Shown: one piece after another, positions 1 to 35,462 of the stretch
Position numbering within the stretch: the stretch's first letter is position 1
Layout: each line of letters starts with the position of its first letter
Virus record (IMG/VR): IMGVR_UViG_3300018036_002435
Span: 1-35,462 of that record
Length of the DNA: 35,462 bases
DNA from: a virus
Reading direction: 5' to 3' (one strand)
The notes under the pieces: model-generated
Told to the model about the DNA's origin: nothing
The model's database searches: none
What the model saw: the letters and a program-made list of their open reading frames with translations, nothing else
Made by a program: the position numbers and the translations under genes

Positions 1-345
1 ACAAGCGGAGTCAATGGTAACGATGGAACTTCAGGAACAAGTGGAACTTCAGGAGTCAATGGTAACGATGGAACTTCAGGAACAAGTGGAACTTCAGGAG
101 TTAATGGAAACGATGGAACTTCAGGAACAAGTGGAACAAGCGGAGTCAATGGTAACGATGGAACTTCAGGAACAAGTGGAACTTCAGGAGTTAATGGTAA
201 CGATGGAACTTCAGGAACAAGTGGAACTTCAGGAGTTAATGGTAACGATGGAACTTCAGGAACTAGCGGAACAAGCGGAGTTAATGGTAATGATGGAACT
301 TCAGGAACTAGCGGAACAAGCGGAGTCAATGGTCTTGATGGACAA
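1..345 (+). repeat. 45-bp tandem repeat coding Gly-X-Y triplets
   Basis: The unit begins with GGAGTYAAYGG at 7, 52, 97, 142, 187, 232, 277 and 322, an exact 45-nt period that encodes 15 residues (GVN GND followed by three GTS triplets). Units differ mainly by synonymous changes (ACA AGC, ACT TCA, ACT AGC, ACA AGT). The contig starts inside the array, so the true copy number is unknown. Confidence 0.9.
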
Positions 346-1635
346 GACGGACTACAAGAAAGTTGTATACAGGCTGAATTCGAGCTTTCTGGAATTACAA
401 CTTCTAATCAATTTGAAACTAAAGATGTCAATGGAACGCTTACATCAACTGCCCCGGATGTAAAAGAATTAAATATACCATATTTTATTTCAGGTGCATG
501 GCACACAAGTATTTCAAGTGCAATAAATCTTGGTCAGACTGTAACAATAGTCATACAGGCAGGACAATCACAATACCAATACAATGTTAATTCAGCTGGA
601 ATCATAACTGTGAATGGTGTACCAGCTTCACAATATAGTGTTACATTTGTCCAAACAATTGGTGCAGGCGGTAATACTATAATTGATGGCCAAACATATA
701 CCATCTGTACGTCTATTACAAGATTAAATGGTGAAAATGGAACAAGCGGAACCAGTGGAGTTAGTGGAACAAGTGGAACTAGCGGAACCTCAGGAACTAG
801 TGGAGTATCAGTAATCCCTGCAGGATGTGTTAGTGAACTTAAACCACATCCAACTCTTCTTCCTAGCTCAAATGATGGTATTATAAGATTATTGAATTCA
901 TCAGGTGCCTACACTGCGTCGCCAACATTAATTACTTCAATCACAATGAGTTTAAATACTCTTGACGGTGATTCTATAGCCTCTTGGGCAAATCAGCTGG
1001 AGATTGGAGGTATTATCCAATTTTCTAACCTAACTGGAAACGGGCATGTTGCTATGTTTGAAATAACTTCAGCGCCGGCCTTCTTAGCAGCAACTACTGT
1101 TACATTTGATGTTTCTGTAACCTACTATAACGGTAGCTTTAGTTCGAACACTGAATACTCAGTGTGTTATCAGCAGCTAGGATCTTCTGGAACCAGTGGA
1201 ACCAGTGGAACATCGGGAATTAGCGTTACAACCGATCATATTGCAATCAATTCAATTCCACATTCTGTGAATATAGAGGCATATTTAACTACAAATGAAT
1301 GGAGAGACGCTTTTGTTGTCATTCCTACAGGGCTTAATGGTTATTATATACATGAAATAGTTGCTTCATTTGGAGATGGTCAATCAGACAACGATTCGAA
1401 TTTTGAAATTCAAGTTAGAGCAAATAGTGGTACGGTGGGCACATTAATTACATGGGTTCATTTGGCCGCGCAAAGAATATACACACATACTGTTTCAAGC
1501 GGGTCAACAATCCAAGTTAATTCCGGAACAACAATTAATGTAAATTGTACTGATACTGGTGGTATACCTGGAAATAATGGATCTAAACCATACGGATACA
1601 CAGTGACTATAAAACTTAAAGATATTCAGCCATGA
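1..1635 (+). CDS. Collagen-like tail fibre protein (5' partial)
   Basis: Reading frame 1 is open from the first base to the TGA at 1633-1635, giving 544 residues with no start codon in the window; the GTG at 610 is internal. Residues 1-115 are unbroken Gly-X-Y triplets (GTS, GVN, GND), the pattern of collagen-like triple helices. Shorter GTS tracts recur near residues 246-270 and 394-408, separating globular beta-rich segments that I do not recognise. Pro is almost absent from the triplets and Thr/Ser dominate. Such proteins are known as phage tail or side fibres, where the triple helix forms a stalk; the receptor-binding role is inferred. The stop overlaps the next start by 4 nt (ATGA), so the LamG gene is probably co-translated. 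Confident on frame and repeat type, less so on the exact virion part. Confidence 0.85.
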
Positions 1636-2660
1636 TAACGGTATTTAATAGGACCTTTTCTAATCCAGAGTTTGGTGCATCGTTTGAGGGGTTAACTCCT
1701 TTTAATCCAACTGCAACAGATGTCTATGGAGGACTTAGAATGATTTCATTTAATAATAATCTGAGGCTAGACAACAGCCAGTATTTAAATATGTCATTTT
1801 GGATAAAACCAGAATGGCTTGCCGCACAAACTTGGCCAGTTACTTTTTTTCAACATTTTTCACCATATAATGGAGGAGGAGTACCAGCAAGACATCATTT
1901 TTATTTTGGATATGATTTTGAAACAGGTGACGATAGTTTTTTTGTTCAGCTTCAACAATATGAGTATAATGGTGAAGAGTCTCAGCTCTATTTAAGACAA
2001 GAACAGCATATAGTACCTGTTCCTGGAGGAGCATCTGCGCTGCCTTCTAATCCTAATGGAAAGTCATTTTCAGCGGCCACTGTTGCCGATTATGTAAATA
2101 TAATTCTAACATACGATGGAACTATAGGAAATCAAACAATTGGTGCCGCTGGAAGATTGAAAATATATTGGAACGGTGTAGAAATGCAAGGAATGTTAAC
2201 AGAAGAAGCATATGGCCCTGTTGGAAGTATTGCTAACGATCCACAAGGAACTGTAGATTTATCAGGATTTATTTGGGGAGGACAGGGAGGAGTTTGGCCT
2301 ACTGGAAGTAATCCATATGCATATATAGGTGCAATTGACTACAACTTAGAACACGGAGTATCGACAGGATCTATTTATAGCTCTTCACATAAACTCGATA
2401 AATTTATTTTTGATAATGGAACCTTTAGCGGTCTTTGGGGATCTAACGAAATTAATTTCATATATGCTAATGGTTCTCCTGGGACCTATATACCAAATCC
2501 TAATGGATCGTTGTATTTAGACTTTTCAGATTATCCAAATTGGTATGATGATTCATTCGATAATTTGACATTATATCCGAATGCTTTATCACCTATTGTT
2601 CAATATATTACGGGAGCAAATGGAACAATCGCACAGCAAACAACCGATTACGTGCCATAA
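1632..2660 (+). CDS. LamG/concanavalin-like fibre-associated protein
   Basis: A 342-residue protein whose ATG overlaps the stop of the collagen-like gene. It looks like a laminin-G/concanavalin A-type beta sandwich: NMSFWIKPE at residues 53-61, YVNIILTYDG at 154-163 and LKIYWNGVE at 176-184 are the alternating strands typical of LamG_3-type domains (a strand ending in a W-containing segment, then an 'x-W-N-G' strand). There is no signal peptide or membrane segment. In phages such domains sit on fibres or the capsid and bind carbohydrates; here the immediate fibre neighbour supports an accessory adhesin or fibre-tip role. The sugar specificity cannot be read from sequence. The first 40 residues are not recognised and may be the attachment part. 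Confidence 0.7.
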   Translation: MITVFNRTFSNPEFGASFEGLTPFNPTATDVYGGLRMISFNNNLRLDNSQYLNMSFWIKPEWLAAQTWPVTFFQHFSPYNGGGVPARHHFYFGYDFETGDDSFFVQLQQYEYNGEESQLYLRQEQHIVPVPGGASALPSNPNGKSFSAATVADYVNIILTYDGTIGNQTIGAAGRLKIYWNGVEMQGMLTEEAYGPVGSIANDPQGTVDLSGFIWGGQGGVWPTGSNPYAYIGAIDYNLEHGVSTGSIYSSSHKLDKFIFDNGTFSGLWGSNEINFIYANGSPGTYIPNPNGSLYLDFSDYPNWYDDSFDNLTLYPNALSPIVQYITGANGTIAQQTTDYVP

Positions 2661-2667
2661 ACAAATT

Positions 2668-2700
2668 AAAATCGATACATATAATCTCTAAACGATTTTT
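2668..2700 (+). promoter_or_regulatory. Candidate promoter and weak hairpin before the glycan cassette
   Basis: The 42-nt gap before the first glycosyltransferase contains GATACATATAAT (2674-2685), a TATAAT-like -10 box about 20 nt before the ATG, inside an AAAATCG/CGATTTT inverted repeat. Similar GATATATAAT boxes precede the genes at 26598, 27002 and 33787. No clear -35 element is seen. Confidence 0.3.
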
Positions 2701-2702
2701 GT

Positions 2703-4022
2703 ATGATTAAAACGTCTCTACCGACGGCAATTATATATGGCACTAAGCCCTCTGGATTTGAAAGACTGGAATCTGATGTTTATTTTGAAGAAAATTTACA
2801 AGAGGGTGTCAATGTATACCGGCTTGAATTTTCAACAGAATGGGATGTAAGATCTCATATCGCTAAATTCAATCCTGGAGTAATTATTACAATCGGAGAT
2901 GAAACACAGAAATCACTTAGGTCACTCTTCCAAAAGGAAGATACAATAATCAATAACCTATTATATACATATCAACAGGAACCACCTAGTAACATACTGG
3001 CAAATGATATAGTTTGCCAATCAACTACTAAATCCTGTAATATTAATGATGATGTGTATTATCGTAAAGATTTACCATTTTTTAGTGCTTTTACTGGAGC
3101 GTATAAAACTGAAGACCGACTTTATCGAGCGTATGAAGGTCTAAAAAACCAAACTTATCCAAATTGGGAATGGATTATCGTAGATGATTCTCCAAGCGGA
3201 CACAGTAATACTTGGAGAATTGCAAATGAAATTGCAAATAGAGATAATAGAGTAAAAGTATATCGATTAACACCAATCAGTGGAGGTAATGTAGGCGAAG
3301 TAAAACATAGGGCAGCAAGTCTTGCTAATGGAAATTGGTTATTTGAACTTGACCATGATGACAAGGCAATTTCAACGCTTTTTGAAGATTGTGTGACTGC
3401 TACTAAAAAACACCCAGACTCTGGATTCATATATACTGATGTTTGTGAGTTATATGAAGATGGTAAAATGAGGTCCTATGGGCTATCACTACCATATAGA
3501 GAATGGTATGCTCATCCAGAAAATATGTTTAACTGGGGATACAGTGGACATGATTGGGTTAAAGCAGATGGAGAAATGTATCAAACACATTGTTATCCTG
3601 AAATAAATCCAAAAACTATTAGATTTAATATTGGCATGCCAAATCATGCTAGAATTTGGAGAAAGGATATTTATGTTAAAGTGGGTGGGCACAATCGTAA
3701 TATTTCAGTAGCAGATGATTATGAATTAATTGTAAAAACTTTTCTTGAAACAAAGTTCACACATATTCGTAAAATGTTATACTTACAATATAACAATAGA
3801 AACTCTACGGTAGATAATAACGCAACTGACATTAATCGAAGATCTAGATTGATTAAGGATGCTTATGACCAAAGAATACATGAAAGAATACTTCAACTTG
3901 ACAAAAAAGATACTTGTTGGGATGAGAATTTAGGCCATGCTAGAAGACTTCAAAACGATATGTTTGGAGTGGTATATGGTAAAGAAGAACAAATTTTGAA
4001 TTATATTATAGATGAGGAATAA
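2703..4022 (+). CDS. Glycosyltransferase family 2 (GT-A fold)
   Basis: A 439-residue protein with a GT2 catalytic domain at about residues 124-360. LPFFSAFTGAY opens the domain, the nucleotide-binding DDS is at 161-163, and the metal-binding DxD-type DHDD is at 217-220 after FELDHD. The first 120 residues form a separate alpha/beta-looking segment (AIIYGTKPSGFE, VIITIGDE) that I do not recognise. Family members move a sugar from a nucleotide-sugar to an acceptor in the cytoplasm; donor and acceptor are unknown here. It heads a four-gene glycan cassette (2703-7628) and overlaps the carbamoyltransferase start by 11 nt, implying co-translation. There are no membrane segments, so the acceptor is likely soluble, such as a virion protein or precursor glycan. 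Confidence 0.85.
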   Translation: MIKTSLPTAIIYGTKPSGFERLESDVYFEENLQEGVNVYRLEFSTEWDVRSHIAKFNPGVIITIGDETQKSLRSLFQKEDTIINNLLYTYQQEPPSNILANDIVCQSTTKSCNINDDVYYRKDLPFFSAFTGAYKTEDRLYRAYEGLKNQTYPNWEWIIVDDSPSGHSNTWRIANEIANRDNRVKVYRLTPISGGNVGEVKHRAASLANGNWLFELDHDDKAISTLFEDCVTATKKHPDSGFIYTDVCELYEDGKMRSYGLSLPYREWYAHPENMFNWGYSGHDWVKADGEMYQTHCYPEINPKTIRFNIGMPNHARIWRKDIYVKVGGHNRNISVADDYELIVKTFLETKFTHIRKMLYLQYNNRNSTVDNNATDINRRSRLIKDAYDQRIHERILQLDKKDTCWDENLGHARRLQNDMFGVVYGKEEQILNYIIDEE

Positions 4023-5703
4023 TAAAACAGTAGTACTTGGCATAACCAATGGTCATGACCGGGGAGCTGCAATTATGGTTGGCGATAAATTAGAAATCGC
4101 AATTAATGAAGAGCGTTTATCTAGGATTAAACGAGACATATCTGATCAGATACCTATTAAATCAATTAGGTACTGTATGGAAAATTTAAATATCGAGTAT
4201 TCTGATATTGATTTAGTGACATATACGACAACCGAGGTTGAAGATTCAGTTGAATCTCAAATTAATTCAGTGCTAGGTATTCCATTTGAAAAGATCAAGT
4301 TTGTTCCACACCATATGGCACATGCGTATTCTACATTCGGTGGATCGGATTTTGAAGATGCTGCTGTTGTTGTTGCCGACGCAATGGGAAGCGTTTTAGC
4401 TGAGACAAATAAAATGCACGATTGGTACATTAATGATGCTGGGTCTCCTGAAGAAGGTAGGCATTGGGCAGAAGGATATACAATTTATCATTTTAAAAAT
4501 AGAAAAGACCTTCCGAGCGAAGTATATAAAAAATGGGTTCAATTTCCATTTTTAGAACAAGAAGAATTTAAAGGAAAGGGACATGCTAATTCAATAGGCT
4601 TTTTCTATGGAACAGGTGCTAAGCAACTAATTTTTGATCCTATTTCATACTCATGGCCTGCTGGTAAATTAATGGGTTTAGCGTCATATGCTGATAAAAA
4701 ATGGGTTGAAAAACAACCACACTATAGTGAGCGCACTGAAGATGATTTAAATATACCAATTGAAACTATCTGGCCACACATAAATCATGAAACAGATTTT
4801 CAATCAAAGGCAGATATTGCAGGTCTATATCAACGTGAGCAAGAGTTAAATTCATTACATCTTGTAAAATTAGCTAAGAAATTTACAGGATCTGATAATG
4901 TTTGTGTTGCTGGTGGATCTTTTCTTAATTGCAACACTAATGAATTAATTATTCGAAGCGATCTATTCAAAAATCAATATTTTGTTCCTCCTTCAGATGA
5001 TAGTGGAATCGCAATAGGATGTGCGATGTTTGGATCTACATGGATAGGAAATAAATTAGAATCTGAAGGATGGATGTTGCCATATTCTGGAAAAACATAC
5101 AGTGACGAAGAAATTCTAGAAGCAATCAATGATAGTGAAACTCCTCTTAGATATACAAAACTAAATAGTATTGAAGATGCTGCCAAATTAGCAGCAGAAT
5201 ATGTTGCCTCAAATAAGGTAATTGGTTGGTTTCAAGGAGGTAGTGAAATGGGACCCAGAGCACTTGGCAATAGGTCGATCATTGCAAATCCTCAAACAGG
5301 TTGGATGGAAGAATATATTAATTCTGAAATCAAGAAAAGAGAATGGTATCGTCCATTTGCTCCTTCAGTTCTAGAAGAATATGTTGGTGACATATTCGAA
5401 CTTGATGTATTTTCACCATATATGCTCGTAACTACGGAAGTTAAACCGGATTGGAGAAGTAAAATTCCTGCAGTTACGCATATTGACAATACATCAAGAT
5501 ACCAATCTGTTAGTCCAAAATGGAATTATCCATATTATCAACTAATTAATGAGTTTTACAAACTTACTGGAGTTCCGGTAGTTTTAAATACATCGTTCAA
5601 TGGTCCAAGTGAGCCAATCGTTGAAAGTCCAAAAGACGCAATTAACACTCTACGCCGAGAAGGGCTAAAAGCAGTGTTTATAAATAACTACGTAATATAT
5701 TAA
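4012..5703 (+). CDS. NodU/CmcH-type O-carbamoyltransferase
   Basis: The 563-residue length and domain order match the NodU/CmcH/TobZ family. The Kae1-like N-terminal domain starts with VLGITNGHDRGAAIM and carries an HxxxH motif at His100/His104 (HHMAH), the metal/nucleotide site of the fold. AGGSFLNCNTN lies at 300-310. The C-terminal domain has GSEMGPRALGNRSI at 410-423 and KKREWYRPFAPSV at 441-453, the most conserved stretches of this family. These enzymes transfer a carbamoyl group from carbamoyl phosphate, via carbamoyl-AMP, to a sugar hydroxyl. Lying between two glycosyltransferases, it probably carbamoylates a sugar of the phage-made glycan. The start is the ATG overlapping the upstream gene; MRNNKTVVLG leads straight into the first strand. 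Confidence 0.92.
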   Translation: MRNNKTVVLGITNGHDRGAAIMVGDKLEIAINEERLSRIKRDISDQIPIKSIRYCMENLNIEYSDIDLVTYTTTEVEDSVESQINSVLGIPFEKIKFVPHHMAHAYSTFGGSDFEDAAVVVADAMGSVLAETNKMHDWYINDAGSPEEGRHWAEGYTIYHFKNRKDLPSEVYKKWVQFPFLEQEEFKGKGHANSIGFFYGTGAKQLIFDPISYSWPAGKLMGLASYADKKWVEKQPHYSERTEDDLNIPIETIWPHINHETDFQSKADIAGLYQREQELNSLHLVKLAKKFTGSDNVCVAGGSFLNCNTNELIIRSDLFKNQYFVPPSDDSGIAIGCAMFGSTWIGNKLESEGWMLPYSGKTYSDEEILEAINDSETPLRYTKLNSIEDAAKLAAEYVASNKVIGWFQGGSEMGPRALGNRSIIANPQTGWMEEYINSEIKKREWYRPFAPSVLEEYVGDIFELDVFSPYMLVTTEVKPDWRSKIPAVTHIDNTSRYQSVSPKWNYPYYQLINEFYKLTGVPVVLNTSFNGPSEPIVESPKDAINTLRREGLKAVFINNYVIY

Positions 5704-5706
5704 ATC

Positions 5707-6849
5707 ATGAAAAAACCAAATAATATTAAAATTTGCTTAAATGCAATGGTTGGTGCTGAAGCCAATACAATTTCTAGAATGTTAGAATCTGTAGCTGATT
5801 ATATTGACTATTATGTCATACAATGTAACGGTGCAGATAATACAAAAGAAATTATCAATACCTTTTTTCAAGAAAGAGGCATACCTGGATTTACTTACGA
5901 AATTAACTGGAATTTTCCAGGATGGAATAGAGACCATACACTACAAGAGTGTTTAAAGTCCGAACATGGATGTGATTGGATTTTAAGAATGGATGCAGAT
6001 GAGCAATTATCAGTAGATGACAGCTTTGATTGGTCGGTATTTGAAAATAAAAATATTGATGCTTTTAATATTACAGCAGACGCTGGAGATACCATGTATT
6101 ATAGAACTTGGTTGTGGAACGCTGATCGACCTTGGTTTTTTGCGCATGATAAAAGACATGAAACTATCCATCTTCCAGAAGTTGGAGAAGAATTCCAAAG
6201 GGTAAATCTTTCTACCGAATTCAAACATATCATTACAAATGATGGAATGACTTGGTTTGCTCCTATGAAATTTTTAACAGATGCCTTGGAGCTTGAAAGA
6301 GATAAAGTACCAACTAATAAAGTTTTAGAAGATGATTACCACCTATGGTATATTGGAAAATCATATAGTGATTGTCTAGGTGATGTTGATAATTTTCCAT
6401 ATGGAAAACATCACCAAATCGAGTTTGCTCGCAGATCAATTTTCTATTTTGAAATGTTTCTTGACCAACAGCACCAATATCTATCTACACAAAAACCAAA
6501 ATCAATTGATGACATGGGATATTTTGCATGTCTATTAATTGGAGATGCATATGGTATTTTTGGAAACCATGATGCTAAGATTGAATGGTGGAACAGGGCT
6601 ACTGATTTTAATCCGCGTCGAAATGAAAATTACTTAAGAATTTGGAATGCAACAAGAGATGAGGCTGCAAAATCAAAACTATTAGATGTCAATAGGACTA
6701 ATCCTTTCCCAGAATATTCATTCTTAATTTTAAATGCAGCATATTGGGATACTAATCCAAATCTAAAGGCGATGCTTGACGAAGAAACCAAATCCGAAGA
6801 CATTAGTACACCAACTCCAAAAAGATTTTCGGCATCGGGAATTCTATAA
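5707..6849 (+). CDS. Glycosyltransferase (GT2-like, SunS-type)
   Basis: 380 residues. The N-terminal half is GT-A: IKICLNAMVGAEANTISRMLESV opens the domain, VIQCNGADNT is the nucleotide-binding segment, and DWILRMDADEQL carries the DxD (DAD, 96-98). The C-terminal part is helical with Tyr/Trp-rich segments (residues 200-330), resembling the TPR-like tail of SunS-type peptide glycosyltransferases. That resemblance is a fold-level impression, but it raises the possibility of a protein acceptor. The gene starts 3 nt after the carbamoyltransferase stop and overlaps the next start by 1 nt (TAATG). Donor and acceptor cannot be read from sequence. Confidence 0.8.
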   Translation: MKKPNNIKICLNAMVGAEANTISRMLESVADYIDYYVIQCNGADNTKEIINTFFQERGIPGFTYEINWNFPGWNRDHTLQECLKSEHGCDWILRMDADEQLSVDDSFDWSVFENKNIDAFNITADAGDTMYYRTWLWNADRPWFFAHDKRHETIHLPEVGEEFQRVNLSTEFKHIITNDGMTWFAPMKFLTDALELERDKVPTNKVLEDDYHLWYIGKSYSDCLGDVDNFPYGKHHQIEFARRSIFYFEMFLDQQHQYLSTQKPKSIDDMGYFACLLIGDAYGIFGNHDAKIEWWNRATDFNPRRNENYLRIWNATRDEAAKSKLLDVNRTNPFPEYSFLILNAAYWDTNPNLKAMLDEETKSEDISTPTPKRFSASGIL

Positions 6850-7628
6850 TGAAAGTTTACTACTACAAAAATCCAGGAGAATGGGCATTAAATTGGGGAG
6901 ATATAATTGCTCCTGATATAATTGCCCATTTTTCAAAGAGTAAAAAATTAGAAGTAACTAATGATAATAAACATAATAAGTTAGTTAGTGTAGGAAGTGT
7001 TATGAATGCCGTACAGCCATATGACTTTGTATGGGGCACTGGTGTTATTAAGCCTGGAATAATTGGAGGATCTGGAAGTGCTTCAATTTATGCAGTAAGA
7101 GGTCCAAAAACAAGAGATGAATTAATTAAAAATGGTATTAAATGCCCTGCAATATATGGAGACCCTGCCCTCTTGTATCCACAAATATACACTCCAGAAA
7201 AGATAGAAAAAACACATGAATGGGGATTAATTCCACACTATATTGATGTAAATCACCCGGGTGTAGAAAAACTTAAACAAAGGGGATTTAAGATAATTGA
7301 TATATTAGCTGGTAAAAAAGAATTTGTCGATCAATTACATTCGGTAGAAAAAGTATTGAGTTCTAGTTTACATGGCCTAATAGCAGCAGATTCGTATGGT
7401 ATACCAAATGCAAGAATTTCATTTACTGATAAAATTGTAGGTGGTGATTTTAAGTATATGGACTATTCATTGAGTGTTAATCGAAATACATGGAAATCAA
7501 TTGATGGAAATGCTGAAAATATTTTAGTTGACAGTGTGCCTTTGAATCATTCAATTAATTGGGATCCTAATAAATTATTAGAAAATTCACCGTGGTTAGA
7601 TCCTAAGAATAAGGATATATTCTATTAG
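6849..7628 (+). CDS. Polysaccharide pyruvyl transferase-family protein
   Basis: A 259-residue protein with the landmarks of the PF04230 family: NWGD (15-18), VGSVM and WGTG (47-65), AVRGPKT (82-88), YGDPALLYP (103-111), LIPHYID (127-133) and the highly conserved SSSLHGLIAADSYGIP (171-186). Members transfer pyruvate from phosphoenolpyruvate to a hexose as a ketal, or act as related sugar-modifying enzymes, on exopolysaccharide or cell-wall glycans. It is the last gene of the glycan cassette, overlapping the upstream glycosyltransferase by 1 nt. A pyruvate ketal would add negative charge to the product. The protein is shorter than many cellular homologues, but all the motifs I expect are present. 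Confidence 0.88.
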   Translation: MKVYYYKNPGEWALNWGDIIAPDIIAHFSKSKKLEVTNDNKHNKLVSVGSVMNAVQPYDFVWGTGVIKPGIIGGSGSASIYAVRGPKTRDELIKNGIKCPAIYGDPALLYPQIYTPEKIEKTHEWGLIPHYIDVNHPGVEKLKQRGFKIIDILAGKKEFVDQLHSVEKVLSSSLHGLIAADSYGIPNARISFTDKIVGGDFKYMDYSLSVNRNTWKSIDGNAENILVDSVPLNHSINWDPNKLLENSPWLDPKNKDIFY

Positions 7629-7658
7629 TCAATATATACATTAAATTAATTAAAGAAT

Positions 7659-8660
7659 ATGGCAAATAGAATTAAATATTCAGAATCAAAAGTTCCTAAT
7701 TATTTACAAAAAGGAAATTGGGTAATTAGTCCAAGAACATTTGGTGAAGGTCCTAGTTCTACTACTGGATTTTTTCACGGAGTAGACGTTCCAGCTGGAG
7801 GATATGCAGTATATTACTTAAGTAGTGGATCTCCGGGAGTTCAAGTAGTTTCAAATGATAGTGAACTAATTAATTTAATTGGGTATTTAGGAGGTGAAAC
7901 AACATCAATTGAAGTTGCTTTAAAATGGGCACAACAAAACCCAGATGTATATGTTGACAATATAGGATACGAATACGTCCCAACACAAAATTTACAATTA
8001 CTACTTGATTCTAGACACGTTGCATCTTATGCTAGAGGTAATACTTGGTACGACTTAGCAAATGGCATAAAATTTAATGCCATTAATGGTACACTACCAC
8101 ATCTTGATATTTATGGTACACAAGCATTTGAGTTTAATAATGCATCATATTGGCAATCTGAATCTGGACACGAACTGGTAGATATGGGCGGTGATATGAC
8201 ACTATTGATGTGGGTAAATAGCACCGACATAGGAGAAAGGGATACCATTTTCGAAAAAGCTGGAATTGAGTACAATTCATATGAGCATGAAATTGCGGTA
8301 ACATGGGAACCAAATGAAGGATTCAGTTGGTATAGTAGGAGAGGCACATATGGATTCGGTCGTACTAATTCAATAGGTACTTCAGGTTGGCATCTTGTCG
8401 GAATCAAAATGACAACTGGTAAACTTAATGGAGTAGCACGACAAGGATGGTGGTCAATTGATGGAGGTGCATGGATACCAGATTACACTGAAAGATCGAC
8501 AACTGCAATTTTACCAGCTGGTCCAATTAGAGTTGGTCAAGGATATGCTGGTCCAGTAGAAAGTGGTGGAATTGGCATGGTAGCAGTATGGGATAGAACT
8601 ATTACCGATGATGAAGTTAACCAGGTATGGCAATCACAGCGTTCTAAATACGGATTATAA
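7659..8660 (+). CDS. LamG-like fibre/adhesin protein, paralogue A
   Basis: 333 residues in two parts. Residues 25-107 (GPSSTTGFFHGVDVP...GYLGGETTSIEVAL) form a domain shared with the next gene and probably a virion-attachment module. Residues 112-333 are a LamG-like sandwich opening with LDSRHxxSYxxGxTWYDL (116-133), the 'LDAG...SY...TWyDLSG' signature common in Bacteroidetes-phage LamG proteins, followed by MTLLMWVNST and GWHLVGIKM strands and an AVWDRTITDDEVNQVW tail. It follows the glycan cassette after a 30-nt A/T-rich gap. A carbohydrate-binding role on a fibre or capsid is inferred. There is no secretion signal. Confidence 0.72.
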   Translation: MANRIKYSESKVPNYLQKGNWVISPRTFGEGPSSTTGFFHGVDVPAGGYAVYYLSSGSPGVQVVSNDSELINLIGYLGGETTSIEVALKWAQQNPDVYVDNIGYEYVPTQNLQLLLDSRHVASYARGNTWYDLANGIKFNAINGTLPHLDIYGTQAFEFNNASYWQSESGHELVDMGGDMTLLMWVNSTDIGERDTIFEKAGIEYNSYEHEIAVTWEPNEGFSWYSRRGTYGFGRTNSIGTSGWHLVGIKMTTGKLNGVARQGWWSIDGGAWIPDYTERSTTAILPAGPIRVGQGYAGPVESGGIGMVAVWDRTITDDEVNQVWQSQRSKYGL

Positions 8661-8688
8661 TTAGGATAAAGTTACCACATTTAGATGA

Positions 8689-9732
8689 TTGATATATAAA
8701 TCAGAACTTAAAAATAAACTAAAGGTTTTGATTAAAGCTATTAAATTTAATGCAAGTGGATCCGAAAATTCATCAAATAAAAGAGGTAATTTCGGGGTAA
8801 GAAACAAAAAGAAGGGCGGTGGACCAACTGCTGAAACTGGATTTGTTAATGGAATAAATCCACCAGTTGATGGATATACTATTTACGGTCCTGGACAGAA
8901 TATTAGAGTAGCAGCTGACGATGCTGAACTAATTTATCTTGCTGGATTTCTAGGTCTTCCAACAACAAGTGTAAGCGACATATTGGACGCTGCACTTATC
9001 GATCCTAAAATATTTATTGTTGGTGGAATTTCAGATGGAGCAACATTGCACCTTGATGCTGGAGACCCTTCATCGTTTGACGGCGGAACAGCATGGACTA
9101 ATTTAAACGGTACTTCAAATAATATAAACCTTGGTGTTGGAATAACTGCACCAACTTGGATTGGGACAGATCCTGATGATTATCCATATTTTAACTTTAA
9201 TGGCGATGAAGGAGACTTTGTACAAATTGAAGGTATATCCTATGGAAACGAAAACCAAATTTCCGAAATGACAACATGTGCATGGATCAGGACAAGTTGC
9301 GACGCACCACACACTGGAAGCTTTTCTTCAATTAACTGGGGTATACTAGACTTTGGAAGGGATAAGGCATTTAAGTTTATGTTAAACGACGCAGGAAGAA
9401 TCCAAATGTCAGGATCAGATGTAACGAATGGTTACTTTGATATTGTTGGAGAGACTGGATGTGGTGATGGCCAATGGCACCTAGTAGGATGGACCTATTC
9501 ATCGACAAATAAGACTATTAGAATGTGGGTAGATGGCGTACTAGACCAAGAATTTACATATGGTAGCGTTAATGCCCTTGGAAAGGGAGCATCCACGACG
9601 AGTGGAGTACTTAATAGAAGTATTCACTTTGACGGAGACCTATCACAACTCTATTTCTGGGACAATAAGGTTCTAACAGACCTACAAATGAAGACTCTGT
9701 ACCACAGCACACGTTCACTATATAAAGTATAA
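8689..9732 (+). CDS. LamG-like fibre/adhesin protein, paralogue B
   Basis: 347 residues, paralogous to the upstream gene. The shared N-domain is at residues 45-110 (GPTAETGFVNGINPPVDGY, AELIYLAGFLGLPTTS). A LamG-like domain follows, starting HLDAGDPSSF (121-130), with MTTCAWIRTSC, GQWHLVGWTYS and TIRMWVDGVLDQE strands and a C-terminal LYFWDNKVLTDLQMKTLY. The start is uncertain. The ORF opens with TTG at 8689; an ATG at 8685 is out of frame and stops after four codons; a TTG at 8728 is the next in-frame candidate. A basic, low-complexity stretch (residues 30-45, rich in Lys/Arg/Asn/Gly) precedes the shared domain and is absent from paralogue A. It ends the late-type rightward block. Confidence 0.7.
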   Translation: MIYKSELKNKLKVLIKAIKFNASGSENSSNKRGNFGVRNKKKGGGPTAETGFVNGINPPVDGYTIYGPGQNIRVAADDAELIYLAGFLGLPTTSVSDILDAALIDPKIFIVGGISDGATLHLDAGDPSSFDGGTAWTNLNGTSNNINLGVGITAPTWIGTDPDDYPYFNFNGDEGDFVQIEGISYGNENQISEMTTCAWIRTSCDAPHTGSFSSINWGILDFGRDKAFKFMLNDAGRIQMSGSDVTNGYFDIVGETGCGDGQWHLVGWTYSSTNKTIRMWVDGVLDQEFTYGSVNALGKGASTTSGVLNRSIHFDGDLSQLYFWDNKVLTDLQMKTLYHSTRSLYKV

Positions 9733-9869
9733 CTAGGGCCAAAGGGACCGCTCGGCGCCGACCTCGGCCGCCCACCCCAAATAAAATAATTCTATATAGA
9801 GATATAAACAATCCTATAATAGATCTATAATAAAACCTAGATAAGGATAATAAGAACATAGAATAAGAA

Positions 9870-9890
9870 CCCCTACCCTCCCAAGTCCCC
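9870..9890 (-). other. Predicted G-quadruplex motif 1 (minus strand)
   Basis: On the plus strand there are C-runs at 9870-9873, 9876-9878, 9880-9882 and 9887-9890, so the minus strand reads four G-runs of 3-4 with loops of 4, 1 and 2 nt. This satisfies the canonical four-run, loop 1-7 rule. Short loops favour a stable structure. Confidence 0.6.
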
Positions 9891-9905
9891 TTTCTATTAG
9901 TCTAG

Positions 9906-9940
9906 CCCTTTCCCTGTCCCTTCCCAGTCATCCCTGTCCC
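9906..9940 (-). other. Predicted G-quadruplex motif 2 (minus strand)
   Basis: Six C-triplets on the plus strand (9906, 9912, 9918, 9923, 9932, 9938) are separated by 3, 3, 2, 6 and 3 nt. The minus strand therefore has six G-triplets, two more than needed for a quadruplex. The sequence TCCCTGTCCC occurs twice inside it. Confidence 0.6.
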
Positions 9941-10197
9941 TATCCACCTTTTATATCTCTATATAGGATACACCTCCAGCCCAAGAAGGGTCCCCTCAAG
10001 CCCCTCCCCCTCCACAATCTCAAGAAAAAGCACTTTCCGTAGTATTAAGTCCCACACCACCCCTTACACGCGCGCGTAGGGATGAGTATTTTACAATGTT
10101 CAAAGGGTTAAGCCTTTCAGGGATGCCCTATTAAACCAGAGCGTACACATACACACGACGCGTAGGTCTCCTGCCCCTATCACTACTCTTGGAACAC

Positions 10198-10231
10198 AAA
10201 AAAAGGGAGAACCCCACCACAAGGTCCTCCC
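10198..10231 (-). terminator. Rho-independent terminator of the RadA-like gene
   Basis: Read on the minus strand: a 9-bp stem, GGGAGGACC pairing with GGTTCTCCC (one G-U), then seven T. It lies 42 nt beyond the stop of the leftward gene and closes the leftward transcription block. Confidence 0.85.
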
Positions 10232-10273
10232 AACTGTAATTAAAGTGCTGGAATCTACCGTCCAGCTCGGTTA

Positions 10274-11404
10274 TTAGTTTTCTGACCCAAGGCTAGACAT
10301 TGCAGCTGCCTCGCGTTGTGCGATTTCAGCAGCGGCAAGAGAATCAACCGAGTCAGACTCAGAGGGTAGGCTGTTGAACAGCTTGTCGAAGGCATCTTCT
10401 TCAGTCTTCAACCGCTCGCGTTCCTCTTTAATCATCTCCTCGTTGAGCAGATCGCGCTTGTATCGGATGTCGTCGAATTGGACTCCGTTGTCGAAGTTAA
10501 AGAACATCTTTTGACCAACTGAACCAGTGCGGTTCTTAGAGAATTCCATATAGCGTTCGCTGCTATTTTCAGAACCTTTCCAGTCCAAGTGGAGCATTGC
10601 AGTAGTCATGTGCTTAAGCTTATTACTACCAACGAAGGTACCGCCTTTTGAAAGCTGGAGAATAGTAACGAAAGTGGTATAGCTCTTTGACTTATTATTA
10701 GCCTTGTTGTGGCTTGTCATCAGGTCAAGGAACCATTTTTCTGTTTTACCACGCGACATTCCAGTGTCCTCTTTTACAGTGTCATTTACCTCTGTGTAGG
10801 AATCAGTAAGGACAAGGTCATAGCCCTGGTTGAGAGTGGCTTCGATTGCCTCTTTTGCCTGTCCATCAGAATAGTCAGACAGGAACAGGATTGGCAATTG
10901 GCCCCAATGCGGGAAACGCTTCAAGTAGCGGGCCATATCCAACTGGTTCATCTCCGCAGAGATAAAGAGAACCTTCTTACCTGGATTAGATTGTTGGACC
11001 TTGTACAGCATTTCCAGAAGAACAGTAGTCTTACCGACACCAGGAGCTCCAGCCGCCATTACGTTAGTACCAGGAAGAAAACCACCTTCATTCGACAGGA
11101 AAGTATCAGCTGCCGTATTGGTTCGCATTGGGACAAATAGATCGTCGCTGAAGTTAAGATCGTCGAGCCTAGTAAGGTTAACCTTCATCTTTTTAGCGGG
11201 TGCCTTAGTGTTGTAGTAACCTTCATAGTCTTTACGACCAGACCAGGTACCTCGATCGGAAATAGAGAGAAGTTTGCCCTCTCCAAGATAGCGTGAAACG
11301 GCATCGTAACGGTTGTGTGCGTTGTCGATTACCATTGATTCGTTCGTATCTACTGCGGTTGCAGTGATAGTGTTAGATGCAGATTGCTTGAGTGTGTAAA
11401 TCAT
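10274..11404 (-). CDS. RadA-like RecA-superfamily ATPase
   Basis: 376 residues with a RecA-fold core. Walker A GAPGVGKT is at 119-126, VLFISAEMN at 145-153 is the strand carrying the acidic residue, and Walker B LVLTDS is at 197-202. Then come GSNKLKHMTTAMLHLDW and YMEFSKNRTG; KNRTG (290-294) matches the RadA/Sms KNRFG signature, and the preceding segment matches RadA's 'LEHMVDAVLYFE' region. RadA promotes branch migration during recombination and is related to DnaB. Both the zinc finger and the Lon-like domain of bacterial RadA are missing; instead there is an unrecognised 100-residue N-terminus and a charged, Ala/Glu-rich C-tail. A role in phage recombination or replication is likely; a DnaB-type helicase is the main alternative. 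It has its own promoter module and terminator. Confidence 0.72.
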   Translation of the reverse strand: MIYTLKQSASNTITATAVDTNESMVIDNAHNRYDAVSRYLGEGKLLSISDRGTWSGRKDYEGYYNTKAPAKKMKVNLTRLDDLNFSDDLFVPMRTNTAADTFLSNEGGFLPGTNVMAAGAPGVGKTTVLLEMLYKVQQSNPGKKVLFISAEMNQLDMARYLKRFPHWGQLPILFLSDYSDGQAKEAIEATLNQGYDLVLTDSYTEVNDTVKEDTGMSRGKTEKWFLDLMTSHNKANNKSKSYTTFVTILQLSKGGTFVGSNKLKHMTTAMLHLDWKGSENSSERYMEFSKNRTGSVGQKMFFNFDNGVQFDDIRYKRDLLNEEMIKEERERLKTEEDAFDKLFNSLPSESDSVDSLAAAEIAQREAAAMSSLGSEN

Positions 11405-11481
11405 TGTGGTGTTATGTTTAATTACAGTATAAATATAATCAATTTCTACGACATAAAAAAATCTGGAGTGAATTATTTTTG
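11405..11481 (-). promoter_or_regulatory. Early promoter/leader module P1
   Basis: In gene direction it contains AATAATTCAC, CCAGATTTTTTTAT, then GAAATTGATTATATTTATA and TGTAATTAAA before the RadA-like ATG. It is one of eight related modules. Its 19-nt core is repeated exactly at 15141-15159 on the other strand. The stop codon of the upstream 55-aa gene lies inside the AATAATTCAC element. Confidence 0.65.
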
Positions 11482-11640
11482 ATTTTTTTCACGGTAGATT
11501 TTTACCAACTCATGGTACTTTTCAACGGCTTCATGTGGTTTGAACACTTTAGCACGGAGCAATTCAAGTGATTTTGCGTCGCGGATAAGGATAGTGTCGT
11601 CCGCCAATTCGATTGTGATGTCTTTAATGGTTGTTTGCAT
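11473..11640 (-). CDS. Small unknown early protein, 55 aa
   Basis: The ATG at 11638-11640 directly follows the conserved leader ending AAGCAAT, which other genes here share. The ORF runs 55 codons to a TAA inside the next promoter module. It begins MQTTIKDITIELADDTILIR and continues with a charged helical half (LELLRAKVFKPHEAVEKYHE) ending in Lys-rich residues. No family is recognised and there are no membrane segments. The case for a real gene is the perfect leader, the uninterrupted frame and the tight fit between two modules. It is probably one of the small host-takeover-type proteins typical of phage early regions, but this is position-based inference. Confidence 0.65.
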   Translation of the reverse strand: MQTTIKDITIELADDTILIRDAKSLELLRAKVFKPHEAVEKYHELVKIYREKNQK

Positions 11641-11716
11641 ATTGCTTATAGCTTTAATTACATAGGTAATATAATCATTTTTCTTGACATAGAAAAACTT
11701 TTAGTGAATTATTTTT
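11641..11716 (-). promoter_or_regulatory. Early promoter/leader module P2
   Basis: In gene direction: AATAATTCAC, AAAAGTTTTTCTATGTCAAG, TTATATTACC, then AATTAAAGCTATAAGCAAT immediately before ATG. The leader is identical to those at P4, P6 and P8. The stop codon of the 73-aa gene abuts its upstream end. Confidence 0.65.
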
Positions 11717-11936
11717 AATTTAGTACCGAATAAATTCGGACAATGTGTCGGTTGCGGATTTTATCGCTTTGTTTACCTACGCCATTAAACACTCGAACAA
11801 ACTCGGCATTGATCTCTTTCACTTTACCTACTTTGGTATAGAATGATTGCGAACCACTGCCTGCGCCAGCATCGCTTAATACTTGGAACTGATAAACCTC
11901 GTTTACCTTTACTTTGTTCAATGTGATCTCTTTCAT
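11715..11936 (-). CDS. Unknown small beta-rich early protein, 73 aa
   Basis: MKEITLNKVKVNEVYQFQVL starts a protein of alternating beta-prone stretches, with a Gly/Ser-rich turn (DAGAGSGSQSF, residues 22-32) and a basic C-terminus (GKQSDKIRNRHIVRIYSVLN). The pattern suggests a small beta barrel, but no family is recognised. It lies 21 nt after the 68-aa gene with no module of its own, so the two are probably one transcript from P3. Basic residues near the end could contact nucleic acid; that is speculation. Confidence 0.7.
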   Translation of the reverse strand: MKEITLNKVKVNEVYQFQVLSDAGAGSGSQSFYTKVGKVKEINAEFVRVFNGVGKQSDKIRNRHIVRIYSVLN

Positions 11937-11957
11937 AACTTTTGTTTAAGATTGGTT

Positions 11958-12164
11958 TCAGTATCGTGGATTAGTGTAAGATACTCCCGCAACAATTTTA
12001 CGAGCTTTTTCAAATTGTTCAGTTGAAACCATAATTTTGATTGCGAATGGATTGCGGGCGCCTTCTTCTCGATACTCGATTCCAGCATTGCGCAATTTAC
12101 GGAGAACAACGTCGTTATACTTGCGACGGTATTTGTTGATTTCGAGTCTAGCTACTTGTTCCAT
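11958..12164 (-). CDS. Unknown small basic early protein, 68 aa
   Basis: MEQVARLEINKYRRKYNDVVLRKLRNAGIEYREEG is basic and helical at first, followed by a predicted strand (FAIKIMVSTEQFEKARKIV) and VSYTNPRY. The N-terminal helix with KYRRKYNDVVLRKLRNAG has a charge pattern seen in small nucleic-acid-associated proteins, but no named family is recognised. It is preceded by module P3 and followed closely by the 73-aa gene, forming a two-gene early unit. Confidence 0.7.
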   Translation of the reverse strand: MEQVARLEINKYRRKYNDVVLRKLRNAGIEYREEGARNPFAIKIMVSTEQFEKARKIVAGVSYTNPRY

Positions 12165-12247
12165 CTGTTTGATTTGTTTGATGTTTAATTACATAGGTAA
12201 TATAATCAATTTCTACGACATAGAAAAACTTTTAGTGAATTATTTTT
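12165..12247 (-). promoter_or_regulatory. Early promoter/leader module P3
   Basis: In gene direction: AATAATTCACTAAAAG, TTTTTCTATGTCG, TAGAAATTGATTATATTACC, TATGTAATTAAA and then a gene-specific leader. The core matches P1/P2; the last ~20 nt before ATG diverge. Confidence 0.65.
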
Positions 12248-12283
12248 AAAAAAAGAATGGGCCCACCCCGAAGGGAAGGCCCA
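12248..12283 (-). terminator. Rho-independent terminator with TTCG tetraloop
   Basis: On the minus strand TGGGCC and GGCCCA form the outer stem, with an inner CCC-TTCG-GGG hairpin, followed by ATTC and seven T. It lies 40 nt after the stop of the 377-aa leftward gene and separates it from the P3 unit. The UUCG loop is an especially stable type. Confidence 0.9.
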
Positions 12284-12323
12284 ATTTATAGTAACATCTA
12301 CTCCTTTGTAGATACGGATTTTA

Positions 12324-13457
12324 TTAGTTAAGGAGAGCTCCAACTTGATCTTCTTGGCTCAACTTAGCAGCGAATGGACTTGGCATCTCGTTAGCAAGGT
12401 TCCAGTTAGAACCGAGAATATTACCAGCCTGAATCATCATGTGAGTTGAATCATCATCAGTCATATCGAAGGCAAGTTGCTCTGGAGCGTGAGTTGCTAC
12501 GTGAGTGATACCATTTACCAAGGACCAGATAGATTGGTTAGAACGAGCGTTCTTCTTTTGGTCAGCGTTGAGGTTCTTAGGATCGAAACCAATTTGACCG
12601 TAAGCTAGCAGGTTTTCTTGCAATGGGATCCAGTTATCTGCTCGGTCTCCAACGTGCTTCTTAATCATGTTGTGACCTCGCTCCAATTCCCAAAGAGATG
12701 CAGGAGTATTAGTTGCTCGCTGTACAGTGCTTGCAAAGTCGGTAGGAACGAAACCATTACGACGCAATTCAGCCATATGTTGGAAGAAGTTCTCCATCGC
12801 CTCTGGAGTCAAGTTCTGCAGTTGATAGTTATCCTGTGCGAAATTGGTGGTAAGACCATTAGCACACCACATACGATTTACATAGGGTGCAACTTCAATA
12901 CCAGTGAGAGGACCATTCTTCATCGTCAGACCAGCAGTGAAAACCTCATCGTTAAGACCGATGTCGAACTGGGCTTTCGGATTAAATGCATTGATAGTTA
13001 CACTACCATCTTGACCGACTCCCCAATTAGAGATTTCGAATCCATGCTGATCAACCAATCGGTCAGCAAGATCCAAGAAGCGATCGTGGCTGATCATATC
13101 AGTAGGCTGCTTTGAGAAGCCAACTACTTTACGCTGGATCGGAGAAACGATCATTGTAAGCTCATTCATCTGAGCGGCCATAGCGTTCTTAATTTGATTA
13201 ATGAACTTAGCCTTCGTTTCTGCATTAAACAGAGTTTCAAACTTCTTAGCAAAGGTCTGAGACATTCCAATAATCTGCATCAGATTCTTAAATGCCTTTG
13301 GAGTCATCTCCAAACGTTTTCCGTTTAGTTCGATTGTCTTGTCGTCAACGATGTTAATATCGCGAACTGGCACAGTTTTACGCAGTGCTTGAGCGTTAAG
13401 CGTTTGTGCACGACGTTCGTCGAGAACAGTGCTTGAAAGAGATTGAATGTTTGACAT
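12324..13457 (-). CDS. Conserved-looking phage protein, faint DUF932 resemblance
   Basis: 377 residues, soluble, no signal peptide. The central segment (about 95-215: MNELTMIVSPIQRKVVGF, ISHDRFLDLADRLVDQHGF, VAPYVNRMWCANGLTT) recalls DUF932/phage-plasmid TIGR03299-type proteins, where an 'R-x-x-C-x-N' motif follows a beta domain; I regard that as a weak lead only. The C-terminal third is helical (TPEAMENFFQHMAELRRNG, LERGHNMIKKHVGD). The arginine codons read are all CGN, unlike the AGA-rich rightward genes, suggesting translation tuned for high expression. It has its own promoter module P4 and a strong terminator, so it is an independently and probably abundantly expressed early gene. Confidence 0.75.
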   Translation of the reverse strand: MSNIQSLSSTVLDERRAQTLNAQALRKTVPVRDINIVDDKTIELNGKRLEMTPKAFKNLMQIIGMSQTFAKKFETLFNAETKAKFINQIKNAMAAQMNELTMIVSPIQRKVVGFSKQPTDMISHDRFLDLADRLVDQHGFEISNWGVGQDGSVTINAFNPKAQFDIGLNDEVFTAGLTMKNGPLTGIEVAPYVNRMWCANGLTTNFAQDNYQLQNLTPEAMENFFQHMAELRRNGFVPTDFASTVQRATNTPASLWELERGHNMIKKHVGDRADNWIPLQENLLAYGQIGFDPKNLNADQKKNARSNQSIWSLVNGITHVATHAPEQLAFDMTDDDSTHMMIQAGNILGSNWNLANEMPSPFAAKLSQEDQVGALLN

Positions 13458-13532
13458 ATTGCTTATAGCTTTAATTACAGTATAAATATAAACCTTTTTT
13501 CTTAAACGGGAAAACTTTTGGTGAATTATTTT
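13458..13532 (-). promoter_or_regulatory. Early promoter/leader module P4
   Basis: In gene direction: AATAATTCACCAAAAG, TTTAAGAAAAAAGG, TTTATATTTATACTG, then AATTAAAGCTATAAGCAAT before ATG. From the AAAAAAGG onward it matches P5 and P6 nearly exactly. Confidence 0.65.
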
Positions 13533-13540
13533 CTTATTTA

Positions 13541-13861
13541 TTATAGAGAGTTTTCCGCAATTGTTTCATTCCAGACACTAAGAAATTCATCATAGTTGAT
13601 TTCATCTGGTTCACCGAACACTAGCTCGTGTGATACAAATTCGAATCTGCTAGCAACATTGTTTTTGCTTTCAACTAGCTTGTGGAGAACCTCAATGACC
13701 TCATCTTCACTATAGAATAAGAGATCGCTATCGAAGTTATTAATCTCGAATTGGTGACCGCCTTTCGGTTTCCAATGTGGCTCTCCATCTCCATAGGTGT
13801 TGAAGCCATCGGGGCCGACATTATAATTTTCGTAGTACTGGCAATTGATAAGTAATTTCAT
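13541..13861 (-). CDS. Conserved-type small phage protein, 106 aa
   Basis: The best start is the ATG at 13859-13861 (MKLLINCQYYENYNVG). A longer ORF start at 13909 would overlap the upstream gene by 41 nt and is less likely; with the chosen start the gap is 7 nt. The N-terminus (QYYENYN...EPHWKPKGGHQFEI, residues 8-37) resembles small proteins of unknown function seen in other large phages and plasmids, which share an 'YxENY...WKxKGG' pattern; I cannot name the family. The remainder is acidic and helical (SEDEVIEVLHKLVE, NYDEFLSVWNETI). It is probably co-transcribed with the membrane protein upstream from P5. Confidence 0.72.
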   Translation of the reverse strand: MKLLINCQYYENYNVGPDGFNTYGDGEPHWKPKGGHQFEINNFDSDLLFYSEDEVIEVLHKLVESKNNVASRFEFVSHELVFGEPDEINYDEFLSVWNETIAENSL

Positions 13862-13868
13862 ATATAGG

Positions 13869-14063
13869 TTATTTATTTTCGACTTCAAAACTAGCGGCCA
13901 AAAGACCAAGACCCATCATACCAGTCAGCAAGAAGAATGCCATTGCGTTAGCCTCTCCAGCAAAGTGGATATAATTGTCAATTTGAGCAGTAGCTGTCAT
14001 GATAGCAGCGGTGATTGCAATGACTGCTCCAAGGAAGGGTTTAATGTTGAATGTGAATTTCAT
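13869..14063 (-). CDS. Small two-helix membrane protein, 64 aa
   Basis: The start ATG (14061-14063) directly follows the conserved leader; a longer in-frame reading from 14168 would translate the promoter module itself and is rejected. Two hydrophobic segments, residues 10-26 (FLGAVIAITAAIMTATA) and about 40-57 (AMAFFLLTGMMGLGLLAA), suggest a helical hairpin in the inner membrane. No family is recognised. Early phage membrane proteins of this size often affect superinfection or the host envelope, but nothing in the sequence shows that here. Confidence 0.7.
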   Translation of the reverse strand: MKFTFNIKPFLGAVIAITAAIMTATAQIDNYIHFAGEANAMAFFLLTGMMGLGLLAASFEVENK

Positions 14064-14138
14064 ATTGCGTATAGCTTTAATTACAGTATAAATATAAACC
14101 TTTTTTCTCAAATAAAAAAATCTGGAGTGAATTATTTT
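14064..14138 (-). promoter_or_regulatory. Early promoter/leader module P5
   Basis: In gene direction: AATAATTCACTCCAG, ATTTTTTTATTTGAG, AAAAAAGGTTTATATTTATA, CTGTAATTAAAGCTATA and CGCAAT before ATG. It differs from P6 by one base in the leader (ATACG for ATAAG). Confidence 0.65.
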
Positions 14139-14244
14139 CAACTTTTTTTCACGTATCCATAAACACACTCTTTTTTATATAAACACGACGGAGTCTACTC
14201 GGTCCCAGGTGGATTCCCTGTTACAATATGAGGGGTTAATAAGT

Positions 14245-14269
14245 GGGACCTCAGAGGGGATGAGGTCCC
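14245..14269. terminator. 9-bp hairpin after the 59-aa gene
   Basis: GGGACCTCA (14245-14253) pairs perfectly with TGAGGTCCC (14261-14269) around a 7-nt loop. It lies just beyond the stop of the leftward 59-aa gene. The T-rich tract (14271-14280) is on its plus-strand side, so it would be a classical terminator only for rightward transcripts; leftward it is a hairpin without a U-tract. It may act in both directions. Confidence 0.5.
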
Positions 14270-14278
14270 AAATTCTTT

Positions 14279-14458
14279 TTAGTCGATCAGACCCATCAGT
14301 CGGCGTTCGACAATTCGTTGACGAGCAGTAAAGTACTTAAGTTTGCCAGCAGCGAACTCGATCTTATCTCCATCCAATTGCTCGATGGCACGCTTCATCT
14401 TATAAGTCCAGTAGTCGATTTTTGGCTGGTAGCCATCAGGATAACGATTGTTTTTCAT
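14279..14458 (-). CDS. Small unknown early protein, 59 aa
   Basis: The ATG at 14456-14458 follows the P6 leader exactly (MKNNRYPDGYQPKIDYW). The in-frame extension to 14506 is promoter sequence. The protein is basic: a Tyr/Pro-rich N-terminus, then helices WTYKMKRAIEQLDGDKIEFAAGKLKYFTARQRIVERRL. No family is recognised. The helical, Lys/Arg-rich content would fit a small nucleic-acid- or protein-binding factor, but this is not demonstrated. It is a single-gene unit between P6 and the 14245 hairpin. Confidence 0.7.
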   Translation of the reverse strand: MKNNRYPDGYQPKIDYWTYKMKRAIEQLDGDKIEFAAGKLKYFTARQRIVERRLMGLID

Positions 14459-14533
14459 ATTGCTTATAGCTTTAATTACAGTATAAATATAAACCTTTTT
14501 TCTCAAATAAAAAAATCTGGAGTGAATTATTTT
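14459..14533 (-). promoter_or_regulatory. Early promoter/leader module P6
   Basis: In gene direction: AATAATTCACTCCAG, ATTTTTTTATTTGAG, AAAAAAGGTTTATATTTATA, then AATTAAAGCTATAAGCAAT before ATG. The TAA of the upstream 66-aa gene lies inside AATAATTCAC. Confidence 0.65.
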
Positions 14534-14727
14534 TCAACTTTTTTCATAGCATCTTCAATAATGGAATATTCACTATCAGTGTCATCCCAACCACGAAGCC
14601 ATTGAGCATATGGTTTAATCACAACTAATTCTTTAAGTAGCTCAGTAAGACGATTGCACTCATAGGGACGTCGTGGTTTATGATTCATACGTGCAATAAC
14701 TCCAAGGGTGTAAGGTGATATTCTCAT
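14527..14727 (-). CDS. Small unknown early protein, 66 aa
   Basis: MRISPYTLGVIARMNHKPRRPYECN opens a basic N-terminal half, followed by a helix (RLTELLKELVVIKPYAQWLRGW) and an acidic tail (DDTDSEYSIIEDAMKKVEK). Its ATG overlaps the stop of the 53-aa membrane protein by 1 nt (TAATG), so the pair is translationally coupled and driven by P7. No family is recognised. Confidence 0.7.
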   Translation of the reverse strand: MRISPYTLGVIARMNHKPRRPYECNRLTELLKELVVIKPYAQWLRGWDDTDSEYSIIEDAMKKVEK

Positions 14728-14888
14728 TATCCGATCATGTGTGCAATTTCAGGATACTTAGCGCGAAGCTCGATATTTTGCTTGATGCCCATCATCCAAA
14801 GGCTAACAGTAAACTCGGCCAAATGGGCAATAGTAACAACCACAAGAAGGTTGGTTAAAAAGTGATAGTTGTTAGAGAGAATCTCCAT
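14727..14888 (-). CDS. Small single-pass membrane protein, 53 aa
   Basis: The ORF begins MEILSNNYHF at 14886-14888, directly after promoter module P7, and ends in a TAA overlapping the next ATG. Residues 10-35 (FLTNLLVVVTIAHLAEFTVSLWMMG) form a convincing transmembrane helix; the C-terminus (KQNIELRAKYPEIAHMIG) is charged and probably cytoplasmic. It is too short for common gene-length cut-offs, but the module upstream and the coupling to the 66-aa gene support it. The function is unknown; a membrane-targeted early phage factor is likely. Confidence 0.68.
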   Translation of the reverse strand: MEILSNNYHFLTNLLVVVTIAHLAEFTVSLWMMGIKQNIELRAKYPEIAHMIG

Positions 14889-14969
14889 GTTGAATAATTA
14901 TTAAGTAACTTACATAGCTAATATAATCAATTCTGCTCAAATAAAAAAATCTGGAGTGAATTATTTTCA
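14889..14969 (-). promoter_or_regulatory. Early promoter/leader module P7
   Basis: In gene direction: AATAATTCACTCCAG, ATTTTTTTATTTGAG, CAGAATTGATTATATTAGC, TATGTAAGTTA and then an A/T-rich leader before ATG. The upstream half equals P5/P6, the core resembles P2/P3, and the leader is divergent. It is the leftmost arm of a divergent early control region. Confidence 0.6.
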
Positions 14970-15188
14970 AAAAAGTTTTCGTTGCGCCATGGCTCATATC
15001 GCGAATTAGCTACAGACTGCAACAGTATAAGTAATATACCATGGAGCGTAAAGTGCCAAGTGTAAGCGCATTATTCCGAGCGGCGACAGTTGTTAATAAC
15101 TTGTCTATATTATGTGACTATTATATTTTACCGTTTAGAGGAAATTGATTATATTTATATTGACGCACCTCATCCCGAGTGCAGTAAA
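14970..15188. other. Divergent intergenic control region
   Basis: No gene is supported here. The region separates leftward P7 from rightward P8. It contains two CCATGG and one TCGCGA palindrome, and the solitary promoter core P9. A bulged hairpin, GCAC(C)TC against GAGTGC, follows at about 15165-15182. The arrangement fits an early regulatory switch or origin-proximal region. Confidence 0.5.
15136..15165 (+). promoter_or_regulatory. Solitary promoter core P9
   Basis: GAAATTGATTATATTTATA at 15141-15159 is identical over 19 nt to the core of P1 on the other strand, but no ORF starts close downstream. It could be a second start site for the 15272 gene or drive a short untranslated RNA. Confidence 0.45.
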
Positions 15189-15271
15189 AATAATTTAAAA
15201 AAAGTTGCACCAGATTTTTTTATGTCAAGAATTTTTATTATATTACCTATGTAATTAAAGCTATAAGCAAT
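15189..15271 (+). promoter_or_regulatory. Early promoter/leader module P8 (rightward)
   Basis: AATAATTT, then CACCAGATTTTTTTATGTCA, TTATTATATTACC, and AATTAAAGCTATAAGCAAT immediately before the ATG. It is the same module used by the leftward early genes, here on the plus strand. Confidence 0.65.
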
Positions 15272-15688
15272 ATGACTAATTTAATCAACACCACTGGAAT
15301 TCCAACTATTGACGTACTGGCTAACTATAGCAATGGTAAATTCCGCCACGTAGTTAAGTGTCGCGCTGGATTCCTTACTATTGTCGATGCTAGAGACTTC
15401 GAGAACGAACGATTCATTAAGTATCCAGAAACTATTATTAGTGGATTTAAGAAGGGTGGACTCCAAACAGTTCAATTCCAACCAGAGGGAAGCGATCACT
15501 GGTTAACTCTTTTCGCCCGAGTTGGTAAAAAGATTCACCTCATCGACGAGACCATCCTGAAGAACCTCACCGTTGGAACTATTAACAGTATGTTCTATAA
15601 TACAGCACTTTACTCACAGCACCAATATAGCGCTGTTAATTCAAAGACTTGGGCAAGCAAAGCATACGTAATGAACGAGGCAGCATGA
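15272..15688 (+). CDS. Unknown early protein, 138 aa
   Basis: MTNLINTTGIPTIDVLANY starts right after the conserved P8 leader. The protein is soluble and mixed alpha/beta (FRHVVKCRAGFLTIVDARDF; LQTVQFQPEGSDHWLTLFARVGKKIHLID), with a Ser/Asn/Tyr-rich C-terminal part. No family is recognised. It overlaps the next ATG by 4 nt (ATGA), so the two are translated together. As the first rightward gene behind the early promoter it is probably expressed immediately on infection. Confidence 0.72.
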   Translation: MTNLINTTGIPTIDVLANYSNGKFRHVVKCRAGFLTIVDARDFENERFIKYPETIISGFKKGGLQTVQFQPEGSDHWLTLFARVGKKIHLIDETILKNLTVGTINSMFYNTALYSQHQYSAVNSKTWASKAYVMNEAA

Positions 15689-16290
15689 TCCCAATCGAAG
15701 ATATAACAGTTGAGTATCTAGCAGGGGTTGACACTGTCAATTATTCAGATCTTCCCCTGTTAAAGATCTGTCCCACTATACTAGATTATGTTAGTGAGGA
15801 TATTTGTGACCTCCTGAAGCGTAACCGACCGCACAACTATGTCCGTGAACGCATTAATAAGCATATGCTATGGGACCTATCCAACAAGAGGATTCACTCT
15901 GGAAGTGCACTCCGGGTGAAGTTCCAGGGGCAACCTATCTGGGAAGAGAGTGCACTCCTCCGGTGGGCCCATAATAAACAAAACCCAAATAGTCTAAATA
16001 AGGAAAAGGGCCTCCAACTAGAACATAACAACGAACGCATCTGGTATACTAATAGTATCCAACAACTAGATAGTAAGGATAACAACCTCCACCAAAAGGT
16101 TAAAGACCTACTATCCACTACAACCTGTACAGTAGTAACACCCGAATTCCATAAGTCCCTACCATCCAGTATAACAGATCCACAGGATCCTTGGAAGCGC
16201 TATCGACCCTTTAGTCCCTCTCTATACTGGATCACCTGGAAGAAAGAACGTACTTGGAGTATAGAGACTATCCAGAAAATAATTATCTAA
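15685..16290 (+). CDS. Unknown protein, 201 aa, atypical composition
   Basis: The best start is the ATG in the ATGA overlap (MIPIEDITVEYLAG); an ORF extension to 15649 overlaps the upstream gene further and is unnecessary. The protein is polar and Trp/His/Asn-rich. GLQLEHNNERIWYTN (about 114-128) has an H-N arrangement vaguely like HNH nucleases, but the second and third motif parts are not evident. The C-terminus is Pro/Trp-rich (WKRYRPFSPSLYWITWKKERTW). The DNA is richer in C and in CCC/GGG than neighbouring genes and resembles the non-coding stretch that follows, suggesting a shared origin different from the AT-rich genes. Confidence 0.6.
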   Translation: MIPIEDITVEYLAGVDTVNYSDLPLLKICPTILDYVSEDICDLLKRNRPHNYVRERINKHMLWDLSNKRIHSGSALRVKFQGQPIWEESALLRWAHNKQNPNSLNKEKGLQLEHNNERIWYTNSIQQLDSKDNNLHQKVKDLLSTTTCTVVTPEFHKSLPSSITDPQDPWKRYRPFSPSLYWITWKKERTWSIETIQKIII

Positions 16291-17260
16291 CCGTGAAACA
16301 AACGGGGAAAGAGTGCATATAACTAGAGCTTAGGGTCGAACGGGATGAAAGGTCCCTCTAGTGCGGAGAGCATGGGGCGAATCATGGCCTCTCCCACACC
16401 CACTCCCCCAACACTATGACTCCCGTCCCAAGATGGGCCCTCACCCAACCAGGAGGTGGTCACTTTCACCGGCCAAAAAGGAGGTGGTGGTGAATTATCC
16501 GAGCACACGGACCATGGCTTAGGGGACCATGGCTCTCTCTCGTTCCTCTCACTCTCTAACACTAACTAATAATAGTGAATGACACCATAAAAGTGTTCCC
16601 AATGTGCGCGAAATATTCTCGGTCCGGGAAAGCACTTCGGGCCCTTTGTGGGGGATCCCAATCCAACCCACCACTATTACCCACAATACTTTGAGAACTC
16701 TGAGTCTTCTAAGAACCGAGAATCGGATGGTTGAGATCGATCGCGAAGCGACGATCACTATTCAAAGTGATAGACTGGGGTCCATCCAACCCCTCCCAAC
16801 TCTCCAAAACCCCAGAATGATAACACCACTATCCCCTCTAAAATAACCCCCAAATCACACCGAGGCGGCGCCCACCCCCGCAATGGTACTCCCCACCCCA
16901 AGGGTATTTGTATTTCTATTAGAGTACTTAGAGGTGGATCATAATAATTGGAGTAGTCACAGTATTGGGGAATCTATTAAAAGGGTACCCATATAGGGCG
17001 TGAGTCATCCAATAATGTTGCAAGGGCCCCCAAATATTCCCGGGACCGGAAGGGTATTACCGGACCCTATTGTAAGGGTCATAAGTCCGCCAAAGAACCT
17101 GAGTAAATATAATAGTGTTAGAATAAAAAAGTGCACTAAAATAAATGGAATATATAGGTGTAGAAAGGCTGTAAAACTAAAATTTCCCCCAGTTCTCTTC
17201 TCAAATTCTCTGAAACAAATAGAATAAGGGGTCTATAAAGATTAGAAGTAATTAATAACT
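16291..17260. other. 970-nt region without a credible gene, structured
   Basis: Short ORFs on both strands here are low-complexity with no supportive start context, so I call none. Visible structure includes a 9-bp stem with one bulge and a GAA loop (16735-16756), an overlapping ATCACT/AGTGAT hairpin (16754-16771) that would exclude it, GACCCT/AGGGTC (17063-17080), ACTAGAG/CTCTAGT (16322-16362), a repeated GGACCATGGCT (16509 and 16524), and many palindromic hexamers or octamers (GGGCCC three times, CCATGG twice, GGGATCCC, GGGTACCC, CCCGGG, GGCGCC). It could be a structured RNA, an origin, or decayed DNA. Confidence 0.6.
16735..16771 (+). other. Two mutually exclusive hairpins
   Basis: GATCG-A-TCGC / GCGA-CGATC forms a 9-bp stem with one bulged A and a GAA triloop (16735-16756). 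ATCACT (16754-16759) pairs with AGTGAT (16766-16771). They share bases 16754-16756, so only one can form at a time. Confidence 0.5.
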
Positions 17261-17461
17261 ATGGCAAGGACAAAATCACGTAGATCAAAAGAGATGAGAG
17301 AGTTGAAGTGCATGAACTCTAATCCAGAAACCTCAAAGTGGGGAGATTGGGCACCTGAAGGTGGGTGCGATGAAGTTGTTTTAGTGGATGAGGATGTTGC
17401 AAAAGTTCTTTGCTGGAGATGCACTAGCCGGTCAGTGAATGAGCCTGGGTCGACTCGATGA
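17261..17461 (+). CDS. Small putative zinc-ribbon protein, 66 aa
   Basis: MARTKSRRSKEMRELKC has a strongly basic N-terminus, followed by Cys17, Cys36 and a CWRC knuckle (Cys51, Cys54), enough for one four-Cys zinc site. The WGDWAPEGGCDEVVLVDEDVAKVLCWRC layout is like small zinc-ribbon proteins in other large marine phages, though I cannot name a family. The basic tail plus zinc ribbon suggests binding to nucleic acid or to the transcription machinery. The ATG follows an A/T-rich leader and the gene is closed by the terminator at 17508, so it is a single-gene unit after the long non-coding region. Confidence 0.72.
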   Translation: MARTKSRRSKEMRELKCMNSNPETSKWGDWAPEGGCDEVVLVDEDVAKVLCWRCTSRSVNEPGSTR

Positions 17462-17507
17462 TCAGCACATTCTAAAAAATTTCCAAAAAATTCTTTCCGA
17501 ACCTACT

Positions 17508-17535
17508 AGACCGTCGAAACAAAGCGGTCTTTTTC
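17508..17535 (+). terminator. Rho-independent terminator
   Basis: AGACCG (17508-17513) pairs with CGGTCT (17525-17530) across an 11-nt loop and is followed by a T-rich run (TTTTTCTC). It lies 47 nt after the zinc-ribbon gene. Confidence 0.8.
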
Positions 17536-17563
17536 TCTATAATAATAAATGAATAATAGTAAT

Positions 17564-17854
17564 ATGAAGAGCATTTTAGAAGAAGCACACGAAATTGTAA
17601 ACAATCGAGGCGAAGAGGCAGATCGCCAATATGGCCCATTTTCAGAGGGCATGGATCGTGCCGCAAAAATCTTTAGTGGAATGACCGGTCTAGATGTAAC
17701 TGGCCGCGAAATGTTCATGGCACTCGTTGCACTTAAATTCTCTCGTGAAAGTTATAATCATAAACGCGACAATCTGCTTGATGCAGTCGCATATATTCAA
17801 GGCTTAGAGAATTATATTAACGATAAGAACCAATATCCAATTGGCGAAGAATAA
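17564..17854 (+). CDS. DUF6378-like phage protein
   Basis: 96 residues from MKSILEEAHEIVNNRGEEADRQYGPFSEGMDRAAKIFSGM. An alternative in-frame ATG at 17549 adds MNNSN but lies very close to a TATAAT-like box (17539-17544) and the terminator, so I prefer 17564. 'ILEEAxEIVN-R-xxYGPF', then a helical domain with ALVALKFSRESYNHKRDNLLDAVAYIQGLE, matches the all-helical DUF6378 pattern common in phages, which looks related to MazG-like/all-alpha folds. The function is unestablished. It overlaps the following DUF2452 gene by 14 nt. Confidence 0.7.
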   Translation: MKSILEEAHEIVNNRGEEADRQYGPFSEGMDRAAKIFSGMTGLDVTGREMFMALVALKFSRESYNHKRDNLLDAVAYIQGLENYINDKNQYPIGEE

Positions 17855-18254
17855 GAAAAAATATCCAGACCAGGTAGTCTACGACGAAGAGAGGGGTTTC
17901 TATGCCGCAGTACTACCATATGCAACTAATGTTGGAGCGCCAGCAATAGTTCATGAGGATGTTGATTCTTGGAAGGCAAGAGGTATTAATAAGGTTAATC
18001 ATCAATTAAAGGCAAAATTTGATGAGCTAAAAGCCGAGTTTCAAAAAATGGTTGATGAGTACCAATGGAACGAACTAGTATATTCATCAAAATTTAACTT
18101 TGAACCGGTTATAGGTGATACGTATCACCTTTATGTTGGTGAAGACGGTGGAGTTTTTCTCTCGCTAATTTCACCAACTGAATGGAACAGAAAATGTATA
18201 GGTTCCTTTCAATTAAGTAGTGAACATAAATGGATTAAAGTAAATGAAGACTAA
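17841..18254 (+). CDS. DUF2452 family protein
   Basis: 137 residues from a TTG start inside the upstream gene (MAKNKKKYPDQVVYDEERGF); no in-frame ATG exists before residue 60, so TTG is the only plausible start. The body matches DUF2452 closely. 'YATNVGAPAI' near residue 27 is followed by a helical 'VNHQLKAKFDELKAEFQKMVDEYQWNELVYSSKFNFEPV' region, then 'GDTYHLY', 'FLSLISPTEWN' and 'IGSFQLSSEHKWIKV'. DUF2452 is common in Bacteroidetes and other Gram-negatives and has no known function, which supports the host inference. It overlaps the SGNH-like gene by 11 nt. Confidence 0.85.
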   Translation: MAKNKKKYPDQVVYDEERGFYAAVLPYATNVGAPAIVHEDVDSWKARGINKVNHQLKAKFDELKAEFQKMVDEYQWNELVYSSKFNFEPVIGDTYHLYVGEDGGVFLSLISPTEWNRKCIGSFQLSSEHKWIKVNED

Positions 18255-19308
18255 AAGTTTTGCAAGTATTTCAAAAGAATTAAAGGGTAAAAAAGTAGCT
18301 ATTGACGATGTAGTCACGACGTATAGTACCAAACTAAGCTCTCATAAGAGTGCGTGGAGCTATCTACTACAATCACAGATTAAACATCATGGTATTAATG
18401 CTGATGTACTAACTAAATCTGATAATATTCACGAATATGACGCGTGGTTAGTTGCACTACCTATGGAATTTGCAGGAACCTATAATCTATTTGGTGGAGC
18501 AACTGATGAACCAGCAGAGCGAATTAAAAGATTTCTTGATTTTAAAGGTGACATTTATATTCTAAATCGAGAAATGCCAGATGTCGGTGAGTTTGTTCGA
18601 AGTCGACTGAAAAGCTGTTCAGATGGCTGGAAGGCTCTAGACAACGAGGCAATAAGTGCAAAATGTAAAGAAGTATCTACGGTTAGATTAATTGCAGGTA
18701 CCGGTACATTTGTTCTTGGAGATAGCCATTCGGTTTCAGTTGCACCATTTGGTAGCGATATCTGTAGAAATGACGGAAAAACTCTATTTGGAACTCTAAA
18801 GGAAGGAATTCATAATTATATTCCAGAAGGCACAAGTCATTTAATTACATATTTTGGTAATATCGATGTACGCCACCATCTATGTCGCCAATCAAATCCA
18901 TATCAGGCTGCGGTAGATTTGGCAACTAACTACATTAAACAGCTTCAAGGATTAGAGAGTCTTAACATTAATAAGATTACAGTACACACTCTCCTGCCAA
19001 TCGAGTATGAGGGTCGAAGAATTCCAAAAACAGGATGGTACAAGGGCACTCCCTTCGCTGGAAGCAGATTAGAGCGAGTTGAAGTTATGGAGGCGTTTAA
19101 TCATACTGTTCGAAAATTAGGTAAAGAGGCAGGATTTGAAGTTTTAGATTGGCCTACTCACTGGTTTGAAGAAAATGCAGAAGATTTTGCTAATAACTAT
19201 ATGGAAAAGCCAGGATCTGTTCACCTAAGCAGAGAGTTCTATTATTGGGACTGGAATACTGGAAATAAAAACCAAAATCTAATCAAAAAGACGATTAGTT
19301 TATTCTAA
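18244..19308 (+). CDS. SGNH/GDSL-like hydrolase domain protein
   Basis: 354 residues in two parts. Residues 1-145 are an unrecognised alpha/beta segment. From residue 156 the protein has the SGNH landmarks: VLGDSHS with the nucleophile Ser161, YFGNIDVRHH (203-212, the Gly-Asn block), and a C-terminal PGSVHLS with His327 in the catalytic-His position, although the usual preceding Asp (DxxH) is not in the standard place. Family members hydrolyse esters such as sugar O-acetyl groups. A role in modifying glycans or a small-molecule ester is possible. It lies between DUF2452 (overlap 11 nt) and cysteine synthase (10 nt gap). Confident on fold, not on activity. Confidence 0.65.
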   Translation: MKTKSFASISKELKGKKVAIDDVVTTYSTKLSSHKSAWSYLLQSQIKHHGINADVLTKSDNIHEYDAWLVALPMEFAGTYNLFGGATDEPAERIKRFLDFKGDIYILNREMPDVGEFVRSRLKSCSDGWKALDNEAISAKCKEVSTVRLIAGTGTFVLGDSHSVSVAPFGSDICRNDGKTLFGTLKEGIHNYIPEGTSHLITYFGNIDVRHHLCRQSNPYQAAVDLATNYIKQLQGLESLNINKITVHTLLPIEYEGRRIPKTGWYKGTPFAGSRLERVEVMEAFNHTVRKLGKEAGFEVLDWPTHWFEENAEDFANNYMEKPGSVHLSREFYYWDWNTGNKNQNLIKKTISLF

Positions 19309-19318
19309 ATAAGAACAA

Positions 19319-20197
19319 ATGTCAAATCTTAGTAAATCTATTGGAAATACTCCAATGATTAAAATCTCAGATAGAATCTGGGCCAAGGCAGAATTGCTCA
19401 ATCCTACGGGTAGTATTAAGGACCGCCCAGCAAGTTGGATTATAAATGAAGCTGAGAAATCAGGAAAGCTTTTACCCGGAGGAACAATTATTGAGGCAAC
19501 GAGTGGTAATATGGGAGTATCTTTTGCATGGTTAGCCGCAGAAAGAGGATATAAATGTGTTATTGTCATGCCAAGTAATATGAGTATTGAGCGTAAAAAG
19601 ACACTAGAATATTATGGTGCTGAATTAATTGAGGTAGATGCTGGTGATTTTGATGCAGCTATCCAGCTTCGCGATAAATTAGCCGCAGAAAATGGATGGT
19701 TTAATTGCAATCAATTTGCAAATCCTCTAAACATCGAAGCTCATGAAAAAACAACAGCAAAGGAGATCGTTAATTTTTTTAAAAGTCTACCTACAGCAAC
19801 ATTCCCTTCGGTTTTTATAAGTGGAACCGGAACAGGAGGAACTTTAATGGGAGCTGGTTTAAAGGTAAAAGAAAACTATCCTATCATGAAGATAGTTGCT
19901 GTAGAACCTAAAGAATCTCCAGTAATGAGTGGAGGAGAACCTGGAATTCATGGAATTCAAGGAATTGGAGATGGCAGTAAATTCTTGGTAGACTTAAAAC
20001 ATGTAAGTGAAATCTACCAAATATCTACGGAAGATGCAATTAATAGAGCTAAGTTGCTTGCAAAAGAACATGGTATATTCGTAGGTATTTCTGCAGGAGC
20101 CAATATTTTAGCAGCCGAAAGGTGGTGTGAACAAAATAAAGGAAATGTTATTACGTTCTTATGTGATAGGGGAGATAGGTATTTTAGTTGCCTATAA
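19319..20197 (+). CDS. Cysteine synthase / O-acetylserine sulfhydrylase-type PLP enzyme
   Basis: 292 residues, near the usual length of the family (about 300), with the full motif set. NPTGSIKDR has the PLP Lys34, TSGNMG (61-66) is the substrate loop, GTGTGGT (169-175) binds the cofactor phosphate, PGIHGIQGIGDG (208-219) follows, GISAGAN (256-262) carries the Ser that contacts the pyridine nitrogen, and CDRGDRYFS is at 282-290. The enzyme makes cysteine from O-acetylserine (or O-phosphoserine) and sulfide in the cytoplasm. No key residue is missing, so it looks active. It is rare for a phage and follows the SGNH-like gene closely. Whether it is CysK- or CysM-like, or uses another nucleophile, cannot be settled here. 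Confidence 0.92.
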   Translation: MSNLSKSIGNTPMIKISDRIWAKAELLNPTGSIKDRPASWIINEAEKSGKLLPGGTIIEATSGNMGVSFAWLAAERGYKCVIVMPSNMSIERKKTLEYYGAELIEVDAGDFDAAIQLRDKLAAENGWFNCNQFANPLNIEAHEKTTAKEIVNFFKSLPTATFPSVFISGTGTGGTLMGAGLKVKENYPIMKIVAVEPKESPVMSGGEPGIHGIQGIGDGSKFLVDLKHVSEIYQISTEDAINRAKLLAKEHGIFVGISAGANILAAERWCEQNKGNVITFLCDRGDRYFSCL

Positions 20198-20314
20198 CCC
20201 CACCAAATTAGATAAATATCACATGGAACACCTAAAGTGAATTTTTTTAAACTAATTATGAAACTTTTTTCAGGTAGTCTGTATAATTAACATAAAACAA
20301 ATAAAGGTTTAAAC
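20198..20314 (+). promoter_or_regulatory. Candidate promoter for inositol-phosphate synthase
   Basis: This 117-nt gap carries TATAAT (20282-20287), a TGAAAC about 17 nt upstream as a weak -35, and an A-rich leader (AAATAAAGG) before ATG. It also contains AAAGTGAATTTTTTT, resembling the T-rich part of the early modules but not clearly the same element. Together with the terminator at 21544 it makes the gene an independent unit. Confidence 0.4.
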
Positions 20315-21523
20315 ATGAACGAAAAAATTAAAGTTGGGATTATTGGTACAGGAAATTGTGCTAAATCTCTAGTAGAAGGTGTACAGTACTATACTGAACA
20401 CACCGATGCAAAAACAGGTATGATGAAATTCGATATTGGAGGATATAAAGCCGAAAATATTGAATTTGTAGTAGGATTCGATATTGACGAACGCAAAATT
20501 GGTCTTCCTCTTGGAGAAGCGCTTAAAAAGCGACCAAACTGTGCATACGATATCGTGGAGACTATTACTAACACATCTCCAGTGTACGAATCTCCAGTTA
20601 TTGATGGATATGCGTCCCTAATGGATCACTACCCAGAAGCAAATCGTTTCTTAGTAGATGAGGATCTTCGTAACGAGACTGATATGAATCGTACAGCATG
20701 GACCTCTAAAAAAGAGCGCCAATGGAAAGATCGTATTATTACTCAATTAAAAGAATATGACGTAGAAGTATTGGTAAACTATTTGCCAGTAGGTTCTCAA
20801 AAAACTACAGAGTTTTGGGCTGAAATCTGTCTAGAAACTGGAATCTCTTTCGTGAACTGTATTCCGGTCTTTATCGCATCTGATCCAAAATGGGAGCAGC
20901 GTTTTATCGATGCTGGAATTCCATTGATTGGAGATGATATGCGTAGTCAGTTTGGTGCTTCAATTCTTTCTCAAATGCTACAAGAACTTGCATTCGAACG
21001 TGGACACCATGTAAAAGCACACATCCAACGTAATGTTGGAGGTAACACAGACTTCTTGAACATGGAAGACAAATCACGCCTTGCTTCTAAGAAGATCTCT
21101 AAAGAGAATGTAATCCGCGCTCAGAATGAAATTCGTAACATCTCGACTGATGATTCATTCCTACATGCTGGCCCATCTGAGTACATTCCATACTACGCAG
21201 ATAATAAAGTGGCTAACTTCCGTCTTGAAATGGAAGGATTTGGAGGAGCTCCAGTTATCTTTGATGCTCAGCTATCCGTACAAGATTCACCAAACTCTGG
21301 TGGTGTTGTAATCGATGCTCTTCGCTACGTAAAAGTAGCTCGCGAAATGGGAATCGTTGGTGCTCTTCGTGGACCTTCTGCCCTTACGCAAAAAACTCCA
21401 CCTCAGCAGATGATGTTCCGTGATGGAGTTGTTGAATGTGATGCATTGGCAAATCGTGAATTGACAGAGGTTACTAAGAAGCAACTTAAGCTGGCAACGC
21501 CTCGAACAAAAACAACTGTTTAA
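20315..21523 (+). CDS. ino1: Myo-inositol-1-phosphate synthase
   Basis: 402 residues. A Rossmann start (KVGIIGTGNCAKSLVEG, GTGNCA at 11-16) is followed by VNYLPVGSQ, FVNCIPVFIASDP, GDDMRSQFGASILSQML, FLNMEDKSRLASKKISKENV, and the C-terminal EMEGFGGAPVIFDAQLSVQD with NSGGVVIDALRYVKVA. This order and content is that of inositol-3-phosphate synthases of the shorter actinobacterial/archaeal type. It converts glucose-6-phosphate to inositol-phosphate with NAD, the entry to inositol lipids and glycans. All 21 Arg codons are CGN, none AGA/AGG, in contrast to flanking AGA-rich genes, implying strong selected expression. It has its own candidate promoter and terminator. Confidence 0.93.
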   Translation: MNEKIKVGIIGTGNCAKSLVEGVQYYTEHTDAKTGMMKFDIGGYKAENIEFVVGFDIDERKIGLPLGEALKKRPNCAYDIVETITNTSPVYESPVIDGYASLMDHYPEANRFLVDEDLRNETDMNRTAWTSKKERQWKDRIITQLKEYDVEVLVNYLPVGSQKTTEFWAEICLETGISFVNCIPVFIASDPKWEQRFIDAGIPLIGDDMRSQFGASILSQMLQELAFERGHHVKAHIQRNVGGNTDFLNMEDKSRLASKKISKENVIRAQNEIRNISTDDSFLHAGPSEYIPYYADNKVANFRLEMEGFGGAPVIFDAQLSVQDSPNSGGVVIDALRYVKVAREMGIVGALRGPSALTQKTPPQQMMFRDGVVECDALANRELTEVTKKQLKLATPRTKTTV

Positions 21524-21543
21524 CCTTTATTTAGTTGTGATAA

Positions 21544-21570
21544 GGGAGCCTACAACGGCTCCCTTTTTTT
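21544..21570 (+). terminator. Rho-independent terminator after ino1
   Basis: GGGAGCC (21544-21550) pairs with GGCTCCC (21557-21563) around a 6-nt loop, followed by seven T. It lies 20 nt after the inositol-phosphate synthase stop. A textbook terminator. Confidence 0.95.
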
Positions 21571-21611
21571 CAAAAATATTAAGGATTAATAGATTAAAGT
21601 ATTATAATATT

Positions 21612-21995
21612 ATGAGAACAGGACACGAATTTTACGGATATGATTTTGACGGTGTAGTTTCAATTGGAGTAACGCCAAGATGGACGGATGATATAATCAT
21701 TACAGGAAGATGTATTGATGAGGCAGAATATGTACAAGAGTATGTAGAGAAAAACACAGGATTTATTGGCGAGATTATTTTCAACCCAATGACCCTAGCA
21801 GAACGAGGAAATCATACAGTACAGGCAAGAACCTATTCAGGTCTACATAAGGCAAGAACGATTAAAAAGCTTAGAGAGGATGGGTATAACCTTACTCGAT
21901 TTTTTGAAGATGATCCAATCCAAAAAGCAATTATCGAAGAGGAAAATCCAGAAGTACAAGTAGTACACATAGTATCAAATTTAGTACAAAAATAA
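21612..21995 (+). CDS. HAD-superfamily phosphatase-like protein
   Basis: 127 residues from the ATG at 21612 (MRTGHEFYGYDFDGVVSIGV). A longer reading from 21537 would start inside the terminator and is rejected. YDFDGVV gives the HAD motif I (Asp11 nucleophile, Asp13 acid), IIITGR (about 29-34) fits motif II, KARTIKKLREDG supplies the motif III Lys region, and FFEDDP has the motif IV acidic pair. HAD proteins are Mg-dependent phosphatases; the substrate is not evident. Being next to inositol-phosphate synthase it could act on a sugar or inositol phosphate, but a nucleotide 5'-phosphatase is as likely. It overlaps the methyltransferase start by 1 nt and has the TTAAAGT element 18 nt upstream. 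Confidence 0.8.
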   Translation: MRTGHEFYGYDFDGVVSIGVTPRWTDDIIITGRCIDEAEYVQEYVEKNTGFIGEIIFNPMTLAERGNHTVQARTYSGLHKARTIKKLREDGYNLTRFFEDDPIQKAIIEEENPEVQVVHIVSNLVQK

Positions 21996-22666
21996 TGGCA
22001 CGCCTAACTAAACAACAATCAAATCTTAAAAAAAGGTACATTGCTGAGCTAAATGCACAAGAAAGGGTAGATAAAGATATGATTAAAGAATCTATCGTTA
22101 ACTACATTAAAGAAGAAGTAGATTATAATAATAAAGTTTGCCTAGATTTAGGAACTAATATTGGCGGATTTACTAAAATTGCATTAGATCACGGAGCATC
22201 TAGGGTATATGGTGTAGAATGCGATTTTAGAAATTATAATATAGCATCTTCTAATTTTGCTTCAGAAATTAAAGTAAAGATTTTATATGCAGCGGTTTCT
22301 GGATCTAATGAAGAAACCGTAAAAATATACAAGTCTGGAGCAAAAAGTAACCATAGCTCAACTTCAATAATTAAAAGAAATAATAGGTTTGGTGAATATG
22401 ATGATGTAAAAAACTATCATATAGAAAACCTATTATCTGAAGTAAAACCAGACATAATCAAAGTAGACATCGAAGGTGCAGAATATGATATTATAGAAAG
22501 TATATTAGAATACAAACCTAAAATATTATTTATTGAACTACACGGTAATCATGAAAGATCTAAATCTGCAATACAAAGATTAACAGAAACCTACAAAAAT
22601 AATCAAATAGAAGAAATTATAATCTTCCAAGAAGTTGGAGGATATGACTGTTTATTCTATGATTAA
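21995..22666 (+). CDS. FkbM-family methyltransferase
   Basis: 223 residues. The SAM-binding Rossmann core has CLDLGTNIGGFT (49-60, glycine-rich loop) and VYGVECDFRNYNIA (acidic residue of motif II). A later IIKVDIEGAEYDIIESI is the strongly conserved 'D-x-E-G-x-E' signature of the FkbM family, followed by ILFIELHG. FkbM enzymes O-methylate sugars or polyketides. The protein is coupled to the HAD gene by a TAATG overlap. With the glycan cassette elsewhere in the window it may methylate a phage glycan, but the acceptor is unknown. The N-terminal 30 residues are basic and probably outside the fold. Confidence 0.87.
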   Translation: MARLTKQQSNLKKRYIAELNAQERVDKDMIKESIVNYIKEEVDYNNKVCLDLGTNIGGFTKIALDHGASRVYGVECDFRNYNIASSNFASEIKVKILYAAVSGSNEETVKIYKSGAKSNHSSTSIIKRNNRFGEYDDVKNYHIENLLSEVKPDIIKVDIEGAEYDIIESILEYKPKILFIELHGNHERSKSAIQRLTETYKNNQIEEIIIFQEVGGYDCLFYD

Positions 22667-22680
22667 AATAATATATTAAT

Positions 22681-23733
22681 ATGTCGGATAATATGAGAGC
22701 GCTAGTCAACATGGAGGTCGTTGACAGAATAGGATACTTTTTTAATAAGGTAAATGAAAGATCCGAACTTAATTATGGATATAGAAATAGTTATGACAGT
22801 GGAGGTGATGAAGCCCTAGGAGAAACAGTAGAATACTTTCACCCCCACATTCTATATGACGATCGTATGAGATATATCATGCAGAATATTGTTCTGTCAG
22901 ATATGTCCATGGATAATATTATTTGTAATACCATAATATCTCACTTTTATGGAGCAAGAGGTATTCACCAGATTTTAACAAGAGAACCTGATCCTAAAAA
23001 AGCACTTATTGATTTTGAAAGGTTGCTTGTAGATAAGGACTATGAAATGGAAATCCGAAAAAATATAGACGATGCTCTTTCTCTTGGACTGGGAATATAT
23101 GGTACAACAGAATTAAGGACTTCTCTTTTTGGAGCTTCTAATCAGTGGGTATCTGAAAATAGAGGAGTAGAAAGAAATGCAGATAAGATTAACATATTAC
23201 TTTGGGTTGCTGGATTTATTCCTAGAGGTATTACAAAAAGAATGGCTAGGGTAAAATCTCTTGAGGAGATGTATGGTATATTAACCCAAATTGAAGGAGT
23301 AGGTCAATACTATGGCTATCATTGCTCGACATCAAATTCAGTTAATCCAAACATACCAATAAATCATGATGAAAGATTTTGCATGCCAGGTCCCGGTGCT
23401 AGACTGACACTCGACATGATGTTTGGTGAAGGGTGTAAAATACCACATGGCGATAGAGTAATATGGTTTAGAGAAAACTATAAAGATTTAATAGGTGAAA
23501 TTTCACTTAATAAAAATGAGTGGAATATGGTCGTCGATGGTGTAAAAATATTCGAACATGAGCAGAATGAGTTGAAGACATATGGATGTGAAGTTGGCTT
23601 ATGTCAGTTTGGTGTATATTCAAGGTTAAGTGCTAATCCAAATTTGATTAATAAACGAAAGGTTGCAAGGGTTAATGAATCAACAATGGATTATTTTTAC
23701 AATAATAATTTTACACAAAACACTCTATTCTAA
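22681..23733 (+). CDS. HMUDK/aGPT-PPlase-like helical-domain protein
   Basis: 350 residues, no signal peptide. IEGVGQYYGYH (204-214) is a helix-hairpin-helix-like turn, followed by a conserved-looking Asp230 (INHDERFCM) and PGPGARLTL (236-244). This 'GxG-aromatic ... D ... GPGA' order is the one I associate with the helical domain of 5-hydroxymethyl-dU DNA kinases and alpha-glutamyl/putrescinyl-thymine pyrophosphorylases (PF18723-type), which act on hypermodified thymines in phage DNA. The earlier helices (MDNIICNTIISHFYG, LGLGIYGTTELRTSLF) fit the same fold. No kinase P-loop is visible. Similarity is by eye, so a different HhH-type protein is possible. It overlaps the cREC-like gene by 1 nt. 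Confidence 0.45.
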   Translation: MSDNMRALVNMEVVDRIGYFFNKVNERSELNYGYRNSYDSGGDEALGETVEYFHPHILYDDRMRYIMQNIVLSDMSMDNIICNTIISHFYGARGIHQILTREPDPKKALIDFERLLVDKDYEMEIRKNIDDALSLGLGIYGTTELRTSLFGASNQWVSENRGVERNADKINILLWVAGFIPRGITKRMARVKSLEEMYGILTQIEGVGQYYGYHCSTSNSVNPNIPINHDERFCMPGPGARLTLDMMFGEGCKIPHGDRVIWFRENYKDLIGEISLNKNEWNMVVDGVKIFEHEQNELKTYGCEVGLCQFGVYSRLSANPNLINKRKVARVNESTMDYFYNNNFTQNTLF

Positions 23734-24146
23734 TGAATGTTTTTTTAGACGGTTCCACCAATCCAAGCGATGTATATAAATACATGCGACTGCGAATAGG
23801 AAAAAAAGCAGAAGCATATACGGATAAAAAATGGAATATTGTCAGAAACTACGCGGAATTTACAAGCTTTGTTAAAAAACATGGTATACCAGATTTAATT
23901 TCATTTGGACATGATTTTACAGAAGAACACTATGAAATTTTATGTGCTTGTGGTAGCAGCGAAGATTTTCCAGAAAAATTTAATGAAGAAACAGGATATG
24001 ATTGTGCAGTGTGGATCATTGATTTTTACCTGAAAAATGGAGGAAAGTTTCCAGATTATATGGTACATTCTATGAATCCATACGGAGCTGAAAAAATTAA
24101 CAATTATTTGGCCTCTTATAAGAAACAATTTGTAATATCAGAATAA
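23733..24146 (+). CDS. cREC-like (cyclic-phosphate processing receiver) protein, degenerate
   Basis: 137 residues. The order MNVFLDG, then WNIVRNYAEFTSFVKKHGIPDLISFGHDF, TGYDCAVWIIDF and VHSMNPYGAEKINNYL matches the cREC receiver-like family ('LDDxR ... fDHDLg ... TGyd ... vHSmNpvG'), linked by comparative genomics to processing of RNA 2',3'-cyclic phosphates. Two of the usual acidic residues are altered: Asp-Asp is Asp6-Gly7, and Asp-His-Asp is Gly59-His60-Asp61. The HSMNP block is intact. It may be a catalytically weakened or binding-only version. It starts within the stop of the HMUDK-like gene, so the two are coupled. Confidence 0.7.
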   Translation: MNVFLDGSTNPSDVYKYMRLRIGKKAEAYTDKKWNIVRNYAEFTSFVKKHGIPDLISFGHDFTEEHYEILCACGSSEDFPEKFNEETGYDCAVWIIDFYLKNGGKFPDYMVHSMNPYGAEKINNYLASYKKQFVISE

Positions 24147-24168
24147 AAGATTAAAGTAATCCAATAAT

Positions 24169-24636
24169 ATGGCAAACACCGATAATCAATGCAAAGATCT
24201 AGAAGTCAAAGACTTTTATGATGAATCTACGACGCATCTTGAAGATATTATGAAACATCAAAAAGAGATGCAGGAAAAGACTTATGGCTTTAACTTTGAA
24301 GATATGAGCCTTCGCGATGTAATGAATTTCTGGCACACTAACACACATGCTGTAATCGATGAAATTCATGAAATGACTGATGCTCTTGGAGGTATTAAAG
24401 ATGGCAGTGGAAATGCCATTTGGAAATACTGGAAAACTGACTTCTCAAAGTATGAAAACATGAAAGTTTCTGATTTATCAGAAGATGATAAAAAAGAGCT
24501 TTATATGGAGTGGGTAGATATTCTACACTTTTTTATAAACTATGCAGCATCTATCGGCCTTGACGCAAAAACAGCATACAACTATTATTTTGCAAAAGCT
24601 GAAGAAAACAAAGCTCGCCAAAAAAGAGGATACTAA
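24169..24636 (+). CDS. Dimeric all-alpha dUTPase / NTP pyrophosphatase
   Basis: 155 residues, all helical. The metal-binding acidic pairs of the all-alpha NTP-PPase superfamily are visible: DEIHEMTDAL (Glu65, Glu68) and MEWVDILHFFINYA (Glu114, Asp117). Then comes AYNYYFAKAEENKARQKRGY, in which K, N, R and the terminal RGY are the nucleotide-contact residues of dimeric dUTPases. The enzyme hydrolyses dUTP to dUMP and pyrophosphate, feeding the thymidylate synthases in this window and keeping uracil out of DNA. The ATG has the TTAAAGT element 18 nt upstream and overlaps the next gene by 1 nt. Confidence 0.85.
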   Translation: MANTDNQCKDLEVKDFYDESTTHLEDIMKHQKEMQEKTYGFNFEDMSLRDVMNFWHTNTHAVIDEIHEMTDALGGIKDGSGNAIWKYWKTDFSKYENMKVSDLSEDDKKELYMEWVDILHFFINYAASIGLDAKTAYNYYFAKAEENKARQKRGY

Positions 24637-24968
24637 TGCTTTCTGATAAAGATCTTCGCAAAATTGATGAAGATTACTTACCACTTAAATATATTTTAGG
24701 TATTCACGAAGAATTACCAACATATCCAGATCATTTAGATGTTTTATATGTTATCATAAGCCAAGCAATACGCAGGCCTGAAAGACAAAAAGATACATTT
24801 GGTCAACTTGGATTTTTTAACTATCATTCAAACGGAAACGTAGAAAACGCAAAACAATCAATCAATAAACTTCTTGAACTGGGCTGGATAGAACCAGCAA
24901 AAACAAAGCCCGGCCACGAATCTTACAGAATTTTACACAACCCCTTTATTAAACAAAATGAAAGATAA
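24636..24968 (+). CDS. Unknown protein, 110 aa, possible winged helix
   Basis: MLSDKDLRKIDEDYLPLKYILG opens a mainly helical protein. Residues about 70-95 (NVENAKQSINKLLELGWIEPAKTKPGHESYRIL) look like a recognition helix followed by a beta wing, the usual end of a winged-helix domain, so DNA binding or regulation is possible. No named family is recognised. Its stop overlaps the following ATG by 11 nt, making it part of the 24169-26536 nucleotide-metabolism string. Confidence 0.7.
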   Translation: MLSDKDLRKIDEDYLPLKYILGIHEELPTYPDHLDVLYVIISQAIRRPERQKDTFGQLGFFNYHSNGNVENAKQSINKLLELGWIEPAKTKPGHESYRILHNPFIKQNER

Positions 24969-25185
24969 TTTGACAGAACAATATCAGCATGACATCAAAC
25001 AGCAGCTGATTAATCAAGTTCAGCCCAGAAAAATCATTGAGCACTTTGGAGGTAATATCAATGAAATCCAAAATTGGGCAAACCTTAGCAGTAAGGATCA
25101 ATTAATGATTTCAATTAAGGCATTTGAACTAGAAGGCCTAAATGAATATGTCGATATTCTAAAAGAATGCATGTCTAACAAATAA
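24958..25185 (+). CDS. Unknown small protein, 75 aa
   Basis: MKDNLTEQYQHDIKQQLINQVQPRKIIEHFGGNINEIQNW is helical, then SSKDQLMISIKAFELEGLNEYVDILKECMSN. It has no Cys pair, membrane segment or recognisable motif. It overlaps the upstream gene by 11 nt, which suggests translation coupling. Family unknown. Confidence 0.65.
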   Translation: MKDNLTEQYQHDIKQQLINQVQPRKIIEHFGGNINEIQNWANLSSKDQLMISIKAFELEGLNEYVDILKECMSNK

Positions 25186-25202
25186 TAAAATATTATAGTA
25201 TT

Positions 25203-25481
25203 ATGTCAACCGTTAAAATTGTTGAAACACCAAAGGAAATTTACTGGTCAGTTACATATGAAGGTACTTTAGAAATTGACGGAGTTGAAGTTGGATATCG
25301 ATTTCACGAAGACAGCAATGGTGTTGAAATCTTTGTGTATGAAGATGGAGAAGGATGGACTTCAGATCCCTCAGAGAGTTTAGCAGAAACTTATGATGTT
25401 CTATACGAACTTCTTACCGAGTTTGATTGTACCGAATTAGGAAATGAAGGCGAAGAATTTGAATTTGATGAAGAAGAATGA
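25203..25481 (+). CDS. Acidic unknown protein, 92 aa
   Basis: A strongly acidic protein (many Asp/Glu, tail GEEFEFDEEE) with beta-rich stretches (YWSVTYEGTLEIDGVEVGYRF, VEIFVYEDGEGW) and a helix (SLAETYDVLYELLTEFD). The composition and size are like phage DNA-mimic or inhibitor proteins, but no specific family is recognised. It shares an ATTATG start context with the HAD and dUTPase genes and overlaps ThyA by 4 nt. Confidence 0.65.
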   Translation: MSTVKIVETPKEIYWSVTYEGTLEIDGVEVGYRFHEDSNGVEIFVYEDGEGWTSDPSESLAETYDVLYELLTEFDCTELGNEGEEFEFDEEE

Positions 25482-26536
25482 ACACACTAGATAGAGATTA
25501 CCAAGACATTATTCAAAAGATATTTACTAAGGGTAGTAAAAAAGGAGATCGTACCGGTACAGGTACGATCTCTATCTTTGGAGAGGAGATTAGCCATAAC
25601 ATGAAAGAAGGTTTTCCTCTGTTGACTACAAAGAAGATGGCGTGGAAAACTATGGTAACTGAGTTATTGTGGTTCTTAAAAGGAGATACGAACATCAAGT
25701 ACTTAGTTGAAAACGGATGTAATATTTGGAATGGTGATGCCTATAAGGCATATGCTACTTATGCTCGGGGTTTAGAGGAACCAGATTATAGTGTACACAT
25801 TGATGATCCAGTTCAAAATAAGGTTCGTATCCTAACGCAAGCTGAATTTATTGAGCGTATTAATACGGATGATTTATTTGCTATGCAATGGGGTGAGTTA
25901 GGCCCTATCTATGGAAAGCAATGGAGAGATTGGAATGGAACAGATCAAATCCAAAACCTAATTAACGACCTTAAAACAAATCCAGATTCAAGACGTTTGA
26001 TGGTTAATGCTTGGAATGTAGATGAGTTGGATAAGATGACTCTTCCCCCGTGCCATTATGGATTTCAAGTGTACACTCGAGAACTTTCACAAAATGAGAG
26101 ATGGTCATGGTACCAAAAGCAGATTGGGTCTGCGATGTATCATGATCGCATAGAACAAGAGATGGACGCCGAAGGTGTACCTACTCGAGAGATTTCTCTT
26201 ATGTGGAACCAGAGGTCTGCTGATTATTTTTTAGGAGTACCTTTTAATATCGCAAGCTATGGTCTACTTCTAACAATTATAGCAAATATAGTAGATATGG
26301 TTCCTGGTAAACTAGTTGGTAGATTTGGAGATACTCATCTATATCTAAACCACACGTCACAGGCTTCTAAACAATTAGTAAGAGAGCCATATAAATTACC
26401 AACTCTTAAAATAAACAAGGATAAAGACTTCTGGAATCAAGATTTAGATTTAATTATCGATGGTTTATTAAAAGAAGATTTTGAATTAGTAGAATACCAA
26501 TATCATCCTTCAATTAAAGCGCCTTTAAGTAATTAA
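25478..26536 (+). CDS. thyA: Thymidylate synthase (ThyA-type)
   Basis: 352 residues. The TS hallmarks are in place: DRTGTGT with Arg25, GPIYGKQWR (142-150), DSRRLMV (Arg172/Arg173), LPPCH with catalytic Cys192, RSADYFLGVPFNIASY with Asn257 (the dUMP-discriminating Asn), and GDTHLYLNH (284-292). It methylates dUMP with methylene-tetrahydrofolate to give dTMP. It is longer than the usual ~265 residues because of insertions at about 95-130 and about 200-235, between QVYT and the RSAD block. The usual WDEW region reads IWNGDAYKAY. dUMP hydroxymethylation rather than methylation cannot be excluded from sequence. It directly follows the acidic protein (overlap 4 nt). Confidence 0.93.
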   Translation: MNTLDRDYQDIIQKIFTKGSKKGDRTGTGTISIFGEEISHNMKEGFPLLTTKKMAWKTMVTELLWFLKGDTNIKYLVENGCNIWNGDAYKAYATYARGLEEPDYSVHIDDPVQNKVRILTQAEFIERINTDDLFAMQWGELGPIYGKQWRDWNGTDQIQNLINDLKTNPDSRRLMVNAWNVDELDKMTLPPCHYGFQVYTRELSQNERWSWYQKQIGSAMYHDRIEQEMDAEGVPTREISLMWNQRSADYFLGVPFNIASYGLLLTIIANIVDMVPGKLVGRFGDTHLYLNHTSQASKQLVREPYKLPTLKINKDKDFWNQDLDLIIDGLLKEDFELVEYQYHPSIKAPLSN

Positions 26537-26568
26537 AGTTAACTCAGTGTAAACAAAATGTTACCGTA

Positions 26569-26580
26569 GATATATAATAT
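26569..26580 (+). promoter_or_regulatory. Candidate promoter box GATATATAATAT
   Basis: A TATAAT-type box (26573-26578) 20 nt before the ATG of the secreted protein. GATATATAA boxes also lie before the genes at 27002 (26966) and 33787 (33744). No -35 is obvious. Confidence 0.35.
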
Positions 26581-26597
26581 AAAATAAAGCAACAGTT

Positions 26598-26966
26598 ATG
26601 GTAAAATTTTTAATTACAACACTGCTTGCATTAACTACAGGGTTAGCTAGCGGGCAGGTATTAGACTTAGGAGAATCTATAGATTTAGAAAACGGTATTA
26701 GATTACAATTACTTGATGTAAATGAAGGTAATCTTATCAAATATACTAAAATTAATATTGATGGTAGTAAAGTACAAGAAGGCACTTATTTAGATGGAGT
26801 TCCTCATGGTGTATGGACTATGTATCATTTAGATGGAACTACTTCTAAAATGGAATATAAGCACGGTAAAAGAGTAGTTATGTCAACTTTCGATAATTCA
26901 GGAAGAAGGGTAGATATAGTATACCGAGATAATAAGCCTATAAAAATGGTGTCTTATATTGAATAG
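26598..26966 (+). CDS. Secreted MORN/YwqK-like protein
   Basis: 122 residues with a clear signal peptide (MVKFLITTLLALTTGLASGQ: basic start, hydrophobic core, likely cut after Gly19 or Gln20). The mature part has GTYLDGVPHGVWTMYHLDGTTSKMEYKHGKRV, the 'G.Y..G..hG.W..yy..G......Y..G' pattern of MORN/YwqK repeats, about two units. It would be exported to the periplasm or cell surface. Secreted MORN-type proteins are common in Bacteroidetes; one encoded by a phage could alter the envelope or exclude other phages, which is inference. It stands apart from its neighbours with its own upstream box. Confidence 0.75.
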   Translation: MVKFLITTLLALTTGLASGQVLDLGESIDLENGIRLQLLDVNEGNLIKYTKINIDGSKVQEGTYLDGVPHGVWTMYHLDGTTSKMEYKHGKRVVMSTFDNSGRRVDIVYRDNKPIKMVSYIE

Positions 26967-27001
26967 ATATATAAAATAATTAGGTCTAACACATAAACAA
27001 T

Positions 27002-27268
27002 ATGGGATTTTCGGATATAATAATCGAAAGTCCCATATTACTTTTAATAATTATGATACTTAATTGGAGCAGACTTAATGGAGAATATCTCAGCTGGTCG
27101 ATCAAAAATGGAGATGGTCGAAATACAGATGACCTAAGATTTGGACAGTATCTCTGGTCTAAATATGAAAATATGAAAGATTTTACAGATGTTTTTCACT
27201 ATGAGTCTTGTGAAAAAACATATTCAACACTTTTAACTAATTTACATGAGCTTGAAGAAAAAGACTGA
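27002..27268 (+). CDS. Unknown protein, 88 aa, hydrophobic N-terminus
   Basis: MGFSDIIIESPILLLIIMILNW has a hydrophobic stretch at residues 11-20, perhaps a short membrane anchor. The rest is soluble and aromatic (DDLRFGQYLWSKYENMKDFTDVFHYE). An internal ATG at 27053 (MILNWSRL) is an alternative start that would remove the anchor. No family is recognised. It overlaps the LOG gene by 23 nt. Confidence 0.62.
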   Translation: MGFSDIIIESPILLLIIMILNWSRLNGEYLSWSIKNGDGRNTDDLRFGQYLWSKYENMKDFTDVFHYESCEKTYSTLLTNLHELEEKD

Positions 27269-27908
27269 AGATGCTTGGCAAATTCTAAGAATTCAAGGAG
27301 AATTTACTAAGGGATTCGATACATTTAACGATCTTCCACCGTGTGTTTCAGTATTTGGTAGCGCAAGAACCAAAACCGGAACAAAATGGTATGAAGAGGC
27401 AAAACTATTTGGTACCATAATGGGTGCCGAAGGATTTGGAATTATTACGGGAGGAGGTCCTGGCATTATGCAAGCAGCAAATCACGGCGCGAAAAATGTA
27501 TCTGCCCCTTCAATTGGAGTTGGAATTGAGCTTCCATTCGAGTCTGGTATGAATAAGTATGTTACACAAGGAATCGAATGTAGATATTTCTTTACAAGGA
27601 AAGTAATGTTTCTTAAATACTCACAAGCATTTGTTGTATTTCCAGGAGGATTAGGAACCCTAGACGAATTGTTCGAAACGCTAACACTTGCACAGACTGG
27701 ACATACTCCTAAATTTCCAATAATTCTAGTAGGTAAAAAATATTGGGGAGGTCTTGTTGATTGGTTGCAAGAAACTGTAGCCACAGCCGGTCGAATGAGC
27801 CAAAAAGATTTTGATATGTTTAGAATTGTCGACACTGCAGAAGAAGCTCGAGATAAGGTTATGGAATTCCATAATAAGTATCGTCAAGAAAATGAAACCA
27901 ATTTCTAA
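27246..27908 (+). CDS. LOG-family nucleotide-binding protein (phosphoribohydrolase-like)
   Basis: 220 residues with the LOG/lysine-decarboxylase-like Rossmann motifs: VSVFGSAR (34-41), IITGGGPGIMQAAN (66-79), RYFFTRKVMFL (Arg/Lys active-site region) and VFPGGLGTLDELFE (131-144), the PGGxGTxxE signature. Characterised members remove the base from nucleoside 5'-monophosphates to give ribose-5-phosphate and free base, for example cytokinin precursors or purine monophosphates. The phage substrate is unknown. Start MSLKKKTEDAW overlaps the upstream gene. Phage LOG proteins could act in nucleotide turnover or counter-defence; there is no direct evidence for either. Confidence 0.88.
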   Translation: MSLKKKTEDAWQILRIQGEFTKGFDTFNDLPPCVSVFGSARTKTGTKWYEEAKLFGTIMGAEGFGIITGGGPGIMQAANHGAKNVSAPSIGVGIELPFESGMNKYVTQGIECRYFFTRKVMFLKYSQAFVVFPGGLGTLDELFETLTLAQTGHTPKFPIILVGKKYWGGLVDWLQETVATAGRMSQKDFDMFRIVDTAEEARDKVMEFHNKYRQENETNF

Positions 27909-27942
27909 GATACATATCTTATACCGCTAAAGATTAACTTTT

Positions 27943-27973
27943 AAGGGAATTCATGTGGATTCCCTTTCTTTTT
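27943..27973 (+). terminator. Rho-independent terminator after LOG gene
   Basis: AAGGGAAT (27943-27950) pairs perfectly with ATTCCCTT (27959-27966) around an 8-nt loop, then TCTTTTT. An ATG at 27953 falls in the loop, which argues against using it as a start for the next gene. Confidence 0.88.
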
Positions 27974-27982
27974 AAAGACAGA

Positions 27983-28435
27983 ATGAAATTCTATAAACTT
28001 ACAGATTCAAAGGGGTTTGATTTGGCAGAATATGTCAAAGAATACCTAAATAAAAATCAAAGCTATGATATTAAAATGTATCTAGGCTGCGATAGTCAAA
28101 ATAAACAAGTTACAACATATGCAACTACCCTAGTTTTTCATATTGAGGCATCAGGGTGCCACGTCATTTACAAAAAAAGTAGAGTTGAAAAGATTAATGA
28201 TATGTGGACTCGTCTTTGGGGTGAAGTCGAAAGATCAGTAGAAGTTGCTCTTTATCTACGTGAAAATGGAATAGAAATAGATACGATTGATTTAGATTAT
28301 AATATAGATCCTAATGCCGGCTCAAATAAATTAGTAAAGGCAGCGGTAGGATATGTAGAGTCACTAGGATATAGGGCAAGAGTTAAACCAGATCTTTTGC
28401 CGGCAGTTTATGCTGCAGATGATATTGTAAACTAA
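27983..28435 (+). CDS. DUF458/RNase H-like protein (YkuK-type)
   Basis: 150 residues from the ATG at 27983 (MKFYKLTDSKGFD). The ORF extension to 27953 would start within a terminator loop. YLGCDSQN (Asp37), LWGEVERSVEVA (Glu81), IDLDYNIDP (Asp105) and KPDLLPAVYAADDI (Asp146/147) give the four acidic positions expected of an RNase H-like fold. They match the DUF458 family ('GtDSq ... Rlw.Ev..sie ... idlDyN ... KPd..aa..AD'), predicted nucleases related to RNase H/Holliday-junction resolvases. The biological role is not established; RNA-DNA hybrid cleavage in replication is plausible. Confidence 0.85.
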   Translation: MKFYKLTDSKGFDLAEYVKEYLNKNQSYDIKMYLGCDSQNKQVTTYATTLVFHIEASGCHVIYKKSRVEKINDMWTRLWGEVERSVEVALYLRENGIEIDTIDLDYNIDPNAGSNKLVKAAVGYVESLGYRARVKPDLLPAVYAADDIVN

Positions 28436-28492
28436 ATTATACTAACTAATATAATAACTAGATAAATAAAGATATAACAACAAAGTATAAAT

Positions 28493-30511
28493 ATGTCATT
28501 AGCAGCAGACGGGTACGAAAACGAAAGAGGTCGAAAAAGAAAAATAAAGACCAACACTCCATTTTTAGATGAGTATGGAGAAGACTTGACTAAGCTTGCC
28601 GCAGAAGGAAAGCTAGATCCTATTATTGGTAGAGATAATGAAATTTACAGAATTTGTCAAATTTTAGCCCGTAGAAAAAAGAATAATCCAATTATTTTAG
28701 GAGATCCTGGTGTTGGTAAGACTGCAATAGTAGAAGCTATTGCACAAAGAATAGTATCTAAAAAAGTTGCAAGAGTTCTCTTAAATAAGAGAGTGGTATC
28801 TATCAACATGACAACAATTGTAGCAGGTACAAAATATAGAGGAGAGTTTGAAGAGCGTATGAAAAATATTGTCGAAGAACTTAAAATGGCAGAAAATGTC
28901 ATTGTGTTTATCGATGAAATTCATACAATTGTCGGAGCAGGAGGAGTTAGTGGTGCATTAGACGCATCTAATATTTTAAAGCCTGCCCTTGCAAGAGGGC
29001 AAGTCCAGTGTATTGGAGCAACTACGCTAGATGAATATAGAGAAAATATTGAAGATGACGGTGCATTGACCCGTAGATTTCAAGAGGTATTCATTGACCC
29101 GCCTTCAATTGAAGAAACTATAGAAATTCTAGGTAGAATTAAAGTTAAATATGAAGATCACCATTCTGTAGAATATACCGATGATGCAATTGAAGCATGT
29201 GTAAAGTTGAGTGAGCGTTATATTAAATCAAGAGAATTACCTGATAAGGCAATTGATTTAATGGATGAATCTGGAGCAAGAACTCATCTATTAGAAGTAA
29301 AAGTTCCATCTAAGATTAAAAACTTAGAAAGAGAGGCAGAAGAGGTTAGAATTAAAAAAGAAAATGCAGTACTAGAACAAGACTATGAACTTGCTGCAAC
29401 TTTAAGAGATACTCAGATTGCAGTAGACCAAAAGGTAATAGATGCTACTATTGAATGGGAAGAATCTCTTAAAAAGACTAGAAGAACGGTAGATATTAAC
29501 GATATTGCTGAAACTATATCAATGCAAACTGGAATTCCAGTAAAAAGATTAGGAGTTGATGATAAGAAAATGATTATTAAAATGGCTGAAGAGCTAAAAT
29601 CAAAAATCATTGGACAAGACTCAGCAGTAGAGGCTCTTTCTACTGTAATTAAAAGGTCTAGAACTGGAGTAAGTAGTCATAATAAACCAGTTGGATCGTT
29701 TATGTTCTTAGGACCTACTGGAGTTGGTAAAACTGAAACAGTAAAGGCATTATCTGAATATATGTTTGGAGATACGGATTCAATGATTAGAATCGATATG
29801 TCAGAATATCAAGAAAAATTTAATGTTTCAAGATTGATTGGATCTCCTCCTGGATATGTTGGACATGAAGATGGTGGCCAATTGACAGAAGCAGTTCGTA
29901 GAAAGCCGCATTCTGTAATTCTTTTTGATGAAGTAGAAAAGGCCCATCCTGATGTATTTAATACGTTGCTTCAGGTTCTTGATGAGGGTAGATTAACTGA
30001 TTCTGGAGGCAGAACAGTAGATTTTACAAATTCAATCATTATAATGACATCAAATGTTGGGGCTAGAAAAATTGCTGATTTTGGAACTGGAATTGGATTC
30101 CAAAGTGAAAGTACCATGCTGCAAAAAAGCGCAAAGATAGAAGCAATAATCAAAAAGGAATTAAAAAACAAATTTAGTCCAGAATTTCTAAATAGACTAG
30201 ACGATATTATTCTATTTGACCACCTTACAACAGAAGACGTTCTTTCTATTGTAGAAATTGAATTAAACTCGTTCAATGAAAGAATCGCTGAAGAAGGATA
30301 TTCTTTTAAATTTATGAAAGCAGCAAAAGACTTTATAGCACAAGAAGGATATGATAAGGCATTTGGTGCAAGGCCAATTAAAAGAGCAATTCAAAAATAT
30401 GTAGAAGACTTAGTAGCCGATTCAATATTAACGGAAGATATTAAACCTCGAGAAAAACCATATATTATTACTAAAGTAAAGGCAGAAGATAAACTAAACA
30501 TCAAAGTCTAA
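28493..30511 (+). CDS. ClpC-like AAA+ unfoldase lacking the N-domain
   Basis: 672 residues with two AAA+ modules. Walker A1 GDPGVGKT is at 70-77, Walker B1 VIVFIDE at 136-142, a short UVR-like segment DYELAATLRD at 297-306, Walker A2 GPTGVGKT at 407-414, Walker B2 VILFDE at 475-480, and Arg-finger/sensor blocks (FLNRLDDIILF). The Clp N-terminal domain (about 150 residues in ClpC) is absent; only about 45 residues precede module 1. After SNVGAR there is IGF (534-536), the position and form of the ClpP-docking loop. It should unfold substrates and feed a ClpP-type protease, and a ClpP gene lies 1.2 kb downstream. How substrates are chosen without the N-domain is unknown. Confidence 0.92.
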   Translation: MSLAADGYENERGRKRKIKTNTPFLDEYGEDLTKLAAEGKLDPIIGRDNEIYRICQILARRKKNNPIILGDPGVGKTAIVEAIAQRIVSKKVARVLLNKRVVSINMTTIVAGTKYRGEFEERMKNIVEELKMAENVIVFIDEIHTIVGAGGVSGALDASNILKPALARGQVQCIGATTLDEYRENIEDDGALTRRFQEVFIDPPSIEETIEILGRIKVKYEDHHSVEYTDDAIEACVKLSERYIKSRELPDKAIDLMDESGARTHLLEVKVPSKIKNLEREAEEVRIKKENAVLEQDYELAATLRDTQIAVDQKVIDATIEWEESLKKTRRTVDINDIAETISMQTGIPVKRLGVDDKKMIIKMAEELKSKIIGQDSAVEALSTVIKRSRTGVSSHNKPVGSFMFLGPTGVGKTETVKALSEYMFGDTDSMIRIDMSEYQEKFNVSRLIGSPPGYVGHEDGGQLTEAVRRKPHSVILFDEVEKAHPDVFNTLLQVLDEGRLTDSGGRTVDFTNSIIIMTSNVGARKIADFGTGIGFQSESTMLQKSAKIEAIIKKELKNKFSPEFLNRLDDIILFDHLTTEDVLSIVEIELNSFNERIAEEGYSFKFMKAAKDFIAQEGYDKAFGARPIKRAIQKYVEDLVADSILTEDIKPREKPYIITKVKAEDKLNIKV

Positions 30512-30536
30512 TATAATATTAAAGTAGTAAAATAAT

Positions 30537-31385
30537 ATGAGCTTTTCAGATACATTTATTGAATTAGTTAAAGAGATAGAAAACTATAATTCAGAATCGG
30601 CACCTCGAGAAATGAAAGCAAAAGAAGCCTTAATGGCTTCTTTTGACATAGACCCAACATCGCCAATTGCAAACTTTAAAGATAGAGAATTTAATTTTAA
30701 ATACTTTACTGGAGAATTAGCATGGTATCTACATAGAAGTAGAGATGTTGAATATATTTCTCATTTTTCTAAATTTTGGAAAGGTTTAACCAATCCAAAT
30801 ACAAACCAAATCAACTCAAATTACGGGCATCTAGTTATTAATGATGATCAGTATGGATGGGTTATTGATTCACTTGTAAAAGATAAAGATTCTCGACAGG
30901 CAATTATGTTCTTTAATCGCCCAGAGTATCAATTCAAAGAGAACAAAGATTTTGTATGTACTCTATACTCTAATTTCTTTATCAGAAATAATAAGCTATT
31001 TATGAAAATACAAATGAGATCAAATGACATATTTTTTGGCCTCACATTTGATGCTCCATTCTTTTCATTCTTGCACCAATCAGTATATAATGATCTTAAA
31101 CAGACTTATCCTGATCTAGAACTTGGAACATACTATCATTTCGTAGATAATATTCATTTTTATGAAAGACATTTTGAACTTGCTAATAAAATTAAAAAAA
31201 ATGGCAAAGGTGAAGATTTCAAATTAATTCTTAAAAAATCATTAATTGAGTATAGAAATAATGAAGTTCATTTAACAGACTCTGGTTTAGAATTTCTTAG
31301 ACGTGTAGATTCTGCAATTAATTCTGAAAAGAGAGGATCTAGTGTAGATTATAGACTGATACTAAATGATTATTTTGAAATCTAA
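30537..31385 (+). CDS. TS-superfamily nucleotide hydroxymethylase-like enzyme (Asp-type)
   Basis: 282 residues with a divergent thymidylate-synthase layout: FTGELAWYL (57-65), NYG (95-97), DSRQAIM (Arg120), DFVCTLYSNFF with the candidate catalytic Cys141, MRSNDIFFGLTFDAPFFSFL (160-179) and DNIHFYERH (204-212, the 'GDxHxYxNH' block). The Asn that selects uracil in ThyA is Asp172 here, and the Cys-Asp distance of 31 residues equals Cys146-Asn177 of E. coli ThyA and Cys148-Asp179 of T4 dCMP hydroxymethylase. That points to dCMP (or another 4-amino pyrimidine) as substrate. It is distinct from the ThyA at 25478. The ATG carries the TTAAAGT element 18 nt upstream and it overlaps the next gene by 1 nt. 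Confidence 0.75.
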   Translation: MSFSDTFIELVKEIENYNSESAPREMKAKEALMASFDIDPTSPIANFKDREFNFKYFTGELAWYLHRSRDVEYISHFSKFWKGLTNPNTNQINSNYGHLVINDDQYGWVIDSLVKDKDSRQAIMFFNRPEYQFKENKDFVCTLYSNFFIRNNKLFMKIQMRSNDIFFGLTFDAPFFSFLHQSVYNDLKQTYPDLELGTYYHFVDNIHFYERHFELANKIKKNGKGEDFKLILKKSLIEYRNNEVHLTDSGLEFLRRVDSAINSEKRGSSVDYRLILNDYFEI

Positions 31386-31699
31386 TGGATAGTCAAAAAA
31401 TTCCACCAGTAATACACGTAGATCCTAGTAAGTTTCTAAAGGAAGATTTTGAGCTAATGCTCATGTCTAAATACGATATATTCTATAGAAGAATAGTAGA
31501 GTATATTTTAGAAGATGTTGAAGGTATAAAAGACCTAGGAATACTTGCAATCTTAGTAGACGAAGAAGGAGTAGAATATGAACTTAATTTACCTAAAGAA
31601 GGATATAAAAAATCTTTAAATAAAGCGCTTGAATACTTCAAAGCAATTGAAGAGTATGAGACGTGCGACCTAATTAAACAAATACTACAAAATATATGA
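31385..31699 (+). CDS. Unknown protein, 104 aa
   Basis: MDSQKIPPVIHVDPSKFLKEDFELMLMSKYDIFYRRIVEYIL is helical and acidic, followed by a strand pair (ILAILVDEEGVEYELNL) and a helical end (YKKSLNKALEYFKAIEEYETCDLIKQIL). No motif is recognised. It overlaps the hydroxymethylase-like gene by 1 nt and ClpP by 4 nt, so all three are translated as one string; a partner or adaptor role towards ClpP or the TS homologue is possible but unproven. Confidence 0.68.
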   Translation: MDSQKIPPVIHVDPSKFLKEDFELMLMSKYDIFYRRIVEYILEDVEGIKDLGILAILVDEEGVEYELNLPKEGYKKSLNKALEYFKAIEEYETCDLIKQILQNI

Positions 31700-32382
31700 A
31701 TTATTTTCCAAAAGATAAAGAGTTTAACAGATTTGCTGCTAGTGAATTTGGAATAGGATCATCTACACTAGATATTTACAAAGGAATTCAGGGAAATATG
31801 ACACCCTATATCCTAGAAGAAAGAGAGCTGAGAGCGACTCAAATGGATATTTTTAGTAGATTAATGATGGATAGAATCCTATGGGTTGCTGGTCCAGTAA
31901 ACGATCAAATGTCTACAGTCGTGCAAGCACAGCTAATGTTTTTAGACACTACTTCATCCGAAGATATAACAATGCATATTGATTCTCCGGGTGGTTCAGT
32001 TAAATCTGGATTATCTATGGTAGACGTTATGGATTATATTAATGCAGATATTAGAACAATTAATACAGGAATGGCCGCCTCTATGGGATCTGTTTTACTT
32101 GGAGCTGGAACAAAAGGAAAAAGAATGTCACTTAGACATTCAACGACAATGCTACACCAGTCTTCGGGAGGATTTAGTGGAAATATTCAAGATGCTGAAA
32201 TTGATTGGATGGAATGGCAAAAGGTAAATCATGAATTATTTGTTCTGTTAGGATCTTATTGTGGAAAAGATCCCGAGCAGGTAAAGGCAGATGCAACTAG
32301 AGATTTTTGGCTAAATGCTGAACAAGCTGTAGAATACGGAATTATAGACGAGATTGTTAAAAACAATATTAAAAATAGTTAA
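31696..32382 (+). CDS. clpP: ClpP-type serine protease
   Basis: 228 residues. The catalytic triad is complete: Ser129 in GMAASMGS, His154 in TTMLHQ, Asp203 in TRDFWL. HIDSPGGSV (94-102) forms the oxyanion region. The protein has about 35 extra residues at the N-terminus compared with mature bacterial ClpP (MNYFPKDKEFNRF...). That could be a propeptide or a phage-specific gating extension. ClpP assembles as a tetradecamer and needs a Clp ATPase; the ClpC-like gene upstream has a matching IGF loop. Phage ClpP proteins are also used as prohead proteases, but no scaffold gene is nearby, so host or phage proteolysis is the simpler reading. Confidence 0.93.
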   Translation: MNYFPKDKEFNRFAASEFGIGSSTLDIYKGIQGNMTPYILEERELRATQMDIFSRLMMDRILWVAGPVNDQMSTVVQAQLMFLDTTSSEDITMHIDSPGGSVKSGLSMVDVMDYINADIRTINTGMAASMGSVLLGAGTKGKRMSLRHSTTMLHQSSGGFSGNIQDAEIDWMEWQKVNHELFVLLGSYCGKDPEQVKADATRDFWLNAEQAVEYGIIDEIVKNNIKNS

Positions 32383-32387
32383 GAAGC

Positions 32388-32696
32388 ATGGAAAAAAGAG
32401 AAAAACAAAAAAATGTATTCATGTCTCTAGTTAACAAGCAATTAGAGCCGTTTGGAGCTACATATGAAGATGTAAAAGATAATCCTAACTGGTACATGGA
32501 GTACAAAACAACAAATGAAGAAGAAAGTAAATTTATTCAGTGGGGTACTAAACTAATTCAAAAAGAACTAAAGCTATCAAAAAGCTCAGCACAGATGGAA
32601 ATGAGTTGGTTCATTTTACAATGGGGATTAACTACAACATCTTCGGATGATGTAAAGCATACAATAACCGAAGAAAAAACAAAAAAAGCAAAATAA
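32388..32696 (+). CDS. Unknown basic protein, 102 aa
   Basis: MEKREKQKNVFMSLVNKQLEPFGATYEDVKDNPNWY begins a helical, Lys/Glu-rich protein; WGTKLIQKELKLSKSSAQMEMSWFILQWGLT is the core, and the tail is Lys-rich (EEKTKKAK). No family is recognised. The gene starts 5 nt after ClpP and its stop abuts the next ATG, so it belongs to the same operon. Confidence 0.65.
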   Translation: MEKREKQKNVFMSLVNKQLEPFGATYEDVKDNPNWYMEYKTTNEEESKFIQWGTKLIQKELKLSKSSAQMEMSWFILQWGLTTTSSDDVKHTITEEKTKKAK

Positions 32697-33032
32697 ATGA
32701 AAGAATTAAGATATGATTCAAATAAAAGAAAAAGAACCGTATCTAGTCTACCAAAGAATCTTCTAAAGAAATTTGTTATTATAGAAAATAGAGATTCAAG
32801 AGGAAGAGTAACCTTTCATATATCATTTAAAAGATCTAAAAGATCTAAAGCATGTACCCAAACTATTCCAAAAGAATATAGGGTACATTCTTCTTTATTA
32901 GAGGCAGAACTTGCTATTTTTAAAATGGTTAAAGAGTCTAATGACCACAACTTTGGTTTTATAAGAACTGAATCTAATATAAAAAAAATTATTCAAATAT
33001 TGTGTTTATTTCGGTATAACTGGGATAAATAA
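32697..33032 (+). CDS. Unknown basic protein, 111 aa
   Basis: The ATG directly follows the previous stop. The protein is very basic (SNKRKRTVSSLPKNLLKKF; FKRSKRSKACTQTIPKEY), with beta-rich (RVTFHISF) and helical (LLEAELAIFKMVKE) segments. The charge suggests nucleic-acid contact and the fold is AP2-like at a glance (short beta sheet plus helix with regular basic residues), but I have no firm family match. Confidence 0.62.
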   Translation: MKELRYDSNKRKRTVSSLPKNLLKKFVIIENRDSRGRVTFHISFKRSKRSKACTQTIPKEYRVHSSLLEAELAIFKMVKESNDHNFGFIRTESNIKKIIQILCLFRYNWDK

Positions 33033-33035
33033 CAC

Positions 33036-33740
33036 ATGAGTATTATTAAAGTACCAGATTGGGCAAGTGAAGGGCCGGAAGACCTAGAATACAGAACATA
33101 TAAAATGTTGTCCCATGCAAAGGCACTTAAGGAAGCCTTAGATAATGGAGAACTTTGGTATGCTTTAACAGGCGCTGATGAAATCTTAGATTTTCTATAT
33201 AGATATGATGCCGAAAAACATATTTCGGAAGAATTAGCGTCTACTAAACTAACAAATGCAAGCTGGGACAATATCGAATTCGTCTACACTACAGGAACCG
33301 AAATAGTTGAAGATGAAATCCTAGATATTCTTTTAGAAAGAGCAATTGATGAATACGAAAGTCTACATGGTGAGATTAGAGAGCGCTGGAGAAATATAGA
33401 TTCCCTAATGAGCGTTTCTCATTCTGGAAATAGACCATATTTTGTAAATGATGGATTTGTATTTGTAACGACCCCCGATGAAAAGGTTTACATATATACA
33501 TTTAAAAACCCAAAAATAAATCAAGTATTAGACTGGAGAGCATTTAAATTAGAATATGTAGACACTCATCCATATGATAAAGACAAACTATTGACCTTTA
33601 TTAGTGACATTAAAGAAAAAGATTCAGAAAAAATAATATATCGAGTTTCTTTAAAGAATACAGTAAAGTTAGAGGGTGGAGTAATAAATGTAATTTCTTC
33701 AAATATTTTTATGCAGCTTAAAAAAGATTACAGTTTTTAA
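33036..33740 (+). CDS. Unknown protein, 234 aa
   Basis: Two parts are visible. A helical N-terminal half runs MSIIKVPDWASEGPEDLEYRTYKMLSHAKALKEALDNGELWYALTGADEILDFLYRYD. A beta-rich C-terminal half contains GFVFVTTPDEKVYIYTF and IIYRVSLKNTVKLEGGVINVI. No catalytic motif, signal or membrane segment is seen. It is the last gene before the collagen-like fibre, 4 nt after the preceding gene. Confidence 0.65.
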   Translation: MSIIKVPDWASEGPEDLEYRTYKMLSHAKALKEALDNGELWYALTGADEILDFLYRYDAEKHISEELASTKLTNASWDNIEFVYTTGTEIVEDEILDILLERAIDEYESLHGEIRERWRNIDSLMSVSHSGNRPYFVNDGFVFVTTPDEKVYIYTFKNPKINQVLDWRAFKLEYVDTHPYDKDKLLTFISDIKEKDSEKIIYRVSLKNTVKLEGGVINVISSNIFMQLKKDYSF

Positions 33741-33743
33741 GAC

Positions 33744-33755
33744 GATATATAATAC
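33744..33755 (+). promoter_or_regulatory. Candidate promoter box before the fibre gene
   Basis: GATATATAATAC, 43 nt before the fibre ATG, matches the box at 26569 and a related box at 26966. The leader after it is A-rich (GAAAAAATAAAATC). A late-type promoter is inferred from the gene class. Confidence 0.35.
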
Positions 33756-33786
33756 TGAAACATAATAGAAAAAATAAAATCTAAAA

Positions 33787-35462
33787 ATGCCACAAGTTTC
33801 TAGAAACAATTTAATTGGATATATTCCACAGGTATACCAATTAACAAAAGGACAGGCGCACGATATAACAGTTATTCTATACCAAAATCAGGTAGGTAAC
33901 CAAGTTGAGGCGTATTCAGCAACTTCAATCGAAGTAAAAGTTTTCGATAAAGATTTTGCCTACAAATATACTTATAATACTGCAAATAATCAAATTCAAT
34001 TTGGTTCTACTAATGCAGGTACGGAAGGTCACATTACATTTACTATGAGTCAACTACAAGCTGATTCCTTAGATGACGGATCAGTATATGTTGAGGTAAA
34101 ATATGTTACTCAAAACAATAGTGTAACGCTTCCTAAACTTAGAGTAGCTACACTTACAACAGCAGGTGGATCCACCGCCGCTGGAACAGTTACTGGAAAC
34201 GTATTTACAATACCAGCACCTCTATATAAAATTCAATCGTTTGACCATTCGTTAAATGATATGCCTGCTGCTGGTAAAATTGTAACAGACAGTTCTAATC
34301 CAGCATCGGTAACTAAGTTATTATTTGCGAATACTGATGAACGTGGTAGAAGAAATTCATATTTAGAAAATTACTTAATAAAAAGATTAACTGCAGAATC
34401 TTCAGACGTTGTAATTGCGTTGACAAGTATAGCAGATACAAGCATATACAGTCTATATAAAATTACGTCATGGACGCGCGTAGACGCGGATGGAAATGCA
34501 ACATTTAACGAGTTTGCAGATGCAATTGAATTAACAGTTCAGCATGAAGCTAGCTCATCTACTCCAACTGAAACATTTGCATTTACAGTAGATCAAAGAA
34601 TTGGTATTTTTATAGATGCTTATGGATCTAATGGAACCTCTGGTGGCGGCGGCGGTGGAAGTATCAGTGTTAGAGACGTTGATACTACTATTAACCCAAC
34701 TGCAGATTTATTTTTTGGTAGTGAATTTACAGTATCTGATTTAGGAAATGGAACAGCAAGAGTAGATCTCTCAGCGGCCGGATCAACTTCAGGAACAAGC
34801 GGAATTAACGGTAATGACGGAACTCCAGGAACAAGCGGAACTTCAGGAGTTAATGGTTCTCCAGGCGTGCAAGGAACACCAGGAACAAGTGGAACTAGCG
34901 GAGTCAATGGTAACGATGGAGCACCAGGAACAAGTGGAACCTCAGGGGTTAACGGAGCTACAGGTCCACAAGGAACCCCAGGAACAAGTGGAACTAGCGG
35001 AGTCAATGGAGCTACAGGTCCACAAGGAACCCCAGGAACAAGCGGTACTTCAGGAGCCAACGGTTCTCCAGGTCTACCAGGAGCACCAGGAACAAGTGGA
35101 ACCTCAGGAGTTACCGGTAACGATGGAGCACCAGGAACAAGTGGAACCTCAGGAGTTAACGGTAACGATGGAGCACCAGGAACAAGTGGAACCTCAGGAG
35201 TTAACGGTAACGATGGAGCACCAGGAACAAGTGGAACTTCAGGAGCAGCTGGTTCTCCAGGTCTACCAGGAACAAGCGGTACTTCAGGAGTCAATGGTAA
35301 CGATGGAACCCCAGGAACAAGTGGAACTTCAGGAGCAGCTGGTTCTCCAGGTTTACCAGGAGCACCAGGAACAAGTGGAACCAGCGGAGTCAATGGTAAC
35401 GATGGAACCCCAGGAACAAGTGGAACTTCAGGAGCAGCTGGTTCTCCAGGTCTACCAGGAGC
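33787..35462 (+). CDS. Collagen-like tail fibre protein (3' partial)
   Basis: The ORF starts MPQVSRNNLIGYIPQVYQLTKGQAHDITVILYQNQ and stays open to the contig end (558 codons). Residues 1-135 look like a BppU-type N-terminal beta domain of phage baseplate proteins (short strands, 'DITVILYQNQV ... IEVKVFDKDFAYKYTYNTANNQIQF'). Residues 135-330 are further beta-rich segments with a Gly-rich linker near 280-286. From about residue 332 to the end are Gly-X-Y triplets (GTS, GTP, GVN, GND, GAP, GSP, GLP). Pro is common here, unlike the first collagen-like gene. The N-terminal part should anchor the fibre to the baseplate. The C-terminal tip is not in the window. Confidence 0.85.
   Translation, partial: MPQVSRNNLIGYIPQVYQLTKGQAHDITVILYQNQVGNQVEAYSATSIEVKVFDKDFAYKYTYNTANNQIQFGSTNAGTEGHITFTMSQLQADSLDDGSVYVEVKYVTQNNSVTLPKLRVATLTTAGGSTAAGTVTGNVFTIPAPLYKIQSFDHSLNDMPAAGKIVTDSSNPASVTKLLFANTDERGRRNSYLENYLIKRLTAESSDVVIALTSIADTSIYSLYKITSWTRVDADGNATFNEFADAIELTVQHEASSSTPTETFAFTVDQRIGIFIDAYGSNGTSGGGGGGSISVRDVDTTINPTADLFFGSEFTVSDLGNGTARVDLSAAGSTSGTSGINGNDGTPGTSGTSGVNGSPGVQGTPGTSGTSGVNGNDGAPGTSGTSGVNGATGPQGTPGTSGTSGVNGATGPQGTPGTSGTSGANGSPGLPGAPGTSGTSGVTGNDGAPGTSGTSGVNGNDGAPGTSGTSGVNGNDGAPGTSGTSGAAGSPGLPGTSGTSGVNGNDGTPGTSGTSGAAGSPGLPGAPGTSGTSGVNGNDGTPGTSGTSGAAGSPGLPG
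34781..35462 (+). repeat. 45/54-bp collagen-coding repeats, right end
   Basis: Units of 45 nt (GVNGNDGAPGTSGTS-type) occur in series around 35110-35240, mixed with GAAGSPGLPG-type units of 45 or 54 nt. All lengths are multiples of nine, preserving Gly-X-Y phase. The contig ends inside the array. Confidence 0.85.

Follow-up and report, generated by a model that had tools for sequence, protein, structure and literature searches.

In bacteriophage T4, dCTP is taken out by the dCTPase gp56. The dCMP hydroxymethylase of this phage, gp42, chooses its base through Asp179, and Asp145, located three residues before the catalytic cysteine, activates water together with Ser94 and Tyr96 (PMC6400193, PMC5175136). 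An Asp or Glu three residues before the cysteine plus a Ser/Thr-x-Tyr motif is the hydroxymethylation signature that came out of the study of the T4 ternary complex (PMC6400193), and deoxy preference has been assigned to Arg and Ser at the positions where the CMP hydroxymethylase MilA carries Lys and Ala (PMC5175136). Homologues of the dCTPase also occur in T4-like phages without known enzymes for 5-hydroxymethylcytosine (hmC) (PMC8056088), hence a dCTPase taken on its own is weak evidence. The reference 5-HMU DNA kinase, when tested, did not phosphorylate hmC (PMC6457204).

Here, we analysed a 35,462-base virus fragment from IMG/VR (the window). A preliminary description of this DNA had pointed out a thymidylate synthase (TS) superfamily protein, encoded at 30537–31385, with a cysteine and an aspartate 31 residues apart, and had predicted modified cytosine in the phage DNA.

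Results

Sequence family and predicted fold

The gene under study is as follows:

30537–31385, plus strand: predicted dCMP 5-hydroxymethylase of the T4 gp42 type, TS superfamily, 282 amino acids (Pfam/PHROG, PDB sequence search, AlphaFold2, Foldseek, calibration table, tree)

The reading frame is open from an ATG start, and its TAA stop codon shares one base with the ATG of the downstream gene, an overlap consistent with a single transcription unit. The protein matched the thymidylate synthase families of Pfam (Thymidylat_synt, 3.4e-19) and PHROG (1.4e-38) and scored far under the NCBI cut-offs for ThyA. In a sequence search of the PDB, T4 dCMP hydroxymethylase came first (1.7e-21) and MilA second (2.5e-17), with the true thymidylate synthases trailing at 2e-10 or worse. 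An AlphaFold2 (AF2) model, built from 40 aligned window and IMG/VR sequences, had a mean pLDDT of 93.6 and a pTM of 0.92. A comparison of the predicted structure with gp42 and MilA had been proposed earlier, and these two were indeed the top Foldseek matches: MilA was the best one, T4 dCMP hydroxymethylase was also on top, and thymidylate synthases all ranked lower. The protein had been called very divergent, which holds against T4 gp42 (29% identity by structure alignment) but not against its close relatives in IMG/VR contigs (70–74%). Hydroxymethylase relatives were retrieved from viral contigs by an alignment query; a query with the single protein gave no match there. An Rfam scan and a tRNA scan were both empty.

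Active-site residues

Cys141 and Asp172 are indeed 31 residues apart, and align with C148 and D179 of T4 dCMP hydroxymethylase as well as with the Cys and Asn of the window's own ThyA. By sequence alignment, AF2 and Foldseek, C141 occupies the position of the cysteine nucleophile in the TS fold. The codons of the active site, with the predicted roles of the residues and their conservation in 87 aligned sequences, are listed below.

30714–30716, plus strand: Glu60 (T4 Glu60), cofactor activation; invariant, 87/87
30816–30824, plus strand: Ser94-Asn95-Tyr96 (T4 Ser94/Tyr96), water network, role according to PMC6400193; Ser 86/87, Tyr 87/87
30948–30950, plus strand: Asp138 (T4 Asp145), water activation for hydroxymethylation; 87/87, Leu in thymidylate synthases
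30957–30962, plus strand: Cys141-Thr142, nucleophile plus the CT column that marks hmC-type enzymes; 87/87, CN in hmU-type enzymes and CH in most ThyA
31050–31052, plus strand: Asp172 (T4 Asp179), cytosine recognition; 87/87, Asn in hmU-type enzymes and ThyA

The aligned set comprised the window protein, 80 IMG/VR loci and 6 phage loci, with identity down to about 30%. D138, C141, T142, S162, D164 and D172 are identical in 87/87 sequences, a set fetched by the motif MRS[NS]D and similarity to the query, so that close kin are over-represented, with D138 and D172 lying outside the search pattern; such identity argues that the active-site pattern did not arise by chance. The pattern D..CT..D was found in the window protein and all 86 aligned relatives. 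D138, S94 and Y96 of the window protein make up the hydroxymethylation signature. Arg120 and Ser162, of the deoxy type, stand where MilA has its ribose-type Lys133 and Ala176. The C-terminus, ending in LNDYFEI, has no ThyA-like tail closing over the folate. One point against the gp42 assignment is the phosphate-binding Arg pair, which in the window protein is R120-Q121 and not Arg-Arg; Q121 is usual among the relatives (83/87) and is present in the SPO1 and ViI enzymes too.

Calibration and phylogeny

Three active-site columns were calibrated on phages whose DNA bases are known; the set consisted of ThyA, hmU-type and gp42 enzymes and calibrates the choice of base, not hydroxymethyl against the methyl of Xp12-type dCMP methylases. 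The ThyA of the phages tested read L..CH..N, with CV instead of CH in phage G; the enzymes of SPO1 (hmU) and of ViI, M6 and phiW-14 (hypermodified thymine) read D..CN..N; gp42 of T4, 44RR and Aeromonas phage 25 read D..CT..D, and that of RB69 E..CT..D. In the window protein the pattern is D..CT..D, accompanied by E60, S94, Y96, R120 and S162. This protein has neither the features of a thymidylate synthase (a Leu ahead of PC(H), an Asn for base discrimination, a C-terminal tail) nor those of a dUMP hydroxymethylase of the SPO1/ViI type (Asn at the base position, CN).

In a maximum-likelihood tree of 40 rows, in which several branches are long and the deeper joins uncertain, the window protein fell into a clade of 22 rows (97/94) with gp42 of T4, 44RR and phage 25 and with Xp15. 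The hmU enzymes formed a separate clade (100/95), as did ThyA (100/100), including that of the window; RB69 gp42 and a homologue from Tenacibaculum phage PTm1 sat on long branches and did not join the gp42 clade. From the D..CT..D pattern and the grouping with T4 and 44RR gp42 we conclude with high confidence that the product of 30537–31385 is a dCMP 5-hydroxymethylase of the T4 gp42 type, and infer that it is catalytically active; what we observed is the family of its sequence, the fold predicted for it, the type of its active site and the linkage of its gene.

Genes around the hydroxymethylase

Two further genes of nucleotide metabolism lie upstream:

24169–24636, plus strand: gp56-like dCTP/dUTP pyrophosphatase, which would supply dCMP/dUMP and remove dCTP (31% identity over 97% to T4-like gp56 dCTPases, E 5e-17; PHROG 173)
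25478–26536, plus strand: canonical ThyA (dUMP to dTMP), 352 amino acids, with Cys192/Asn257 and a C-terminal APLSN tail

Asn257 of ThyA had been noted before and was confirmed; it is 65 residues away from Cys192, not 31, because of an insertion. In four close relatives the hydroxymethylase gene is placed between genes of a Clp ATPase and a ClpP-like protease, downstream of ThyA and a LOG-family gene. One of the four is the 148.8-kb contig G004, which its numerous protein matches to Aeromonas phage 44RR2.8t mark as a distant T4-like phage. More distant relatives adjoin or lie near genes of hmC decorators, namely beta-glucosyltransferase, NodU-like carbamoyltransferase and alpha-glucosyltransferase. 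No nucleotide kinase for hm-dCMP was identified within the 35-kb fragment.

Some other features of the window were also observed. The ClpA/B-like ATPase (28493–30511) and the ClpP-like protease (31696–32382) that flank the hydroxymethylase are 84–92% conserved in relatives, and the LOG/TIGR00730 family (SLOG) protein (27246–27908), found next to ThyA across the lineage, might act as a nucleotide phosphoribohydrolase. At 11399–14980, an AT-rich element of 66–94 nt is present in six to seven copies, several of them directly upstream of small minus-strand ORFs, and resembles repeated early promoter/leader units.

A conserved cassette at 17.5–24.6 kb

Together with the gp56-like dCTPase gene, the following genes form a cassette:

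17549–17854, plus strand: DUF6378 protein, upstream end of the cassette (Pfam 4.3e-10; 26/31 contigs)
18244–19308, plus strand: SGNH/GDSL-like protein, candidate hmC-DNA modifying partner (invariant GDSH, GNID and C-terminal His; weak Lipase_GDSL_2 match)
20315–21523, plus strand: inositol-3-phosphate synthase-like (INO1-like) enzyme (TIGR03450 3.1e-86, under the curated cut-off of the model; 29/31 contigs)
21537–21995, plus strand: small DxDG-motif protein, possibly a HAD-type phosphatase (DFDG motif; weak HAD match of a homologue; 29/31 contigs)
21995–22666, plus strand: FkbM-type methyltransferase (Pfam 5.2e-13; 27/31 contigs)
22681–23733, plus strand: protein with the 5-hmdU DNA kinase helical domain (PF18723, HMUDK_hel; Pfam 3.2e-13; AF2 model matches)

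The contigs counted are 31 IMG/VR contigs retrieved with the 22681–23733 protein. The seven genes (starting at 17549, 18244, 20315, 21537, 21995, 22681 and 24169) keep their order, each being present in 22–31 of the 31, and the dCTPase is 79–97% identical in most of them.

The AF2 model of the PF18723 protein (pLDDT 82) matched, in a viral fold library, ORF233c of Aeromonas phage 31 (9e-12), the SP10 5-hmdU DNA kinase (7.8e-6) and others of this class; profile and fold searches of the PDB returned nothing significant. ViI, M6 and phiW-14 encode PF18723; SPO1, T4 and RB69 do not. None of the PF18723 proteins inspected, that of the window included, has a Walker A motif, so the word kinase should not be taken literally; the 22681–23733 protein may bind or flip a hydroxymethyl-pyrimidine in DNA. 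In one close relative (L010, 1829–3022), the PF18723 gene is swapped in place for a version only 28–33% identical, unlike most of its neighbours, possibly reflecting a switch of modification type.

The SGNH-hydrolase-like pattern of the 18244–19308 protein (GDSH, GNID, late His) is weakly supported by Pfam. A single 795-aa ORF (PHROG 17781) joins the 18244 and 22681 families in Aeromonas phages 44RR2.8t and 31, and this fusion argues that the two act together. All 40 phage records outside Tenacibaculum with an SGNH-like homologue, which represent only a few independent lineages and were matched by eye between the two record lists, also carry a gp42 at least 79.6% identical to that of 44RR; an E..C..D homologue is encoded by Tenacibaculum PTm1. 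Among the cassette contigs, the Asp-type enzyme was found in 5 of 31 records, including both of those above 130 kb (148.8 and 139.5 kb), a co-occurrence that cannot be judged on smaller fragments (the largest records without the enzyme are of 71–95 kb). In the contig G031, the cassette and the hydroxymethylase are about 90 kb apart.

The co-occurrence of SGNH-like protein and gp42 suggests an undescribed hypermodification built on hmC. Our tentative proposal, which we hold with somewhat less than even confidence, is that the PF18723 protein recognises or flips hmC in DNA and its SGNH-like partner substitutes the hydroxymethyl group, with a small molecule that might come from the INO1-like, phosphatase-like and FkbM neighbours. 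In Aeromonas phage 25, the SGNH-like gene stands next to a UDP-galactopyranose mutase gene and there is no PF18723 protein, so more than one cassette product is possible. In this phage (L136, 3773–5954), a 358-aa protein of no assigned family is also encoded beside the SGNH-like gene, and Lactobacillus phage ATCCB likewise has a UDP-galactopyranose mutase by its hydroxymethylase, the two mutases suggesting a furanose-type hmC sugar.

Discussion

One challenge to a cytosine-specific enzyme comes from the cassette itself, since a protein with the helical domain of 5-hmdU DNA kinases is encoded nearby and PF18723 is shared by ViI, M6 and phiW-14, phages that hypermodify thymine. The enzyme might thus make hydroxymethyl-dUMP (a dUMP 5-hydroxymethylase) for the hypermodification of thymine. 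However, each of the four hmU-type enzymes tested carries one Asn at the base position and another directly after the Cys, where the window protein has Asp and Thr; they form a clade apart, and among named phages it is gp42-carrying Aeromonas phages that hold the closest relatives of the PF18723 protein. We therefore regard this reading as very unlikely. Direct thymine hypermodification was rejected on the type of the active site, D..CT..D. A uracil-type (Asn, CN) hydroxymethylase is absent from the sequences of the window, G004 and G031, all possibly incomplete; in the latter two, the only TS homologues are of the Asp type, plus ThyA in G004.

An Asp at the base position by itself converts a thymidylate synthase to a dCMP methylase, as cited in PMC8670742, and 5-methyl-dCMP would be made by such an enzyme, as in phage Xp12 or in Asn-to-Asp thymidylate synthase mutants. 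The preliminary description had allowed for either product. Hydroxymethyl is favoured and methyl is unlikely: Asp138, Ser94 and Tyr96 constitute the hydroxymethylation signature (PMC6400193), and the Leu before Cys and the closing C-terminal tail of thymidylate synthases are both lacking, which makes a methylase highly improbable. As MilA was the best Foldseek match and the second-best sequence match, a ribonucleotide CMP hydroxymethylase acting for a secondary metabolite or an RNA precursor was weighed as well; Arg120/Ser162 in place of Lys133/Ala176 (PMC5175136) and the company of dCTPase and ThyA, in phages of a T4-like lineage, leave it scarcely credible.

For the dCMP 5-hydroxymethylase, a mechanism may be put forward by analogy with T4. 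Cys141 would attack C6 of dCMP, Asp172 would recognise and protonate the cytosine ring, methylene-THF would donate the carbon, and a water activated by Asp138 with Ser94/Tyr96 would add to the exocyclic methylene, replacing the hydride transfer of thymidylate synthase and giving 5-hydroxymethyl-dCMP and THF. The dCTPase (24169–24636) would clear dCTP and yield dCMP, with ThyA making dTMP separately; read through T4 biology, the three genes would represent the full T4 cytosine-replacement logic, and virion cytosine would be replaced by hmC, as in T4. The hydroxymethyl group would then probably be substituted further by the cassette at 17.5–24.6 kb. Residue calibration, phylogeny and gene context all support the earlier suggestions that Asp confers cytosine specificity, that the enzyme is not redundant with ThyA, and that the phage DNA contains modified cytosine. 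That the chemistry may be new found no support as regards the enzyme; any novelty would sit downstream, in the cassette, which the preliminary description had not linked to it.

With this enzyme, the cytosine-replacement strategy of T4 reaches into a T4-like lineage that is distant and uncultivated, and the three-column rule (L..CH..N, D..CN..N, D..CT..D) makes modified thymine and modified cytosine predictable from sequence. If true, the cassette route would parallel the 5-hmdU DNA kinase pathways on the cytosine side and could account for the protection of hmC in Aeromonas T4-like phages; it is testable in the cultured phages 44RR2.8t, 31 and 25. If confirmed, it would yield a base new to DNA and a novel pair of enzymes that act on hmC, with a bearing on restriction escape and DNA-labelling enzymology.

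Comparison with known systems

With T4 gp42 (PDB 1b49, 1b5d, 6a9a), the window protein shares the Cys/Asp spacing, the Asp three residues before Cys, Ser-x-Tyr, Glu60, the Ser/Arg deoxy-type residues, the fold and the lack of a closing C-terminal tail, and the genetic partners are also common to both: a gp56-like dCTPase and a separate ThyA. It differs in its 29% identity, in R120-Q121 instead of Arg-Arg and in a longer C-terminal part (282 vs 246 aa), and no glucosyltransferase gene was found beside it. The Asp-type TS homologues of Xp15, Acinetobacter MD-2021a, Enterococcus vipetofem/VPE25, Lactobacillus ATCCB and Bacillus phage G share D..CT..D at 32–35% identity; they are encoded beside or near carbamoyl- or glucosyltransferase genes, whereas the window gene is about 7 kb from the SGNH-like/PF18723 cassette.

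The 5-hmC carbamoyltransferase system (MetaGPA, PMC8670742) also has an Asp-type hydroxymethylase, and the window encodes a NodU-family carbamoyltransferase (4012–5703). This protein is 26% identical to that of Xp15 over half its length, GdmN/TobZ being closer, and its gene lies among glycosyl/pyruvyl transferase genes, 25 kb from the hydroxymethylase; in G004, the neighbours are kept and the carbamoyltransferase is missing. It was rejected as a known 5-hmC carbamoyltransferase on account of this distance, the identity to Xp15 and the absence from G004. The dUMP hydroxymethylases of SPO1, ViI, M6 and phiW-14 share the superfamily, the Asp three residues before Cys, the Glu and the Tyr, and differ in CN, in Asn at the base position and in their separate clade. 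Finally, the 5-hmdU DNA kinase and amino acid:DNA transferase systems of SP10, ViI, M6 and phiW-14 have a PF18723 helical-domain protein in common with the window, which is set apart from the kinase systems by a cytosine-type hydroxymethylase, a PF18723 protein without Walker A and an SGNH-like partner.
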